Of a stretch of DNA of 64,000 nt, positions 1 through 64,000 are shown one piece after another. Under the pieces are notes generated by a model that did no database searches, was not told the origin of the DNA, and saw only the letters and a program-made list of their open reading frames with translations. How positions within the stretch are numbered: the stretch's first letter is position 1; each line of letters starts with the position of its first letter. Where the stretch lies: the NCBI GenBank assembly GCA_014337915.1, contig QUBU01000002.1, positions 1 to 64,000 on the forward strand, read 5' to 3'. Both the position numbers and the translations under genes were made by a program. The DNA is from Gammaproteobacteria bacterium. Its GTDB lineage: Bacteria > Pseudomonadota > Gammaproteobacteria > Steroidobacterales > GCA-2729495.

Positions 1-1631
1 TGCAGGCGCGGGCCGACGCGCTGGCCGCAAGGCTGGCCGCCGCCGGGGCACGCGGCCGGGTGGCGCTGCTGCTCGGCCATGACCGGGCGATGGTCGCGGG
101 CCTTCTGGGCACGCTGCGCGCCGGCTGCGCCTATGTGCCGCTGGACCCCTACGCGCCGCGGGCACGGCAGGAGCAGCTGCTGGCCGACGCCGGTGCCACG
201 GCCATCGTCACCGACACGCTGCGCCTGGCGGCGGCGCCGTGGCTGGACGCGAGCGGCCTGCCGCTGGTGCTGGCCGACGCGCAGGACGGGCCGGCGCTGC
301 CGCCGCCGCCGATGCCCGCCGATCCTGCCGCGCCGGCCTACCTGTTGTTCACCTCGGGCACGACCGGCCGACCGCAGCCGGTCGAGCAGGCGCAGGGCAA
401 CGTTCTCGGACTGGTCGGCACCTGGGCGTCGCAGCTGGGCATCACGCCGGATGACCGGCTGGCGCTGTTCTCCGGCTACGGCTACGACGCGGCGGTGCAG
501 GACCTCTTCGGCGCGCTGCTCAACGGCGCCGCGGTGCACTGCCTGGACCTGCGCGGGAGCCTGAGCGCGCCGGAGCTGGTGGACCGGGTGGCGGAGCAGG
601 GTGTGACGATCCTGCACTGCACGCCGACCGTGTACCGCTGGCTGTTCGGCGGGCGGGTGACCTGTGACCAGGACCTGTCGCGGGTCCGCCTGGTGGTGCT
701 GGGCGGCGAGGAGGCCCGGCGCAGCGACCTGGATCTCTTCAAGCTGCGCTTCCGGCGCGGTGCGCGGTTCGTGAACGGCCTCGGGCTGACGGAGTGCACG
801 ACGGTACTGCAGTACTTCGCCGACCACGACACGCGGGTACTGGGCGAGAAGCTGCCGGTGGGACTGCCGGTGCCGGGCGTGGAGGTGCGCGTCATCGACG
901 ACGGCTGGCAGGGCGAGGTGGAGATCGCGAGCCCGTGGCTGGCGCACGGCTGCGGGCCGCGCTACCGCAGCGGCGACCGGTTGCGGCGCCTGCCCGACGG
1001 GCAGTGGCAGTTCGCCGGCCGGACCGACCGGCAGCTGAAGCTGCGGGGCATCCGCGTGGAGCCCGGGGAGGTGGAAGCAGCGCTCGCGCAGGACACTTCG
1101 ATCCGCGAGGCCGCGGTGATCGCCACGGATCTCGACGGGGAGGAGCTGCTGGCGGCGTACGTGGTGCCGGCCGCGGCCTTCGACGAAGCCGCCACGCGCC
1201 GATGGCTGCGCAAGCGGCTGCCTGAATATATGGTGCCAGGCTTATTTATCCCGCTGGCGGAGTTGCCGCGCAGGGCGAACGGCAAGCTGGACGCGGCGGC
1301 GCTGCCGGCGCCGGGGCGCCCGGCGGTGGCGGCGGCGGTGCCCGCGCGCAATGAGATCGAGCGGCGGCTGCTGGAGCTGTGGGCCGGGGTGCTGGGGCGT
1401 GCCGACTTCGGCGTGCACGATGACTTCTTTGCGCTGGGCGGGCACTCGCTGCTAGCCACGCGGCTGATCGCGCGGGTGCGCGATGCGTTCGCGCTGGAGC
1501 TGCCGCTGCTCGCGCTGTTCGAGGCACCCACCATCGCCGGCATGGCGCAGGCGCTGGAGCGCACCGCCGCCCGGCCGCCCGACCCGGCGTTGCCGGCGCT
1601 CAGGAGGCGGTCAGGCCGCAGCGGTGCTTGA
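1..1631 (+). CDS. NRPS adenylation + carrier-protein module (5' truncated by window edge)
   Basis: The reading frame is open from the first bases (first full codon at 3), so the gene begins outside the window. It encodes the C-terminal part of a nonribosomal peptide synthetase: an adenylation domain that activates an amino acid, then a peptidyl-carrier domain. Visible core motifs are A3 (FTSGTTGRPQPV, about 348-383), A5 (GLGLTECT), A7 (YRSGDR), A8 (LKLRGIRVEPGEVE) and A10 (NGKLD). The carrier motif LGGHS has its phosphopantetheine serine at 1446-1448. A3 is unusual: the usual GKPKGV ending reads GRPQPV. No condensation, thioesterase or reductase domain follows the carrier domain, so product release must be done elsewhere or in trans. 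The substrate cannot be read from the sequence. Confidence 0.85.
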   Translation, partial: QARADALAARLAAAGARGRVALLLGHDRAMVAGLLGTLRAGCAYVPLDPYAPRARQEQLLADAGATAIVTDTLRLAAAPWLDASGLPLVLADAQDGPALPPPPMPADPAAPAYLLFTSGTTGRPQPVEQAQGNVLGLVGTWASQLGITPDDRLALFSGYGYDAAVQDLFGALLNGAAVHCLDLRGSLSAPELVDRVAEQGVTILHCTPTVYRWLFGGRVTCDQDLSRVRLVVLGGEEARRSDLDLFKLRFRRGARFVNGLGLTECTTVLQYFADHDTRVLGEKLPVGLPVPGVEVRVIDDGWQGEVEIASPWLAHGCGPRYRSGDRLRRLPDGQWQFAGRTDRQLKLRGIRVEPGEVEAALAQDTSIREAAVIATDLDGEELLAAYVVPAAAFDEAATRRWLRKRLPEYMVPGLFIPLAELPRRANGKLDAAALPAPGRPAVAAAVPARNEIERRLLELWAGVLGRADFGVHDDFFALGGHSLLATRLIARVRDAFALELPLLALFEAPTIAGMAQALERTAARPPDPALPALRRRSGRSGA

Positions 1632-1658
1632 GGCAGGCGCCACCGTCCGGGCTATGAT
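1628..1658 (+). promoter_or_regulatory. possible sigma-70 promoter for folE
   Basis: TTGAGG (1628-1633) and TATGAT (1653-1658) lie 19 bp apart, 66 bp upstream of the folE start. Between promoter and gene, GGCCAG (1671-1676) and CTGGCC (1682-1687) could form a 6-bp hairpin in the leader. The spacing is long, so this is weak. Confidence 0.3.
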
Positions 1659-1723
1659 GCCGGGTTTCCGGGCCAGTCCTGCTGGCCAGTCTTGACCCGC
1701 AGCGGGGAGCAGAGGAAACCACG

Positions 1724-2296
1724 ATGTCCAGCGACGAACACCAGGCCATCCAGGCCATGGAAGGCCATTTCCGCGAAATCATCACGCTCCTCGGCGAGGA
1801 CGTGAACCGCGAGGGGCTGGTACGCACGCCCGAGCGCGCCGCCCAGGCTTTCCACTTCCTGACGCGCGGCTACCGGCAGAACCTCGACGAGCTGATCAAC
1901 GAGGCGGTGTTCACCAGCGACACCGAGGAACTGGTCATCGTCCGCAACATCGAGATGTACTCGCTCTGCGAGCACCACATGCTGCCCTTCATCGGCAAGT
2001 GCCACGTGGCCTACCTGCCGGATGGCAAGGTTCTGGGACTGTCGAAGATCGCGCGCATCGTCGACTTCTTCGCGCGGCGCCTGCAGATCCAGGAAGTGCT
2101 CACCCGCCAGGTCGCCGAGACCGTGCAGCGGGCGATCCAGGGCAAGGGTGTCGGCGTCGTCATCGAAGCGCAGCACATGTGCATGATGATGCGCGGCGTG
2201 GAGAAGCAGAACTCCATCATGACCACGTCCTGCATGCTCGGCAGCTTCCGCGACCAGCCGCAGACCCGCAACGAATTCCTCGGCCTGATCCGCTAG
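1724..2296 (+). CDS. folE: GTP cyclohydrolase I (type IA)
   Basis: Converts GTP to 7,8-dihydroneopterin triphosphate, the first step of folate/pterin synthesis; cytosolic. The 190-residue length is typical. The zinc ligands are present: Cys82 and His85 in [10 protein letters not shown], and Cys153 in the [10 protein letters not shown] segment. The C-terminal segment around [12 protein letters not shown] matches the family closely. The ATG at 1724 is preceded by an AGAGGAA ribosome-binding site. It stands alone, downstream of the NRPS gene and convergent with the serine hydrolase. No nearby folate genes are visible, and any link to the NRPS is unproven. Confidence 0.95.
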
Positions 2297-2312
2297 CGGG
2301 CGCGTTCCGGCA

Positions 2313-3485
2313 TCAGGGCGCGCGGGTGCTGATGCCACCGATGACCAGGTTCGGCAGCCGGGCCTCGTCCCAGTCGGTGGCGAGGGCGCCGGTGCGCACG
2401 ATGACCAGGCCGAGCGAGGGCACGGCGTAGACCCGCTGGCCGCCGAAGCCGTCGAAATACACCAGGTCGGGCGCCGCGAACGGCGCGGACTGCCGGACGC
2501 TGGTGCGGGTCTTGTGGTTGTAGTAGCGCTGCGCCTCGTACTGCTTGCCGAGCCAGGTGAGGTAGCCGTAGTTCGGGTAGGCAGCCGAGGGAGTCTGGAT
2601 GTCGCGGATCCAGTCGGCCGGGACCACCTGCTCGCCGTTCCACTGGCCGGCATGGATGTGCAGCAGGCCGACCTGCAGCCAGGAGCGCGCGGTCGCATTG
2701 AGGCAGCAGAAAAAGCGCGGGACACCTTTTTCCGCCGAATCGAGCACCACCGCGGCATCGCTGGCACCGATGCGCTTCCACAGTGCGTCGGACAGATAGC
2801 TGGCGTAGCGCCGGCCGGTGGCGCGCTCGAGGACCAGGCCAAGGACCTCGGGATTGATGCTGTTGTAGTCGAAGCGCGTGCCCGGCGCTTCCACTGCCGG
2901 CTGGCCAATCGCGATGGGGGCGATGTCCCCGCCCAGCATCAGTTCGAAGAAACCGCCCACCGGGTTGAAGCCGACGGTGGGGAAGTCCAGGCCGCTCGCC
3001 TGGTGCAGCAGGTCGCGCAGCGTGATCTTCGCCCGCGCGTCGCCGGCCCACTCGGGCAGGTAGCGCGCGGCGGGATCATCGACGGAGTGGATGAAGCCGT
3101 CGCGGATGGCGATGCCCACCACCAGTGCCAGCACCGATTTGTGCATGGACTGGGTCGGGGTTCGGGTACTGGCGTCGTAGCCCGGGTAGTAGTGCTCGAG
3201 CTGGATGGCGCCGTCGTGGTAGACGATCAGCGCCTGGCTGCCGGTCTGCGCGCCGTACTCGACCGCCGCGTCCAGGGCTGCCGCCGCAATGCTGCGCGCG
3301 CCTGGTGCCGCGACCGGCAGCACGGCGGCCGGGCCGCCGCTGACGGTTTCCTCCGGCCCGCTGCCGCCACCGAAGGGCAGCCGGACGAGGCGGGTGGTGA
3401 GGATGGGGTCGGCGACGTACATGGCGGCGAGGCCGGCGCCGATGAGGATGACGAGGCCGATCAGCAGCCGTTTGATGAATCGCAC
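2313..3485 (-). CDS. membrane-anchored serine hydrolase, beta-lactamase/class C family
   Basis: Predicted 390-residue protein. One N-terminal membrane segment (about residues 5-24) would anchor a periplasmic domain. That domain carries the SxxK nucleophile motif (SMHK, Ser113-Lys116) and a YN motif (Tyr207-Asn208), as in the penicillin-binding/beta-lactamase-like serine hydrolases (EstB, 6-aminohexanoate-dimer hydrolase type). The substrate is unknown. I chose the GTG at 3485 because it lies just before the hydrophobic anchor (residues RFIKRLLIGL) and after a G-rich ribosome-binding site; earlier in-frame starts add residues with no family character. The binding site includes a run of nine G (3493-3501 on the plus strand as C). 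Confidence 0.75.
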   Translation of the reverse strand: MRFIKRLLIGLVILIGAGLAAMYVADPILTTRLVRLPFGGGSGPEETVSGGPAAVLPVAAPGARSIAAAALDAAVEYGAQTGSQALIVYHDGAIQLEHYYPGYDASTRTPTQSMHKSVLALVVGIAIRDGFIHSVDDPAARYLPEWAGDARAKITLRDLLHQASGLDFPTVGFNPVGGFFELMLGGDIAPIAIGQPAVEAPGTRFDYNSINPEVLGLVLERATGRRYASYLSDALWKRIGASDAAVVLDSAEKGVPRFFCCLNATARSWLQVGLLHIHAGQWNGEQVVPADWIRDIQTPSAAYPNYGYLTWLGKQYEAQRYYNHKTRTSVRQSAPFAAPDLVYFDGFGGQRVYAVPSLGLVIVRTGALATDWDEARLPNLVIGGISTRAP

Positions 3486-3567
3486 CGTGACTCCCCCCCC
3501 CGCAGCATGGCAGCTGCGCGCCATCTTATGCGGGATTGACGGCGCGTGCAGCGCCCGGAGGCAGGGG

Positions 3568-4953
3568 CTAACCGATCCGGTTCCAGGCATCCAGTGCCGC
3601 GGTCTTGTAGGCCTCGGCCAGCGTCGGGTAGTTGAATACCGAGTTGATGAAGTAGTCGAGGCCGCCCGAGTGGGCCATCACCGCCTGGCCGATGTGGATC
3701 AGCTCGGTGGCGCCCTCGCCGACGATGTGCACGCCGAGCAGGCGGTGGTCCTCGAGCCCGAAGATCAGCTTCAGCAGGCCCTCGTTGCCGCCCTGGATCT
3801 GGCCGCGGGCGGTCTCGCGGAAGCGTGCCACGCCGGTTTCGTAGGCGATGCCCCGGTCGCGCAGCTCGCGTTCGGTACGGCCGACGATGCTGATCTCCGG
3901 CACCGCGTAGATGCCGAAGGGAAACAGCTCCGCTGCGCCGCTGGCCTCGACGCCGCAGGCGTGGCAGGCCGCCTTGCGGCCCTGTTCCGCCGAGGTCGAG
4001 GCCAGCGCCGGGAAGCCGATGACGTCGCCGACCGCATAGATGTGCGGCTGCGTACTGCGCAGATGTTCGTCGACGGTGAGGCGGCCGCGCGCATCGGCCA
4101 CGAGGCCGGCCCTGGCGAGATCCAGCCCGGCGGTGGCGCCGACGCGACCCGCGGCCACCATCACCAGGTCGGTCACCACGTGGCGGCCGCTCTTCATGCG
4201 GGTGACGACGCGGCCATCGGCACGCTTCTCCACGGCCGCCACCTCCTCGCCGAGGCGCAGGGCGATGCCGCGGTCCTGCAGGTCGTGGCGGAAGCTGTCG
4301 ACGATGTCGCCATCGACGAAGTCGAGGATCGTGTTGCGGTTGTCGATCAGCGTGATCCTGGTGTCCAGCGCGCTGAAGATGGTGGCGTACTCCACGCCGA
4401 TCACCCCGGCGCCGATCACTGTCATGGTGCGCGGGATGGCGCGGATGCCGAGGATGCCGTCGCTGTCGATGATGGTCACATCGTCGAAGGGGATCTCCGC
4501 CGGCCGGTGCGGCACGGTGCCGGTGGCGATGACCAGGTGGCCGGCGCGCAGCAGCTGCTCGTGCCCGGCCTGGTCCACGACCCGCAGCGTGTGCGGATCG
4601 ACGAAGGCCGCCGCACCGGTCACCACGCTGACGCCGTTGCGCGTGAGCTGGTGGCGGATGATCTCGATCTGCTGGTGGATGGTGCTGCGCAGGCGCTGCA
4701 TCAGGTCGTCGGCGGTGATCTCGGCCTTCACCCGGTAGCTGCGGCCGTAGAAGCCCTTCTCGCGCCAGCCGCAGAGGTAGAGCACCGTCTCGCGCAGCGT
4801 CTTGCTGGGGATGGTGCCGGTGTGGGCCGTGACGCCGCCGAGGATTTCCTGGCGCTCGATGATGGCCACGCGCCGGCCGAGCTTGGCCGCCTGGATCGCG
4901 GCGCGCTGCCCACCCGGCCCGCTGCCGATGACCAGCATGTCGAAATCCTGCAT
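3568..4953 (-). CDS. sthA: soluble (Si-specific) pyridine nucleotide transhydrogenase
   Basis: FAD enzyme of about 461 residues that moves hydride between NADPH and NAD+, balancing redox cofactors in the cytosol. The N-terminal FAD-binding motif is GSGPGG (residues 10-15). Around residues 39-55 the disulfide-reductase active site reads GGVTAHTGTIPSK. Both redox cysteines of lipoamide dehydrogenase or glutathione reductase are absent there, which is the mark of SthA rather than a disulfide reductase. The ATG at 4953 starts at MQDFDMLVIG, the normal family beginning; an upstream in-frame ATG would add 50 unrelated residues. Divergent from the HDOD gene. Confidence 0.9.
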   Translation of the reverse strand: MQDFDMLVIGSGPGGQRAAIQAAKLGRRVAIIERQEILGGVTAHTGTIPSKTLRETVLYLCGWREKGFYGRSYRVKAEITADDLMQRLRSTIHQQIEIIRHQLTRNGVSVVTGAAAFVDPHTLRVVDQAGHEQLLRAGHLVIATGTVPHRPAEIPFDDVTIIDSDGILGIRAIPRTMTVIGAGVIGVEYATIFSALDTRITLIDNRNTILDFVDGDIVDSFRHDLQDRGIALRLGEEVAAVEKRADGRVVTRMKSGRHVVTDLVMVAAGRVGATAGLDLARAGLVADARGRLTVDEHLRSTQPHIYAVGDVIGFPALASTSAEQGRKAACHACGVEASGAAELFPFGIYAVPEISIVGRTERELRDRGIAYETGVARFRETARGQIQGGNEGLLKLIFGLEDHRLLGVHIVGEGATELIHIGQAVMAHSGGLDYFINSVFNYPTLAEAYKTAALDAWNRIG

Positions 4954-5142
4954 CTGCCTGCTGCCCTTCGCCTGCCCCGGCCGGTAGTGGCCCTCGCAGG
5001 AAATGCCATCGGCAGCCGGCGCCGGATCTGAAGCAGCGGTGGCTCCGGCGCGCCCGGGGCTGACTGGTGTTGTGAACCAGGCACGGCTGCTGCCGGAGTG
5101 CATGACCCGGCTGCGGCCGATGAGAAGCGGTTATCGGACGGC

Positions 5143-5174
5143 CCCGGCCGGCCATGGCAGCATCTCCGGCCGGG
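5143..5174 (+). other. 9-bp inverted repeat in the HDOD gene leader
   Basis: CCCGGCCGG (5143-5151) and CCGGCCGGG (5166-5174) are perfect inverted arms around a 14-base loop, 41 bases upstream of the ATG. It could fold in the 5' leader, but no T-run follows, and GC-rich DNA produces such arms easily. Confidence 0.3.
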
Positions 5175-5215
5175 CGCGCCCGCGGGTGGGCGGTGATCGT
5201 GATGGGGATGGTGCA

Positions 5216-6076
5216 ATGAGCGACGGGGTGGGCAAGGCTTTCGAATTCGTGCGGCAGATGGTCGCCAACCTGCCGGGCAAGGACGTGGACCTGCCCGCCT
5301 TTCCCGACGTGGTGCGGCGCCTGCAGCTGGTGCTGGCCGATCCGCAGGCCAGCGCGAAGGACCTGGTGGCCATCATCGAGTCGGAGCCGGTGCTCAGCGC
5401 GCGGCTCCTGCAGCTCGCCAACTCGGCGGCCATGAATGCCGCCGGCAATTCGGTGACCACCATCAAGCTGGCTATCAGCCGCCTCGGCTTCAACCTGGTG
5501 CGGCTCACGGCCATGAGCCATGCCATGCGCCAGATGGAACGGCAGCAGGCGCTGCAGCCGATCCGCGCCGACCTCGGCGCCATCTGGAAGGCCAGCAACG
5601 AAGTGGCGGCGATCTGCTACGTCGTGGCGCGGCGCGCCTTCGGGCGCCAGCCCGACGAGGCGATGCTCGCCGGCCTGCTCCACGGCATCGGGGGCCTGTA
5701 CATTCTCACGCAGACGCAGCGCCTGGACCCGGCGATGCGCGCCGACCCGGATTTCCAGGCGGTGCTGCAGGACTGGCAGCCGCGGCTCGGCAAGGCGATC
5801 CTCGACACCTGGGGACTGCCGGAGCGCATCGGCCTGGCGGTGGCGAGCCAGGACGAGCTGCTGAATGTCGGGCCGGAGGCCATGGAGCCGATGGCGCGGC
5901 TGCTGTCGGCGGCCAAGCTGCGCCACCGGCTGGGCGCCTGCCCGGGCCTGCGCAGCGAAATCCCGCAGGCCGACGACCTCATGCGTTCCGTGACGCTGGG
6001 ATCAGGCTCATTCCTCGATATCGTGGCGTCGAGCCACCAGGATATCGAGGAGATGCAGAGCCTGCTGGCCGTCTAG
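5216..6076 (+). CDS. HDOD domain protein
   Basis: Predicted 286-residue cytosolic protein. Most of its length is an HDOD domain: the pattern LPAFPDVVRRLQLVLADP followed by SEPVLSARLLQLANSA is the usual start of the fold. HDOD proteins are HD-like signalling scaffolds without proven catalysis, often linked to c-di-GMP output, motility or surface attachment. No GGDEF, EAL or receiver domain is attached. The ATG at 5216 is chosen because the domain begins soon after; the 71 extra residues from an upstream ATG look non-coding. It is convergent with the barrel-protein gene, with a gap of 7 bases. Confidence 0.85.
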   Translation: MSDGVGKAFEFVRQMVANLPGKDVDLPAFPDVVRRLQLVLADPQASAKDLVAIIESEPVLSARLLQLANSAAMNAAGNSVTTIKLAISRLGFNLVRLTAMSHAMRQMERQQALQPIRADLGAIWKASNEVAAICYVVARRAFGRQPDEAMLAGLLHGIGGLYILTQTQRLDPAMRADPDFQAVLQDWQPRLGKAILDTWGLPERIGLAVASQDELLNVGPEAMEPMARLLSAAKLRHRLGACPGLRSEIPQADDLMRSVTLGSGSFLDIVASSHQDIEEMQSLLAV

Positions 6077-6083
6077 GCTGCGC

Positions 6084-6761
6084 TCAGAAGCCCCAGATGA
6101 CGCTCGCGGAATAGAAGTCCGCGCCTTCGTTCTCCAGCTTGAAGTTCTCCCACAGCAGCCGTGCGCTGATCTGCGGGGTGATGTGCCAGTCGAGGCCGGC
6201 GCCGAAGCTGACGTCGATGCCTTCGTCGCTCGACTCGCAGCTGTTGGCCGCGCACCAGTTCCCGCCGTCGCTGAGCGCGGCGTTGCCGGACTGGTCGGCC
6301 ATCCAGCGAAACACGCCGATCTTGGCGAGCAGGGCGAAGTGGTTTTCCATGAAGGGCAGCGAGCCCACCGCGGACACGCCGAAGCCGGTGACGTCGACCT
6401 TGCCGGAACCGGAGAACGAACTCGTGCCCTCGCCGCCGTCGTAGGTGCCCGAGGCGCTGGTCTCGGCCGAGCCGAAGTCGATGTAATGGCCTTCCAGGGC
6501 GAAATAGTCGTTGAACTGGAAACCGCCGAAGACCTTCCAGCCGGTGTCGCTGTCATCGACATTGATGCTGGCGGAGTCCGGGTTCTGTGCGTGGATGGCA
6601 TCGGCCAGCGAACTCTCGGTGCCGATTTCGTCATCGAAGCTGCTGTTGGCAACGCCGGCACCGACATACCAGCCGGCCTGAGCGGCGAGCGGCAGCAGTG
6701 TCCCCATCCCCAGCGCCAGGCCGATCGCGGTCGGCAGCGCCTTCTTCTGCAGTGCTTTCAT
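6084..6761 (-). CDS. outer-membrane beta-barrel protein (OmpW/OmpA-barrel type)
   Basis: A 225-residue precursor. Residues 1 to about 29 form a Sec signal peptide (basic start, hydrophobic core, ending AAQA before GWYVGAG). The rest alternates aromatic and polar residues as in small 8-strand barrels, and the protein ends in Phe (SVIWGF), the signal for assembly into the outer membrane. A cysteine pair (CAANSC) sits in one predicted loop. Function unknown; homologues are often described as opacity-like surface proteins. The start is preceded by a GGGGGGAG ribosome-binding site. Confidence 0.75.
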   Translation of the reverse strand: MKALQKKALPTAIGLALGMGTLLPLAAQAGWYVGAGVANSSFDDEIGTESSLADAIHAQNPDSASINVDDSDTGWKVFGGFQFNDYFALEGHYIDFGSAETSASGTYDGGEGTSSFSGSGKVDVTGFGVSAVGSLPFMENHFALLAKIGVFRWMADQSGNAALSDGGNWCAANSCESSDEGIDVSFGAGLDWHITPQISARLLWENFKLENEGADFYSASVIWGF

Positions 6762-6806
6762 GGACGACTCCCCCCTGTGGAGCGGGCAAAAAGCAACACT
6801 TGCCCA

Positions 6807-6836
6807 AGTATCACAGAATCGCCGTGGCGTTCACAA
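6807..6836 (-). promoter_or_regulatory. possible sigma-70 promoter for the barrel-protein gene
   Basis: Read on the minus strand, TTGTGA (6831-6836) and GATACT (6807-6812) are separated by 18 bases, about 45 bases upstream of the ATG at 6761. The region is the only AT-richer patch between the barrel gene and hemL. Confidence 0.45.
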
Positions 6837-6876
6837 CCACGGGCCGGGGGGCAGCCGTGGACCTGTCCGGCCCGGG

Positions 6877-8166
6877 TCAATCCCGTTCCGCGTCCGCAGC
6901 GGCCAGTGCATCGCCAAGGTGGTCGATGTCGGCGGCGGTGTGCGCGGCCGACAGGAAGCCGATCTCCATCGGGCTCGGCGGCAGGTAGATGCCGGCATCC
7001 AGCAGGCGCCGGAACAGCTGCGGGTAACCTGCGCTGAGGCCGGCATCGCAGTGCGCGGCCGAGCGCAGCATACCGGGCCGGGCCGGGCCACCGGGCAGCC
7101 AGAACAGCGAGCCGACGCGCGCGCAGTGCAGGCCGAGTGCGCGGATGCGCGCTTCGAGCCTTGCGCCCAGCGTTTCCAGCTGCCGGTAGATGACGCCAGA
7201 CTCGAGCAGCTGCAGTGTTGCCAGTCCCGCACGCATGGCCAGCGGGTTGGCGCTGAGCGTGCCGGCCTGGTACACGCGGCCCAGCGGTGCCAGCTGGGCC
7301 ATCAGTTCGCGGGGGCCGGCAAAGGCGCCGACCGGAAAGCCGCCACCGATGATCTTGCCCCAGGTCACCAGATCCGGCCTGATGCCGGTGGCTGCCGCCA
7401 TGCCGCCGAAGCCGACGCGGAAGCCGCTGATGACCTCGTCGAAGATCAGCAGGCTGCCATGGCGCGAGCAGAGTTCGCGCAGCCGCTGCAGGAACTCCGG
7501 TCGCTGCGGCAGCAGGCCATGGTTCGCCGGCAGCGGCTCGATGATGGCCGCCGCCAGCTGCGGGCCATGGCGGGCGAAGCAGTCCTCGAGCGCCGCGACG
7601 TCATCGAGCGGGGCGACCACGGTATCGGCCGCCACGGCGGCGGGCACGCCGGCGCTATCGGCGATGCCGGTGGTTGCCAGGCCGGAGCCGGCGCGGATCA
7701 GCATGGCATCCGCATGGCCGTGGTAGCAGCCGGAAAATTTCAGCAGCCGCTCCCGGCCGGTGATGCCGCGTGCCAGGCGCAGCGCCGACATCACCGCCTC
7801 GGTCCCGGAATTCACGAAGCGGATGCTTTCGGCCCAGGGCAGGCGCGCGCTGATGAACTCCGCGAGTTCCAGCGAGTAAGGCTCCGCGGTGCCATAGCTC
7901 CAGCCGTCGGCGAGCGCGCAGCTGGCGGCCGCCGCCACCTGCGGATGCGCGTGGCCGAGGATCAGCGGCCCGAAGGCCATGCAGAAATCCAGCAGGCGCC
8001 GCCCCTCGCTGTCCTCGAGGCAGGCGCCCGCGGCCCGGCGCGTGAAAAACGGCCGGCCACCCACGGCGGCCAGCGCCCGCACCGGGGAATGCACGCCGCC
8101 CGGCGTGACTGCCAGCGCGCGGGCGAACAGCTCTTCGGCGCTGGTCCCGGGATCCATGGCGGCCAT
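6877..8166 (-). CDS. hemL: glutamate-1-semialdehyde 2,1-aminomutase
   Basis: PLP enzyme that converts glutamate-1-semialdehyde to 5-aminolevulinate, the second step of the C5 tetrapyrrole pathway. At 429 residues it has family length. The Schiff-base lysine is Lys271 in WGKIIGGGFPVGAF, and the cofactor aspartate is Asp243 in FDEVISGFR; the early block TPGGVHSPVR is also typical. It is the last gene of the operon cysG-cysK-hemA-hemC-hemB-hemL, 10 bases after hemB. A second in-frame ATG (residue 4) is equally possible as the start. Confidence 0.95.
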   Translation of the reverse strand: MAAMDPGTSAEELFARALAVTPGGVHSPVRALAAVGGRPFFTRRAAGACLEDSEGRRLLDFCMAFGPLILGHAHPQVAAAASCALADGWSYGTAEPYSLELAEFISARLPWAESIRFVNSGTEAVMSALRLARGITGRERLLKFSGCYHGHADAMLIRAGSGLATTGIADSAGVPAAVAADTVVAPLDDVAALEDCFARHGPQLAAAIIEPLPANHGLLPQRPEFLQRLRELCSRHGSLLIFDEVISGFRVGFGGMAAATGIRPDLVTWGKIIGGGFPVGAFAGPRELMAQLAPLGRVYQAGTLSANPLAMRAGLATLQLLESGVIYRQLETLGARLEARIRALGLHCARVGSLFWLPGGPARPGMLRSAAHCDAGLSAGYPQLFRRLLDAGIYLPPSPMEIGFLSAAHTAADIDHLGDALAAADAERD

Positions 8167-8176
8167 CCGCAGGCCT

Positions 8177-9160
8177 TCAGGCGAGCAGGGTGCGCGCCCG
8201 GCGCGCCGCGTAGCTGATGATCATGTCGGCGCCCGCGCGCCGCAGCGCGATCCAGGTCTCCCGTTGCAGGCGCGCCGCATCTCCCAGGCCGTTGGCGGCC
8301 AGCAGGTCGAGCGCCGCCTGCTCGCCGCTGGTCTGGTAGGCCGCCCAGGGCAGCGGGATGCTGGCGGAAAGATCCCGCAGCACGTCCAGGCAGGGCAGGC
8401 CCGGCTTCACCATGAGGATGTCCGCACCTTCGTCGGCATCGCGCTGCGCCGAGCGCCGCGCATCCGTCGGCCGCGCCGGGTCGATCTGGTAACTCGCGCG
8501 GTCCTGCAGTGCACCGCCGGCGGCCGGTGCGGAATCTGCGGCCAGGCGGAACGGGCCATAGAACGCCGAATGGAACTTCGCCGCGTAGCTCATCAGCAGC
8601 GTGCGCCCGAGGCCGGCGGCTTGCAATGCGGTGCGGATGGCGCCGATGCGCCCATCCATCATGTCGCTCGGCGCCACGCAATCGACCCCGGCCGTGGCGC
8701 AGGCCAGCGCGTAGTCGACCAGCGCCGCCACCGAGGCGCCGTTGTCGACGTGGTCGCGCGCCTCGTTGAGCAGCCCGCAATGCCCGTGGCTGGTGGCCGC
8801 GCACAGGCAGATATCGGCGGCCAGCCAGATGCCGCTGCCGAAGCGCCGGCGCAGCACTTCGATCTGTGCCACCGTGAAGCCGTGGTCGAAACTCTGCTCA
8901 CGACGGGTTTCCGGCACGCCGAACAGCAGGAACTTGTCCACGCCGGCAGCGAGATCGGCCTCCACCTGCCGCGCGAGGGACTCCGGCGTGTCGCGCCACA
9001 CGTCGCTGAGGCCGGGCACCGGCTCGCGTGCGGCCAGGCCCTCGACCACGAACAGCGGCTGGATGAGCTTGCGCGGGTCGAGGTCGACCTCGCGCACCAG
9101 TTCGCGGGTCGCGGCGGCCAGTCGTGTGCGCCGCAGGCTCAGGCCAGCCATGAGCGCCAC
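8177..9160 (-). CDS. hemB: porphobilinogen synthase (5-aminolevulinate dehydratase), zinc-type
   Basis: Joins two 5-aminolevulinate molecules into porphobilinogen. At 327 residues it is normal in length. Both active-site lysines are visible: Lys195 in SYAAKFHSAFYGPF and Lys252 in ILMVKPGLP. The metal site is the cysteine form: Cys118, Cys120 and Cys128 in the segment DICLCAATSHGHCG, which indicates zinc at the catalytic site rather than the Asp-rich magnesium form. The start overlaps the end of hemC by 22 bases, so the two are translationally linked. A second ATG at residue 4 is an alternative start. Confidence 0.95.
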   Translation of the reverse strand: MALMAGLSLRRTRLAAATRELVREVDLDPRKLIQPLFVVEGLAAREPVPGLSDVWRDTPESLARQVEADLAAGVDKFLLFGVPETRREQSFDHGFTVAQIEVLRRRFGSGIWLAADICLCAATSHGHCGLLNEARDHVDNGASVAALVDYALACATAGVDCVAPSDMMDGRIGAIRTALQAAGLGRTLLMSYAAKFHSAFYGPFRLAADSAPAAGGALQDRASYQIDPARPTDARRSAQRDADEGADILMVKPGLPCLDVLRDLSASIPLPWAAYQTSGEQAALDLLAANGLGDAARLQRETWIALRRAGADMIISYAARRARTLLA

Positions 9161-10677
9161 TCCTGTCGGGAAGGGAAGGGGTGCAGGTTGCCGACACCCT
9201 GCGCGCGCAGCGCCTGGAACGTCTTGCCCGGCCCGCAGGCATGGTGGGCATCGGCCGGCAGCCAGGCGCGCAGCGCCTGGAACTGCGCGGCGCTGCCCCA
9301 GTAGAAATGCGTGCTCTGCGCGAGCCGCGCGCGTATCGTCGCCAGCGCCACCGGATCGCTGGGGCTGTCGATCGCATAGGTGGCCTGCACCCGGCCGACG
9401 CCGCTGTCGTGCCAGCTGGCCACCGCGTCCTCGCGTGTCATCACCGTCCAGTCCGCGAGTGGCGGCAGTCGCAGCACGGCTGCGGCCAGCAGCGGCGTGA
9501 TCGCGCGGAACCCCAGGTTGTCCGCGCAGCCCTCGACCCAGACCCCGCGTCGCGCCAGTTGCCGCCAGCTTTCCACGCCGCTGACCCAGACGCGGGTATC
9601 CGGCGGCATCGGAGCCGCGCCGGGCCAGGCGCGCCAGTGCGCCAGGAACAGTGCTCCCGGCTTGCCGGAGGAACGCCTCGCGATTCGCCGCAGATGGCTC
9701 GCCCCGGCCCAGTCGCTGCCGTCCCAGGCGCGCGCTCCTGCCGGTGGCGGCGGCCTGCGCCAGGCGAGGCGGTGGTACGGGCGCGATGCGCCGCTGCCCG
9801 CCATGAACAGCAGCGTGCCGCAGTTCGCATCGGGCAGGCTGCTCGCCGCGAAGCCGTCGCGCTCGCCCGCCGGCAATGCCGCCGCCAGGGAGAGTTCACG
9901 CGCCACGCGGCGGGCCGTGGCGGCATCGTGCAGCTGCGCCAGCAGCCCGGCGACGCGTGCGTCGCCGTCGCGGCAGTCGATGGCGAGCGCGCCCTGGCCG
10001 GCCGCCGTCGGGCAGGCCGACAGCGGCAGCAGCATCAGGCGCGTGTCCTGCAGCAGCGGCGCCAGTGCCGCATGGCCATCGCGGTCGCCCCAGAGGCGCG
10101 CCAGGCCGGCCAGCGCCAGCACCGCACCGTCCAGTGCCTGTGGATGTGCGCGCGGCAGGCGCAGCCGCGCCAGGCGCTGCTCCACCGGGCCACGCAGCGG
10201 CGCGAACGTCAGTTGCGGTGGCTGTGCACCCAGCCGCGGCAGTGCTTCGCGCAGGAAGCCGCCGGCCAGCGTGGCGCGCCGGGCGGACGAAGTGCCGATG
10301 CGCAGCGGCTGGTCGCTGGCGAGCAGTGCCGTTGCATCGGCGCGGAACAGCACGACGTCGTGCGGATGCTCGCGTGCCGGCACGGCGGCCTGGCGGATGC
10401 CGGGCCGCGGCTCCAGCGGCAGGTCCTTCATCGAGTGCACGCAGAAGTCCACCTGCTCCGTGAGCAGGGCCCTGTCGAGCTCGGCCGAAAAAAATCCGGG
10501 GTCGCCCACCGCGGAGAGCGGCGTGTCACGATCGCGGTCGCCGCGGGTCTCGACGCTGACGAGTTCCAGCGGCTGGCCAGGATCGACGGCATGCAGGGCC
10601 CGCAGCACCAGGCGGCTCTGCGCCACGGCCAGCAGCGAACCGCGCGTACCCAAGCGTAATGTAGAGCGCTGCGCCAT
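9139..10677 (-). CDS. hemC: hydroxymethylbilane synthase with C-terminal uroporphyrinogen-III-synthase-like domain (HemC-HemD fusion)
   Basis: Predicted 512 residues; ordinary HemC is about 310. Residues 5-265 are HemC-like: LGTRGSLLAVAQS, TRGD, catalytic Asp85 in VHSMKD, GTSSARR, and AAGQGALAIDCR. From about residue 300 to 512 the sequence resembles HemD: WTVMTREDA, FYWGSAAQFQAL and ACGPGKTFQALRAQG match its conserved blocks. A residue-by-residue alignment with E. coli HemC (recalled) needs no gap around the cofactor site. It puts Glu272 (LPAGE) where Cys242 of LEGGC anchors the dipyrromethane cofactor; the nearest cysteine is Cys286. The ATG at 10677 starts the HemC domain directly and lies 5 bases after hemA. 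The protein may be a bifunctional enzyme or have altered chemistry. Confidence 0.8.
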   Translation of the reverse strand: MAQRSTLRLGTRGSLLAVAQSRLVLRALHAVDPGQPLELVSVETRGDRDRDTPLSAVGDPGFFSAELDRALLTEQVDFCVHSMKDLPLEPRPGIRQAAVPAREHPHDVVLFRADATALLASDQPLRIGTSSARRATLAGGFLREALPRLGAQPPQLTFAPLRGPVEQRLARLRLPRAHPQALDGAVLALAGLARLWGDRDGHAALAPLLQDTRLMLLPLSACPTAAGQGALAIDCRDGDARVAGLLAQLHDAATARRVARELSLAAALPAGERDGFAASSLPDANCGTLLFMAGSGASRPYHRLAWRRPPPPAGARAWDGSDWAGASHLRRIARRSSGKPGALFLAHWRAWPGAAPMPPDTRVWVSGVESWRQLARRGVWVEGCADNLGFRAITPLLAAAVLRLPPLADWTVMTREDAVASWHDSGVGRVQATYAIDSPSDPVALATIRARLAQSTHFYWGSAAQFQALRAWLPADAHHACGPGKTFQALRAQGVGNLHPFPSRQEWRSWLA

Positions 10678-10682
10678 CGGCT

Positions 10683-11597
10683 TCAGCCTGCCGCCCGATG
10701 GGGCCAGGAGGTAGTCGCCGCAGCGGCCGTTGCAGCCCATTCCCGGGCGCGCTGCCGGCAGTCCTGCCGGGCGCGTGCGACCTGCAGCGAGCGGATGTTC
10801 TGCTGCGAGCGGCGCAGGTCGAAGACGTCATCGAGGTCGTGGCTGTGGATTCCTGCAGGCCATGGCTGTCCGCTGCCACGCCGCCGGCCGAGGTGGACCA
10901 GCGACCTTGCGGTGCCGGCAGCCTCGAGCCAGTCGAACCAGCGGCCGTCGTTCGCCGGGTCCACCGGCGTGGTGATGACGACGTGGCGGGCCCACCGGGC
11001 AGCCTCAGCGCCGGCCTCGGCCGCGAACACGCGCCCCGCCGCGACGAAGGCGGCACCCGGCGGCCGGCGGCTCCAGGTGCCGATCGACTGGGCACGGAAG
11101 AACGGCAGCAGTGACTGCGCCAGCTCGCCCGCGCCGACGACGAGCAGCGGCTCCGCGGGCGCAGCGCGCAGCAGGCGTCGCACGAGACTACCGTAGGAGG
11201 CGCCGCCGATGTCGTCGAGGTGTGTGTTGCGGATGGCGCGCGTGTCCCTGACCAGCCCGGTGACGACTGGAGCGAGCGCGTCCGCCGCGGCGGCCGGGGC
11301 GTTGTCCCGGAACGTCTCCCAGGCACGGCGGAACTGGCCAAAGACATTGGTCTCGCCAGGGATGGCGCTTTTCAGGCCGCAGCTGAATTCCAGCAGGAAG
11401 GCGTAGGCGGCAGCGCCATGGCGGGTCTCCGGCGGGGTGAGTGCCGCTATGGTGCTGGCGGCGGCCTGGCCGGCGCCGACCAGCAGGCTGCGCAGGCAGG
11501 TGTCGATGCGCCAGATGGTTGCGAGGCCGACCCCGGCAGGGACCGGTGCCACGCCCTGCGGCCAGTGGCCGACCACCAGCGGCGCGGGCGTACTCAT
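10683..11597 (-). CDS. hemA: divergent, short glutamyl-tRNA reductase
   Basis: A 304-residue HemA homologue; canonical enzymes have about 420. It would reduce glutamyl-tRNA to glutamate-1-semialdehyde using NADPH. Retained features are Cys34 in DTCLRS (equivalent of the catalytic Cys in STCNR), the SCGLKSAIPGETNVFGQ block (SGLDSLVLGEPQILGQ in E. coli), the VRDTR segment, and a nucleotide-binding VVGAGELA (about 153-160). It ends soon after the NADPH domain, so the long C-terminal dimerisation helices are missing. The conserved VDIAVPRD segment is replaced by VHLGRRRG. The start overlaps cysK by 4 bases. Divergent enough that activity is uncertain; its position ahead of hemC, hemB and hemL supports the call. 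Confidence 0.75.
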   Translation of the reverse strand: MSTPAPLVVGHWPQGVAPVPAGVGLATIWRIDTCLRSLLVGAGQAAASTIAALTPPETRHGAAAYAFLLEFSCGLKSAIPGETNVFGQFRRAWETFRDNAPAAAADALAPVVTGLVRDTRAIRNTHLDDIGGASYGSLVRRLLRAAPAEPLLVVGAGELAQSLLPFFRAQSIGTWSRRPPGAAFVAAGRVFAAEAGAEAARWARHVVITTPVDPANDGRWFDWLEAAGTARSLVHLGRRRGSGQPWPAGIHSHDLDDVFDLRRSQQNIRSLQVARARQDCRQRAREWAATAAAATTSWPHRAAG

Positions 11598-12571
11598 CCG
11601 CGCTGCCCCGCCGCGGCTTCGATGCCGGCGAGCCAGGCGTCGTCGGAGCCGTCGCTGATGTCGTCGAGCAGGAAGGTCGAGAGATAACGCTCGCCGGTGT
11701 CGGGCAGCATCGCGAGCAGCACCGAGCCCGGCGTGGCCTGCCGTGCCACACGCAGCGCCGCAGCGAGCGTGGCACCGGCGGAAAGGCCGACGAAGATGCC
11801 TTCCTCGGCGGCGAGGCGGCGCGCCGTGGCCTTGGCTTCCTCGTCGTTGACTCGCACCAGCTCGTCATGCAGCTCGCGGTTCAGCACCTCGGGCAGGAAA
11901 TCCGGCGTCCAGCCCTGGATGCGGTGCGGTTTCCACTCGGCACCGCCGAGCAGCGAGGCGCCCTCGGGTTCGGCGGCGATGATCTTCACCTCGGGGCGCG
12001 CCAGGCGCAGCACTTCGCCGGCGCCGGTGAGCGTGCCACCGGTACCCCAGCCGGTCACCCAGAAATCCAGCCGTCGGCCGGCGAAGTCCCGCAGGATCTC
12101 CGGGCCCGTGGTCTGGCGGTGGTACGCCGGATTGGCCGGGTTCTGGAACTGGCGCGCGAGGAACCAGCCATGCTGCCGGGCCAGTTCTTCCGCCTTGCGC
12201 ACCATGCCGGTGCCGCGCGCTGCCGCCGGCGTGAGGATCACCTTCGCGCCATAGGCCCGCATGATCTTGCGGCGCTCGATGGAGAAGGTCTCCGTCATCA
12301 CGGCGACGAAGGGATAGCCGCGCGCGGCGCAGACCATGGCGAGTGCGATGCCGGTGTTGCCCGAGGTGGCCTCGACCACCGTCTGCCCGGGCTTCAGCAG
12401 GCCGCGGCGCTCGGCATCGTCGATGATGGCGAATGCCAGGCGATCCTTGACCGAGCCGGCCGGATTGAATGCCTCGACCTTCACGTAGAGCTCCACATGC
12501 TCCGGCGCGATGCGGTTGAGGCGCACCACCGGTGTTTCGCCGATGGTGTCGAGGATGCTGTCGTGAATCAT
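11594..12571 (-). CDS. cysK: cysteine synthase A (O-acetylserine sulfhydrylase)
   Basis: PLP enzyme making cysteine from O-acetylserine and sulfide. The 325 residues show the family marks: Lys42 in NPAGSVKDR (Schiff base), TSGNTG (69-74) for substrate binding, and GWGTGGT for phosphate binding (more often GIGTGGT). CysK and CysM are close relatives; the overall pattern favours CysK. It overlaps cysG by 4 bases upstream and hemA by 4 bases downstream, placing sulfide use and siroheme synthesis on one transcript. Confidence 0.93.
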   Translation of the reverse strand: MIHDSILDTIGETPVVRLNRIAPEHVELYVKVEAFNPAGSVKDRLAFAIIDDAERRGLLKPGQTVVEATSGNTGIALAMVCAARGYPFVAVMTETFSIERRKIMRAYGAKVILTPAAARGTGMVRKAEELARQHGWFLARQFQNPANPAYHRQTTGPEILRDFAGRRLDFWVTGWGTGGTLTGAGEVLRLARPEVKIIAAEPEGASLLGGAEWKPHRIQGWTPDFLPEVLNRELHDELVRVNDEEAKATARRLAAEEGIFVGLSAGATLAAALRVARQATPGSVLLAMLPDTGERYLSTFLLDDISDGSDDAWLAGIEAAAGQRG

Positions 12572-13974
12572 GAGGCTCTCCTGTCAATCTGTTGAGTTGG
12601 TCCGGCCAGCCTGGCTGCCAGCGATACCGTTGCGCCGACGAGCAGCAGTGCCGGTGCGCCAGGCCGGCTGTCGGTGGCTGCCCTGGCAGCGATGTTACCC
12701 AGCGTACCGGTCAGTACCGTCTGGCCGGGCAGCGTGCCGTCGCGGATGACGGCGGCAGGCGTACCGGGCCGGCGCCCGTGGCGCTGCAGTTCGGCGGCGA
12801 CTTCGGCGATGCGCGCGCCACCCATATAGATGGCCAGCGTCGAGTCCAGTGCCGCGAGGCCGCGCCAGTCCGTGCCGTTGCCGTCGCTGGCACCGGAGGC
12901 GGTCACCAGGGTCACCGCCGTGGCCAGGCCGCGGTGCGTCAGCGGAATGCCGGCCGCGGCGCCACAGGCGCTGGCCGCCGTGATGCCGGGGATGATCCCG
13001 AAGGGCAGGCCGGCCGCCGCCAGCGCCAGCGCTTCCTCGCCGCCGCGGCCGAAGACCAGCGGGTCACCACCCTTCAGGCGGCAGACGCGGGCCCCGGCGC
13101 GTACCCGGCTCACCAGCAGTTCGTTGATCACCTGCTGGCTGGTGGACAGGCGCCCGCCACGCTTGCCGACGTTGACCAGTTCGGCCTCGCGGCGCGCGGC
13201 GCGCAGCAGCTCCGGCGCGACCAGGCGGTCGTGGATCACCACATCGGCTTCCTGCAGTGCCCGCAGGCCGCGCACCGAGATCAGCCCGGGATCGCCGGGG
13301 CCGGCTCCCACCAGCCAGGCGCGACCGCTGGCAGCGGTGGGAGGCTCACCAGCGAGGGCGCCTGCCGCCAGGGCATCGGCGGTCGCAGGGTCGCCCTGCA
13401 GGACGGCATCGGCCGCGGGACCCGAGAGCAGGTCCTCCCAGAAGGCGCGGCGCGCGGTGATTGCAGGCAATGCGTCGCGGACCCGGCCGCGCCATTGGCC
13501 GGCCCAGCGGGCCAGGGCGCCGATCCCTGCCGGCAGCCATTGCTCCAGCCGCTGGCGCAGCAGGCGCGCGAGCACCGGAGCATGCCCACCGCTGGAGATG
13601 GCGACCATGACTGGCGATCGCTCCACGACCGCGGGGAATATGAAGGAAGAGGCGTCGCCGTCGTCGACGACATTGCAGAGCCGGTACTGTGCTGATGCGG
13701 CGGCGGCCACCGCGGCATTGATGTCGCGATCATCCGTTGCCGCGATCACCAGCAAGGATTCCGCGACCAGGGAGGCCGTGAATGGCCGCTGTTCGACCCG
13801 CAGTGCGCCCGCGCGGGCCAGCTCCCGGATGCCGGCATGCAGTTCGGGTGCGTTGACCGTCACCCGCGCACCCGCCCGCAGGAGCTCGCGGGCCTTGCGC
13901 AGCGCCACCACGCCACCGCCGACCACCAGGCAGGGCTGGTGCGCGATCCTGGCGAACAGCGGGAAGTGGTCCAT
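12568..13974 (-). CDS. cysG: siroheme synthase (precorrin-2 dehydrogenase/ferrochelatase + uroporphyrinogen-III methyltransferase)
   Basis: Trifunctional enzyme turning uroporphyrinogen III into siroheme, the cofactor of sulfite reductase. The 468 residues include an N-terminal NAD-dependent dehydrogenase/ferrochelatase part (VVGGGVVALRKA, about 17-28), with Asp104 (NVVDD) and Ser128 (ISSGG) falling at the same numbers as the E. coli catalytic residues. The methyltransferase part runs from about residue 218 (LVGAGPGDPGL) and contains VGKRGG, RLKGGDPLVFGRGGEE and GITAASACGA. The ATG at 13974 starts the first domain and has AGGA upstream; the extra 61 residues from a more distal ATG are AT-rich leader. 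First gene of the six-gene operon. Confidence 0.95.
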   Translation of the reverse strand: MDHFPLFARIAHQPCLVVGGGVVALRKARELLRAGARVTVNAPELHAGIRELARAGALRVEQRPFTASLVAESLLVIAATDDRDINAAVAAAASAQYRLCNVVDDGDASSFIFPAVVERSPVMVAISSGGHAPVLARLLRQRLEQWLPAGIGALARWAGQWRGRVRDALPAITARRAFWEDLLSGPAADAVLQGDPATADALAAGALAGEPPTAASGRAWLVGAGPGDPGLISVRGLRALQEADVVIHDRLVAPELLRAARREAELVNVGKRGGRLSTSQQVINELLVSRVRAGARVCRLKGGDPLVFGRGGEEALALAAAGLPFGIIPGITAASACGAAAGIPLTHRGLATAVTLVTASGASDGNGTDWRGLAALDSTLAIYMGGARIAEVAAELQRHGRRPGTPAAVIRDGTLPGQTVLTGTLGNIAARAATDSRPGAPALLLVGATVSLAARLAGPTQQIDRRAS

Positions 13975-14061
13975 GCGGGGTAATCCTGGCCCGGAGGGCC
14001 ATTCGTGGGCCGCCACGATAGGCTGCGCCGCCCGCCAGGAAAAAGATTGATGATTTCTGGT

Positions 14062-14084
14062 CTTATTCGTTATAGGAATAAGAG
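14062..14084. promoter_or_regulatory. perfect inverted repeat in the cysG/cysB divergent promoter region (candidate CysB operator)
   Basis: TCTTATTC (14062-14069) and GAATAAGA (14077-14084) are perfect 8-bp arms with a 7-base spacer (GTTATAG). The repeat sits in the AT-rich, non-coding 212-bp gap between divergent cysG and the CysB-family gene. Its AT-rich LysR-type dyad form fits an operator for the adjacent regulator; that link is inference. Confidence 0.6.
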
Positions 14085-14115
14085 AGAAACGGAAAAATCT
14101 ACGCGCGGCCTGACG

Positions 14116-14141
14116 CTGCTGTAAACAGCAGGTTATATACT
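14116..14141 (+). promoter_or_regulatory. second inverted repeat and -10-like box before the CysB-family gene
   Basis: CTGCTGT (14116-14122) and ACAGCAG (14125-14131) are perfect arms 2 bases apart, followed by TATACT at 14136-14141, 46 bases before the ATG at 14187. It could be an autoregulatory site overlapping the promoter. No good -35 box is visible. Confidence 0.4.
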
Positions 14142-14186
14142 GCGCGGCCCCCGTCACCCGGGATGCCGGCGCCCGCCGAGGCTGAC

Positions 14187-15194
14187 ATGACGCTCCAGCA
14201 ACTCAAGTACCTGCTCGCCATCGCCGACAGCGGCCTCAACATCACGGCTGCGGCCGAGAAGCTCTTCACCAGCCAGCCCGGCATCAGCAAGCAGCTGAAG
14301 CTCCTCGAACAGGAACTCGGCGTGCAGCTGTTCACCCGCAAGGGCAAGTCGCTGGCGGCCATCACGCCCGCGGGCCGCGATGTCATCGCCCGCGCCCGCA
14401 AGATCGCCCGCGAGGTGCAGAACATCCGCAGCCTGGCGCGCGAGATGTCCGGCGAACAGGAAGGCACGCTCGCCATCGCCACCACGCACACCCAGGCGCG
14501 CTACGTGCTGCCCGATGTGCTGCGTGTGTTCCGTGAGCGCTACCCTGGCGTCAATCTCGAACTCCACCAGGGCACGTCCGAGCAGATCGCCGAGCTGGTT
14601 GCCGCCAACCGCGTGGACTTCGCCATCGCCACCGGGTCGCTGCAGCTGTTCTCCGGCCTGACCATGCTGCCCTGCTACCAGTGGGACCGCATCATCCTCG
14701 TGCCGCGCGGTCATCCGCTGACGAAGGTGCCCCAGCCCATCGACCTCGCCACGCTCGCGGAACACCCGCTGATCACCTACGTGTTCAGCGCCACCGGCGA
14801 GTCGTCCTTCAAGGAGGCCTTCGCCGCGCAGGGCCTGGAACCGCAGGTGGTCTTCACTGCGCGCGATGCCGACATCATCAAGACTTACGTGCGCATGGGC
14901 ATGGGCGTGGGCGTGGTGGCCTCGATGGCCTTCGAGCGCGCCGACGAGAAGGACCTGGTGGCGCTGGAAGCCGTGGGCCTGTTCCCCCGCGTCACCACCT
15001 GGCTGGGGTTTCGCAGGGACAGCGTGCTGCGCGGCTACATGGTGGACTTCGTGTCGCTGTTCTCGCCGCAGCTGACCGGCGACCGGGTGCGCCGCGCCGC
15101 TGCGCTGGCGACCCAGGCCGAGGTCGACGCGCTGCTGGCGGACCTGAAGCTGCCGCTGCGCGCCAGCGGCCAGGCGCCCGCACGCCCCGGGTGA
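14187..15194 (+). CDS. cysB: LysR-family regulator of sulfur assimilation, CysB/Cbl type
   Basis: Predicted 335-residue DNA-binding activator that senses sulfur status. The N-terminal winged helix-turn-helix (about 3-62, TAAAEKLFTSQPGISKQLK) and the ligand-binding domain follow CysB closely. Thr100 and Thr102 in ATTHTQARYVLP coincide in number with E. coli CysB sulfate-contact residues, and Thr149 in ATGSL also matches. It could be Cbl instead, a close paralogue. The ATG at 14187 follows GAGG and begins MTLQQLKYL, the family start; an upstream in-frame ATG at 14163 is less likely. Divergent from the cysG operon and convergent with cysH. Confidence 0.9.
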   Translation: MTLQQLKYLLAIADSGLNITAAAEKLFTSQPGISKQLKLLEQELGVQLFTRKGKSLAAITPAGRDVIARARKIAREVQNIRSLAREMSGEQEGTLAIATTHTQARYVLPDVLRVFRERYPGVNLELHQGTSEQIAELVAANRVDFAIATGSLQLFSGLTMLPCYQWDRIILVPRGHPLTKVPQPIDLATLAEHPLITYVFSATGESSFKEAFAAQGLEPQVVFTARDADIIKTYVRMGMGVGVVASMAFERADEKDLVALEAVGLFPRVTTWLGFRRDSVLRGYMVDFVSLFSPQLTGDRVRRAAALATQAEVDALLADLKLPLRASGQAPARPG

Positions 15195-15208
15195 AGGCCG
15201 TCGCCAGG

Positions 15209-16012
15209 CTACAGCCCCGACAGGTTGATCTCGTGCAGGCCGCACTCGCGCTTCAGCCCGCCGAAGCGCGTTTCATCGATATGACCGACTTCCTGCAGCG
15301 GCCGCGTGCTGTGGGCGTCGCCGATGGAAACGTAGCCCTGCTGCCATAGCGGATGGTAGGGCAGGCCGTTGGCTTCGAGGTAGCGGTGCACGTCGCGATC
15401 GCTCCAGTCGGCGATCGGATGCACCTTCCAGCGTTCGCCGCCTGACCAGTCGAGGATCTGCACCCCGGTGCGCGTGCTCGCCTGGCTGCGGCGCAGGCCG
15501 GCGAACCAGGTGCCCACCGCCAGCTGCCGCAGGGCCCGCTCCATGGGCTCGACCTTGTTGTCGCGGTTGTAGGCCTCGATGCCGGTGAGCCCCTGTTCCC
15601 AGCGCCGGCCGAAGCGCGATTCCTGCCAGGCAGGACTGAGTTCGCTGCGGTAGATCCTGAGGTTGAGGTCGAGCCTGGACACGAGGTGGTCGACGAACTG
15701 GTAGGTCTCGGGAAACAGGTAGCCGGTGTCGATGAAGATCACCGGAATCCCGGGTCGCAGGCGGTTGACCAGGTGTAGCGACACCGCCGCCTGGGCGCCG
15801 AAGCTCGAGCTCAGCACATGCTCGCCCGGCAGGTTCGCCAGCGCCCATTCGATGCGTTCCTCGGCCGGGCGCCCGGCGAGCAGCCGGTTGCAGTGCGCGA
15901 CGGCGTGCCGCTGCGGGTCCCCCGTGCCACTGGCATGCAGTTCGATGGCTTCCGCCAGCGAGGGCAAGGGCGGAAGGGGATCGGTGATGCGCTGGGCGCT
16001 CGAGGCTGACAT
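15209..16012 (-). CDS. cysH: phosphoadenosine phosphosulfate (PAPS) reductase
   Basis: Reduces PAPS to sulfite with thioredoxin or glutaredoxin in assimilatory sulfate reduction. The 267 residues contain the nucleotide loop SSSFG (68-72), [12 protein letters not shown], the WFAGLRRSQ block and the catalytic Cys257 in KRECGLH. The paired cysteines that bind the iron-sulfur cluster in APS reductases are absent: the corresponding stretch reads [14 protein letters not shown] is therefore the expected substrate. The ATG at 16012 is chosen over two upstream ATGs because GGAG precedes it and the family starts near here. The sulfite it makes would be used by a siroheme enzyme, linking it to cysG. Confidence 0.92.
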
Positions 16013-16120
16013 GGTGGCTGCTCTCCGGCAGGGGCTGCGCCCGGCCATTGCCGGGACCTTCGTTGATGGCCTTGCGCGGATAACGTACAAAGAAGCCCGC
16101 GCGCCGGGAACGTCGATGTC

Positions 16121-16136
16121 GTTATCCTGCTATAAC
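16121..16136. promoter_or_regulatory. inverted repeat upstream of cysH (candidate CysB site)
   Basis: GTTAT (16121-16125) and ATAAC (16132-16136) are perfect arms with a 6-base spacer, in the gap between divergent cysH and the exported aminotransferase. The core resembles the dyad upstream of cysG (both contain TTAT and TATA elements), so the same regulator may bind. Short arms make this tentative. Confidence 0.4.
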
Positions 16137-16180
16137 CCGGTCGCATGAACCCGCGGATCGCCACCGGAGGAGCTGCTGCC

Positions 16181-17299
16181 ATGACCGTTGTCGTCACCCG
16201 TCGCGCCCTGATCCACGCCGCGCCGCTGCTGGCCGGTGCCGTATCGCTCGCCGGCCTGCCGCGTCCGGCGCCGGCGCAGGCCCCCGCAGCCGCACGGCAG
16301 GCCATGACAGGCATCCGCCTTTCGGGAAACGAGAATCCCTACGGGCCGGGGCCGGCGGCGCGCAATGCCATCGCGGCGGCGGTCGGCGACAGCTGGAAGT
16401 ACCCGATCGCCGAGGAGATGGCGCTCAAGGCGCAGATCGCCGAGCACGAGGGGCTCACGCCGCGCCATGTTCTGATCGGCGATGGCTCCTCGGAAATCCT
16501 GCATCTCGCCGGGCTGCTGGCCGCCGCGGACCAGGGCGAGGTACTCACCGCCGTGCCGACGTTCAACGTCACGGCCGCGCATGCCAGGGCCATGGGCGCC
16601 GCGGTGCGCGAGGTGCCGCTCGATGCACGGATGACCTACGACCTCCCGGCGCTCAAGGCTGCGGTCTCGCCGGCGACGCGGCTCATCTATATCTGCAACC
16701 CGAATAATCCGACCGGCACCATGCTGCCCGGTGCGCAGCTGCGGGACTTCATTGCCGGGCTGCCGCCCGCGGTGACGGTGCTGGTGGACGAGGCCTACCT
16801 GGAGCTCGCCGCCGATGTCCGGGCGGAATCCGTCGCAGCGCGTGTCGCCGCCGATGGCAACGTGATCGTGGCGCGCACCTTCTCCAAGCTCCACGGGCTC
16901 GCCGGCCTGCGCATCGGCTACGCGCTGGCGCGGCCGGACATCATCGAGCGCATGGCGCGGCTGAAGCTCACCGTGGCGAGCAGCCTGGGCCTGGTGGCCG
17001 CGGCGGCCAGCTACGCCGACCTGAAGTTCCAGGCCGAGAGCCGCGAGCGAATCGCCGAGGGGCTGGCCATCACCACGGCCGCGCTCGACGAGCTGCAGCG
17101 GCCGCATACCGAGACCCGCGGCAACTTCGTATTCTTCGATACCGGCAAGCCGGCAGGGGAGTTCCTCGGCGCCATGCGCCAGAAGGGCTTTGCGCTCGGC
17201 CGCCCGTTCCCGCCCTACACGAACTGGTGCCGGGTCAGCATGGGCACCGTGGAGCAGATGCGCGCCTTTGCCGCAGCGCTTCGCGCGCACTACGCCTGA
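16181..17299 (+). CDS. exported HisC-like PLP aminotransferase (Tat-type leader)
   Basis: A 372-residue class I/II aminotransferase related to histidinol-phosphate aminotransferase. PLP contacts are Asn176 in NPNNPTG, Asp203 in VDEAYLE and Schiff-base Lys236 in RTFSKLHGLAGLRIGY. Unlike HisC, it has a leader: VTRRALIHAAPLLAGAVSLAG followed by an APAQA-type cleavage site, with twin arginines at residues 7-8. It therefore looks like a Tat substrate exported with its cofactor already in place. The ATG at 16181 has a GGAGGAG site 8 bases upstream; the ATG at 16145 has none. The substrate is unknown, and no his genes are nearby. Confidence 0.82.
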   Translation: MTVVVTRRALIHAAPLLAGAVSLAGLPRPAPAQAPAAARQAMTGIRLSGNENPYGPGPAARNAIAAAVGDSWKYPIAEEMALKAQIAEHEGLTPRHVLIGDGSSEILHLAGLLAAADQGEVLTAVPTFNVTAAHARAMGAAVREVPLDARMTYDLPALKAAVSPATRLIYICNPNNPTGTMLPGAQLRDFIAGLPPAVTVLVDEAYLELAADVRAESVAARVAADGNVIVARTFSKLHGLAGLRIGYALARPDIIERMARLKLTVASSLGLVAAAASYADLKFQAESRERIAEGLAITTAALDELQRPHTETRGNFVFFDTGKPAGEFLGAMRQKGFALGRPFPPYTNWCRVSMGTVEQMRAFAAALRAHYA

Positions 17300-17462
17300 A
17301 GCTGAGCCCGGGCCCGGCGACCGCCACGCGGACCTCCGGGCGGCGCATGGACCCGGTCTACATTTCACCGCGGCGGTCGGGTACCATGCCTGCGCCCGGC
17401 TGGCCCCTGGCCATGGCGGGCCTGATTACCACAACTCCACGGACCCCGTCCCGGCCTGCCGG

Positions 17463-18356
17463 ATGAAGTGGTCCACCAGCGGCTGGCACATGACCGAAAC
17501 CTTCAAGCTCATCTACGGCGCGACGAAAATGCGCCTCGGCTTCCTGATCGCCGCCTGTACCGTAGCCGGCGTGGTGATGAGCCCGGAAAATACCCTGAGC
17601 CCGCTGCAGCTGACCGTGCTCGGCCTGGCAGTGCTGGCCTCGTCCTCGGCCGCCGGGGCCTTCAACCAGTTCTACGAGCGCGACATCGACGGCATCATGA
17701 CCCGCACCCAGTCGCGGGCCTTCGTCACTGGCCGCCTGCATGCCGACCGCGGCTGGCTGGTGGGCATCGTGCTGACACTGCTGGTCGCGCTGGTCGCCGC
17801 CGCGCTCGCCACCAACGTCACGGCCATGTTCTACGTGTTCCTCGGCGCCTTCACCTATGGCGTCGTCTACACCATGTGGCTGAAGCGGCGCACCTGGCTG
17901 AACATCGTCATCGGCGGCCTGGCGGGCACCTTCGCCGTGATGGCCGGTTCCGCCGCGGTCGGCGCCACCTTCGAGCCCGCACCGCTGATCCTGGCCGTGG
18001 TGCTGTTCCTGTGGACGCCGCCGCATTTCTGGGCGATGGCGCTGGCCTGCAAGCGCGACTACCAGCGTGCCGGGGTGCCGATGCTGCCCACGGTGGTCAG
18101 CGATACGGTGTCCACCTGGGTCATCTTCGCCCATACGGTGGCCCTGGTCCTGCTGTCGCTGCTGCCGGTCGCCTATGGCATGGGCTGGATCTACCTGCTG
18201 TGCGCGGCCTCCGGCGGCGCCTACTTCGTCTATGCCTGCTGGATGCTGGTGCGCCGCCCCACCATTGCCCAGGGCTGGCGGACCTTTGCCGCCTCCATCG
18301 TCCAGCTCGGACTCCTGCTCACAGGAGCAGTGGTCGACGCACTGGTCCGCGTCTGA
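17463..18356 (+). CDS. cyoE: protoheme IX farnesyltransferase (heme O synthase)
   Basis: Integral inner-membrane UbiA-family prenyltransferase that adds farnesyl to heme B to make heme O for terminal oxidases. About 297 residues with roughly eight or nine hydrophobic segments. The first polyprenyl-binding motif is NQFYERDIDGIMTRT, and the conserved WTPPHFWALA-type segment appears as LWTPPHFWAMAL, typical of CyoE/CtaB. The ATG at 17463 gives the usual short N-terminus; ATG at 17490 is an alternative. No cytochrome oxidase genes lie beside it in this window, so it is a stand-alone copy. Confidence 0.92.
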   Translation: MKWSTSGWHMTETFKLIYGATKMRLGFLIAACTVAGVVMSPENTLSPLQLTVLGLAVLASSSAAGAFNQFYERDIDGIMTRTQSRAFVTGRLHADRGWLVGIVLTLLVALVAAALATNVTAMFYVFLGAFTYGVVYTMWLKRRTWLNIVIGGLAGTFAVMAGSAAVGATFEPAPLILAVVLFLWTPPHFWAMALACKRDYQRAGVPMLPTVVSDTVSTWVIFAHTVALVLLSLLPVAYGMGWIYLLCAASGGAYFVYACWMLVRRPTIAQGWRTFAASIVQLGLLLTGAVVDALVRV

Positions 18357-18366
18357 ATGCGTAATT

Positions 18367-18385
18367 CCGCGGCTTGACGCCGCGG
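18367..18385 (+). terminator. weak hairpin after cyoE
   Basis: CCGCGGC (18367-18373) and GCCGCGG (18379-18385) form a 7-bp stem with a 5-base loop just after the cyoE stop. No T-run follows, so termination is uncertain. Confidence 0.3.
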
Positions 18386-18433
18386 TGACCATGCGTGCAC
18401 GATTTATCGCGTTGCATGCACTGGGGGATACGC

Positions 18434-21178
18434 ATGAAGCGCAATCATTCGCTTGCCGGCCGCAGTGTCGGGCTGGCCCTGTCGGCCGTGGCGGCATTGG
18501 CGCTGTCCACCGAAGCCTGGTCGCAGATCGACGAAATCGTCGTCACCACGCGCAAGCGCGAGGAAGACCTGCAGCAGGTCCCGGTCGCCGTGCAGGCGAT
18601 CACCGCCCAGGACATCGAGCGCAAGGGCCTGAACACCCTGCAGGACGTGGTCAAGCAGTCCTCCAGCGTCATCCTCGACCAAGGCTTCATCCCGCAGGAC
18701 ACACGCATCGTGGTGCGTGGCCTGTCACCGACCCGCGGCCGCCAGAACATGGCGGTGCTGATCGATGACATCGACATCTCCAGCGAATCCATCGGCACCT
18801 CGGGCGGCTCGCTGCTCATCAACCCGGAGCTGTTCGACCTGGAGCGGGTCGAGATCATGAAGGGGCCGCAGAATGCGCTGTACGGGCGTTCCGCATTCGC
18901 CGGCGCCATCAACTACATCACGAAGAAGCCGGGTGACATCTTCGAAGCCAGCGCCGGCACCGACATCGGCTCCGATGGCCAGCTGATGCTCAGGGGCAGC
19001 GTCAGCGGGCCGCTGGCCGATGGCCTCGACGCCGGTGTCACCGCCATGCACTGGGACCACGACGGGTTCTACACCAACAGCTACACGGGCCAGCGTACCG
19101 GCGGCAAGGACGGTACCGGGGTCGCCGGCACCCTGGTCTGGCACGCGACCGATACCCTGAAGCTGACCGGCCGCATCGAGAACCTCAACGACCATTTCGA
19201 CGTCACGCCCTACGTCATGATCCGCTTCCCGACCGGCTCGGTGCCGAACCCGGCGAAGCCGCAGTTCAACGCCAATTTCCCGGTGCAGCGCACGGCCGCC
19301 AACGGCAGCGCGGTGTGGTGTAATCCGGCCTGCCCAGGGGCTCCGGGGACGCTGGCGCCCGTCATCACCACCGCAGGCTTTACCGGCTTCGTGCCCGGCG
19401 CGAAGGGCAAGATTCCGGATGCGGATTCGCAGATCGTCACGCTCAGCGAGGATTCGACCACCTGCCCGGACACCTATCCCGCGACGCTCGCGGGTTGCAG
19501 CAACTTCCCCGGCACCGACCGCGACGTCACGCGCTTCACCCTGACGCTCGACTGGGAGGCGGGTCCGGTGGACTTCAAGTCGCTCAGCCACTATGCGACG
19601 GCTGACTCGAACCAGATCGAGGGTTCGGAAGAGGTCAGCGCCGCCACGGCCAGCACGGTGGCCGTCGCCCGCTTCAAGAACGAAACCGACCTGCTGAGCC
19701 AGGAATTCCGGGTGCTGTCGAATGATGACGGGCCGATCAGCTGGGCGGCCGGCGCCCTGTACTGGCGCGAGACCAGCCGGTCCGAGGATGGCGCCGGCAC
19801 CTGTTACAACTACCAGGGTTCCCCGGGGCCGCTGACCGGCATCTGCGGACCCTACCTCAAGAACATCGTCGATACCGGGCTGCTGCCGCTCGGTTCGGTG
19901 ACGCCGCTCGCCGACCCCAGCCGGGTGCCGCTCAACCCGATGCTCTGGGACCGCGACACCGACCATTTCTCCGTCTATGGCCTGGTGGAGTGGCAGTTCC
20001 TGGAGCAGTGGAAGGTCGCCTTCGAGGCCAGGCAGACCTGGGAGCAGCTGCAGCTGCAGGGCCCGAACCGTGGCAATGCGCTCTGGGACCCGGGTGGTGT
20101 CTACCCCTGCGGGCTGGCGCCACCCTTTACCGCACGCTGCCCGTCCATCGGGCCAGGCACGGTCGACGTCGATGGCGCCGGACCCGGCGGCTTCAGCACC
20201 TACGCGGCCGGGCTGACCTCCAGGAGCGCCGGCACCGTGGATGACCAGTTCTTCGCGCCGAAGGCCACCCTGACCTGGACGCCCAGCGACGAGATGCTCT
20301 ACTACTTCTCCTGGGGCGAGTCTTACAAGCCGGCCGGAATCTCGCCGTTTACCGGTGGCGCCGGTGCCTTCGATCCGGTGGGCAACAGCTTCAAGCAGGA
20401 GAAGCTGCAAACCTGGGAACTCGGCGCCAAGACCAGCTGGCTGGACCGCCGCCTGATCGCCAACCTGACTGGCTTCTTCGAGGACTTCAAGAACAAGCAG
20501 GTCGGCACGCAGGTACTGGTTGGCGGCATCCTCGTACCGCGCACCGTCAACGCCGGCCAGGCCGAGGTCTGGGGCACGGAGCTCGAGCTGACCTGGTTCG
20601 CCACCGACAACCTGCACTTCAATCTCGCCTATACCTGGCTGGATGCGGAGTACACCAGCTACCTGAACAAGACCAGTGCCGCAGCGACCATCGGCTACGT
20701 GGGCAACTGCATTGCCACCGAGGCGAGCCGGCCGACGCCCATTGCCGCGGGTCCCTATGCCGGCCAGCTGCCCTCAGTCTGCGTGCTCGACTATTCGGGC
20801 AACGATCTGGAAGGGGCGCCGGAGAATTCGCTGGTGGGTGGTGCGCACTACCAGCATCCGCTGGTGGGCGGGACCGACTGGTTCGTGGAAGGCGACTTCC
20901 AGTTCCAGGACGAGCGTTTTACCTCGTCCGACAACCAGATCATCCTGCCGTCCTACTGGCTGTTCAACTTCCGCGCCGGCATCAGCAACCAGCAGTGGGA
21001 CGTCGTGGCCTACGTCGACAATGCCTTCGACGACGACACCTTCCGCACCGGCTTCTCCGATGTCGACGCACCGACTTCGCAGACCGCCGGCGGGCAGTTC
21101 TTCAACCATGCCACGGTGATCATGCCGGATCCGCGCACCTACGGCCTGCGGGTGAACTACCGCTTCGGCGCCGACTAG
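18434..21178 (+). CDS. TonB-dependent outer-membrane receptor
   Basis: A 914-residue outer-membrane transporter precursor. After a signal peptide (about residues 1-31, ending EAWS) comes the TonB-box region DEIVVTTRKREEDLQ. The plug domain (about 45-165) includes QDTRIVVRGL and ERVEIMKGPQNALYGRSAFAGAINYIT, the standard plug signature. The rest is a large 22-strand barrel ending YGLRVNYRFGAD. It would take up a bulky substrate using TonB energy; the substrate is unknown. The ATG at 18434 follows GGGGGA and is preferred over the ATG at 18395. A strong terminator follows. The neighbouring Tat-exported enzymes suggest it feeds a periplasmic pathway. Confidence 0.9.
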   Translation: MKRNHSLAGRSVGLALSAVAALALSTEAWSQIDEIVVTTRKREEDLQQVPVAVQAITAQDIERKGLNTLQDVVKQSSSVILDQGFIPQDTRIVVRGLSPTRGRQNMAVLIDDIDISSESIGTSGGSLLINPELFDLERVEIMKGPQNALYGRSAFAGAINYITKKPGDIFEASAGTDIGSDGQLMLRGSVSGPLADGLDAGVTAMHWDHDGFYTNSYTGQRTGGKDGTGVAGTLVWHATDTLKLTGRIENLNDHFDVTPYVMIRFPTGSVPNPAKPQFNANFPVQRTAANGSAVWCNPACPGAPGTLAPVITTAGFTGFVPGAKGKIPDADSQIVTLSEDSTTCPDTYPATLAGCSNFPGTDRDVTRFTLTLDWEAGPVDFKSLSHYATADSNQIEGSEEVSAATASTVAVARFKNETDLLSQEFRVLSNDDGPISWAAGALYWRETSRSEDGAGTCYNYQGSPGPLTGICGPYLKNIVDTGLLPLGSVTPLADPSRVPLNPMLWDRDTDHFSVYGLVEWQFLEQWKVAFEARQTWEQLQLQGPNRGNALWDPGGVYPCGLAPPFTARCPSIGPGTVDVDGAGPGGFSTYAAGLTSRSAGTVDDQFFAPKATLTWTPSDEMLYYFSWGESYKPAGISPFTGGAGAFDPVGNSFKQEKLQTWELGAKTSWLDRRLIANLTGFFEDFKNKQVGTQVLVGGILVPRTVNAGQAEVWGTELELTWFATDNLHFNLAYTWLDAEYTSYLNKTSAAATIGYVGNCIATEASRPTPIAAGPYAGQLPSVCVLDYSGNDLEGAPENSLVGGAHYQHPLVGGTDWFVEGDFQFQDERFTSSDNQIILPSYWLFNFRAGISNQQWDVVAYVDNAFDDDTFRTGFSDVDAPTSQTAGGQFFNHATVIMPDPRTYGLRVNYRFGAD

Positions 21179-21204
21179 GCGAGGCCGGATCGCCAGCCGA
21201 CCAG

Positions 21205-21238
21205 CAACGGGGCCGTCATTCGGCCCCGTTGTTTTTTT
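21205..21238 (+). terminator. rho-independent terminator of the TonB receptor gene
   Basis: Perfect 11-bp stem CAACGGGGCCG / CGGCCCCGTTG with loop TCATT, followed directly by seven T. It lies 26 bases after the stop codon and is the clearest intrinsic terminator in the window. Confidence 0.95.
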
Positions 21239-21257
21239 GGGGAATCGTGGCGCCGGT

Positions 21258-22196
21258 TCAGGCCGGTGGCTGCTCCGCGAGGATGCGCTGTACCGTCGCC
21301 AGCAGGATCGGGTTGAAGGCGGCCGGGTCCTCGAGGTTCGGGAAGTGTCCGCGGCCGGCGAACAGCAGCAGGTCGAAGGCCGGCAGCACTTCGCGGATGC
21401 GCCGGTAGTCGGTGGGGAACAGGTCTGAATTCAGCGCCACCACCCGCCGCGGCCAGCCGGCGATTGCGGCGCGGCCATCGAAGCGCGCAAAGGCTTCGCT
21501 GGCGGCGATGGCTGCGGCAGCGTTGGTGGCGGTCATCTGCCGGGCCACCCATTCGACCAGGACCGGGTCCGCTCCGGGCCGGAAGCAGGCCTTTACAAAG
21601 CGCTGGGTATCGCCGATGAAATCGGCGTGCTGGCTCGCCAGGCGGGCAGCGATGACGGCATCGGTGGGCAGCGGCAGCCCCAGGTTCTGGAAGCTGTCGA
21701 CGCCGATGATGCCGGCCAGCCGTGCACCGAGGCGCCCGGCGAGCGCGCAGGCAACGCGCCCACCGGTGGAGTGGGCCACCAGCACCAGCGGTCCTGTGGG
21801 AACCTCGCTGCGAATCACGGCCTCCACGTCATCGGCGAAGGCCGTGACGCTCACCGCGGTGTGGCGCCGCTCCGACTCGCCGTGGCCGGCGAGATCCAGT
21901 GCCACGAACCGGTACGCGCCGGCCACAGCCGCCAGCTGCGGCCAGAAGAAGCGGTGGTTGCAGCTCCAGCCATGGATGAAGACCAGCGCCAGGGGGCCGC
22001 TGCCGCCGCTGACATAGTGCAGGCGAGTGCCGTCGGCCGACTGGGCGCTGCGCAGCGCCGGATGTAGCGGCGCGGAGGGCACCGGCGGCCGGCGCGAACC
22101 AGGGTCGCCAGCGCCTGCGGTGAAACCAGGGCTCGCTGCCGCTGCCAGCAGGCCGCCGAGCAGCAGGCGGCGCTGTTGGTCGACGCCATGGCTCAT
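21258..22196 (-). CDS. alpha/beta hydrolase with export leader
   Basis: A 312-residue alpha/beta-hydrolase-fold protein. The oxyanion-hole region is FIHGWSCNHRFF, the nucleophile elbow is AHSTGGRVA (Ser), DLAGHGES follows strand 4, and the catalytic His lies in FAGRGHFPNLEDP. The N-terminus DQQRRLLLGGLLAAAASPG has twin arginines and a hydrophobic run, so it may be Tat-exported. It could be an esterase or a C-C hydrolase; the substrate is unknown. Its start overlaps the amine oxidase stop by 4 bases, so the two are co-transcribed and probably act on the same pathway. Confidence 0.8.
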   Translation of the reverse strand: MSHGVDQQRRLLLGGLLAAAASPGFTAGAGDPGSRRPPVPSAPLHPALRSAQSADGTRLHYVSGGSGPLALVFIHGWSCNHRFFWPQLAAVAGAYRFVALDLAGHGESERRHTAVSVTAFADDVEAVIRSEVPTGPLVLVAHSTGGRVACALAGRLGARLAGIIGVDSFQNLGLPLPTDAVIAARLASQHADFIGDTQRFVKACFRPGADPVLVEWVARQMTATNAAAAIAASEAFARFDGRAAIAGWPRRVVALNSDLFPTDYRRIREVLPAFDLLLFAGRGHFPNLEDPAAFNPILLATVQRILAEQPPA

Positions 22197-23659
22197 CCAA
22201 GCAGCCTTTGCGCCACCTCGCCGGCGGCGTGCTCACCGGATTCCATGGCAGCCTCCATGCCGATCTCGAGGCGGCGCAGGTGTTCGCCCGCGAAGTGCAG
22301 TCGCTCATGGGGCCGGGCCATGGCCTGCTGCCAGGCCCGCACGCGACCAGGAACCAGCTGGAAACTGCAACCGCGCGAGAAAGGCGCCAGTTCCCAGGAG
22401 TGGGCGCCAATGAACTCCAGCGTTCCCCGGGCTGCCGGGCGCATGCGCTCTATCGCCGCTATGGCCTGGCGGCCGCGTTCGGCTTCGGGCAGGGCATCGA
22501 GGCGCCGCGCCTTGTCGCTGAAGGACAGCACGCTCACCAGTTCCCGCGTGCCATCCGCCTCGATCTGCTGGCGGATCAGGGTGAAGGGTCCGTCCGTCCA
22601 CATCGAGGCCTCGATGCCGTCCTTTTCCCAGTAGGGCTCCTTGGCCCTCAACCACACCTGACTCTGGTTGCCGTAGGGCATGCGCGCCACCGCCTCGGCC
22701 TGGTCGCCCTGCAGGGCCGGGGAGATGCGGATGCGGCGCAGGACGCTGAAGGGCACCGCTGCAATCGTGTAGCGCGCGCGCAGCCGCGTGCCGTCGGCGC
22801 AGCGCAGTTCGCAGCCGGATGCATCCATGTCGACGGCATCGACCCGCATGCCAAGGCGGACACGATCACCTAGCGCGCGCGCCATGGCTTCGGTGAGGCG
22901 CGAGGTACCGCCGACGACGTGCAGCGACTGCGGGCCGATGCGCTGGTAGGCGTCCTTGCCAGGGGCTGCGGGCTGCGCTGTCATGGCCACCCTGGCCCGC
23001 GCCGCTTCCTGCATCATGCGCAGCACCGAGAGCTTCTCCAGGGCCACCCCCTGGGACTCCTGGATCAGCCGGCGGGCTTCGGGAGAGGCTCCCTGGCGGC
23101 CGAGCCACTCGGCCAGTGACAGGTCGTATGCAGCCGCCGCAGGCTGCAGCCAGGCATCCGCGCCCTGGAGCGGGTTGCGTTCCTCGACATAGTGGCCCAG
23201 CAGCGTGTGGGGGGGAATCGACCGTTCGGCGTCAGACAGGCGGTTCAGCGGCGAGGTTGGCCACTGCCCGGCCGGCACCAGCCGGTCACCGATGACGAAC
23301 GAGTAGGGCGCATTGACGTGGGCCCCGGGCCCGAGGCCGACGCCGAGGCGCGCGGCGATGTCGAGCACGCGCGCATAGTCACGCCCGATCTGCGCCCCGC
23401 CCAGGTCCGGGTGACGATACCAGTCATCGCGTGTCAGGCAGCGGCCACCCGGCCGGCTACTGGCTTCGAGGACCACCGTGCGGGCACCGAGTTCCTCGAG
23501 CAGCAGGGCCGCGTTCAGTCCGGCGAGACCCGCGCCGATGATGGCGACGTCGGCCGCCCCGGCTGCTGTCGCAGCGCCGGCCCTGCGCCCGAGCCCGAGC
23601 GAGACCGCTGCGGCCGAGGAGGCGGCAACGAAACGGCGGCGCGAGATATTCCTGTCCAT
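22193..23659 (-). CDS. FAD-dependent amine oxidase, Tat-exported
   Basis: A 488-residue flavin monoamine-oxidase-family protein. The Tat leader is NISRRRFVAASSAAAVSLG. The FAD dinucleotide fold follows as IIGAGLAGLNAALLLEELGA, then the GG motif RPGGRCLTRD. The C-terminal FAD contact reads RLHFAGEHL with a MEAAMESGEHAA helix, as in MAO-type enzymes. It probably oxidises an amine, or related C-N or C-C bond, in the periplasm. First gene of a two-gene operon with the alpha/beta hydrolase, and divergent from the DUF1838 pair. Confidence 0.85.
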   Translation of the reverse strand: MDRNISRRRFVAASSAAAVSLGLGRRAGAATAAGAADVAIIGAGLAGLNAALLLEELGARTVVLEASSRPGGRCLTRDDWYRHPDLGGAQIGRDYARVLDIAARLGVGLGPGAHVNAPYSFVIGDRLVPAGQWPTSPLNRLSDAERSIPPHTLLGHYVEERNPLQGADAWLQPAAAAYDLSLAEWLGRQGASPEARRLIQESQGVALEKLSVLRMMQEAARARVAMTAQPAAPGKDAYQRIGPQSLHVVGGTSRLTEAMARALGDRVRLGMRVDAVDMDASGCELRCADGTRLRARYTIAAVPFSVLRRIRISPALQGDQAEAVARMPYGNQSQVWLRAKEPYWEKDGIEASMWTDGPFTLIRQQIEADGTRELVSVLSFSDKARRLDALPEAERGRQAIAAIERMRPAARGTLEFIGAHSWELAPFSRGCSFQLVPGRVRAWQQAMARPHERLHFAGEHLRRLEIGMEAAMESGEHAAGEVAQRLLG

Positions 23660-23780
23660 GCGGGCTCCTCCATGCAGCCAACAGGCGGTGGCGGCGGGGG
23701 CTCCCGCATGGTGCCTGCTGGAACTCTAGTATGATCGACCGGCCCGGTTCGAACACCATCTGAAGCCTTGGGGAGACCTG

Positions 23781-24800
23781 ATGATGCTGACCAGTCGCAG
23801 GGAACTGCTGTCTTTCGCTTCCGTCGGCGCCGCGAGTGCGGCCACGCTGGCGCTGGGTGCCTGTGCCACGACCTCCGGCGGCGCTGCGCCCGCCGCGGGC
23901 GGCAGCAAGGGCGGCAAGGGCCCCGCCATCGAGGGTCCATACCTGGACCTGCGCACCGGCAAGGGCAACCAGATGGCCTATGCCCGCATCCAGGGTGACA
24001 CCGACTGGGGCAAGCAGAAGTATTTCTGGTTCAAGGGCTACGTCAACGCGGTGCAGCCCGGCAAGCGCATCGTGGACCTGGTCGGCGCCCAGGGCTTCGG
24101 CGCCATCCGCCTGCTGCAGCGTCCGGATGGGGCCATTGAACGGCTCTGCCGCGAGATCATCCTGTACACCAACATCCGCAGCGGGGAGGTGCTGACCGAA
24201 TGGCGCAACTCCATTACCGGTGAGACCGTGAAGCCGGTGCATGTCGACAACGACCCGTTCAATTACCTCATCGAGGACGCCTTTCCGCTGCCGCCATCCT
24301 TCGGCGGGCTGAACAAGGAAGGTCCGCCGCCGAAGCGGCCTCCCTTCATCCTGCCCTGGTACCAGCATGGTGACTGGCTGGAGATGGAGATCCACATCCA
24401 CCTCAGCTATCCGAATGCCCTGCAGCCGGACAAGTGGCCGCGCGAGTCCTCCGGTCCCACGGCGCAGGTGTCGGAGTACTTCGCGCACCATGTCCGCGCC
24501 GAGGACATGCAGAACCCGAAGCTGACCACGGTGGATTACCGCGGCACCTGGAACCGGGTCACGCCCTGGCTGCCCTGGATGCTGATGGGGCAGGCCCCGG
24601 GCTTCTGCCTCTACAACTGCTTCATGGGCACGACCCGCAACCTCGACGAGATCTTCGGCCGGCCGGTGCTGGACTACGCCGAGAAGCACTACGCGAAGTA
24701 CTTCAACGCGCCGGAGGCCTGGAGCGACGCGCCGAGCCTGTCGAGCCTCGAGCACTACGCCCGCACCCAGCAGCCGGCGCCGCCGAAGGCGCCACAGTGA
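23781..24800 (+). CDS. DUF1838 family protein, Tat leader with possible lipobox (copy 1)
   Basis: A 339-residue protein of a family with no assigned function (DUF1838). The leader MLTSRRELLSFASVGAASA carries twin arginines, and LALGAC could serve as a lipobox, making it a Tat-exported lipoprotein. Conserved blocks are GPYLDLRTGKGNQMAYARIQ, an EIHIHLSYPNAL segment rich in acidic and histidine residues, EYFAHHVRAEDMQNPKL, and NRVTPWLPWMLMGQAPG. ATG at 23784 is an equally good start; GGGGAG precedes both. Copy 2 follows with a 4-base overlap. Divergent from the amine oxidase. Confidence 0.8.
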   Translation: MMLTSRRELLSFASVGAASAATLALGACATTSGGAAPAAGGSKGGKGPAIEGPYLDLRTGKGNQMAYARIQGDTDWGKQKYFWFKGYVNAVQPGKRIVDLVGAQGFGAIRLLQRPDGAIERLCREIILYTNIRSGEVLTEWRNSITGETVKPVHVDNDPFNYLIEDAFPLPPSFGGLNKEGPPPKRPPFILPWYQHGDWLEMEIHIHLSYPNALQPDKWPRESSGPTAQVSEYFAHHVRAEDMQNPKLTTVDYRGTWNRVTPWLPWMLMGQAPGFCLYNCFMGTTRNLDEIFGRPVLDYAEKHYAKYFNAPEAWSDAPSLSSLEHYARTQQPAPPKAPQ

Positions 24801-25792
24801 ACGCGCGGGTTGCGGCCATGCAACGGCGTGAGTTCCTCGCCGCGGGTGTCGGTGCCTTCGGCGCGGCCGCGCTGGCCAGCGCGACGCTGGCGCGTGCGGA
24901 TACCGCGGCAGTGGCCGGAACCGGCCGCGGTGCCGCGCTGGCCGGTCCCTACCTGGACCTGCGCACCGGCAAGGGTAACCAGCTGGCTTTCGCCCGCATC
25001 CAGGGCGATCTCGACTTCGGCAGGCAGAAGTACGGCTGGTACAAGGGCTACGTGACGGCAGTCCGGCCAGACCGCAAGATCGACGACCTGTTCGGCTTCG
25101 AGGGTTTCGGCGCGGTAAAGCTCGAGCAGCTGCCCGATGGGCGCATCCGCCGCATCCTGCGCGAGGTGGGCCTGTACACCGACCTGAAGAGCGGCGAGGT
25201 CCTCGAGGAGTGGCGCAACCCGTATCTCGGCGAGATGGTGCGCGTGGTTCCGGTGGCCAACGATCCGTTCAATTTCCTCATCGAGGAGTACTTCCCGGAG
25301 CCGCCGCGTTTCGGCGGCCAGAATCAGGAGAAGCCGCCCCGGGTGCCGTTCATCCTGCCCTGGCAGCAGCGCGGCGATCGCCTCGACATGGAGGTGCACA
25401 TCCACCTGCTATATCCGAATGCCCTGCAGCCGGATCGCTGGCCGCGCGAGTCATCGGGTGCCATGGTCCAGGCCTCCGAGTTCTTCGCCCATCATGTGCG
25501 TGTCGCCGACATGCAGAACCCGAAGCTGACGCAGCTGCCATTCCACGGGGTCTGGAACCGCGTGACCCCGTGGCTGCCCTGGATGCTGATGGGCCAGGCT
25601 CCCGGCCATTGCCAGTACGCCTGTTTCATGGGCTCTGGCGAGGCCCTCGACGAGGTCTTCTCGCGCCCGCTGCTCGATTACATCGAGAAACACTATCCGA
25701 AGTACCTGCGGGCACCGGACCACTGGTCCGAGCCGAGTCTCTCCAGTCTGGAGAACTACGCACGCGAGCAGAAGCCAACCCCGGCGCGGTGA
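24797..25792 (+). CDS. DUF1838 family protein, Tat leader (copy 2)
   Basis: Paralogue of the preceding gene, about 331 residues from the GTG at 24797. That start overlaps the upstream stop (GTGA); an ATG at 24818 would begin MQRREFLAAGVGAFG, itself a textbook Tat signal. It keeps the shared blocks GPYLDLRTGKGNQLAFARIQ, EVHIHLLYPNAL, EFFAHHVRVADMQNPKL and NRVTPWLPWMLMGQAPG, but lacks the cysteine lipobox of copy 1 and so would be soluble in the periplasm. A tandem duplication with retained family motifs suggests both work, perhaps as subunits or on successive substrates. Function unknown. Confidence 0.8.
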   Translation: MNARVAAMQRREFLAAGVGAFGAAALASATLARADTAAVAGTGRGAALAGPYLDLRTGKGNQLAFARIQGDLDFGRQKYGWYKGYVTAVRPDRKIDDLFGFEGFGAVKLEQLPDGRIRRILREVGLYTDLKSGEVLEEWRNPYLGEMVRVVPVANDPFNFLIEEYFPEPPRFGGQNQEKPPRVPFILPWQQRGDRLDMEVHIHLLYPNALQPDRWPRESSGAMVQASEFFAHHVRVADMQNPKLTQLPFHGVWNRVTPWLPWMLMGQAPGHCQYACFMGSGEALDEVFSRPLLDYIEKHYPKYLRAPDHWSEPSLSSLENYAREQKPTPAR

Positions 25793-25929
25793 GGCATTTC
25801 GCCACGGCTACCGCCGCGGGCGCAGCGTGTATGCTGCGCGCACCGCGGGGCTGCGTGTAACCCCGGGGAACATTGCCCGGCGCCCGGTGCGCCCCAGCGA
25901 TTGACGGTCGCGAGAGGCGGCCCGGAACC

Positions 25930-27255
25930 ATGAGCCAACAGGCAAAGCGCTTCGGCCCTTTCTGGCTGCAGCCGGACGTACGCGCCGGCCACATGCTGAC
26001 GCTGTTTGCCGGCGCATTCTCCACCATTGGCCTGCTGACCTTCGTGGCGCTTGGTACGCCCTATGTACTGACCGTGTATCTCGGCGTCCCGCAGGGTGAG
26101 CAGGGCGCGGTCAGCGGCTACCTGCACACCTTCCAGGAGGCGATATCACTGCTGGTCTTCGCGCCCCTTGGGGTGATGGCCGATCGCATCGGCCGCCGCC
26201 AGGTCTATGCCGGTGGCCTGGTGCTGATGGGCATCGCCTACGCGCTCTACAGCTTCGCCAGTTCCATCCCCGAGCTGTATGCCTACCGGCTGGTCTACGC
26301 GGTGGGCATCGCCGCCGCCACCGGCATGCTCGGCACCATCGGTGCGGACTACACCCTGGAGCGGTCGCGCGGCCTGGCCGTGGCGGGCATCGGCGTGCTC
26401 AACGCCCTCGGCGTCATCAGCGTGACTATCGGCCTCGGCCGCCTGCCGCAGTTCTTCGTCGAGCGCGGCGCGAGCGAGGCCGCTGCCGGCCACGATGCCC
26501 ATTTCGTGGTGGCGGGCCTGTGTTTCCTGGTGGCCCTGCTGCTGGCCTTTGGCCTCAAGGGTGGCACGCCGGTGGCGCGCGGCCAGCGCCTGCCGGTGCG
26601 CGAACTGTTCCGCAGCGGCCTCGCCGAGGCGCGCAACCCGCGCATCGCCCTGTCCTATGCCTGCGGCTTCATTGCCCGCAGCGACCTGGTCCTGCTCGGT
26701 ACCTACAGCGTGCTGTGGGGCACCACGGCGGCGGCGTCCAGGGGCATGGATGCGGCACAGGCCATGGCGGAGGGCCGCAAGGTGTTCGCCACCGCCAGTG
26801 CCGCGGCGCTGCTCTGGCTGTTCGTCATCGGCGTGGTCATCGACCGCGTCAACCGCGTCACCGGCATCATCATCTGCATGACCATCGCCTCCATGGGCTA
26901 TCTCGGCACCATGTTCATCGACGATCCGCTGGTGAAGTCGGCCGTGCCGCTGCTGGTGCTGCTCGGCATGGGGCAGATCAGTGCCTTTGCCGGCGCGCAG
27001 ACGCTGATCACCAAGGAGGCGCCGCCGGAGTCACGGGCCTCGGTCATCGGCATGTTCAACATCTGCGGTGCCGCGGGCATCCTCACGACCACCGCCATCG
27101 GCGGCGTGCTGTTCGACCGCATCGGCCCGCATGCACCATTCGTGCTGGTCGGTTGCCTGACCGTACTGCTGATCGGTGCCGCAGTGCTCTGCCGCATCAG
27201 GGCGCCGGGCCCGCTTTCCGACCGCGAGTCACGTTCGGCAGCTCCGGTGCACTGA
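25930..27255 (+). CDS. major facilitator superfamily transporter
   Basis: A 441-residue protein with about twelve hydrophobic segments. The loop 2-3 MFS signature appears as GVMADRIGRRQV. Late segments include MGQISAFAGAQTLITKEAPPE and GMFNICGAAGILTTT. Its substrate cannot be told from sequence. It follows the DUF1838 pair on the same strand after 137 bases and probably moves the product or substrate of that pathway across the inner membrane. The ATG at 25930 is chosen because the upstream in-frame residues are not MFS-like. Confidence 0.85.
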   Translation: MSQQAKRFGPFWLQPDVRAGHMLTLFAGAFSTIGLLTFVALGTPYVLTVYLGVPQGEQGAVSGYLHTFQEAISLLVFAPLGVMADRIGRRQVYAGGLVLMGIAYALYSFASSIPELYAYRLVYAVGIAAATGMLGTIGADYTLERSRGLAVAGIGVLNALGVISVTIGLGRLPQFFVERGASEAAAGHDAHFVVAGLCFLVALLLAFGLKGGTPVARGQRLPVRELFRSGLAEARNPRIALSYACGFIARSDLVLLGTYSVLWGTTAAASRGMDAAQAMAEGRKVFATASAAALLWLFVIGVVIDRVNRVTGIIICMTIASMGYLGTMFIDDPLVKSAVPLLVLLGMGQISAFAGAQTLITKEAPPESRASVIGMFNICGAAGILTTTAIGGVLFDRIGPHAPFVLVGCLTVLLIGAAVLCRIRAPGPLSDRESRSAAPVH

Positions 27256-27265
27256 ACTTTCCGCA

Positions 27266-27282
27266 GGCGCCCTGGCGGCGCC
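27266..27282. terminator. weak hairpin between convergent MFS and copZ genes
   Basis: GGCGCC (27266-27271) and GGCGCC (27277-27282) pair as a 6-bp stem with a 5-base loop in the short convergent gap. No T-run on either side. Confidence 0.25.
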
Positions 27283-27293
27283 CGGCGGCGGCC

Positions 27294-27503
27294 TCAGGCG
27301 CCGACCTGGAAACCTGCGGCAGTGATGGCCTTCTCCAGTGCGGCGCGCTGGATGACCGCCGGGTCGAACTCCACCGCCACCGTGCCCGCGCTGCGATCTG
27401 CCTTGGCCGAGGCCACGCCTTTGTGGCTGGTCAGGGCGTTCTGCACGCTGCGCTCGCAGCCGCCGCAGGTCATACCCGATACCTTGAGTTGCAGTTTCTC
27501 CAT
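27294..27503 (-). CDS. copZ: copper chaperone (heavy-metal-associated domain)
   Basis: A 69-residue single HMA domain. The metal motif GMTCGGC (Cys13 and Cys16) near the N-terminus binds Cu(I), and the fold ends AITAAGFQVGA. It would pass copper to the adjacent CopA ATPase in the cytosol. It lies 28 bases downstream of copA on the same strand, so the two are probably one transcript. Confidence 0.85.
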   Translation of the reverse strand: MEKLQLKVSGMTCGGCERSVQNALTSHKGVASAKADRSAGTVAVEFDPAVIQRAALEKAITAAGFQVGA

Positions 27504-27531
27504 CGCCAGCTCTCCTGCTGTTACGTCGTTT

Positions 27532-29988
27532 TCAGGTTGCCCGGCGCTGCGTCAGGCGGGGACGCCAGCGGCGCAGCAACAGGGAATTGGTGACCACGCT
27601 GACGCTGCTCATGGCCATGGCGGCCCCGGCCATCGCCGGGCTGAGCATGCCGAAAGCGGCCAGCGGGATGCCGATGACATTGTAGATGAACGCCCAGAAC
27701 AGGTTCTGGCGGATCTTGCGGAAGGTGGCACGGCTGGCGCCGATGGCCGCTGCCACCAGGCGTGGATCCGGCCGCATCAGCGTGATGCCCGCGGTCTCCA
27801 TGGCGACATCGGTGCCCGAGCCCATGGCAATGCCGACGTCGGCCGCCGCCAGTGCGGGCGCATCGTTGATGCCGTCGCCGACCATGGCCACCACATGACC
27901 TTCACGGCCGAGTTCGCCGACGATGTCCGCCTTGCCGTCCGGGCGGATGCCGCCACGCGCCTCGGCAACGCCTACCTGGGCGCCGATGACTTCTGCGACC
28001 CGCGGCGCGTCGCCCGACAGCAGCAGGCTGCGGATGCCCATGGCGCCCAGTGCCTGCACCGCCGCCTGCGCCTCGTCGCGCAGCGGATCGGCGATGGCCA
28101 TGATGCCGATGGGGCCCGCGCTGTCGGCGATCCACACCACGGTACGAGCCTGGTCCTGCCACTCGCGGGCACGCACGGCTTCCTTCCCGGTGTCGATGCG
28201 CCGTTTCTCCAGCGAGCGGGCGTTGCCGATCATGATCTCGCGTCCGCCGACGACGCCCACGACGCCGTAGCCGGTGTGGCTGCGGAATTCGCTGACGGGT
28301 TCGGGCCGGATGCCGAGCTCGGCGGCGCGTTCCATGATGGCGCGCGCCAGCGGGTGCTCGCTGCCCTGCTGGACCGAAGCCGCCAGGCGCAGCAGCTCCT
28401 CCTCGCTGCCGCGCAGGGCATGCAGGGCGACGATGCGCGGCCGGCCGGCGGTCAGCGTGCCGGTCTTGTCGAAGACCACGGTGTCGATGCGGTGCGCGCG
28501 TTCCAGCGACGCCACGTCCTTGATGAGGATGCCGGCGCGGGCCGCCGCACCGGTCCCGGTCATGATGGCGGTGGGCGTGGCCAGGCCCAGGGCGCAGGGG
28601 CAGGCGATGACCAGCACCGACACTGCGGCGATCAGCGCATGCTCGAAGCTGCCGTCCCAGGCCATCCAGCCGGCGAAGCTGAGCAGCGCGATCAGCACCA
28701 CCACGGGCACGAACACGGCGCTGACCTGGTCCACCAGGCGCTGCACCGGCGCCTTGCCGGCCTGGGCGTTCTCGACCATGCGGATGATCTTCGACAGCGT
28801 CGAGTCCTCGCCGACGGCGGTGGCCTGCACCTCGAGCAGCCCGGTGCCGTTGATGGCGCCGCCGGTGACCAGCGCGCCGGCGGCCTTCGCCACCGGCAGG
28901 CTCTCGCCGGTGATGAGTGATTCATCGAGTTCGCTGCTGCCGCCGGTGACCCGGCCATCCACGGGCACGCGCTCGCCGGGGCGCACGATGACCAGGTCGC
29001 CGCTGCGCACCTCGGCCACGGGCACCTCGGCCTCGCTGCCATCGGCGCGCCGCAGCCGCGCGGTCTGTGGCCGCAGCTGCATGAGCTGGCGGATCGCGGC
29101 AGTGGTGCCGCGCTTGGCGCGGGTCTCGAGGAACTTGCCGAGCATCACCAGGGTGATGACCACGGCCGAGCCCTCGAAGTACAGGTGGCCCTGCGCGGCA
29201 TCGCCCAGCGTCGCCAGCAGCCAGCTGCTGTAGGCCCAGGCGGCGCTGGTGCCCAGCGCCACCAGCACGTCCATGTTGCCGGAGCGGGCGCGCAGCGCCT
29301 TCCAGGCACCGCGATAGAAGCGCGCTCCGCAGACGAACTGCACCGGGGTCGCCAGCAGGAACTCCAGCCAGGGGGGCAGGTGGACGTGCAGGCCGGCCAT
29401 CATCGCCGTCATCTGCGCCACCATCGGCAGGGTGAGGACGGCGGCGGCGACCAGCATCAGCAGCTCGCGGCGGACGGCCGCCGCATCGGCGGCCCGGCGT
29501 TCCTCGTCGGCTGCGGCGCGGTCAGCCGCGGCGCTGCCGATGCGGGCCTCGTAGCCGGCAGCGGTGACCGCGGCTGCCAGCGCCTCGACGCTGACGATGC
29601 CGGCCAGGCCGCTGACGTCGGCGCGCTCCAGGGCGAGGTTGACGTTGGCCTCGACCACGCCGGGTACCGCCCGCAGGGCCTTTTCCACCCGGTTCGAGCA
29701 GGCGCTGCAGGTCATGCCGACGATGGGGAAGGACCAGGACTGGCGTGGCACGGTGAAGCCGGCCCGCGTGACCGCTTCGGCCACGCCCGCGGCGCTGGTC
29801 TGCGCCGGATCGAAGCTGACCGCGGCGCGCTCGAGGGCGAAGTTGACGCTGGCCTGGCGCACGCCTGGTGCCTTGCCGAGTGCGCCTTCCAGGCGCACGG
29901 CGCAGGCGCCGCAGGTCATGCCGGCGACCGGCAGGTCGACCCGGGCCGTGTCCGGCGGGCTGGCGGGACTGGGCATGCTGCTGGCCAT
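27532..29988 (-). CDS. copA: Cu(I)-exporting P1B-type ATPase
   Basis: An 818-residue inner-membrane pump that exports Cu(I). Two N-terminal HMA domains carry GMTCGAC (Cys26, Cys29) and GMTCSAC (Cys94, Cys97). The membrane ion site is [13 protein letters not shown] (CPC motif). Cytoplasmic motifs are ITGESLP (actuator), DKTGTLT (phosphorylated Asp), EHPLA (HP motif) and [10 protein letters not shown]. The ATG at 29988 begins the first HMA domain after a short linker; ATG at 29976 is an alternative. A dyad upstream may be its operator. Confidence 0.95.
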
Positions 29989-30026
29989 GGCGTTGATGGT
30001 AGTCCCCGGCCCGGGGGCCGGCAAAT

Positions 30027-30046
30027 GATAGTGGCTCGAAACTATC
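30027..30046. promoter_or_regulatory. inverted repeat upstream of copA (possible metal-regulator operator)
   Basis: GATAGT (30027-30032) and ACTATC (30041-30046) are perfect arms with an 8-base spacer, 39 bases upstream of the copA start. On the copA strand an arm overlaps a TATCAT box that could be the -10. It does not match the CueR or CsoR operators I know. Confidence 0.45.
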
Positions 30047-30076
30047 CTGCCGTGATGGGGCCTGGCGGTGCCGCTT

Positions 30077-30865
30077 TCAAGGGCGCCGGTCCTGGCCCGG
30101 CAGCGCCGGATGGCGCGAGGACAGTGCGATGCGCCGCGGCCGGCTGTGGAAGATGCGCAGGTACTCGCCGAATACACTGCGCCCCAGCTCCAGGGACTCA
30201 TTGATATGCGTACCGGTCTCCGCCTGGATACGCGCCGGCGCGAAGCCCGGACCCAGGCAGTCGATCTCGCGGGCCATCACCGGGGTGTGCAGCCAGCGCG
30301 AGATCAGCGCCTCGTCGACCTCGAGGTGGAACTGCAGTGCATAGACGTTGTCGCCGTAGCGGAAGGCCTGGTTGCTGCAGGCGCTGGAACTGGCCAGGTG
30401 CACGGCGCCAGCCGGAATCTCGAAGGTGTCGCCATGCCACTGGAAGATCTTGCGCGTGCCGCCGAAGTGGCGAAACAGCGGATCCTGCAGGCCGGCGGCG
30501 GTGGGCGTGACGTCGTACCAGCCGATTTCCTTGACCGGATTGGCGGTGACGCGGGCACCGAGGGCACGCGCAATCAGCTGCGCGCCGAGGCAGATGCCGA
30601 GCACCGGCATGCCGCTGTCGATGGCTTTGCGGATGGCCGCCACTTCCACGCCCAGGTGCGGGTGGCGGGCGGTCTGGTCGCAGTTCATCGGGCCGCCGAG
30701 GACGACGAGTCCGTGGTAGCTGCTGATGTCCGGCACCGCATCCGGCTGGCGCCCGAAGTTCAGGTAGCGGAGGCGGTAGCCCGCCTCCCGCAACATCGGG
30801 TCGAAGCTGCCGAGGATCTCGTGCGGGACGTGCTGGAAGATGAGGATGCGGCGCATGGTGCCCAT
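30077..30865 (-). CDS. class I glutamine amidotransferase-like protein (GMP-synthase-like)
   Basis: About 262 residues forming a stand-alone class I glutamine amidotransferase domain. The nucleophile Cys is in [14 protein letters not shown], the catalytic His-Glu pair is in [10 protein letters not shown], and VVLGGPMNC marks the oxyanion strand. There is no synthase domain, so it may act on a small gamma-glutamyl compound or as a subunit of an unknown amidotransferase. The start at 30865 ([10 protein letters not shown]) or 30856 (MRRILIF) is undecided, as neither has a clear ribosome-binding site. It ends in the copA upstream region and is divergent from the fleQ-like gene. Confidence 0.8.
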
Positions 30866-30896
30866 GATATATGTACGGACCGGTCGCGCCAAAGGT

Positions 30897-30925
30897 TTGA
30901 CACTGCCGCAGCTGTCGCTGATGAT
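30897..30925 (+). promoter_or_regulatory. possible sigma-70 promoter for the fleQ-like gene
   Basis: TTGACA (30897-30902), a perfect -35 box, and GATGAT (30920-30925) are 17 bases apart, leaving a leader of about 90 bases before the ATG at 31025. FleQ-type master regulators are usually driven by the housekeeping sigma factor, which fits. Confidence 0.45.
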
Positions 30926-31024
30926 AGCGGCCGGGTCAGGTTCTTCCGTGCGCAATGAGCAGTGCTGTCCAGGACACCCGTGGCTGCGTCCCGGGAGCAG
31001 GGCGGCCATCCGTGGCAGGTGTCC

Positions 31025-32164
<1,140 letters not shown>

Positions 32165-32181
32165 GCAGTGCCGGGGCGGCG

Positions 32182-33708
32182 TCAGGCCGCTTTGATCTTG
32201 TCGTAGCTGGTGTGCCGGTTGCGGCCGTTGCGCTTCGAGTGGTAGAGCGCGGCATCGGCGGCCGCGAGCAGTTCCTGCGAGGTGGCGAAGGACGACTTGC
32301 CATCGCGGCTGGCAATGCCCAGTGACAGCGTGATGGAGAAAGTATTGCCATTGCCATTGTCCACCCGGGTCTCGCGCGCCCTCTGCACCAGGCGCTCGGC
32401 GACCGCCTCGACCTGTGGCGTATCGGCCCCAGGCAGCAGCAGCACGAATTCGTCGCCGCCATAGCGGGCGACGATGTCGGTGTCGCGCAGCGTGCTGACC
32501 AGCAGCGTGGCCACGGTCTTCAGCATGGCGTCGCCGCTCTGGTGCCCGTGGGTGTCGTTGATGCCCTTGAAGTGGTCGAGGTCGACGAACACCACCGACA
32601 GCGGCCAGCGGTTCTTGGCGGCCGCGGCGAACTCGCGCTCCATGGCTTCCTCGAAAGCGCGCCGGTTGAATACGCCGGTGAGGCCGTCACGCTCGCTCTC
32701 CACTTTGAGGACGGAGTTCTCGGCCTTGAGCTTCGACTTCTGGTTCTCCAGATCGCTGTTCCTGTCGATCTGGTAGAGGTTGCGGACCATGAGGATCTCT
32801 TTCGCCGATTCGACGATGTCCTGCAGCTGGTCGGCCGGGAACAGCTGCAGGTCGAACAGGCCCTCGGCCACCGGGATCTGCTCGCGGATGATGCCGAACA
32901 TTTCGGCCAGCCGGTTGGGCAGGATGCCGAGGTGGCGCTGGGCCTGCTGGCCGGCACGGCGGATGCCGGTCTCACTCTGGTCGGTGAGCCAGACATCGGC
33001 CAGGTCGCCGGAGAGCGCGACACAGCGGACGAACTCCCGGTGCTCCGGCTCGACGCCGCCCGCCGTCGGGTCATGGCTGTGCTGCACGCCGCGCAGCAGT
33101 GACGCAGGCATGTTCCAGCTCTTCAGCAGCCAGGTGCCGACCGAGCGGTGGTCGGTTTCCAGGCAGCTCTGCTCGTGCTGGCTGACGCGGCCGTGCTCGA
33201 GCTGGAACGGGGAAATGCCGGCGTAGGTGTCCGGCGCCAGCTTGTCCAGCGCCAGCATGCCAATGTCCTGCAGCAGCGCCGCGAGGAACACTTCCTCGGC
33301 GTCGCGTCGCCCGAACTCGCTGGCCAGCAGCTTGCCCCAGGTGGCGGCGAGGATGGCGCGCTTCCAGTAGGCGTTGAAGTCGAAGCCCTTCGAGCTGTCC
33401 CGGCGCAGGGTGCTCACCAGGGTGAAGGACAGCGCCAGCGTCAGTGTCGCGTTCAGGCCGAGCACGATGAGCGCCTGGCGCAGGTTGTTGCTCTGACGCC
33501 GGCGCGCGTACATGGCCGAGTTGGCGATACGCATCACCTTGGCGGCGATGGCCGGGTCGCCACTGACCGTGTCCGCGACCCTGGCGAGGTCGATCTCCGG
33601 GTCCTGGGCCAGGGCGATGACCTGCATCGCCACCGCCGGCGGTGACGGGAAGCTGGTGCAGGTCTTCAGGCGCTGCAACATTTTTTCCGGGATCTGGATC
33701 TGGCTCAT
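32182..33708 (-). CDS. HDOD-GGDEF protein, probable diguanylate cyclase
   Basis: A 508-residue cytosolic protein. Residues about 5-210 form an HDOD domain (TSFPSPPAVAMQVI, GDPAIAAKVMRIANSA). A linker with a charged coiled stretch follows, then a GGDEF domain with DGLTGVFNRRAF and the intact active motif GGDEF (417-421). An RDTD inhibitory-site motif lies exactly five residues upstream of GGDEF. It should make c-di-GMP and be product-inhibited. The ATG at 33708 starts MSQIQIPEKM; the upstream in-frame ATG is not supported. Its place between the flagellar operon end and the FleQ-like gene suggests a role in the motile/sessile switch. Confidence 0.88.
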   Translation of the reverse strand: MSQIQIPEKMLQRLKTCTSFPSPPAVAMQVIALAQDPEIDLARVADTVSGDPAIAAKVMRIANSAMYARRRQSNNLRQALIVLGLNATLTLALSFTLVSTLRRDSSKGFDFNAYWKRAILAATWGKLLASEFGRRDAEEVFLAALLQDIGMLALDKLAPDTYAGISPFQLEHGRVSQHEQSCLETDHRSVGTWLLKSWNMPASLLRGVQHSHDPTAGGVEPEHREFVRCVALSGDLADVWLTDQSETGIRRAGQQAQRHLGILPNRLAEMFGIIREQIPVAEGLFDLQLFPADQLQDIVESAKEILMVRNLYQIDRNSDLENQKSKLKAENSVLKVESERDGLTGVFNRRAFEEAMEREFAAAAKNRWPLSVVFVDLDHFKGINDTHGHQSGDAMLKTVATLLVSTLRDTDIVARYGGDEFVLLLPGADTPQVEAVAERLVQRARETRVDNGNGNTFSITLSLGIASRDGKSSFATSQELLAAADAALYHSKRNGRNRHTSYDKIKAA

Positions 33709-33769
33709 GGCGTTGGCTCCGGTGGTCGCGTCTGCGGGGGGTGCACTGTCGATCCGGCGTACCCGCGAC

Positions 33770-34171
33770 TCAGTGGACTTCCGTGGCGGCAACGGCAACA
33801 CCCGTCTTCGGGCTGCCGTAGAGCATCTGGATCAGCCGCGCCTCGCTCTGGCCGATGCGGCAGGTTGTCACCAGTTCATCGGTGCTGGCGCCATGGCGCG
33901 ACAGTGCCACCGCCTGGCGCAGCCCGGGCCGCGTGCCGACGGCACCGGCACGCTCGCGTTCGGCCTGCAGTTCCTGCAGCCGGCCGGCGAGGGCGGCGAG
34001 CGCTGCTTCCGCTTCCGCGGCGCGCAGCCCGGCGATCCCGGCCGCGGCCACGGCACTGGCGGCGCGGCGCCTGGCGCGCCAGCCGATGCCGATGGCAGTG
34101 AGTGACAGCAGCAGGCTGCCGGCCAGCACGGCCGCAGCCGTGATCATGATGAGGTTGAAGCTGATGATCAT
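33770..34171 (-). CDS. DUF2802 family membrane-anchored protein
   Basis: A 133-residue protein with one N-terminal membrane segment (about 8-29), an Ala/Glu-rich probable coiled coil (about 35-75), and a C-terminal domain containing LRQAVALSRHGASTDELV and ARLIQMLYG. This is the DUF2802 pattern, commonly found at the end of flagellar/motility operons next to motCD in Pseudomonas and Xanthomonas. Function unknown. It is the last gene of the flhF-to-motD run, 12 bases after a small gene. Confidence 0.75.
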   Translation of the reverse strand: MIISFNLIMITAAAVLAGSLLLSLTAIGIGWRARRRAASAVAAAGIAGLRAAEAEAALAALAGRLQELQAERERAGAVGTRPGLRQAVALSRHGASTDELVTTCRIGQSEARLIQMLYGSPKTGVAVAATEVH

Positions 34172-34183
34172 TGGTCATACCCC

Positions 34184-34399
34184 CTAGGCGAGTTCGTCGA
34201 TGCTGTGTTCATGGTCACCGTGCGCGTTGCCGCCATGGCCCTGCCCCGGCGACGGTCCTGGCCGGACGCGGCCCGGGCTCCGGTCCTGGCCCTCTCCCGC
34301 GCCGCTGCCCTTACTCTGGCCACCGCGCTTGTTGCGGCCTTCGGGGCGACGGGCCCAGTTGCCGGGCATGGGCGGCCTGACCTGTTCGATGGGCGTCAT
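34184..34399 (-). CDS. small hypothetical protein (71 aa) between motD and the DUF2802 gene
   Basis: Starts with an ATG that overlaps the motD stop (ATGA) and is preceded by a strong AGGAGG ribosome-binding site inside motD, which supports real translation. The protein is rich in Gly, Arg, Pro and His, with PPMPGNWARRPEGRNKRGGQ early and an acidic/His tail (HGDHEHSIDELA). No membrane segment or known domain. Probably disordered; a role in motility is inferred from the operon only. Confidence 0.6.
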   Translation of the reverse strand: MTPIEQVRPPMPGNWARRPEGRNKRGGQSKGSGAGEGQDRSPGRVRPGPSPGQGHGGNAHGDHEHSIDELA

Positions 34400-35295
34400 G
34401 GTGCCGCCTCCTGCGTGGCTGCCGTCGTTGCGGGTGCGGTTGCGGGTGCGGGCGTGGCCGGCTGCCGGCTGTTGCCGCCGGCTGCGTCGAGGATCACCAG
34501 CGTGACGCGCCGGTTGCGATTGCGGCCTTCGGCGGTGGCGTTGTCCGCTACGGGCTGGTACTCGCCCTGGCCGGCGACGCTCATGCGCTCGGGCGCGATG
34601 CCGCGTTCCTCGAACAGCCTGACGATGCATGAGGCGCGGGCACCGGACAGTTCCCAGTTGGAGGGGAACTGCAGCGTGCGGATCGGGCGGTTGTCAGTGT
34701 GTCCCTCGACGCGGATGGGGCTGGCCAGCGGCTTGAGGATGGCGGCGATGCTGTCGAGGATCGGCACCGCTTCCGGCTGGATGCTGGCGCTACCGCTCGG
34801 GAACAGGATGTCGGTCTTGATCTCGACCTCTACCCACAGCGGCTTGCGGGTCACGGTGACCAGGTCCTCGCCGATGAGCGCGGCCATTGCCTTCTCGACT
34901 TCATCGGCGACATGGCGCAGGCCCGGACCATCGGCACCGTCGGCCTCGCTGTCGATATCGCGCCCCATCTTGTTGAACTGCTCGACCAGGCTCTTGTCGT
35001 CGCCGCTGACATGGCCGGGCAGCTTCATGGCCTGGGAGGGGGACAGGCCCGCCACGGTGTCGTCGCGGCGCACCTTGACCACTTTGTCGCCGATCTCGAT
35101 GGGCGCAGTGGTCTTCGGCGAGCCGCGGAAGGCGGCGGTCATGGAGTCCGACAGCACGCGGTACTTGCCCTCGTTGACCGAGGACACGGCGTACATCACC
35201 ACGAAGAAGGCCAGCAGCAGCGTGATCAGGTCGCCGTAGGGAATGGCCCAGGCCTCGTGGTTCACGTGATCCTCGTGTTCGTGCCTGCGGGCCAT
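34396..35295 (-). CDS. motD: flagellar stator protein MotD (MotB family)
   Basis: A 299-residue stator subunit anchored to peptidoglycan. A single membrane helix follows AIPYGDLITLLLAFF; Asp22 in PYGD is the proton-carrying residue of MotB proteins. The C-terminal OmpA-like domain (about 150-270) has VEVEIKTDILFPSGSA, VEGHTDNRPI and GRNRNRRV. The last 25 residues are Ala/Pro/Thr-rich. With MotC it forms the ion channel that drives the motor. It follows motC after 21 bases. Confidence 0.92.
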   Translation of the reverse strand: MARRHEHEDHVNHEAWAIPYGDLITLLLAFFVVMYAVSSVNEGKYRVLSDSMTAAFRGSPKTTAPIEIGDKVVKVRRDDTVAGLSPSQAMKLPGHVSGDDKSLVEQFNKMGRDIDSEADGADGPGLRHVADEVEKAMAALIGEDLVTVTRKPLWVEVEIKTDILFPSGSASIQPEAVPILDSIAAILKPLASPIRVEGHTDNRPIRTLQFPSNWELSGARASCIVRLFEERGIAPERMSVAGQGEYQPVADNATAEGRNRNRRVTLVILDAAGGNSRQPATPAPATAPATTAATQEAAP

Positions 35296-35316
35296 GGGAC
35301 ATCGTGAAGGGCTGCG

Positions 35317-36057
35317 TCAGGCGACGTAGCTCTTCAGCTTGACCTCCAGGTTGCGCGGGTTCTCGCCCTCGGCGATGGCGATGATGCCTTCCAGCACCAT
35401 TTCCTTGGCACGGCTCTGCGCCTTGATGATCTCCTTGAGCTTGTTGGCCGTCGGCAGGAAGAACAGGTTGGCGAGGCCGATGCCGTAGATGGTGGCGGTG
35501 AAGGCTGCGGCGATGCCGTGGCCGAGCTTGCTGGGATCGGCGAGGTTCTTCATCACGGCGATGAGGCCGAGCACGGCGCCGATGATGCCCAACGTCGGTG
35601 CATAGATGCCCAGGCCCTCGAAGACCTTCGCGCTCTGCGTGTTGGCCTTTTCCTTGGCCTCCAGCTCCAGCTCCATGGTTTCGCGGATCTTGTCGGGCTC
35701 GGTGCCGTCGACCAGCATCTGCAGCGCCTTCTTCGAGAACTCGTCCGGCTCCTTCTCCAGCGCCGGTTCCAGCCCGAGCAGCCCCTGCTTGCGGGCGGTC
35801 TCGCTCCATTCGACCATCTTGGCGATCAGCGCGTCGGTGTCTTCCACCGGCGGCTTGAAGATCCAGGGGAAAATCTTCCAGGCACGGAGGAAGGTTTCCT
35901 TCGGCGTCTGCACCAGGCTCGAGGCCAGCGTGCCGATGAAGACGATGACGAAGGCGGCCGGGTTCGCCAGCGACGCGATGCCGGCACCCTTGAGGATGCT
36001 GCCGCCGACCAGGGCCACCAGGGCCAGCACCACGCCGGTTGTAGTCAGCGGATCCAT
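35317..36057 (-). CDS. motC: flagellar stator protein MotC (MotA family)
   Basis: A 246-residue inner-membrane protein, the length of Pseudomonas MotC, with four membrane segments (about 5-20, 28-48, 148-168, 180-202) and a large cytoplasmic loop. Typical motifs are ANPAAFVIVFIGTLASSLV and GIYAPTLGIIGAVLGLIAVM. It forms the proton channel with MotD. The ATG at 36057 lies 1 base after the fliA stop codon, so translation is probably linked; upstream ATG at 36126 would overlap fliA and adds unrelated residues. Confidence 0.92.
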   Translation of the reverse strand: MDPLTTTGVVLALVALVGGSILKGAGIASLANPAAFVIVFIGTLASSLVQTPKETFLRAWKIFPWIFKPPVEDTDALIAKMVEWSETARKQGLLGLEPALEKEPDEFSKKALQMLVDGTEPDKIRETMELELEAKEKANTQSAKVFEGLGIYAPTLGIIGAVLGLIAVMKNLADPSKLGHGIAAAFTATIYGIGLANLFFLPTANKLKEIIKAQSRAKEMVLEGIIAIAEGENPRNLEVKLKSYVA

Positions 36058-36058
36058 G

Positions 36059-36802
36059 TCAGGCCCCGGCTCCCGTGGCCACCCAGTCCTGCAGGCGGGC
36101 GCGCAGCCGCACCAGTGCCTGGCCATGGATCTGGCAGATGCGTGACTCGCTCACGCCGAGCACTTCGCCGATTTCCTTCAGGTTCAGTTCCTCGTCGTAG
36201 TACAGCGACATGACCAGTGCCTCGCGCTCCGGCAGTTCGCCGATGGCTGCGGTCATGGCAGCATGGAATTCCTCGGACTCCAGCTCCGCTGCAGGGTCCA
36301 GAGATGGCTGGTCGCCGTCCGGGTCCGCGTCGCTGCCCTGGTCCGGGTTGGCATCCTCGAGGCTGAACATGCGCTGGGTAGTGGTCGCCGTCACCATGCG
36401 GAAGTATTCCTCGAGCGGCACGCCGAGTTCGGCGGCGACATCACGCGGGCTGGCATGGGCGCCGGTGCGGTTCTCCACCGCACGCACTGCCGCCGTCAGC
36501 TGCCGCTGCTTGCGGTACACGGAGCGCGGTGCCCAGTCGGTGTTCCTGAATTCGTCCAGCATCGCTCCACGCACTCGTATGCTCGCGTAGGTCTCGAAGG
36601 ACGCGCCCCTGGCAGCCGAGTACTGCCGGGCCGCATCCAGCAGGGCGATGAGCCCTGTCTGCACCATGTCCTCCAGCTCCACGCCATCGGGCAGCCGGCC
36701 AAGGAGGTGACTCGCGATCCTCTTGACCAGCGGCGCATACCGCTCCACCAGTTCCTCGGGCTGGAGCTGGCTGGCAGTGGCGTAGGCGGAGGCTGTGCTC
36801 AT
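36059..36802 (-). CDS. fliA: flagellar sigma factor sigma-28
   Basis: A 247-residue RNA polymerase sigma factor for late flagellar genes. Region 2 includes RYAPLVKRIASHL, GVELEDMVQTGLIALLDA and the DNA-melting segment FETYASIRVRGAMLDE. Region 4 has LPEREALVMSLYYDEELNL and LKEIGEVLGVSESRICQ. Its expected target in this window is the fliC promoter at 63198-63226. The ATG at 36802 overlaps the flhG stop by 4 bases. In Pseudomonas, cheY and cheZ follow fliA; here motC does. Confidence 0.95.
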   Translation of the reverse strand: MSTASAYATASQLQPEELVERYAPLVKRIASHLLGRLPDGVELEDMVQTGLIALLDAARQYSAARGASFETYASIRVRGAMLDEFRNTDWAPRSVYRKQRQLTAAVRAVENRTGAHASPRDVAAELGVPLEEYFRMVTATTTQRMFSLEDANPDQGSDADPDGDQPSLDPAAELESEEFHAAMTAAIGELPEREALVMSLYYDEELNLKEIGEVLGVSESRICQIHGQALVRLRARLQDWVATGAGA

Positions 36803-37671
36803 GCCACCGCGCCCTGGGCGCTGCCCGGCTGCCGCAGCAGCCGCTCCACGAAGAACTCGATGTTTCCCCGCGCCGCGCGGGGTGCATCCCACTTATCGGC
36901 ACGATGGGCCAGCTGCTTGAGGGCGGAGGCGGCCAGGCTGGTGGGGAACGCCGTCACAAACGGCGTCTGCAGCTGGACCGCGCGCCACACCCGGTCGTCG
37001 TAGGGCACGCTGCCGGCATGGTCCAGCGAGACCTGCAGGAAGCGCTCGGTGACCCGCAGCAGCTTCTCGAACAGCTGGCGGCCATGGCCCCCCTCGCGGG
37101 TCATGTTGGTGACCACGCGGAAGCGGTGCACGTTGCGTTCGCGGGACAGCACCTTGATCACTGCATAGGCGTCGGTGATGGAGGTGGGCTCGTCGCAGAC
37201 CACCACCACGACTTCGTGGGCCGCCTCGGCGAAGCGCAGCACCGGATCGGAGATACCGGCCGGCGTATCCACCATGAGGACGTCGAGGTCGCAGCTCAGT
37301 TCGCTGAAGGCATTGACGATGCCGGCGTTCTGCAGCGTGCTGAGGTTGGCCATCTCCGACAGGCCGGAGGCGCCGGGCACCACCATGACACCGGCCGGGC
37401 CGCTGACCACGACCTCCGGCAGGCTGCGCTCGCCGCGCACCACGTCGGCCATGGTGTACTGCGGCTGCAGGCCGAACAGCACGTCGACGTTGGCCAGGCC
37501 GAGGTCGCCGTCGAAGAGCATCACGCGCCGGCCGAGCATCGACAGCGCCACCGCGAGGTTGGCGCAGATGTTGGTCTTGCCGACGCCACCCTTGCCGCCG
37601 GTGACGGTGATGACCTTCACCGGCCGGGCCTGGCGCAGGCGTCGCAGGCCATCGGCCTGGTCGGGATTCAT
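36799..37671 (-). CDS. flhG: flagellar number regulator, MinD/ParA-like ATPase FlhG (FleN)
   Basis: A 290-residue deviant-Walker ATPase that limits flagellar number and antagonises FlhF and FleQ. The Walker motif is VTGGKGGVGKTN (signature lysine plus catalytic lysine), followed by FDGDLGLANVDVLFGL and VDTPAGISDPVLRF. I chose the ATG at 37671 because MNPDQADGLRRL is the usual family start. An ATG at 37692 has a better GAGGTG site but would overlap flhF by 14 bases. It acts with the FleQ-like activator found at 31 kb. Confidence 0.9.
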   Translation of the reverse strand: MNPDQADGLRRLRQARPVKVITVTGGKGGVGKTNICANLAVALSMLGRRVMLFDGDLGLANVDVLFGLQPQYTMADVVRGERSLPEVVVSGPAGVMVVPGASGLSEMANLSTLQNAGIVNAFSELSCDLDVLMVDTPAGISDPVLRFAEAAHEVVVVVCDEPTSITDAYAVIKVLSRERNVHRFRVVTNMTREGGHGRQLFEKLLRVTERFLQVSLDHAGSVPYDDRVWRAVQLQTPFVTAFPTSLAASALKQLAHRADKWDAPRAARGNIEFFVERLLRQPGSAQGAVA

Positions 37672-37678
37672 GGCAGGT

Positions 37679-38890
37679 TCAGGCGCAGGCATCGATGTCC
37701 ACCTCGGCAAATTGTTCTGCCATGAAGTCGTCGTTGATCCCGGTGTCGCCGCTCATCAGCTCCAGGGCGGACTTCACCAGCCAGGTGCGGCGTGGCCCGG
37801 CACAGTGCAGGTCTTCGGGAACCCGCTGGCCGTTGGCGACATAAGCCAGCGGCAGCCGGCTGCGCACCAGCGCCGACAGTGCACCGCCGAGGGAGGTCGC
37901 CTCATCCGTCTTGGTAAGGATGCACGCTGACGGGCGGGCTGCCATGAACGCTTCCACAATTTCCCGCTGGCCGGCGCTCTGCGTGTTGGCGGGAAGCGCC
38001 AGCAGTACCTTGACGCGGGCATCCGCGGCCGCCAGCCAGGACAGCTGGCGTGCCAGGCGCAGGTCGCGCTGTCCCATGCCGGCGGTGTCGATCAGCACCA
38101 GCCTGCGGCTGGAGAGCAGGTCCAGCACCTCGGCCAGGCGGTTACCGTCGCCGGCCTGGTAGACCGGGGCACCGAGAATCTCGCCGAAGGTCTCGAGCTG
38201 CTCGCGTGCGCCGATGCGGAAGGTGTCGGTGGTCACCAGCGCGACGTCCTCCGGCCGGCCCTGCAGCGCGTAGCGTGCGGCCAGCTTGGCGATGGTGGTG
38301 GTCTTGCCGACGCCGGTGGGGCCGACGATGGCGAACACGCCGCCAGCGGCGATCAGGTCGTCATCGCAGACCGGGATGCTGGCCTCGAGCCGCCGCAGCG
38401 GCGCGCTCCAGGCGGTGCGGGCCGTCAGGTCCGCGCCCAGCGCGGCGACGATGTCGCGGACCACGTCCGGGGTGAGGCCGATGCGTGTCAGGTTGCGCAT
38501 GGTGGTGGCGGCGGCGGCATTGCGGCGCACGCCGTCGTTCCAGGCCAGGCGCGAGAGCTGGGTCTCGAGCAGGTCGCGCAGCGTGCGCACTTCCTCGCGC
38601 AGGTTGCGGAATTCGCGGTCGTCGGCCAGGCGCGGGACGCTGCCAGCCGCCACCGGTGCCGCCACGGGCGCTGGCTGGCCGGTGCCGCCGTCCGCAGCCA
38701 CGGCGGCGTAGTTGGCGGCGGGGCCTGCTGCTGCCGGTGTCGCCGGCGGCTCGTAGTCCACCGCTGCCGACAGCTCGATGCCACCCTCGACCCGCTGGGT
38801 CTCGAGGATCACGGCGTCCGGGCCGAGGGCCTCGCGGACCTGGCGCATGGCTTCGCGGATGTCGCTGGCGACGAAACGTCTGATTTTCAT
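37679..38890 (-). CDS. flhF: flagellar placement GTPase FlhF
   Basis: A 403-residue SRP-type GTPase that directs polar flagellar assembly. The N-terminal segment MKIRRFVASDIREAMRQVRE is the family start; an Ala/Pro-rich linker (about 47-85) precedes the NG domain. GTPase motifs are GPTGVGKTTTIAKLAA (G1), TTDTFRIGAREQL, DTAGMGQRD (G3) and TKTDEATSLGG (G4). It is followed by flhG after 7 bases. GGGAGG precedes the ATG. Confidence 0.93.
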   Translation of the reverse strand: MKIRRFVASDIREAMRQVREALGPDAVILETQRVEGGIELSAAVDYEPPATPAAAGPAANYAAVAADGGTGQPAPVAAPVAAGSVPRLADDREFRNLREEVRTLRDLLETQLSRLAWNDGVRRNAAAATTMRNLTRIGLTPDVVRDIVAALGADLTARTAWSAPLRRLEASIPVCDDDLIAAGGVFAIVGPTGVGKTTTIAKLAARYALQGRPEDVALVTTDTFRIGAREQLETFGEILGAPVYQAGDGNRLAEVLDLLSSRRLVLIDTAGMGQRDLRLARQLSWLAAADARVKVLLALPANTQSAGQREIVEAFMAARPSACILTKTDEATSLGGALSALVRSRLPLAYVANGQRVPEDLHCAGPRRTWLVKSALELMSGDTGINDDFMAEQFAEVDIDACA

Positions 38891-38913
38891 CCTGCCTCCC
38901 TGGGGCTGGCCCG

Positions 38914-38933
38914 CGGCGCCTGTTCAGGCGCCG
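38914..38933 (-). promoter_or_regulatory. hairpin in the flhA-flhF gap
   Basis: CGGCGCCTG (38914-38922) and CAGGCGCCG (38925-38933) are perfect 9-bp arms separated by 2 bases, 24 bases upstream of flhF. No T-run follows on the minus strand. It may mark an mRNA processing or attenuation point between the export genes and flhF. Confidence 0.4.
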
Positions 38934-38952
38934 GGGCCGTGCCAAAATCCTG

Positions 38953-41034
38953 TCAACTTCCCACTGCCGCCACGAGCTTGACGCGGCGGCTGTCCGGCAC
39001 CTCGTTGTAGGCCAGCACCTTCAGGCTGGGCACCGCGAAGCGCAGGAACCGCGCGAGCCAGGGCCGCAGTGCCGGTGACACCAGCAGAACCGCCGGCTGT
39101 CCGGCGATTTCCTGGCGCTGGGTGGTCTCCGACAGCTGTGCCTGCACCCGCTCGGCCAGCGAAGGCTCGATGCCGCCTTCGCCGCCGCCCTTGAGGGCAT
39201 CCTGCAAGATCTGTTCCAGCCGCGGCTCCAGGGTGATGACCGGCAGCTCCTCCGACTGGGTGCCGAGCTTCTGCACGATGGAGCGCCCCAGCGCCGCCCG
39301 CACATGCCCGGTCAGGACCTCCGGGTCCTGGGTGGTGCGGCCATGCTCGGCCAGGGTCTGGCAGATGCTGCGCATGTTGGTGATGGCGACCTGGTCGCGC
39401 AGCAGCTCCTGCAGCACGCGCACGATCACCGACAGCGACAGGGTCTTCGGCGTCAGCTCCTCGACCAGCCGGGGCGCGCTCCTGGCGAGGCGGTCGAGCA
39501 GCTGCTGTGCTTCCTGGTGCCCGAGCAGCTCATGGGCGTTCTCCTGGAGCACCTTCGAAAGATGCGTGGCGATGACGGTCGGCACGTCCACGACGGTGTA
39601 GCCGCGCGCCTGGGCGTCCTCGCGCTGCACCGGTTCGATCCACACCGCCTCCAGGTTGAAGGCCGGATCGCGCGCGGGAATGCCCTGGATCGGCTGGTCG
39701 ATGTGGCCCGGATTGATGGCGAGCTCGCGGTCGGCATAGACCTCGCCCTGGGCGATGGTCGAGCCCAGCAGGCTGATGCGATAGCCCTGCGGCGGCAGGT
39801 CGAGGTCGTCGCGGATGCGCACCGGCGTGATGAGGAAGCCCAGTTCCTCGGACAGCCGCTTGCGCACGCCCTTGATCCGGCGCATCAGCTCGCCATCCTG
39901 GTTGCGGTCCACCAGCGGGATCAGCCGGTAGCCCACGTCCAGGGCGATGGGGTCGGCCTGGCCGACGTCATCCCAGGACAGGTCGCGGTTGGGTTCGGGT
40001 GGCGGCAGCTCCGGTTCCGCCGGGCGACTGTCCAGTGCCTGGCGGATGGCCGCCGACTTGCGCTCCAGCAGCCAGGCGCTGCCGGCGCAGGCACCGGCGG
40101 CGAGCAGGAAGGCGACGTTGGGCATGCCCGGCACCAGGCCCAGCAGACCCAGCAGCACCGCCACCACCCGCAGGATGCGCGGATCGCCCACCAGCTGGTT
40201 GAACAGCTGCTGGCTCATGTTCTCGGCGCGCGACATGCGGGTGACGATGATGGCCACCGCGGTGGAGAGCAGCAGCGAGGGAATCTGCGCCACCAGGCCG
40301 TCGCCGATGGTGAGCAGCGTGTAGGTCTGTGCCGCGGCAGCGAAGCCGAGGTCGTGCTGCAGCGTACCGATGAGGATGCCGCCGATGACGTTGATGAAGA
40401 CGATCAGCAGCCCGGCGATCGCGTCGCCGCGGACGAACTTGCTGGAGCCGTCCATGGCGCCGTAGAAGTCCGCCTCGGTACGCACCTCGGCACGGCGCTG
40501 GGCGGCTTCCTCCTGGCTGATGATGCCGGCGTTGAGGTCGGCGTCGATGGCCATCTGCTTGCCGGGCAGGGCGTCGAGGGTAAAGCGTGCGCTGACTTCG
40601 GAGACGCGGCCGGCGCCCTTGGTGACCACCACGAAGTTGATGATGATGAGGATGGCGAAGACCACCACGCCCACCGCGTAGTTGCCGCCTACCACGAACT
40701 CGCCGAAGGCCTCGATCACCTTGCCGGCCGAATCGGTGCCGGTATGGCCGTGCAGCAGCACCACGCGCGTGGAAGCGACGTTGAGCGCCAGGCGTAGCAG
40801 CGTGGCCAGCAGCAGCACGGTGGGGAACACCGCGAAATCCAGCGGCCGCATCACGTAGACCACCGCCAGCACCACCATCAGCGAGAGCACGATGTTGAAG
40901 GTGAACAGCGCATCGAGCACCAGCGGCGGCAGCGGCAGCACCACCATCGAGAGCATGGCGAGGATCAGGATTGGCAGGCCGGCGCCACCGAGGTTGCGGA
41001 GGAAGCGGGCGGGGCCGTTGCTGGCTGCGGTCAT
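38953..41034 (-). CDS. flhA: flagellar type III export protein FlhA
   Basis: A 693-residue inner-membrane core of the flagellar export gate. The first half holds about eight membrane helices plus the conserved FHIPEP-type loop region (KGAGRVSEVSARFTLDALPG and QMAIDADLNAGIISQEEA). The C-terminal cytoplasmic ring domain begins near residue 340 and includes NLEAVWIEP, VDVPTVIATHLSKVL and the late RPWLARFLRF segment. Length equals that of other FlhA proteins. It lies between flhB (30 bases) and flhF (62 bases). Confidence 0.96.
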   Translation of the reverse strand: MTAASNGPARFLRNLGGAGLPILILAMLSMVVLPLPPLVLDALFTFNIVLSLMVVLAVVYVMRPLDFAVFPTVLLLATLLRLALNVASTRVVLLHGHTGTDSAGKVIEAFGEFVVGGNYAVGVVVFAILIIINFVVVTKGAGRVSEVSARFTLDALPGKQMAIDADLNAGIISQEEAAQRRAEVRTEADFYGAMDGSSKFVRGDAIAGLLIVFINVIGGILIGTLQHDLGFAAAAQTYTLLTIGDGLVAQIPSLLLSTAVAIIVTRMSRAENMSQQLFNQLVGDPRILRVVAVLLGLLGLVPGMPNVAFLLAAGACAGSAWLLERKSAAIRQALDSRPAEPELPPPEPNRDLSWDDVGQADPIALDVGYRLIPLVDRNQDGELMRRIKGVRKRLSEELGFLITPVRIRDDLDLPPQGYRISLLGSTIAQGEVYADRELAINPGHIDQPIQGIPARDPAFNLEAVWIEPVQREDAQARGYTVVDVPTVIATHLSKVLQENAHELLGHQEAQQLLDRLARSAPRLVEELTPKTLSLSVIVRVLQELLRDQVAITNMRSICQTLAEHGRTTQDPEVLTGHVRAALGRSIVQKLGTQSEELPVITLEPRLEQILQDALKGGGEGGIEPSLAERVQAQLSETTQRQEIAGQPAVLLVSPALRPWLARFLRFAVPSLKVLAYNEVPDSRRVKLVAAVGS

Positions 41035-41064
41035 GTCGGGTTCTCCATCGGTCTGTCAGCGGCC

Positions 41065-42219
41065 TCAGGCCTGCAGGTCGCGCCGGCCGCGCCGGGGCCT
41101 GGCGAGGCTGGCGTCCACCTGCACGGCCGGACGCTCCGGCCAGGCGGCGCCGGTCTGCACGGCAGCCCTGAGGCGATACACGTAGGTCAGCACCTGGGCG
41201 ACCGCCACGTAGAGCGGGCCCGGGATCTCCTGGTTGAGATTGGTGGTCCAGTACAGCGCGCGGGCCAGCAGCGGCGCTTCGAACAGCGCCACGCGGTGCT
41301 GGCTGGCCAGCTCGCGGATGCGGGCGGCCACGTGGTCTACGCCCTTGGCGACCACCACCGGGGCGCGCATGCGCTTCTCGTCGTAGCGCAGGGCGACGGC
41401 GAAATGTGTCGGGTTGGTGATGATGACATCGGCCGTCGGCACCGCCTTCATCATGCGGCGGCTGGCCAGCTGCTGCTGCAGCGCGCGGATGCGGCTGCGC
41501 ACCTCGGGGCGACCCTCGGTCTCCTTCAGTTCCTCGCGGATCTCCTGGCGCGTCATGCGCAGTTCGCGATGGTGCGACCAGAGCTGGAAGGGCGCATCCG
41601 CCAGCGCCACCACCAGCATGCCGAAGCTGCAGGCGACCAGGGTCACGGCAACCAGGTAGCCTGCGTCGTTCATGGCCGCGCCGAGCGGCTCGACGCCCAG
41701 CGCCAGCACCGGGCCGCGGGCCCAGGCCATGCAGCCCAGCGCGAAACCGCCGATGACCAGCCCCTTGGCCAGCGCCTTGGCGACTTCCACCAGGCCACGC
41801 AGGCTGAAGATGCGCTTGATGCCCTGCACCGGATCCAGGCGGCTCCAGCGCGGCGCGACCTGCTCGGTGCTGAAGACCCAGCCGCCGACCGCCAGCGCAC
41901 CGCCTACGGCCGCCAGCGCCAGCACCACCAGCAGCGGCGTGAAGGCGAGCAGCGTGTCGATGCTGGCGCTGGCCAGCGCCGCGGTCATCGTGCCGGGCTG
42001 GTCCAGCAGGCGCGGGTCCGGTGTCAGGCCGCGGCGCATCAGGTCTTCCAGCGCGCTGCCCAGCTGCGCGCGCGAAACGCTGATGACGCCCGCGCCGGCC
42101 AGCAGCACCGCGGCGATGTTCAGTTCCCGCGAGCGCGCCACCTGGCCACGCCGGCGCGCCTCTTCCTGGCGTTTCGGCGTGGCTTGTTCGGTGCGTTCCT
42201 GGAAGTCCATCTCCGCCAT
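41065..42219 (-). CDS. flhB: flagellar export switch protein FlhB
   Basis: A 384-residue protein with four membrane segments and a C-terminal cytoplasmic domain that switches export specificity from hook to filament. The self-cleaving NPTH motif starts at Asn269, the same number as in enteric FlhB. The N-terminus has ERTEQATPKRQEEARRRGQV, typical of the family. The ATG at 42219 is preferred over a TTG at 42225. It starts 2 bases after the fliR stop. Confidence 0.95.
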   Translation of the reverse strand: MAEMDFQERTEQATPKRQEEARRRGQVARSRELNIAAVLLAGAGVISVSRAQLGSALEDLMRRGLTPDPRLLDQPGTMTAALASASIDTLLAFTPLLVVLALAAVGGALAVGGWVFSTEQVAPRWSRLDPVQGIKRIFSLRGLVEVAKALAKGLVIGGFALGCMAWARGPVLALGVEPLGAAMNDAGYLVAVTLVACSFGMLVVALADAPFQLWSHHRELRMTRQEIREELKETEGRPEVRSRIRALQQQLASRRMMKAVPTADVIITNPTHFAVALRYDEKRMRAPVVVAKGVDHVAARIRELASQHRVALFEAPLLARALYWTTNLNQEIPGPLYVAVAQVLTYVYRLRAAVQTGAAWPERPAVQVDASLARPRRGRRDLQA

Positions 42220-42221
42220 GC

Positions 42222-42992
42222 TCAACCCCCGGCCAGCAGGCGGTTGATGGCGTTGAAGGTCTCGGTCAGCTGCGCCTGCCAGATCGGCCCATGCGAGCCG
42301 ATGTCCATGAGGATCACCAGGAAGCCCATGAGCATCGTGATCGGGAAGCCGACGGCGAACAGGTTGAGTGTCGGCGCGGCGCGGCTGATGACGCCGAAGG
42401 CGACGTTGACCATCAGCATGGCCACCACCGAGGGCAGCGCCAGTTTCACCGCACCGAGGAACATCAGACCGGCGAAGTCGGCAACCAGGCGCAGGTCAGT
42501 GGCGTGGATGCCGCCGCTGCCGATGGGCACCAGCGCGAAGCTGGCCGCCAGCACCTGGATCAGCTGCAGGTGCGCGTTCAGCGCCAGCATCAGCAGCGTG
42601 GCGATGATCAGGTAGAAGCGGCCCAGCAGCGGGATGCCGCCGGACTGCGGATCCACCACCATGGCGAAGGACAGGCCGGTGCCGCTGGAGACGATCTGGC
42701 CGCCGATCACCGCGGCCTCGATGGCGATCTTCAGCAGGAAGCCGATGGCGACGCCGACGACCAGCTCCTGGCCGACGGCCAGCAGGCCCTGCAGGCTTAG
42801 CGGCGAGTAGGCTGGCAGCGGTCCCACCGCCGGCAGCATGGCGAAGGACAGCACCAGCGTGATCAGCAGCCGCAGCCGCGTCGGGACGAACATGGCGCCG
42901 AACACCGGCGCCACCATCACCATGCCACCGACCCGCAGGGCGGCCCACAGGATGTGGAACAGCGTGTCGACGATGGCGGCGAGGGTCAGCAT
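42222..42992 (-). CDS. fliR: flagellar export protein FliR
   Basis: A 256-residue, highly hydrophobic export-gate protein with about six membrane segments. Family features include VFGAMFVPTRLRLLITL, VGVAIGFLLKIAIEAAVIGG and the Gly/Pro-rich DPQSGGIPLLGRFYLI. It assembles with FliP and FliQ into the export channel. It sits between fliQ (16 bases) and flhB in the usual order. Confidence 0.95.
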   Translation of the reverse strand: MLTLAAIVDTLFHILWAALRVGGMVMVAPVFGAMFVPTRLRLLITLVLSFAMLPAVGPLPAYSPLSLQGLLAVGQELVVGVAIGFLLKIAIEAAVIGGQIVSSGTGLSFAMVVDPQSGGIPLLGRFYLIIATLLMLALNAHLQLIQVLAASFALVPIGSGGIHATDLRLVADFAGLMFLGAVKLALPSVVAMLMVNVAFGVISRAAPTLNLFAVGFPITMLMGFLVILMDIGSHGPIWQAQLTETFNAINRLLAGG

Positions 42993-43008
42993 GGCGGCGC
43001 GGCGGCGC

Positions 43009-43278
43009 TCAGCCGAGCATGGACGGGATGTTGTGGAACAGGGTCCGCGTGTAGCCGGTGAGCATCTCCAGCATCCAGGGGCCGGTGGCCAGCAGGGTCA
43101 CCACCAGCGCCAGCAGCTTGGGGATGAACGACAGCGTCATTTCGTTGATCTGGGTGGCAGCCTGCAGCACGCCCACCAGCACGCCGGTGACCAGCGCGGC
43201 CAGCAGCAGCGGTGCGGCGACCAGGATGGTCACGGTGAGCGATTCGCGGGCAACGGTCAGCACCATCTCGGGCGTCAT
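43009..43278 (-). CDS. fliQ: flagellar export protein FliQ
   Basis: An 89-residue, two-helix membrane protein of the export gate. The sequence MTPEMVLTVARESL, then APLLLAALVTGVLVGVLQAA and TQINEMTLSFIPK, is the standard FliQ pattern. Located between fliP (10 bases) and fliR. Confidence 0.95.
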   Translation of the reverse strand: MTPEMVLTVARESLTVTILVAAPLLLAALVTGVLVGVLQAATQINEMTLSFIPKLLALVVTLLATGPWMLEMLTGYTRTLFHNIPSMLG

Positions 43279-43288
43279 GGGGCAGTCC

Positions 43289-44029
43289 TCAGCTGGTGGC
43301 GAAGCTCGCCGCCAGCGTGCCCATGATCAGGCTCCAGCCGTCCACCAGGACGAACAGCATGATCTTGAACGGCAGCGAGATGAGCATCGGGGAGAGCATC
43401 ATCATGCCCATGGACATGAGGACGCTGGAGACCACGAGGTCGATGATCAGGAACGGGATGAAGGTGAGGAAACCGATCTGGAAGGCGGTCTTGAGCTCCG
43501 AGGTCATGAAGCTCGGCAGCAGCACCGACATCGGCACGGCCTCCGGCGTCGCATACTCCTCGTGGCCCGCCAGGTTGGCGAACAGCTCCAGGTCGGGTTC
43601 GCGCGTCTGGCCCAGCATGAAGCTGCGCAGCGGCTTTTCGGCCGCCGCGGCTGCCGCATCCAGTTCGATGGTGCCGGCCATGTAGGGCTTGACGCCGTTG
43701 TCGTAGACCTCGTTAAGCACCGGGCCCATGACGAAGAAGGACAGGAACAGGGCCAGGCCCACCAGCACCTGGTTGGGTGGCGTCTGCGGCATGCCGATCG
43801 CCTGGCGCAGGATCGCCAGCACGATGACGATGCGCGTGAATGAGGTGGCGGCCAGCGCCAGCGATGGCAGCAGCGTCAGCGCCGTCATCAGCAGCAGGAT
43901 CTGCAGGCTCACCGACCAGGTCTTGCCATCGGCACTGGCGGTGACCAGTTCCAGCGCGCGTCCGCCGGGCTCGGCGGCCCAGGTCAGCGCCGGGAGCAAC
44001 AGCAGCAGCAGGACCAGAATGCGCTTCAC
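43289..44029 (-). CDS. fliP: flagellar export protein FliP
   Basis: A 246-residue export-gate protein made with a cleavable signal peptide ([17 protein letters not shown]). Conserved blocks are [40 protein letters not shown] and [19 protein letters not shown]. The start is a GTG at 44029 with a GGAGG site upstream; it overlaps the fliO stop by 4 bases (GTGA). Confidence 0.95.
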
Positions 44030-44448
44030 GGCTGCGCCTCCAGGTGGCTGGCAAAGGGCGCGGTCGCCGCCGGTCCCTGCATCACGTGCAGGGTGCGCAT
44101 GCCGGCGGGGCTGACACCCACCAGCACCCGTTCCTGCCCGACCTGCAGCAGCACGACTTTCTCGCGGGCGCCGAGGGAGACGCCGCTGACGATCTCGATG
44201 AGCCCGGTCTTCAGGTGCCCGCCAGAGCGCAGCCGCTGCGCCAGCCAGGCGAGGCCGCCTACCAGCGCCAGCACCAGGCCGAGGCTCAGCACCATGCGCA
44301 GGGCGGGACCGGCCACGCTGCCGGAGGGCAGTGCACCTGGCACCGGTTGCGCCGGGGTCTGCGTCACGGCCGCCAGCGCGGCGCCGGCAGCAAGCAGGCT
44401 GGCAGCGGTGCATGCCGCGACCAGCATCTGGCGGGACTTGCGGTTCAT
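44026..44448 (-). CDS. fliO: flagellar assembly protein FliO
   Basis: A 140-residue protein that helps FliP assemble. It has an N-terminal signal-like segment (about 9-27), a membrane helix near residues 52-70 ([19 protein letters not shown]), and a small C-terminal domain with [20 protein letters not shown]. FliO is poorly conserved; the position between fliN and fliP settles the call. Confidence 0.88.
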
Positions 44449-44460
44449 GGAACGGGCGCC

Positions 44461-44835
44461 TCAGGGCTGCGGCTGGCGCGCCGGCGGGCCCACCACGTCG
44501 GTGAGCCGGATGCCGAACTTGTCGTTGACCACCACGATCTCGCCATGGGCGACCAGCGCGCCGTTGACCAGCACGTCGAGTGGCTCGCCGGCGCTGCGGT
44601 CGAGCTCCACCACCGAGCCCTGCGACAGGCGCAGCAGGTGGCCGACGCTCATCTGCGCGCGGCCCACCTCCAGCGACAGGGTCACCGGCACGTCGAGGAT
44701 GACGTCGATGCTCGGGTGCGCGTCGCAGCTGCCGCCGCCACTCTCGTTGACCTGCTGGAAGGAGGCGGCGCGGAAACCCGCGTCGGGCTTGCCGCTGCGG
44801 GCGGCGGCGCTGTCAGTTGTCTTTTGCTCGTCCAT
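44461..44835 (-). CDS. fliN: flagellar motor switch protein FliN
   Basis: A 124-residue C-ring protein with a SpoA domain in its second half: [39 protein letters not shown] and [14 protein letters not shown] variable 35-residue N-terminal tail precedes it. It forms the lower C ring with FliM and helps dock export cargo. Its start overlaps the fliM end by 23 bases. Confidence 0.95.
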
Positions 44836-45823
44836 CGTTCACTCCCAGGATGCGGCGGTTCGCGGGCTTGCTGATGCGCACGGCATTGCGGCCCTGGAAC
44901 ACGCCAAAGGTGCCTTCCATCAGCGGCTGGTCGCCGGCGAGCAGCACGACGCTGGCCGGCAATTCGGTATGGATCACGTCGCCGGGGCGGGCCAGCGCGA
45001 TATCGCGCAGGTTGACCTGCGTGCCGGTCAGCACCGCGCGCATGGTCACCCGTGCTTCCTGCACGTCCTCGCGCAGTCGGCTGCGCCAGCGCTGTGCGGT
45101 GCCGGAGCCGCCCTCGATCTGGCCGCTGTCACGCATGCTGCGCAGCGGTTCCACCAGGGCCGCCGGCAGCACCACCTCGAAGGCATGCTCGGTCTCGTCG
45201 ATGACGATGCCGAAGCGTGCCACGGAAACCAGCTCGGAGCTGGTGGCAATGGCCGCGAAAATCGGGTTGGTCTCCGCCTTGGCGTAGCTGAAGTCCAGTT
45301 CCAGGAACGGCTTCCAGGCCTGCTTCAGGTCGGCCAGCAGCGCCTCGACGAATTTGCGGGTGAGGCGCTGCTCGATGGGCGTGAACTCGACCATCTCCGC
45401 GGCGCGCTGTCCCTTGCCGTCGCCGCCAAAGAAGATGTCGGTGAGCATGAAGACGAAACCGGCATCGATGCTGACCAGGCCTTTCTGCGCGGCCGGCCTG
45501 ATGTCCAGCACGTTCAGGCTGCAGGGCACCGGCAGCTGGCGCGCGTAGGCGCCCCAGCGCACCGAGCGCAGCGGATGCGCGACCACGTCGACGGGATTGC
45601 GGAAGAAGCGCCGGCCGGTGGCTTTGAGCAGGCTCACCATGCGCTCGGCGATGGATTCCAGGGCCGGGGCGCGATCCGCGAGGATGCGTTCCCAGTGGTC
45701 GGCGTGCAGGCCCTGCACTTCGCCGGCGGGCGTGAGGCTGGCCGCCTGGCCCGCCGAGGCGGGCGGCGCCGGCTGGCGCAGCGCCTGCGACTCCTCCTCG
45801 GAAATGATGTCCTTGTGGTCCAT
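44813..45823 (-). CDS. fliM: flagellar motor switch protein FliM
   Basis: A 336-residue C-ring protein. The short N-terminal segment HKDIISEEESQAL is in the position of the CheY-binding peptide (typically LSQxEIDAL). The middle domain includes DAGFVFMLTDIFFGGDGKG and FTPIEQRLTRKFVEALL; the C-terminal SpoA domain includes NLRDIALARPGDVIHTE. The ATG at 45823 is the family start. FliM is present although no che genes lie in this cluster. Confidence 0.94.
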   Translation of the reverse strand: MDHKDIISEEESQALRQPAPPASAGQAASLTPAGEVQGLHADHWERILADRAPALESIAERMVSLLKATGRRFFRNPVDVVAHPLRSVRWGAYARQLPVPCSLNVLDIRPAAQKGLVSIDAGFVFMLTDIFFGGDGKGQRAAEMVEFTPIEQRLTRKFVEALLADLKQAWKPFLELDFSYAKAETNPIFAAIATSSELVSVARFGIVIDETEHAFEVVLPAALVEPLRSMRDSGQIEGGSGTAQRWRSRLREDVQEARVTMRAVLTGTQVNLRDIALARPGDVIHTELPASVVLLAGDQPLMEGTFGVFQGRNAVRISKPANRRILGVNDGRAKDN

Positions 45824-45837
45824 GACTCCCAGCGCCG

Positions 45838-46410
45838 CTACTGGACCACGAAGCTGGTGAAGTACAGGTCCTCGACGCCCGGCTTGCCGGTGTTTTCCTT
45901 GAGGATGCGCTGGACTTCGGTGAGGCATTCCTTGCGCATCGCTTCCTTGCCGTCGCGGCTGATCAGGTCGGCGAAGCCATGGCCGGAGAAGATGTTGAGC
46001 AGGTTATTGCGGATGACCGGCATGTGGGTCTGCACCGCCTTGATGGTTTCTTCATCGCGGCCCATGACCTCGACGGTGACCTGCAGGAACCGCATGCTGC
46101 CCTGGTCCTGGAAACTGACGACCAGTGGCGGGTCGAAGGCCTGGTAGATCGGCGGTGCCTTGGGCTCGGCCTTGGCCTTGGCCTTGCCCTTCGCGGTGCT
46201 TTCCTTGCCGTCCTTGTCCGCGAGCTCCTCGTGCGCCGTGCATCCGGGCATCAGGCCCGGAAGCAGCTTGCAGCCGGCGATGCCGGTGACGAACTGCGCG
46301 GCGACCACCAGGAAAAACATGCCTGCGCCCAGACCGATGGTCCGGCCGATACCACCACCCCGGGTGGCTTCCTGGGTGGCCTGGGCGACTTCAGCTTCCT
46401 CGGTTGCCAT
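45838..46410 (-). CDS. fliL: flagellar basal-body protein FliL
   Basis: A 190-residue membrane protein that supports the stator-rotor junction. It has one N-terminal membrane helix (about 23-45), a Lys/Ala/Glu-rich linker (KGKAKAKAEPKAPP), and a periplasmic domain with RFLQVTVEVMGRDEETIKAV and VQRILKENTGKPGVEDLYF, ending FTSFVVQ. It contains three Cys (CKLLPGLMPGC around 47-57 and one more later), unusual for FliL. First gene of the fliLMNOPQR operon, led by a sigma-54 promoter. Confidence 0.9.
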   Translation of the reverse strand: MATEEAEVAQATQEATRGGGIGRTIGLGAGMFFLVVAAQFVTGIAGCKLLPGLMPGCTAHEELADKDGKESTAKGKAKAKAEPKAPPIYQAFDPPLVVSFQDQGSMRFLQVTVEVMGRDEETIKAVQTHMPVIRNNLLNIFSGHGFADLISRDGKEAMRKECLTEVQRILKENTGKPGVEDLYFTSFVVQ

Positions 46411-46448
46411 GTTTCTCTACCCCAAGGGGAATATCCCCGTCGGGATAA

Positions 46449-46464
46449 AGCAAGAGCCGTGCCA
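46449..46464 (-). promoter_or_regulatory. sigma-54 (-24/-12) promoter of the fliL operon
   Basis: On the minus strand TGGCACGGCTCTTGCT matches the consensus TGGCACG-N4-TTGCW in every fixed position. The predicted start of transcription is near 46438, 28 bases before the fliL ATG. The leader also contains GGGGA/TCCCC arms. Expected activator: the FleQ-like protein or FleR. Confidence 0.9.
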
Positions 46465-46587
46465 GCTGCTGGCAGCAGATGGAAGTCGTGTAGAAACAGT
46501 AGGTTATCAACGTTTCGGAGTGGGCTGCCAAAGCCTTGGCACCTGCTCCGGCTGAGCTCGCGCCAAGCGCTTGGCGGCGGCGGGTAC

Positions 46588-47991
46588 TCAGGCCATGACG
46601 TCGAGGCGCCGCTCCGAGGCGCGCAGCACGCGCCAGGTCGCGGGTTCCTCCGCGGGCACGCTGGCCTCGTCCCTGGTGGCCTGCGGGCTGGCGGCGTTGC
46701 CGTCGGCGGCGAAGCCGCGCTGGGTGAAGGCATGGCCACGGCCGGCATCGACGTTCGCCTGGGTGAGGCTCAGGCCCTGCTCGGCAAAGAGGTCGCGCAG
46801 GCGGGGGATCGCCGCCTCGAGCGCGTCGCGGGTCTGGCCGTGGTGGGCGCTGAACAGCACCTGCGCCGAGCCGTCGTCCTGCACGCTGATGCGGATCTCC
46901 ATGGGTCCGAGATGCTCGGGCTGCAGGCGCAGGGTCGCGGACTGCAGGCCGCGGTCGGCCATCATCAGCAGGCGTTCGCCCAGGCCCTGTGCCCAGGCTT
47001 CACGATCGCCGGTGGGCCGCAGGTTCGGCAGGCTGGCGCTGAACGCATCCGCGGGACTGCTGGTCGCAGCCGCCCCATGGCTGCTTCCCGTTCCCGAAAT
47101 GACTGGCGCCGCCATCAGGCTGCCGGTGCCGGCATCCTGCAACTGCGATCCGGATCGCACCAGATCGGCCAGCGCAACCTCTTTAATGGTGCCTGACATA
47201 TTTTCGATATTTTCGGTGGCAGGCATCGCGGAAATTGTGCCTGACATATTTTCGGTGCTGGCGTCCACCGTTGAGGTGGGCGACGCCATTGCCGATGCAT
47301 CGGCCGATGCGACTGCTGTCGCTGCTGCTGTTACTGCAGCGCTGGCTGGGGCAACAGGCGTTGCGCTAGAAGCCGTGGCCTCGATCGCAGGAGCAAGCAC
47401 GCTGTCGGCAGCCATTGCCGTCGACGCTGGGACCTGGGTGGCCTGGGTTGCTGGCGCAGCTGGGGCGGCCAGGCCCGCGGCCGGGTTGACGACATTGGCA
47501 TCGGCAGGCAGCCGGGCGGCAAGCAGGCCAGCGTCCTGCGGGAGCGGCAAATCCGTGCCGCTGGCCGGCGAGTCATCGCCGGCGGCCTTGCCGCTGCGCA
47601 GGTCTTTGCCGGCCTGCCGTGACAGGGTGGTGAGCGTGGACGGATCGCTGGGCACAAGGTTGTTGTCGACCAGCGCCGCAGCAGCCGGATCGGCAACGGC
47701 AGCTGATCCGGCAGCAATAGCCGCGGTAGTTGCCGGTGCAGCGCCAACGGTCGCGGGAGTGCCGGAAGCCGCTGAATTCAGGCCCTGCAGGAGCGCGCCA
47801 AAGCTGGCTGGCAGCACGCCGCCAGCATCGCCGCCGGGGCTGGAGGTCGTCGGCGTGGCGGGCAAGGCGGCGGCCGCAGGGTCGCTGCTGGCGGTGGCGA
47901 GCATCAGGCTCGCGAGGACGGGATTGGCTCCGACGGCATCAGTCACGGGGATGAGATCTCCTGGTTGACAGGAATGAATAGCAATATCCAT
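46588..47991 (-). CDS. fliK: flagellar hook-length control protein FliK
   Basis: A 467-residue exported molecular ruler. The first 330 residues are Ala/Thr/Ser-rich and low-complexity, as is usual. The C-terminal switch domain (about 340-435) has LGERLLMMADRGLQSATLRL, PEHLGPMEIRISVQDDGSA and ALEAAIPRLRDLFAEQGLSL, the FliK signature that contacts FlhB. Residues about 243-270 contain a duplicated ENMSGTI peptide encoded by an AT-rich patch (see the repeat entry). The ATG at 47991 gives MDIAIHSCQPGDL. It is 177 bases upstream of fliL. Confidence 0.88.
   Translation of the reverse strand: MDIAIHSCQPGDLIPVTDAVGANPVLASLMLATASSDPAAAALPATPTTSSPGGDAGGVLPASFGALLQGLNSAASGTPATVGAAPATTAAIAAGSAAVADPAAAALVDNNLVPSDPSTLTTLSRQAGKDLRSGKAAGDDSPASGTDLPLPQDAGLLAARLPADANVVNPAAGLAAPAAPATQATQVPASTAMAADSVLAPAIEATASSATPVAPASAAVTAAATAVASADASAMASPTSTVDASTENMSGTISAMPATENIENMSGTIKEVALADLVRSGSQLQDAGTGSLMAAPVISGTGSSHGAAATSSPADAFSASLPNLRPTGDREAWAQGLGERLLMMADRGLQSATLRLQPEHLGPMEIRISVQDDGSAQVLFSAHHGQTRDALEAAIPRLRDLFAEQGLSLTQANVDAGRGHAFTQRGFAADGNAASPQATRDEASVPAEEPATWRVLRASERRLDVMA
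47189..47254. repeat. 18-bp direct repeat, 48-bp period, AT-rich patch inside fliK
   Basis: GTGCCTGACATATTTTCG occurs at 47189-47206 and again at 47237-47254, and ATATTTTCGGTG also recurs at 47207 and 47247. The spacing is a multiple of three, so the reading frame is kept and encodes ENMSGTI twice. The patch is clearly AT-richer than its surroundings. It looks like an inserted or locally duplicated element. Confidence 0.85.
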
Positions 47992-48085
47992 GCCAGTGCA
48001 ACGGCGGGTTGTTGCAGCCCTGGTGGCCGTGTTGGCAGGGAGCGGCGCCGGCCGTAGAGTGGACCGCAGAACGGGAGGGGATTTC

Positions 48086-50020
48086 ATGCGGCTCCTGCAA
48101 CGCCTGCTCCTGGCCCTGCTGTCCCTGGCCGCGGGCGCAGCGCTGGCGACGCCCCCCATCGAAGCCTACGGCCGGCTGCCGTCCGTGGAGCATCTGACGC
48201 TATCGCCCTCCGGCGAGCGGCTGGCGACCATTGCGGTCGTGGGCGAACGGCGCCGCCTGATCGTCGCGGCCATCGGCGGCAAACTGCTGCAGGCGGTGGA
48301 GGTCGGCGACACCAAGGTCAGGGACGTCTGGTGGGCCGATGACGATCATGTCCTGGTGGCCACGAGCAGCACCTACAAGGCGCCCCTGGAGCTGATTTCG
48401 GGGCAGGCCGAGTTGTCGAACGTGTACAGCCTGTCCGTTCCGAAGGGCCGCCTCGTCGCGGTCTTCAAAAGGAAGCGGCAGGTCTGGCCGGCGGTTTTCG
48501 GTGTGTACGGCAGCGCCGTCGTCGATGGCCACAGCTATGGCTATTTCAGCGGCTGGAGCCTCGTCACTACGCGCGGGGGCGAGGATGTTGTCGAGACCAG
48601 CGGTGGTTATCTCACTGCCGATCTCTACCAGGTTGACCTCGACTCCGGCGATGTCGCACGCATCGCACGTGGCAGCCGGGGCCAGGGCAATTGGGTGATG
48701 GATGCAAGCGGCAAAGTCCTCGCGCATGAGGAGTACGACCGCGGCGCCGGGATCTGGCGCCTCTACGCCGGCGAAGGCCGCGAGCGGCCGCTGCGGGAAA
48801 TCCCCGCTGCCGTCGACCTGCCGCAACTCACCGGCCGCGGCCGGGCGCCCGGTACGGTGCTGGTGTACGCGGACGATGCGATCTCCGAAATCGACCTGCG
48901 CAGCGGCACCTGGCAGCCGCTGCTGTCCGAGGCGGGAGACAGCCGCAGCTTGCGCGATCCACTCAGCGGCCTGTTGCTGGGATTCGATACCGATGATCCC
49001 GACTACCCGCAGGTATTCACCCCAGCCCTGCGGGCGCGGCTGAAGGGCATCGAAAAAGCGTTCCCGCGCCTGCAGGTCCACGTCGCTTCCTTCAGCCGCT
49101 CCTTCGAGCGCCTGGTTGCCTTCACGGATGGCGGTGACGATTCCGGGACCTGGTGGCTGGTCGACATTCCTTCGGGCAAGGCGGATCCCATCGGCTATGC
49201 CTACCCGAAGATCCGCAGCCGCGACGTGGGCGCCACCCGCATGTTCAGATTCAGCGCGGCCGATGGACTAGCGATCGATGGCGTGCTGACCTTGCCGCCA
49301 GGAAGCCAGGGGGAGAAGCTGCCGGTCGTGGTACTCCCGCATGGTGGACCGATCGGCGTCAGCGACGGGATCGGATTCGACTGGTGGGCACAGGCCTATG
49401 CTTCGTTGGGCTATGCGGTGTTCCAGCCGAACTTCCGTGGCTCCGCCGGGCGTGGTCGCCAGTTCCTCGAGGCCGGCTACGGCGAATGGGGTGGCCGGAT
49501 GCTGGGCGACATTGCCGACGGCCTGGGGGCGCTGGCCGCCGCCGGCATCGTCGACCCGCGGCGTGCCTGCATCGTCGGTGCCAGCTACGGAGGCTACGCG
49601 GCCCTGGCCGGCGTGACGCTGCAGCAGGGGCTGTATCGCTGCGCCGTTGCCGTTGCCGGTGCGGCCGACCTGCCGTTGTTCGTCGGCTGGAGGCAGCGTT
49701 CCCAGGGCAGCAAGAGTGCAAGTATTCGTTACCTGCGCGAGGCGATCGGGGAGGAGGACGCGGCCGCCATGGCCCGGCTGTCGCCCGCCAGGCTCGCGTC
49801 GCGCGCCGACGCGCCGGTGCTCCTCATCCACGGCATCGACGACACCGTGGTGCCGATCGCGCAGAGCGAGGCCATGGCCGAGGCGCTGGCGGAGGCCGGC
49901 AAGCCCCACGAACTCATCCGCATGAAGGGTGAAGACCACTGGCTGTCGCGGGATGAAACGCGCAGCACCATGCTCAGGGCATCGGTGGAATTCCTGAAGC
50001 GCCATAACCCGCCGGATTGA
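48086..50020 (+). CDS. S9 family peptidase (prolyl-oligopeptidase-like), exported
   Basis: A 644-residue serine peptidase. A signal peptide ([19 protein letters not shown]) precedes a beta-propeller region (about 25-390) and an alpha/beta-hydrolase catalytic domain (about 395-640). The catalytic Ser is in VGASYGGYAALAG; Asp is in HGIDDTVVP and His in GEDHWLSR. PHGGPIGVSDG is the family oxyanion block. It would cut short proline-containing or related peptides outside the cytoplasm. ATG 48086 has GGGAGGGG upstream; ATG 47990 would overlap fliK's start. It is the only plus-strand gene inside the flagellar cluster, between fliJ and fliK. Confidence 0.88.
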   Translation: MRLLQRLLLALLSLAAGAALATPPIEAYGRLPSVEHLTLSPSGERLATIAVVGERRRLIVAAIGGKLLQAVEVGDTKVRDVWWADDDHVLVATSSTYKAPLELISGQAELSNVYSLSVPKGRLVAVFKRKRQVWPAVFGVYGSAVVDGHSYGYFSGWSLVTTRGGEDVVETSGGYLTADLYQVDLDSGDVARIARGSRGQGNWVMDASGKVLAHEEYDRGAGIWRLYAGEGRERPLREIPAAVDLPQLTGRGRAPGTVLVYADDAISEIDLRSGTWQPLLSEAGDSRSLRDPLSGLLLGFDTDDPDYPQVFTPALRARLKGIEKAFPRLQVHVASFSRSFERLVAFTDGGDDSGTWWLVDIPSGKADPIGYAYPKIRSRDVGATRMFRFSAADGLAIDGVLTLPPGSQGEKLPVVVLPHGGPIGVSDGIGFDWWAQAYASLGYAVFQPNFRGSAGRGRQFLEAGYGEWGGRMLGDIADGLGALAAAGIVDPRRACIVGASYGGYAALAGVTLQQGLYRCAVAVAGAADLPLFVGWRQRSQGSKSASIRYLREAIGEEDAAAMARLSPARLASRADAPVLLIHGIDDTVVPIAQSEAMAEALAEAGKPHELIRMKGEDHWLSRDETRSTMLRASVEFLKRHNPPD

Positions 50021-50042
50021 TGCCCGCCGGCGCGGCCGCTGC

Positions 50043-50468
50043 CTAGCGCCGCCGCTGCGCGACCTCGTCCAGCAGGCGCTGCTCCAGCCGCTCGCGGTGT
50101 TCGCCGAGGCGCTCGCGGATGCGTTCGTTGTAGCGCTGCAGGGCGAGTGCCTGGGCGCGCGCGCTGCGCCAGCGGTCGACTTGCTGCTGGTAGCGGGCCT
50201 GCTCCTCGGCGACCAGCTGGCGCTGGCGCAGGGCGGCCTCGCGCAGTCGCGAAGCGAACTGGCGCCGGCCGGTGATCATGGCGACGGTGAGCCCGGGCGT
50301 GGCGTCCGTGGACAGGCGCTCGTACTGCTGCAGGTAGGCCTCGATCTGGCGCAGCCGTTCTTCCTCGGCATGCAGGCTGCGCAGCCGCTGGCCGACGTCG
50401 CGCGAGGCGGCATCTGCGCCAAACTCGGCGAGGCGTTGCAGGGAGGTCAGGGGCTTGCGCTGGCGCAT
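50043..50468 (-). CDS. fliJ: flagellar export chaperone FliJ
   Basis: A 141-residue, highly charged, almost entirely helical protein, forming the coiled-coil stalk of the export ATPase. It is rich in Arg, Gln and Glu with few hydrophobic runs. FliJ is weakly conserved, but length, coiled-coil content and position 19 bases after fliI make the call safe. Confidence 0.9.
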   Translation of the reverse strand: MRQRKPLTSLQRLAEFGADAASRDVGQRLRSLHAEEERLRQIEAYLQQYERLSTDATPGLTVAMITGRRQFASRLREAALRQRQLVAEEQARYQQQVDRWRSARAQALALQRYNERIRERLGEHRERLEQRLLDEVAQRRR

Positions 50469-50487
50469 CGCTCAGGGCCTGGCCCGG

Positions 50488-51861
50488 CTAGCCGACGGCA
50501 TCGGCGTTGACCAGCGCCTCCAGTTCGGCGATGGCGGTTTCCAGCGGTACCACCTCATTCATGTCCTGGCGCAGGAAGGCTTCGATGCGCGGCCACAGGC
50601 GCACCGCCCGGTCGAGCTGCGGGTCGGTGCCACTGCGATAGGCGCCGACCGTGATCAGGTCGCGGTGGCGCTGGTAGTAGGCGTAGATCTCGCGGAAGCG
50701 CTGCGCCGCCTGGATGTGCTGTGGCGGACAGATGCGGTTCATCGAGCGGCTGATGGAGGCCTCCGGGTCCACCGGCGGGTAAATGCCGGCCTCGGCGATC
50801 TCGCGTGACAGCATGATGTGGCCGTCGAGTACCGCGCGCGCGGCATCGACGATGGGATCGTTCTCGTCGTCGCCTTCTGCCAGCACGGTATAGAAGCCGG
50901 TGATGGAACCGCCGCCGCGGGTGCCGGTGCCGGCGCGCTCGATCAGCTGCGGCAGCCGCGAGAACACCGAGGGCGGGTAGCCCTTGGTGGCCGGCGGCTC
51001 GCCGATGGCCAGCCCGATCTCGCGCTGTGCCTGGGCGAAGCGGGTCAGCGAGTCCATCAACAGCAGGACATGCAGGCCCTGGTCGCGGAAGTGTTCGGCG
51101 ATGGCGGTGGCCATCCAGGCGCCATGCAGCCGCAGCAGCGGTGAGCAGTCGGCGGGGGTCGCCACCACCACGGAGCGGGCCAGGCCTTCGGCGCCGAGGT
51201 TGTCCTCGACGAATTCCTTCACCTCGCGGCCACGCTCGCCGATCAGGCCGACGACGATGACATCGGCTTTGGTGTAGCGCGTCATCATGGCGAGCAGGCT
51301 GCTCTTGCCGATGCCGCTGCCGGCGAACAGGCCGAGGCGCTGGCCGCGGCCGGCGGTGAACAGGGCATTGAGCACGCGCACGCCGACGTCGAGCGGCTCG
51401 GCGATCGGCTGGCGCTGCAGCGGGTTGATCGGCCGTGCCTCCAGCGGTACGCGCGCTTCGGCCAGTACCGGACCGCGCCCGTCGAGCGGGTTACCGGCAC
51501 CGTCGATGACCCGCCCGAGCAGCGCCGGCCCCACCGGGACCTGGGCCACGCTGCGGGTGGGGATGACGCGGGCGTTGGGCATCACGCCGGCCAGGCCGCT
51601 GGTCGGCATCAGGTACAGGCGGTCGCCGGCGAAGCCGACCACCTCGGCCTGCACGCGACTGCCATCCTGTCCCTCGATCAGGCAGCGGGCGCCGAGTGCG
51701 GCCTCGCAGCCCGTGGCCTCGAGCGTCAGGCCGGCGGCGCGCGCCAGGCGGCCCTCGACCACGAAGCCGGGGCTGCGCAAGCGCCCGCGCAGTGTGGCGA
51801 GACTCGTGCTCCAGCGCGGTCCGCGCTCAGCGGCCAGCGTCATGATCGGCAATCTGGCCAT
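50488..51861 (-). CDS. fliI: flagellum-specific export ATPase FliI
   Basis: A 457-residue F1-beta-like ATPase that energises flagellar protein export. Walker A is [12 protein letters not shown] (more often GSGVGKS); other marks are [37 protein letters not shown] and [15 protein letters not shown], the flagellar/type III signature. Its start overlaps fliH by 35 bases. ATG at 51843 is an alternative start. Confidence 0.96.
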
Positions 51862-52501
51862 GGTCGTGTCCGGCGCCCCCGGCCTCGTGGCGCTGGTCCT
51901 CGAACAGCGTGGCGATGCTGCGGGCGAGCCGCGTCTCCAGCCGGCCGTCCACCTGCGACTGCGCGCTGGTCACCAGGCAGCCGCCGCGCTCCAGGACCGG
52001 GTCGGCCTCGATGCGCCAGCCGCGGGCCCCGTCCCCGGGAGCCAGGCAGTCGCGCAGAATCGCGGCATCCAGCGGGTGTACGCGCACCACGACGTCGGTG
52101 GCGGCCATGGGCAGGGCCGCCAGCGCCTCGCGCACCACGCCGGCGAGATGGGTCGGGTCGAGGCGCATTTCGCGTCGCACCAGCTGGCGCGACACTGCCT
52201 TGACCAGTTCGATGATTTCCTCGTGGAAGCGGTGGTCCAGGCCCTCGAACGGGCGCGCGAGCGCATCGAGTGCCGCCTGCAGCGCGCTGCTGCGCGCCGC
52301 AATATCCTGCGCCGCCGCCGCGAGGCCGGCACGCCGGCCTTCCTCGAAGCCTTCGCGCCGCGCCTGTTCCCGGGCGCTGGCACTGTCCTCCGCCTGGCCG
52401 TTGCGCCCAGGCCGGGCGTGGCCGCTGACTTCCGGGGCCTGCCAGGGCTGGCAGGCCTCGGCAAGTTCGTGACTGCGGATGAGCTTCGATGTCATGCGCA
52501 T
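51827..52501 (-). CDS. fliH: flagellar export regulator FliH
   Basis: A 224-residue protein that binds and restrains FliI and links it to the C ring. It has a charged helical middle ([19 protein letters not shown], with GxxxG spacing) and a C-terminal VirB/HrpE-like domain with [18 protein letters not shown] and [21 protein letters not shown] His-rich tail ([14 protein letters not shown]) is encoded where it overlaps fliI. ATG at 52495 is also possible. Confidence 0.9.
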
Positions 52502-52510
52502 ACGTCCGGT

Positions 52511-53515
52511 CTACACGAACTCGTTGCCGCCGCCGCCGAGCATGATCGTGCCCTCGTCGGCGAGGCGCCGTGCCACGGTGACGATGTCCTTCTGGGCCAG
52601 CTCCACGTCAGAGAGCTTCACCGGGCCCTTGGCTTCGAGGTCGGAGCGCAGCAGCTCCGCCGCGCGCTTCGACATGTTGCGGAAGATCTTGTCCTGCAGG
52701 GCCGGGTCGGCACCCTTCAGCGCCACCACCAGCGTGTCGGTGGTGATCTCGCGGACCAGCGCCTGGATGCCGCGGTCGTCCACGTCCATCAGGTTCTCGA
52801 AGATGAACATGTTCTCCTGGATCTGCTGCGACAGCGCGGCATTGAGCTGGTCGAGCTCCTCGACGATCTTCTTCTCCGTGTCCTTCTGAACCTGGTTGAG
52901 GATCGTGGCGGCACTGCGGATGCCGCCCATGCTGGTCATCTTCTGGGTACCGGACTGCCTGAAGCGGTGCTGGAGCACGTCGTCGAGCTCGGCGATGGCG
53001 CTCTCCGGCACCTCGCCCATGCGCGCGATGCGTGTGACCACATCGGTGGCCTGGCGCACCGGCAGCTGGCCGATGATCTCGGCTGCCTTGCCTGGCTCCA
53101 GGCCGGCGAGCACGATGGCGATGACCTGCGGGTGTTCGCCCTGGACAATCTCGGTCACTTCCTTGGCTTCCATGAGCTGCAGCGAGTCCAGGCCCTTTTC
53201 CTCGCCCTCGACCAGGCGGTCGTAGAGGGTCCGGGCCCGCTCCTCGCCCAGGGAACTGGTGAGCAGGCGCTTCAGGAACTTCGGCGAGCGGCCCGTCAGT
53301 GGCGCTTCCGACTCGACATTGTCAGTGAAGTGGCCGAGCACGGCATCGGCCTGGTGGCGCGTGACTTTACGCAGCTTCGCCATGGCGGCACCGAGCTTCT
53401 GCACCTCGGATACCGGCATGTGCTTCATGACCTCAGCCGCCTCGCGCTCGCTCAGGGACATGAGGAAGACGGCGGCGCGCTCGCTGCCGGACAGGTTCTG
53501 GGACTGGTTACTCAT
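52511..53515 (-). CDS. fliG: flagellar motor switch protein FliG
   Basis: A 334-residue C-ring protein that receives torque from the stator. The start GSERAAVFLMSLSEREAAEV, the middle block EHPQVIAIVLAGLEPGKAAE, and the C-terminal torque helix region ALKGADPALQDKIFRNMSKR with RAAELLRSDLEAKGPVKLSD are all standard. It overlaps fliF by 8 bases, consistent with the tight FliF-FliG complex. Confidence 0.96.
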   Translation of the reverse strand: MSNQSQNLSGSERAAVFLMSLSEREAAEVMKHMPVSEVQKLGAAMAKLRKVTRHQADAVLGHFTDNVESEAPLTGRSPKFLKRLLTSSLGEERARTLYDRLVEGEEKGLDSLQLMEAKEVTEIVQGEHPQVIAIVLAGLEPGKAAEIIGQLPVRQATDVVTRIARMGEVPESAIAELDDVLQHRFRQSGTQKMTSMGGIRSAATILNQVQKDTEKKIVEELDQLNAALSQQIQENMFIFENLMDVDDRGIQALVREITTDTLVVALKGADPALQDKIFRNMSKRAAELLRSDLEAKGPVKLSDVELAQKDIVTVARRLADEGTIMLGGGGNEFV

Positions 53516-55178
53516 CGGTCTGCATCCAGCCGCGGACGATCTGGGCTACGCGCTCGGGATTCTTGTCGGCGAGCTGGCGCGCGACGCTGACCTTGTCGTC
53601 GAAGGACAGTGCGGCGCGCGGCGGTGCCACATGGCCGCCGCTGGCACCGCCGGCCGGCAGGGCGCCGCCAACCGGCAGGGCGGCGCCGGCGCCGCCGGCG
53701 CCGAGGCCACGCATGATCGGGCGGATCACCGCGAAGGCCAGGGCCAGGACCAGCAGGCCGGCCAGAACGCTGCGCAGGGTGTCGAACAGGCCCGGGGAAT
53801 CGAGCAGCCCCGGCCCCTCGGGCTCGGCTTCGGCCGGCTTCTCGTAGAACGACACGCTGCTGACGCTGACGGTGTCGCCACGCTTCTCGTCGAAGCCGAC
53901 GGCTTCCTTGACCAGCCGCGTGATGTCGTCGATCTCCTGCTGGCTCGGCGCCTGGGTCGTCACCGTGCCGTCGTCGGCGGTGCTGCGCTTGTAGTCGACG
54001 AGCACGGCCACCGACAGGCGGCGGATGGAACCGACCGGCGAGCGCGTGCGGCTCAGGGTGCGGTCCACCTCGAAGTTGCGGGTGCGGTGCAGGGACTCGC
54101 TGGCGGGTGTGGTTGCCGCCTGGGTCGATTGCACCGTGCCGCCGCTACCCGCTGCGGTACCCGCTGCGGAACCGGCCGCGGCCGGCTGCCCCGCAGGCGG
54201 CGGATTCGCTGCATTGCTGGCCACCACTGGCGGCGGTGGTGTGTTGGACAGGGCGCCGGGGATGCCGCCGCTGGTGAGGCCGCCATCGCGGCTGCGCTCC
54301 TCGGCGACCTGCTCGCTGCGCAGCGCGGTGTTCTCCGGGTCGTAGTTCTCGCGGGTCTCCTCGCGCTCCGTGAAGTCCATGTCCGCGGTCACGGTGGCAC
54401 GGATACGGTCGGGGCCAAGCATGGGGCTGAGCAGGTTGACGATGCGTTCGGTATAGCTGCTCTCGATGCGCTCGGTGTACTCGAACTGCTGTGTCGAGAG
54501 CCCCAGCGCGGAAGCATCGCCCGGGGCATTGAGCAGCTTGCCCTGCTGGTCGACGACGGTCACTTTGTCGGCGTCCATGCCGGGGATGCTGGAGGCGACC
54601 AGGTGCACGATGGCCGCCACCTGCGTCTTGTCGAGCTGCCGGCCGGGATAGAGGTTCACCAGCACCGAGGCGCTGGGATCACGGCGCTTGCGCAGGAACA
54701 CCGAGCTCTCCGGCAGCGCCAGGTGGACGCGCGCGGACTGCACCGGGCGCAGGGTGCTGATGGTGCGCGCCAGCTCGGTCTCCAGGGCGTGGTTGTAGCG
54801 TGCGTTCTCCATGAACTGGCTGGTGCCGAAGGCACCCTGTTCCTGCATCATTTCCAGGCCGACGCTGGCGCCGCGCGGCAGGCCCTGGCCGGCCAGCTTC
54901 AGGCGCGCTTCGGGCACGCGGTCGCCGGCCACGAGAATGGCGCCGCTCTTCGGGTCGATCTTGTGCGGGATGTCGGTGGCGTTCAGCGCGTTCATGATTT
55001 CGCCGGCTTCCTGCTGGCTCACGTTGCTGAACAGCATGGTGTAGCTCGGCTCGCGGACATAGAACGCGGCGGTGACGCCGGCGGCTATGGCGGTGGCGAG
55101 TCCGGCCAGCAGCAGCAGCTGGCGCAGGCCGGGAATGCGGTTGAGTGCGGCGAGGGGACTGGTTTCTGCGACGTCCAT
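53508..55178 (-). CDS. fliF: flagellar MS-ring protein FliF
   Basis: A 556-residue inner-membrane ring protein. Membrane helices lie near residues 18-40 and 445-465. The periplasmic ring-building motifs include PSYTMLFSNVSQQEAGEIM, ARVHLALPESSVF and RDPSASVLVNLYPG. The C-terminal tail that binds FliG ends VAQIVRGWMQTD. A long Ala/Pro/Gly-rich insertion (about residues 295-355) is variable in this family. It is 39 bases after fliE. Confidence 0.95.
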   Translation of the reverse strand: MDVAETSPLAALNRIPGLRQLLLLAGLATAIAAGVTAAFYVREPSYTMLFSNVSQQEAGEIMNALNATDIPHKIDPKSGAILVAGDRVPEARLKLAGQGLPRGASVGLEMMQEQGAFGTSQFMENARYNHALETELARTISTLRPVQSARVHLALPESSVFLRKRRDPSASVLVNLYPGRQLDKTQVAAIVHLVASSIPGMDADKVTVVDQQGKLLNAPGDASALGLSTQQFEYTERIESSYTERIVNLLSPMLGPDRIRATVTADMDFTEREETRENYDPENTALRSEQVAEERSRDGGLTSGGIPGALSNTPPPPVVASNAANPPPAGQPAAAGSAAGTAAGSGGTVQSTQAATTPASESLHRTRNFEVDRTLSRTRSPVGSIRRLSVAVLVDYKRSTADDGTVTTQAPSQQEIDDITRLVKEAVGFDEKRGDTVSVSSVSFYEKPAEAEPEGPGLLDSPGLFDTLRSVLAGLLVLALAFAVIRPIMRGLGAGGAGAALPVGGALPAGGASGGHVAPPRAALSFDDKVSVARQLADKNPERVAQIVRGWMQTDE

Positions 55179-55217
55179 GACTGCTTACCTTGTGGCGCTG
55201 CGATCGACCGGGGGCGG

Positions 55218-55541
55218 TCAGATCGGCATGTTCATGACTTGCTGGTAGGCCTCGACCAGGCGGTTGCGCACCTCGGTCATGGCCTGGAACGACAGGCTCG
55301 CCTTCTGCATCGAGACCATCACCTCGGCGACGCTGACATCGGCCGCGCCGCTCTCGAAGCGCGTGGCCAGCGACTGTGCGGCCGCCTGCTGCTCGTTGAC
55401 CGAGTCGATCGACTGGCGCAGCAGCTCGCCGAAATTGACGCCGCCCGCTGCGGTGGCGGCGCTGGCCGGGTCCGGGGCCTGGATCTGCGCAGATAGCGCG
55501 CGCATCTGGCCGAGGACCTTGTTGATTTCCATTTCGATCAT
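55218..55541 (-). CDS. fliE: flagellar hook-basal body protein FliE
   Basis: A 107-residue rod/MS-ring junction protein. The C-terminal half carries the family motif: VAEVMVSMQKASLSFQAMTE then VRNRLVEAYQQVMNMPI. The ATG at 55541 has a GGAGGAAC site just upstream. It follows fleR by 32 bases and leads fliF, the usual Pseudomonas-type order. Confidence 0.95.
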   Translation of the reverse strand: MIEMEINKVLGQMRALSAQIQAPDPASAATAAGGVNFGELLRQSIDSVNEQQAAAQSLATRFESGAADVSVAEVMVSMQKASLSFQAMTEVRNRLVEAYQQVMNMPI

Positions 55542-55573
55542 GTCCGTTCCTCCAGGTGGATCGCCTCGCGGCC

Positions 55574-56952
<1,379 letters not shown>

Positions 56953-56956
<4 letters not shown>

Positions 56957-58170
56957 GCGACGTTCCTCTGTTCCTTGCCGGCGGATGATTCGCGCCCGGC
57001 GACCGGCAGGCGCAGCACGAAGGTCGTGGCACCCGCCGCGCCGCTCAGCAGTGCGACCTCGCCCTGGTGCGCGCGGGCGATGGAGCGGGCAACCGACAGG
57101 CCGAGCCCGGTGCCGTCGGGGCGCGAGGTGAAAAACGGGTCGAAGATGCGCCGGGCGAGGTCCGCATCGATGCCCGGGCCGTTGTCGACGATGCTGATCT
57201 CCGCCTGCAGGCTCGAGGCGTGGGCGATGATGCGCACGTTGGCGGCCGGTCCGGCGGCCTGCAGCGCGTTGGTGGCCAGGTTGAGCAGCGCACCTGCCAG
57301 CGTTTCGCGGTTGCCGGCCAGGAACACGCGGCTCGCTGGCCGCGTGATGTGCACCGCCTGTCCCGGCTGCAGGATGCCGCCAAGGGCGGTTTCCACGCTG
57401 TCGAGCAGCTCGTCGAGCGCAAACTGCTGCCCGGAGGCGGCGGCGCCGCGTGCGAACTGCAGCATGTCGCCGATCAGCCGCTCCAGGTCATGCAGGCAGC
57501 TGATGGACCTGGCGAGCAGTTCATCGCGCTGTGGCTGCGGCAGTTCGCGGCGGCTGGCGTTGGTCGCATAGAGCAGGCCCGCGGTAAGGGGCGTGCGGAT
57601 CTGGTGGGCCAGTGCGGCTGCCATCTCGCCGAGTGCCGCAAGACGGCGGTGGCGTGCCAGCAGGTCCTCGATCTTGCGCTTCTCGGTAACGTCGGTGAGC
57701 AGCAGCACGCGTCCCGCACCGGGTTCCAGCGGCTTCTGCGACAGCTGCACGCGGCGGCCATCGCGGAGCCACAGGTCGGCATCGTCGCTGTTGCCGGCGG
57801 CGAGTGCGCGTTCGCGCAGCGCGCTCCAGCTCACACCGGTCACCGGTTCACCGAGCAGCAACGCGGCGGCGCTGTTGGCCTGCTGGACGATGCCGTCGGC
57901 GCCGACCAGCAGCACGCCGGCCGGCAGGGCTTCGAGCAGTGTGGACAGGCGTCGGGCGAGGCCGGCGTGGTGGCGCGACTGCGCCGCGTGGTCGCGCCGG
58001 GCTTCCCGCAGCTCGCGGCGCAGGCGTACCGATTCGCGATCCAGCGCCTGCCAGGAATCCTCCAGCTGGCGTGCGGTCTCGCTGAACAGGGCGAAGGCCT
58101 GCGCGAGGGCGGCAGCGCTGGCGCCGGGCACGGTGCCGGCAGGGCGATCGGTGGCGGGCATCGAAGTCAT
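56953..58170 (-). CDS. fleS: flagellar sensor histidine kinase FleS (FlrB)
   Basis: A 405-residue soluble kinase with no membrane segment. A coiled N-terminal part and a PAS domain (about 75-170, LLEALPAGVLLVGADGIVQQ) precede the HisKA domain with phospho-His in GEMAAALAHQIRTPLTAGLL. The ATPase domain carries NLATNALQAAG (N box), VDNGPGID (G1) and DGTGLGLSVARSIA (G2). It phosphorylates FleR. The only clear promoter places transcription start exactly at this ATG (58170), so the mRNA may be leaderless or the true start may lie downstream. Confidence 0.92.
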
Positions 58171-58180
58171 GCCCGATCAC

Positions 58181-58196
58181 AGCAAGAACCGTGCCG
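58181..58196 (-). promoter_or_regulatory. sigma-54 (-24/-12) promoter of fleSR-fliE
   Basis: Minus-strand CGGCACGGTTCTTGCT has the -24 GG and -12 GC with correct spacing and differs from TGGCACG-N4-TTGCT only in its first base. Counting from the -12 C at 58182, transcription would begin at 58170, the A of the fleS ATG. Placed just before fleS, as in the FleQ-controlled fleSR operon of Pseudomonas. Confidence 0.88.
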
Positions 58197-58293
58197 ACGC
58201 TGGAGTGTCAGCGTAAGCCGTTGATCAAGCGTGACTTATGATGACCAGCAGACAGCTATGCCAGTTTATTGGTAGATCCGGCAAACCTGGCCG

Positions 58294-58899
58294 TCAGAAT
58301 TTTGACGCCCGGAAGACGCCGGTCTCCGTGAAGACACCCGTGCCCTTGCTGAAGGCCACCTGGCGGCGGTGGCGCCTGAATACCATCTTCTCCAGCCCCG
58401 CCGCCACGGCCGGCGTCAGGTGCTCGAACCGGGTCTGCAGCCAGCGGCTGCCGGCACGCTCGACGCTGCCGACGACGCGCCCGGGTAGTCGCAGCGGCAG
58501 CGGCAGCACCGGGTTGGCGTAGATCAGGGCGTAGCCGGTATCGCCGGGCCTGGCCTGCAACTGGTCGGGGCCCGACCACTCCACGCTTTGGCCACGCAGG
58601 ACCACCGAATGGCGCGGCGGCAGCCCGGACTGGTCGGCGAGCAGCCGGCCGACGAGCGACAACAGTACATCTACCTTCACCTGCAGGTGCAGCAGCTCCG
58701 GGTTCGCATGGTGACTGGCATCGCTGGCCGCTTCGCGGGGTGCTTCCTCGTACACCGCCAGCGCCTGCAGGGCGCGCGCGGTTTCGTGGTTGGCATGGTC
58801 GAGCTGGTTCATGTCGCCGAGGTCGGCAGCCGACCAGGTGAACGGCAGGCGCTCGAACAGCGAGATGCCTTCGAAATCCGCGGCAGCGCGGGTGCTCAT
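58294..58899 (-). CDS. atypical PilZ-domain protein (tPilZ-like) in the flagellar operon
   Basis: A 201-residue cytosolic protein. The C-terminal half has PilZ-like beta segments (LRGQSVEWSGPDQLQ, YANPVLPLPLRLPGRVVGSV, RWLQTRFEHLTPAVAAGLEK), and the N-terminal half is helical. It resembles the tetrameric atypical PilZ proteins of Xanthomonas. The canonical c-di-GMP RxxxR and D/NxSxxG motifs are not clearly present, so it may bind proteins rather than c-di-GMP. It overlaps fliT by 4 bases. Confidence 0.65.
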   Translation of the reverse strand: MSTRAAADFEGISLFERLPFTWSAADLGDMNQLDHANHETARALQALAVYEEAPREAASDASHHANPELLHLQVKVDVLLSLVGRLLADQSGLPPRHSVVLRGQSVEWSGPDQLQARPGDTGYALIYANPVLPLPLRLPGRVVGSVERAGSRWLQTRFEHLTPAVAAGLEKMVFRRHRRQVAFSKGTGVFTETGVFRASKF

Positions 58900-59234
58900 G
58901 GCTGGTCTACCTCCACCACTCGCAGCCGTGCGACGGGAGTGCCGGCCGCATTGCGCTCATAGGCGCGCATGGCCCGGTCGCTGCGCGCCGCGTCGGCCTG
59001 CAGCCGCTGGCGTTCGGCCTGCAGGCGCTGGATCGTCTGGTGGTTGCGGGCCAGCAGCTCGCCCAGCAGCTCACGGCAGGCCGCGAGGTCGGCGGCTGGC
59101 GGCGGATCGCTGAACAACCCGGCCAGCAGGCGGCAGCGCTCGGCGTCGAGGGCGCCAGCCTCGGCCCACTCGCCGCGCTCGACATGCCCCTCGACGGTCT
59201 CGGTGAGCAGCAGGATCTGGTCCAGTCCATGCAT
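58896..59234 (-). CDS. fliT: flagellar chaperone FliT-like protein
   Basis: A 112-residue, charged, helical protein. Its pattern (LLTETVEGHVERGEWAEA, then CRELLGELLARNHQTIQRLQ and RAMRAYERN) fits FliT, the chaperone for the filament cap FliD. Sequence conservation in this family is low, so the call rests on size, helicity and its place after fliD and fliS. Confidence 0.75.
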   Translation of the reverse strand: MHGLDQILLLTETVEGHVERGEWAEAGALDAERCRLLAGLFSDPPPAADLAACRELLGELLARNHQTIQRLQAERQRLQADAARSDRAMRAYERNAAGTPVARLRVVEVDQP

Positions 59235-59249
59235 GGCAGGTGGCCCGCT

Positions 59250-59675
59250 TCAGGCGCTCAGCGGCGCGCCGGCATCCGCCGGTGCCGCAGCGCTGCTGGC
59301 AATGCCGGCCCAGCCGGAGCGGATCTCGTCGAGCAGGCCAGCCACCTCGTCGAGGCCGGCCATGTCGTTGCGGAAGTTGGCTTCCAGCAGGCGCCGCATC
59401 ATGTAGTCGTAGAGCCGTTCCAGGTTGGCGGCGATCTCGCCACCGCGCCTCTGGTCCAGCGAGGTGCGCAGGCCGTCGATGACGCTGATGGCACGGCCGA
59501 TGGCCGCGCCCTTGGCGGCAATCTCGCCGCGCTGCATGTGTCCCCTGGCGGTGACGATGCGGTCGATGGCGCCATCCATCATGCGCAGGATGAGCTGCCT
59601 GCTGTCGCCGCTGGCGGCGCCGTAGGCGTCGTTGGCACGGTACTGGCCGAGGGCACTGCTGGGGGTGGCGTTCAT
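59250..59675 (-). CDS. fliS: flagellin chaperone FliS
   Basis: A 141-residue helical cytosolic chaperone that keeps flagellin monomeric before export. Typical blocks are YGAASGDSRQLILRMMDGAI and LERLYDYMMRRLLEANFRND. It follows fliD after 27 bases and precedes fliT after 15. Confidence 0.94.
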   Translation of the reverse strand: MNATPSSALGQYRANDAYGAASGDSRQLILRMMDGAIDRIVTARGHMQRGEIAAKGAAIGRAISVIDGLRTSLDQRRGGEIAANLERLYDYMMRRLLEANFRNDMAGLDEVAGLLDEIRSGWAGIASSAAAPADAGAPLSA

Positions 59676-59702
59676 GTCATGTCCTGTAACGGGCGGGCCA
59701 GC

Positions 59703-61064
59703 TTAGAGCCGGGCGAGTTGCTGCGTGAGGTAGTTGCTGGTCTGGGTGAGCTGGCTCATCAGCGTGTCCAGCGCCAGGAACTGCTTCTGGTAGCGCGCCT
59801 GGACCTGTGCCATGCGGCTGTCCAGCGCCGTGCGCTGTTCGCTGATGTCGGTCAGTCGTTCCTTGAGGGTCTGTTCCTTGCTCTGGATGCGGCCACTGCT
59901 GCCGAGCGCGTCGTCGACGATGGCCTTCAGGCGTACGGCGATACCGTCGCCCTCGCCGGCAAGCACGCGGCCGACGCCATCGAAATCCGCCGCCACGGCC
60001 TTGTCGAAGCGGGTGCTGTCAAGGCTGAGCTTGCCCTTGATGTCCGAGCTGACGCCGATCTCCGCCAGCGTGCGGTAGGGATCGGTCGCGGTGCCCACCG
60101 AGCGGCCGAGCGCGTCGCGCAGCGCGCCGCGGATGGCGCGGGTGGCGGCGTCGCCGAGCAGCGGGCCGGCCGTTTTTGCCTCGGCGTTATAGGCGGTCAG
60201 TTCATTGATGGTGCTGACGACGGCGTTGTAGGCATCGACGAACTTGCCGAGCGCTTCACGCGCCGCGTCCTTGTCATAGGCGATTTCGAGGTTGACGGGA
60301 ACGCCGGGTTCCGCCACCAGCAGGTCGATGGTGACACCGGGAATCGCGGTGTCGATGCTGTTGCTGGCGCTGGTGACGGCCAGGCCATCGATGGTCGCGC
60401 TGGCGTCACTGGCTGCGGCCGCCTGGGCCATGGCGTTGCTGGTGCCGGCACCGAACTCCAGGACCTCGAGCGGGCTGCCGGGCGCGATGGCATCCACGGT
60501 GATGGCGTGGCTGGCGCCGGTGCTGCTGGCGGTCAGGATCAGGTGGGCGCCGTCCGCACCGGTGACGATACTGGCGCGAACGCCGGGATTGCTGGTCGAT
60601 GCGTTGATGGCATCCCGGATGCCGGCCAGCGTGTTGTTGGCCGGGGTGATCTCGATCTGCATGCTGGCGCTGCCGCTGTCGATGCGCAGCTGGCCTTCGC
60701 CGACCACGGCCCCGGCGGAGGCGAAGGCACCGGACACCAGCCGGTGTGCGCTGGCGAGCGCCTGCACCTCGACCTCGTAGCTGGCCGGCACCGCCTCACT
60801 GGTCACCGTGGCGGTGATGCGCTCGTCGTCCGATACGCTGGCCTTGCGCTTCTGGAAGGCATCGATGTCGGCCAGTCCGGCGGCGGCGGACTGGAAGGCC
60901 GCCAGCGCGCCCTTCAGCCGGCCGATGCCGGTGAGCAGGGAATTGGCCTTCGCCTCCTGGGCGGCCAGCCGCGTGGCCGCTGGCTGGCGCTCGGCCGAGA
61001 CCAGCTGTTCGATGAGGCTCTTGACATCGAGGCCCGAGCCCACGCCTGGAGCAGTTATTGCCAT
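59703..61064 (-). CDS. fliD: flagellar filament cap protein FliD
   Basis: A 453-residue hook-associated protein 2 that caps the filament and folds incoming flagellin. The N-terminus (GVGSGLDVKSLIEQLVSAER) and the C-terminal coiled segment (KEQTLKERLTDISEQRTALD to LTQTSNYLTQQLARL) are family hallmarks. It is preceded by a sigma-54 promoter with a 56-base leader and heads fliS, fliT and the PilZ-like gene. Confidence 0.95.
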   Translation of the reverse strand: MAITAPGVGSGLDVKSLIEQLVSAERQPAATRLAAQEAKANSLLTGIGRLKGALAAFQSAAAGLADIDAFQKRKASVSDDERITATVTSEAVPASYEVEVQALASAHRLVSGAFASAGAVVGEGQLRIDSGSASMQIEITPANNTLAGIRDAINASTSNPGVRASIVTGADGAHLILTASSTGASHAITVDAIAPGSPLEVLEFGAGTSNAMAQAAAASDASATIDGLAVTSASNSIDTAIPGVTIDLLVAEPGVPVNLEIAYDKDAAREALGKFVDAYNAVVSTINELTAYNAEAKTAGPLLGDAATRAIRGALRDALGRSVGTATDPYRTLAEIGVSSDIKGKLSLDSTRFDKAVAADFDGVGRVLAGEGDGIAVRLKAIVDDALGSSGRIQSKEQTLKERLTDISEQRTALDSRMAQVQARYQKQFLALDTLMSQLTQTSNYLTQQLARL

Positions 61065-61130
61065 TGCATCTGCCTGCCGAGTGATTGCTGTATCAGCGGG
61101 TCACCGCTTCCCGGTGTCCCGCAACAAGGC

Positions 61131-61146
61131 AGCAAGATCCGTGCCA
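61131..61146 (-). promoter_or_regulatory. sigma-54 (-24/-12) promoter of the fliD operon
   Basis: Minus-strand TGGCACGGATCTTGCT is a full consensus match. It begins just inside the 3' end of flaG and predicts a transcription start near 61120. Confidence 0.92.
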
Positions 61147-61147
61147 G

Positions 61148-61498
61148 TCAGGCGAGGTCGCTGACGCTATGAAAGCCGCGGCTGTCGAGCGCGGCGGCAA
61201 TGGCCAGCACCACCTCCGAGGGCACCTGCCGGATCAGCTGGCCGGAAGCATCAACCATGCGCATGACCGTGCGGCCACTGGCCTGGTCCATCTGGAATTC
61301 GATCTGGCGCTTCGAATCGCGCAGGAAGCTGTTGATCTGCTCGACCGCCTTTTCGATGCTCGCCACGTCCACCGCCGGGGCGTGAGCCGGCGCCGTCTTG
61401 CCGGGGGGCGGCAGGTTGTTGCCGTCCACCGGCCGCGCTGCCTGGGGCCGGCCACCGGCTGGCGCTGGCGGTGCCGTGCCTGTTGCCATGACGTTCAT
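61148..61498 (-). CDS. flaG: flagellar protein FlaG
   Basis: A 116-residue protein of the FlaG family, thought to influence filament length or stability. The N-terminal third is Pro/Ala-rich and disordered. The conserved domain contains VEQINSFLRDSKRQIEFQMD, GRTVMRMVDASGQLIRQVP and SEVVLAIAAAL. The ATG at 61498 has GGAGG six bases upstream; ATGs at 61501 and 61513 are less well placed. It lies between fliC and fliD as usual. Confidence 0.88.
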   Translation of the reverse strand: MNVMATGTAPPAPAGGRPQAARPVDGNNLPPPGKTAPAHAPAVDVASIEKAVEQINSFLRDSKRQIEFQMDQASGRTVMRMVDASGQLIRQVPSEVVLAIAAALDSRGFHSVSDLA

Positions 61499-61583
61499 CA
61501 TTCGCCTCCGCAACCTGGTCCCCGGTCCGCGCAGCCCGCCCTGGGAGTGCTACTGCTGCCGGGGATGTTCCACTTGCCGCGAA

Positions 61584-61612
61584 GCGGTGGCCGGCAGGTT
61601 GCCGGCCACCGC
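61584..61612 (-). terminator. strong hairpin after fliC
   Basis: GCGGTGGCCGGCA (61584-61596) and TGCCGGCCACCGC (61600-61612) are perfect 13-bp arms with a GGT loop, 21 bases after the fliC stop. Only a short TT follows on the minus strand, so it may stabilise the 3' end of the mRNA as much as terminate. Confidence 0.8.
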
Positions 61613-61633
61613 CTGCGGTCGTCAGTCTCGCGC

Positions 61634-63079
61634 TTAGCCGCGGAGCAGGCCCAGCACCACCTGCGGGGCGGCGTTGGCCTGGGCCAACACGGCCACACCG
61701 GCCTGCTGCAGGATCTGCGCCTTGGTTAGCGCTGCCGTCTCGGCCGCGAAGTCCGCGTCCTGGATGCGGCTGCGGGATGCGGTCAGGTTCTCGGCCACCG
61801 CCTGGAGGTTCGAGATCGTCGACTCGAAGCGGTTCTGGATCGCGCCGAACTGGCTGCGCAGCGAGGACACCGAGGTGAGGGCGGCATCAACGCGCTGGAT
61901 GGCGGTGTTCGCGGCGCTCACGGAGGTCACCGCCACCGTGGACAGCGTGGTGGTGTCCTTGGCGATCGAGGTGACACCCGCGAAGCCGATGTCCGTCGGT
62001 GCACCGCCGAGGGTGATGTTCTCGGAGGCCGACAGCGTCAGCGTGCCGCGCAGCGTGCCTTCCTGGGCGGCGGCGATGCCGGTGCCCGAGGCCGTGCCCG
62101 TGGCGTTGGCAATGCTTTCGGCAACCACGACGTTGCGGCCGTCGGCGGCCGTCAGTGTGAAGGTCGTGCCCGAGACCGAAGCCGAGACGCCGGTCTGCGC
62201 GGAGAACAGGTTCACCTGGGCGGCGACGTCGGCGGCGGTCAGGGACCCGCCGTCGGCAATGTTGCCGGTGCCCGAGTAGATCGCCACACCGTTGATCGTC
62301 AGGTTGTAGGTGGAGGTACCACCCGCGCTGCTGACGGTCGAGAACGTGCCGGAAGTGACGTTGGTGGCCGTGGCGGTCAGGCCGGAGACGCCGGCGCCGT
62401 TGATCGCCTGGAGCTTGGCGTAGGCGCTGTCGGAGGTCTGGCCCGCCTGGCTGCCTGCCGTGCTGGCGCGGATCTGCACCGCGGCATTGTTGCCGACCGC
62501 GATGGTGACGCTGCCGTCCGTCAGGGCGTTGGCCGACACTGCGGTGCCGGTGCTGGTGGCGATCTGGCCGAGCTGGTCGGCACGTACGCCCGTGGTCAGG
62601 TTGACCTGGATGGTCTCGCCGACATTGGCACCGACCTGGAACTGGGCGGAGCCGAAGCTGCCGTCGAGGACCTTCTGGCCGTTGAACGAGGTCTGGGAAG
62701 CGATCCGGTTCACCTCGGCGAGGCGCTGCTGGACTTCCTGGTCCAGGGCAGCGCGGTCGGAGGCGGAGTTCGTCGAGTTCGCAGCCTGCACGGCCAGCTC
62801 GCGGATGCGCTGCAGGTTGTTGGTCAGCTCGTCGAGAGCGGACTCGGCCGTCTGCGCCAGCGAAATGCCGTCGTTGGCATTGCGCACGGCCTGGTTCAGG
62901 CCGCGGATCTGCGTGGTGAAGCGGTTGGCGATAGCGAGGCCGGCGGCATCGTCCTTGGCGCTGTTGATGCGCAGGCCGGACGAGAGCCGCTGCAACGCGG
63001 TCTGCAGCGTGCTGTCGGAACGCGACAGGTTGCGCTGGGCGTTCAGCGACAGGACGTTGGTATTGATGACTACTGGCAT
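61634..63079 (-). CDS. fliC: flagellin
   Basis: A 481-residue filament subunit. The conserved D0/D1 ends are intact: NTNVLSLNAQRNLSRSDSTL and RLSSGLRINSAKDDAAGLAI at the N-terminus, and SRIQDADFAAETAALTKAQI with QQAGVAVLAQANAAPQVVL at the C-terminus. LQRIRELAVQAAN matches the TLR5-recognised segment of beta/gamma flagellins. The middle (about 175-385) is a Thr/Ala/Gly-rich variable domain. A perfect AAGGAGG ribosome-binding site precedes the ATG, and a sigma-28 promoter lies 119-147 bases upstream. Only one flagellin gene is in the window. Confidence 0.97.
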   Translation of the reverse strand: MPVVINTNVLSLNAQRNLSRSDSTLQTALQRLSSGLRINSAKDDAAGLAIANRFTTQIRGLNQAVRNANDGISLAQTAESALDELTNNLQRIRELAVQAANSTNSASDRAALDQEVQQRLAEVNRIASQTSFNGQKVLDGSFGSAQFQVGANVGETIQVNLTTGVRADQLGQIATSTGTAVSANALTDGSVTIAVGNNAAVQIRASTAGSQAGQTSDSAYAKLQAINGAGVSGLTATATNVTSGTFSTVSSAGGTSTYNLTINGVAIYSGTGNIADGGSLTAADVAAQVNLFSAQTGVSASVSGTTFTLTAADGRNVVVAESIANATGTASGTGIAAAQEGTLRGTLTLSASENITLGGAPTDIGFAGVTSIAKDTTTLSTVAVTSVSAANTAIQRVDAALTSVSSLRSQFGAIQNRFESTISNLQAVAENLTASRSRIQDADFAAETAALTKAQILQQAGVAVLAQANAAPQVVLGLLRG

Positions 63080-63197
63080 GACGGCCCTCCTTAAGGGTCT
63101 TCAGTTCCTGAACAGGCGTGCTCTGCCGGTCTCGCCGCGTCAGTCCCGCGCCCTGCGGCGGGGACTCGTGGGAGGCCCTGGAGCCTTTGCGACGGTT

Positions 63198-63226
63198 TTA
63201 TCGGCAGGCGCGCCGGGCTCTTGAAG
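63198..63226 (-). promoter_or_regulatory. sigma-28 (FliA) promoter of fliC
   Basis: Minus-strand GCCGATAA (63198-63205) is an exact FliA -10 box. CTTCAAG (63220-63226) lies 14 bases upstream as a -35 near TAAAG. The leader before fliC is about 110 bases. Confidence 0.92.
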
Positions 63227-63264
63227 CGCGGATTCGTGACCGATGTCGCAGAATCACGCCGCCA

Positions 63265-63278
63265 TGCCCTGCAGGGCA
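63265..63278. repeat. 14-bp perfect palindrome between flgL and fliC
   Basis: TGCCCTGCAGGGCA reads the same on both strands and has no loop, just after the flgL stop. Possibly a protein-binding site or a weak terminator element; no other support. Confidence 0.35.
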
Positions 63279-63292
63279 GGAGGAGAGGAGGG

Positions 63293-64000
63293 CTACAGCA
63301 GGTCGAAGAGCGACAGGCTGCGGGTCTGGGCGAAGACCTTCTGGGCTGCTTCCAGGCCGGTCAGCTGCGTCTGCAGGTCGGAGATGGCCTTCGGGTAGTC
63401 GACGTCGCGGACGCTGGATAGGGTGGTCTGCAGCTGCAGGGCCAGCTCGTCGTTGTTGGACTTCTGCTCGTCGACGGCCGCCAGGCGCGAGCCCACGCTG
63501 CTGCGGATGTCGTCGAGGTGGCGCTCAGCCTGGTCGAGGTCGAGCAGCACGGAGTTGAGGCTGGTCTGGAACGCGGCGCGGCCCTGCGGCGTGGCGCTGT
63601 CGCTTTCCAGGGTGGCGGCCAGCCGGTCCACCATCGCGAAGATGCTGCCATGGTCGCTGGCGGTGACCGCGAAGCGGTCGCCGGTCGCCGGGGCACCATT
63701 GAAGCTGATCGAGACACCGCGGAACTGGATGGCATCCCCGGCCTGCCAGCTGCCGCTGGCGATCGTGGCGCCGCCGGAATCCGTAACCGTCCAGCTGCCT
63801 GGTCCGGTGAACTGGATGCTGTAGTCATCGGCGACCCAGGACGCGGCGTCGGTGATCGTTGCCGCGGTGAAGAACGCCGTGCCCTGGTTGGCGGTGTTGC
63901 TGGCAACCGAGTAGGTGCCGTTGCCACCGCGGATGCGGAAGAACACGTCCGAGCCGGCATCGCCCTCGCGCAGGCTGCGGTTCTCGCCCACGCGCTGCAG
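63293..64000 (-). CDS. flgL: flagellar hook-filament junction protein FlgL (C-terminal part; 5' end outside window)
   Basis: The minus-strand frame stays open to the window edge, so only about the last 235 of roughly 400 residues are present. The flagellin-like C-terminal helix has DIRSSVGSRLAAVDEQKSNN and LSSVRDVDYPKAISDLQTQL, ending QTRSLSLFDLL, which is typical of FlgL. An apparent start near 63991 is only a GTG codon inside the gene. Located just upstream of fliC, as in Pseudomonas. Confidence 0.9.
   Translation of the reverse strand: MQRVGENRSLREGDAGSDVFFRIRGGNGTYSVASNTANQGTAFFTAATITDAASWVADDYSIQFTGPGSWTVTDSGGATIASGSWQAGDAIQFRGVSISFNGAPATGDRFAVTASDHGSIFAMVDRLAATLESDSATPQGRAAFQTSLNSVLLDLDQAERHLDDIRSSVGSRLAAVDEQKSNNDELALQLQTTLSSVRDVDYPKAISDLQTQLTGLEAAQKVFAQTRSLSLFDLL

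Follow-up and report, generated by a model that had tools for sequence, protein, structure and literature searches.

The window analysed here, a stretch of 64,000 nucleotides from a gammaproteobacterial contig (QUBU01000002.1, positions 1 to 64,000), contains an operon in which genes for siroheme and cysteine synthesis stand together with genes for the upper tetrapyrrole pathway. Does such an operon supply siroheme beside a complete heme pathway encoded elsewhere, or is it all the tetrapyrrole synthesis that the organism has? The original prediction favoured the former. Its description of the layout, six minus-strand genes with junctions of -4, -4, +5, -22 and +10 bases, divergent from a CysB-type regulator and close to cysH, was borne out by the open reading frames and by family scans:

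6877..8166, minus strand: hemL, glutamate-1-semialdehyde aminomutase (NF000818, 510 against a cut-off of 398)
8177..9160, minus strand: hemB, porphobilinogen synthase (NF006762, 324 against 297)
9139..10677, minus strand: hemC with a C-terminal extension of ~190 aa, putative hemD (TIGR00212, 166.4 against 164)
10683..11597, minus strand: hemA, short glutamyl-tRNA reductase, 304 aa (motifs, Foldseek, hhalign)
11594..12571, minus strand: cysK, cysteine synthase A (TIGR01139, 419 bits against 351)
12568..13974, minus strand: cysG, trifunctional siroheme synthase (NF007922, 527 bits against 400; Pfam domains)
13975..14186, no strand: divergent cysB-cysG intergenic region (alignment of 11 loci)
~14187..15194, plus strand: cysB-type LysR regulator (NF009326, 435.7 bits against 436)
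15209..16090, minus strand: cysH, PAPS reductase domain (PF01507, 177 bits)

Gene identities and the cysB-cysG intergenic region

Profile matches upheld the labels first given to cysG, cysK, hemB, hemC and hemL, the last of which falls under the cut-off of a further model, TIGR00713 (476.5 against 527.3); the label hemD was not confirmed, the extension of HemC showing no detectable HEM4 homology. CysG starts at M62 of the open reading frame at 12568-14157 and carries methyltransferase and dehydrogenase/chelatase domains in profile scans. Adjacent genes on the window's contig encode CysI (787 bits against a cut-off of 756.55) and CysJ (663.9 bits, just below the cut-off of 668.15). HemA is recognised by its motifs, fold and context, for it scores only 24.4 against the NCBIfam cut-off of 209.55 and lies at the Pfam GlutR_N cut-off (26.5 and 27.4 against 27). 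It has the catalytic Cys in a TC.R motif, a GE..(I/V).GQ motif and an NADP-binding domain; the best Foldseek match of its model is 1gpj (E 1.8e-9, TM 0.56), and hhalign pairs it with E. coli HemA at 93.6% in an alignment that stops at residue 250 of 418. Pfam found no C-terminal dimerisation domain in the 304-aa protein, the model of which ends as a single long helix.

The ~190-residue extension of HemC gave no Pfam match to HEM4, nothing significant against the HemD proteins of E. coli and the order with hhalign or hmmsearch, and no match in the PDB. We therefore rejected homology as a ground for calling it HemD, and the HemD role that we infer for it stays putative. The structural model of the fusion has high confidence over most of residues 1-270, not including the end of domain 3, and poor beyond residue ~270. 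A possible parallel is Leptospira interrogans, where HemC is reported to have HemD activity as well, so that one protein reaches uroporphyrinogen III (PMC3945110).

The operon gene order is kept across genera. When the neighbourhoods of HemA and HemC relatives were surveyed, as had been suggested with the original prediction, hemA was found to have cysK directly upstream in 18 of 27 siroheme-type sequences and cysG in 5, the other 4 being cut by contig ends, a recurrence which argues that the order is not due to chance; 5 relatives have no cysK between cysG and hemA. Alignment of 11 loci across the cysB-cysG intergenic region revealed a conserved block, TATATAACC and the bases following it, and a second, weaker block, TTAT...ATAA. 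This conserved footprint suggests that the operon may be controlled by CysB or by sulfur supply. A promoter-like match directed towards cysG lies at 14125-14096, within the same region; scanning 6000-16300 gave 1 promoter-like and 3 terminator-like matches against 0.4 and 3.1 expected from shuffles, so that the overall yield is about that of shuffled sequence.

Tetrapyrrole genes in the genome and in the family

The genome is a draft of 35 contigs, 96.4% complete. Within it, the operon holds the only copies of hemA, hemB and hemC that we found, and neither uroporphyrinogen decarboxylase (HemE) nor ferrochelatase gave any match. The search for second copies of hemA, hemB, hemC and hemD proposed with the original prediction thus returned none, and no hemD reached its cut-off anywhere in the genome, HEM4 matches being weak (at most 15.2 bits against 27.5). 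The strongest of these weak matches sits in a 248-aa frame. AhbD, which would mark the AHB route, was not found above its cut-off in any of 60 genomes; a match of 204 bits in one relative (G029) was rejected as evidence of that route, being NirJ of a heme d1 cluster. Six COX1-family matches in the genome indicate that the organism needs heme. It had been suggested that, if the genome held no other hem genes, the operon would be nothing more than the housekeeping pathway; this does not fit the present case, since the genome has heme-using oxidases but not the steps that make heme. From this gene content we predict an organism auxotrophic for heme, with siroheme as the sole end product.

We examined 37 genomes of the family and 23 outgroups from the order. 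The HemC fusion occurs in 31 of the 37 family genomes, and a siroheme reductase domain is found in all 31 of these, in 4 of the 6 family genomes that have no fusion (G003, G014, G018 and G026) and in 8 of the 23 outgroups. Full-length HemE (>290 bits) was detected in only 6 of 37 family genomes, as against 20 of 23 outgroups; one of the six, G034, also carries ferrochelatase, G029 has HemE, and a HemE-like gene occurs in G002, G004, G014 and G026. Strong ferrochelatase matches (>200 bits) number 4 of 37 (G034, G011, G025 and G027), again as against 20 of 23. Ten further family genomes have weak ferrochelatase matches, none above 34 bits, of which five exceed the Pfam cut-off of 27. The predicted siroheme-only condition is shared by most of the family genomes sampled.

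We consider it probable that the operon is the siroheme line of a predicted heme auxotroph, the only tetrapyrrole pathway found there, set within a cysteine-assimilation locus. The original idea of a supply line for siroheme survives in this reading: the operon fits it, HemA and HemC are divergent, and the contig also carries the genes for CysJI. The companion claim, that these are specialised, sulfur-controlled extra copies beside a separate housekeeping heme pathway, draws on that same divergence and on the inclusion of cysK and the proximity of cysB and cysH; however, with one hemA, one hemB and one hemC, no hemE, ferrochelatase or above-threshold AhbD, and with hemE and ferrochelatase missing from most family genomes too, this assembly contradicts it, and we regard it as very improbable. 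The operon might instead be the upper part of a normal heme pathway whose later steps are unassembled, too divergent for our searches or replaced by the AHB route. The assembly is indeed a draft, some relatives have HemE-like or ferrochelatase genes, and the heme-type operon of G029 includes hemE and hemN. Yet three single-contig genomes with the fusion, G006 and G007 (same genus, 99-100% complete) and G013 (95%), also have neither full-length HemE nor ferrochelatase, both searches succeed in most outgroups, and the best AhbD score within G000 is 54.8 against a cut-off of 500; we judge this explanation improbable.

If the operon is such a siroheme line, HemA and HemL would form 5-aminolevulinate, HemB would convert it to porphobilinogen and the HemC fusion would carry porphobilinogen on to uroporphyrinogen III, from which CysG would make siroheme for the NADPH sulfite reductase CysJI; the resulting sulfide would be consumed by CysK. 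Heme for the cytochrome oxidases would have to be taken up from outside.

The HemC half and its cofactor cysteine

A covalently bound dipyrromethane primer is a textbook hallmark of HemC. In the window's protein, and in 27 of 29 HemC fusions overall, residue alignment shows that the equivalent of E. coli C242 is missing, whereas all 29 canonical HemC controls have it. The cofactor has been described as attached to a conserved HemC cysteine (PMC3945110, PMC3738108), and in E. coli to cysteine 242 (PMC7242693). In fold and in ten active-site residues the HemC half resembles the E. coli enzyme: the 32 best Foldseek chains for its model are all hydroxymethylbilane synthases (HMBS; E 4e-22 to 3e-18), and R11, Q19, K83, the catalytic D84, R131, R132, R149, R155, R176 and Q198 are kept in 29 of 29 fusions; K55 and K59 (E. 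coli numbering) are not conserved. C242 is retained in the heme-type operon of G029, and in G021, where no HemE was detected. In the HemC tree, the groups with and without the cysteine separate at 100/100, which is consistent with a single loss.

We propose, tentatively, that this HMBS clade works without a thioether-anchored dipyrromethane cofactor, its enzyme having come to serve only the low-flux synthesis of siroheme in heme auxotrophs. Members of the clade have lost the primer cysteine but retain catalytic residues, and the likeliest interpretation is a low-flux enzyme whose primer is held without the thioether bond, by non-covalent contacts or through a different residue. A primer still bound covalently, to the cysteine that precedes the GQG motif or to one in the extension, has in its favour a CP(T/A)AxGQG cysteine near active-site Q198 in sequence, present in 22 of 29 fusions and shifted by two residues in 3 more, and a WVEGC cysteine in 28 of 29. 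We rejected both as replacements, since they also occur in the cysteine-keeping heme-type clade and therefore look ancestral. G033, G036 and G038 have neither the CP cysteine nor C242 (elsewhere in the loop, G036 does have a cysteine), and a cysteine at E. coli position 78 is exclusive to the clade without C242 but is found in only 20 of its 27 members. We regard a relocated covalent primer as rather unlikely. Decay of the HemC half into an inactive protein, with the operon as a relic, might be argued from the disappearance of a residue that has been called conserved and from the faster evolution of hemA, hemCD and cysG relative to cysK and cysB. However, hemA and hemCD are under purifying selection (dN/dS of 0.26-0.39 in four pairs, well under 1), the active-site residues are invariant, gene order is maintained across genera, the fusion co-occurs with a siroheme reductase domain, and no other hemC was found; decay is quite improbable. 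A natural clade that lacks the cysteine, alongside sister proteins in which it is present, allows a direct test of whether covalent anchoring is needed.

Comparison with known systems

Clostridia have a cysG-hemACDBL cluster, consisting of a siroheme gene, hemA, hemC, hemD, hemB and hemL, that serves to make uroporphyrinogen III without heme synthesis. The window's operon combines a siroheme gene with hem genes in the same order. It differs in belonging to a proteobacterium with heme-copper oxidases, in the insertion of cysK, in adjoining cysB and cysH, in the fusion of hemC to an extension and in the shortness of HemA. These last two features are shared by a heme-type operon of another family, f11, with a short hemA, hemCD, two further ORFs, hemE, and hemN in 4 of 5; unlike the window's operon, it keeps C242 (5 of 5) and carries hemE, and cysG, cysK, cysB and cysH gave no match in the f11 loci examined.

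Heme auxotrophs of natural habitats were reportedly described by Kim et al. in 2021. Uncultured bacteria of this kind, without heme synthesis, are treated in PMC11139205, which scores pathway completeness under 50% as auxotrophic and in the main text of which the word "siroheme" is absent. In contrast to those auxotrophs, the window's organism keeps the upper pathway, apparently for siroheme alone. Heme auxotrophy and siroheme synthesis would then be separable in respiring bacteria, and surveys of pathway completeness such as PMC11139205 may misjudge genomes of this sort; a heme requirement may also aid culturing of the family. Among the literature matches listed, which cover few subscription papers, no title or start of an abstract concerns a heme auxotroph limited to siroheme, or a HemC that lacks the cysteine. 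The match of the NCBIfam profile NF002202, which we take to be the chlamydial HemC model, extends over 241 positions and stops before the cysteine in heme-type proteins, and chlamydial HemC is a possible precedent for an enzyme without the cysteine.

The operon and its gene products

ORFs and family scans bore out the original prediction of six minus-strand genes, cysG-cysK-hemA-hemCD-hemB-hemL (13974 down to 6877), and their junctions. The hemCD product is a HemC with a C-terminal extension; the most fitting start codon is M22 of its longest ORF, position 10677, close to the starts in relatives. In profile scans, at least one curated cut-off was clearly passed by every operon gene except hemA. 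The 304-residue HemA scores 24.4 against an NCBIfam cut-off of 209.55 and lies at the Pfam GlutR_N cut-off (26.5 and 27.4 versus 27), and no dimerisation domain was recognised in it. Despite these weak profile scores, motif and predicted fold identify it as a glutamyl-tRNA reductase. All 13 aligned HemA rows (12 genomes, including this one) have the TC.R motif and PGE(T/S)N..GQ or a close form; hhalign gave 93.6% for the match to E. coli HemA; and the AlphaFold2 model (pLDDT 86.2) has glutamyl-tRNA reductase 1gpj as its first structure match (E 1.8e-9, TM 0.56).

Siroheme requires the III isomer. The ~190-residue HemC extension is conserved; it did not match HemD by Pfam or PDB sequence, or a profile of ten HemDs from the order plus E. 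coli HemD. Given this requirement, and with no HemD found elsewhere, we infer that the extension is the best candidate for the HemD role.

Tetrapyrrole genes in the genome and family

We searched the 2.72-Mb assembly (35 contigs, 96.4% complete) and found a single HemA, HemB and HemC; for HemA this held at E values as high as 1. HemE and ferrochelatase had no match in the assembly. AhbD, the heme synthase of the siroheme-dependent route, had none over cut-off (best match in the genome 54.8 bits; cut-off 500). Six COX1-family matches show heme use by the cell. The window's contig encodes CysI, which exceeds its cut-off at 787 bits, and next to it CysJ, which falls slightly short (663.9 versus 668.15). 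The operon had been proposed to carry specialised copies beside a separate housekeeping heme pathway; a search for further copies of hemA, hemB, hemC and hemD gave no second copy of the first three and no HemD over cut-off, so the extra-copy reading was not upheld. Given single hemA, hemB and hemC genes, no HemE or ferrochelatase, and sulfite reductase genes, the operon looks like neither an extra copy nor a heme pathway: it is the only source of uroporphyrinogen III that the searches revealed, and sulfite reductase is the consumer detected.

We then considered 60 relatives, 37 from the same family (G000-G036) and 23 outgroups from the order's other families. Fused HemC was found in 31 of the 37, the six without being G003, G005, G010, G014, G018 and G026. 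COX1 is present in 35 of 37. The siroheme reductase domain, which is common to sulfite and nitrite reductases, was matched in each of the 31 family genomes that have the fusion and in 4 of the 6 that do not, 35 of 37 overall, against 8 of 23 outgroups. G005 and G010, the family members with no match to it, have no fusion either. Full-length HemE matches (>290 bits) occur in 6 of 37 family genomes (G002, G004, G014, G026, G029, G034) versus 20 of 23 outgroups, with only short matches in G003 and G006. Ferrochelatase exceeds 200 bits in 4 of 37 (G011, G025, G027, G034) versus 20 of 23 outgroups; ten other family genomes reach at most 34 bits, with five exceeding the Pfam cut-off (27). Only G034 combines full-length HemE with strong ferrochelatase. 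The single-contig genomes G006, G007 and G013 match the family pattern; hence, assembly gaps are not the general cause of the missing genes.

We read the locus as a tetrapyrrole operon serving siroheme alone, with a HemC that departs from its own family in one defining feature. A sole pathway and no heme branch were found, together with heme users, sulfite reductase and a conserved operon. Heme would be imported from outside. Heme auxotrophy is described as common among uncultured bacteria (PMC11139205; PMC10477116); the titles and abstract openings of the literature matches listed mention no siroheme-only respiring heme auxotroph.

The HemE-like genes of G002, G004, G014, G026 and G034 share 59-79% identity among comparisons made and ~40% with E. 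coli HemE. In G002, G004, G014 and G034 a TonB receptor adjoins them; the stretch scanned in G026 gave no match to one. We tentatively place these genes outside de novo heme synthesis; they possibly serve porphyrin uptake or processing. At these loci (L062 in G002, L063 in G004, L064 in G014, L065 in G034, L070 in G026), TIGR01464 was over cut-off in both of two scanned. G002, G004, G014 and G026 are without a strong ferrochelatase match, G034 being the exception, and three copies occur in G014 and G026, genomes without a HemC match.

The cofactor cysteine of the HemC fusion

The dipyrromethane primer of HemC is described as thioether-bound to a conserved cysteine (PMC3945110; PMC3738108) or to cysteine 242 (PMC7242693); as it moves, this residue is said to draw the elongating chain past the catalytic aspartate (PMC8561815). 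We aligned 29 fused sequences, 28 of them from the family and one, G038, from outside it; of 32 fusion-bearing genomes, G009 (match statistics almost identical to those of G007), G011 and G019 (both split over contigs) were left out. Ten active-site residues are invariant in all 29; K55 and K59 are not conserved. C242 (E. coli numbering) is absent from 27 of the 29, being present in G021 and G029, and is kept in 29 of 29 canonical controls: 19 HemCs of the order, 9 of other named genomes, and one on G008's second HemC contig. In G008 the 5.2-kb contig L075 (G008:C42), possibly a stray, carries a canonical hemC with the cysteine next to a match to the methyltransferase half of cysG.

A tree of 34 HemC sequences, with the root drawn at the midpoint, splits 7 Cys-keeping from 27 Cys-less proteins with 100/100 support. 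Since canonical HemC carries the cysteine, a single loss is the simplest reading. In G032 and G036, both without C242, another position of that loop holds a cysteine. The two cysteines considered as replacements (that of CP before GQG and that of WVEGC) are found in the Cys-keeping clade too, so an origin as replacements is improbable; they may nonetheless have been recruited. The primer would be held without the usual thioether. Cysteine-less HemC is not reported in the titles and abstract openings of the literature matches listed.

dN/dS values across four genome pairs (hemA 0.31-0.39, hemCD 0.26-0.35, hemB 0.15-0.25, hemL 0.19-0.33, cysG 0.32-0.39, cysK 0.10-0.15) point to purifying selection on the operon genes, including the hemCD that lost the cofactor cysteine. 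The values are 0.09-0.13 for cysB (three pairs) and 0.20-0.23 for cysH (two pairs).

Operon conservation, the cysB-cysG region and heme-type relatives

Directly upstream of hemA in 27 siroheme-type sequences lies cysK in 18 and cysG in 5, with 4 cut by contig ends. Each of the ten longer loci has cysB on the far side of cysG, and nine have cysH past cysB; L079 begins at cysB. One operon-bearing record titled Bacteroidota (L037, KLAP184) matches the window with identities equal to those of the Pseudomonadota record L038, and is probably a mislabelled bin.

Across 11 aligned loci, the cysB-cysG divergent region contains the block TATATAACC in seven, with one mismatch in three more; L079 lacks it at this position. 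In several loci the block is followed by a GTTAC-like stretch and TGTCAA, and closer to cysG there is a second, weaker block, TTAT...ATAA. In some loci the TATATAACC block can be read as a sigma-70-like promoter that faces cysB and has an inverted repeat in its spacer. Control of the operon by CysB is plausible.

An order-wide search of 246 genomes gave strong matches to the short HemA in 33 of 40 family genomes, G038 and five genomes of another family, f11, and weak matches in eight more that are probably canonical HemA. The f11 loci are heme-type: all carry short hemA, hemCD and hemE, and four of five hemN. Two ORFs separate hemCD from hemE in the three with ORFs listed; in the single locus scanned, the second of these encodes a response regulator (L120:7819-8532). 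C242 is kept in all five f11 genomes, of which G139 and G165 are nearly identical. It is also kept in G021, where hemCD-hemL lies apart from cysG-cysK-hemA-hemB on the contig and hemE was not detected, and in G029, which has the following locus:

L061:5505-13525, heme-type operon with a histidine kinase and response regulator inside (hemCD-hemB-hemL-histidine kinase-response regulator-hemE-hemN)

A heme d1 cluster in G029 (L114:9013-17710) holds a second short hemA, two siroheme-decarboxylase-like genes below cut-offs, nirJ over cut-off and a cysG match.

Near the cys locus of the window, a TonB-dependent receptor (18395-21178) best fits a siderophore-receptor model, below cut-off (143.8 versus 223.5), and scores 109 versus 317 for a heme-receptor model. 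Positions 37679-63991 hold a large flagellar cluster with a sigma-54 regulator and a sensor kinase, and Pfam matches to FlhA, FlhB, FliR, FliK, a FliI-type ATPase, FliH, FliG, FliF, FliD and flagellin.
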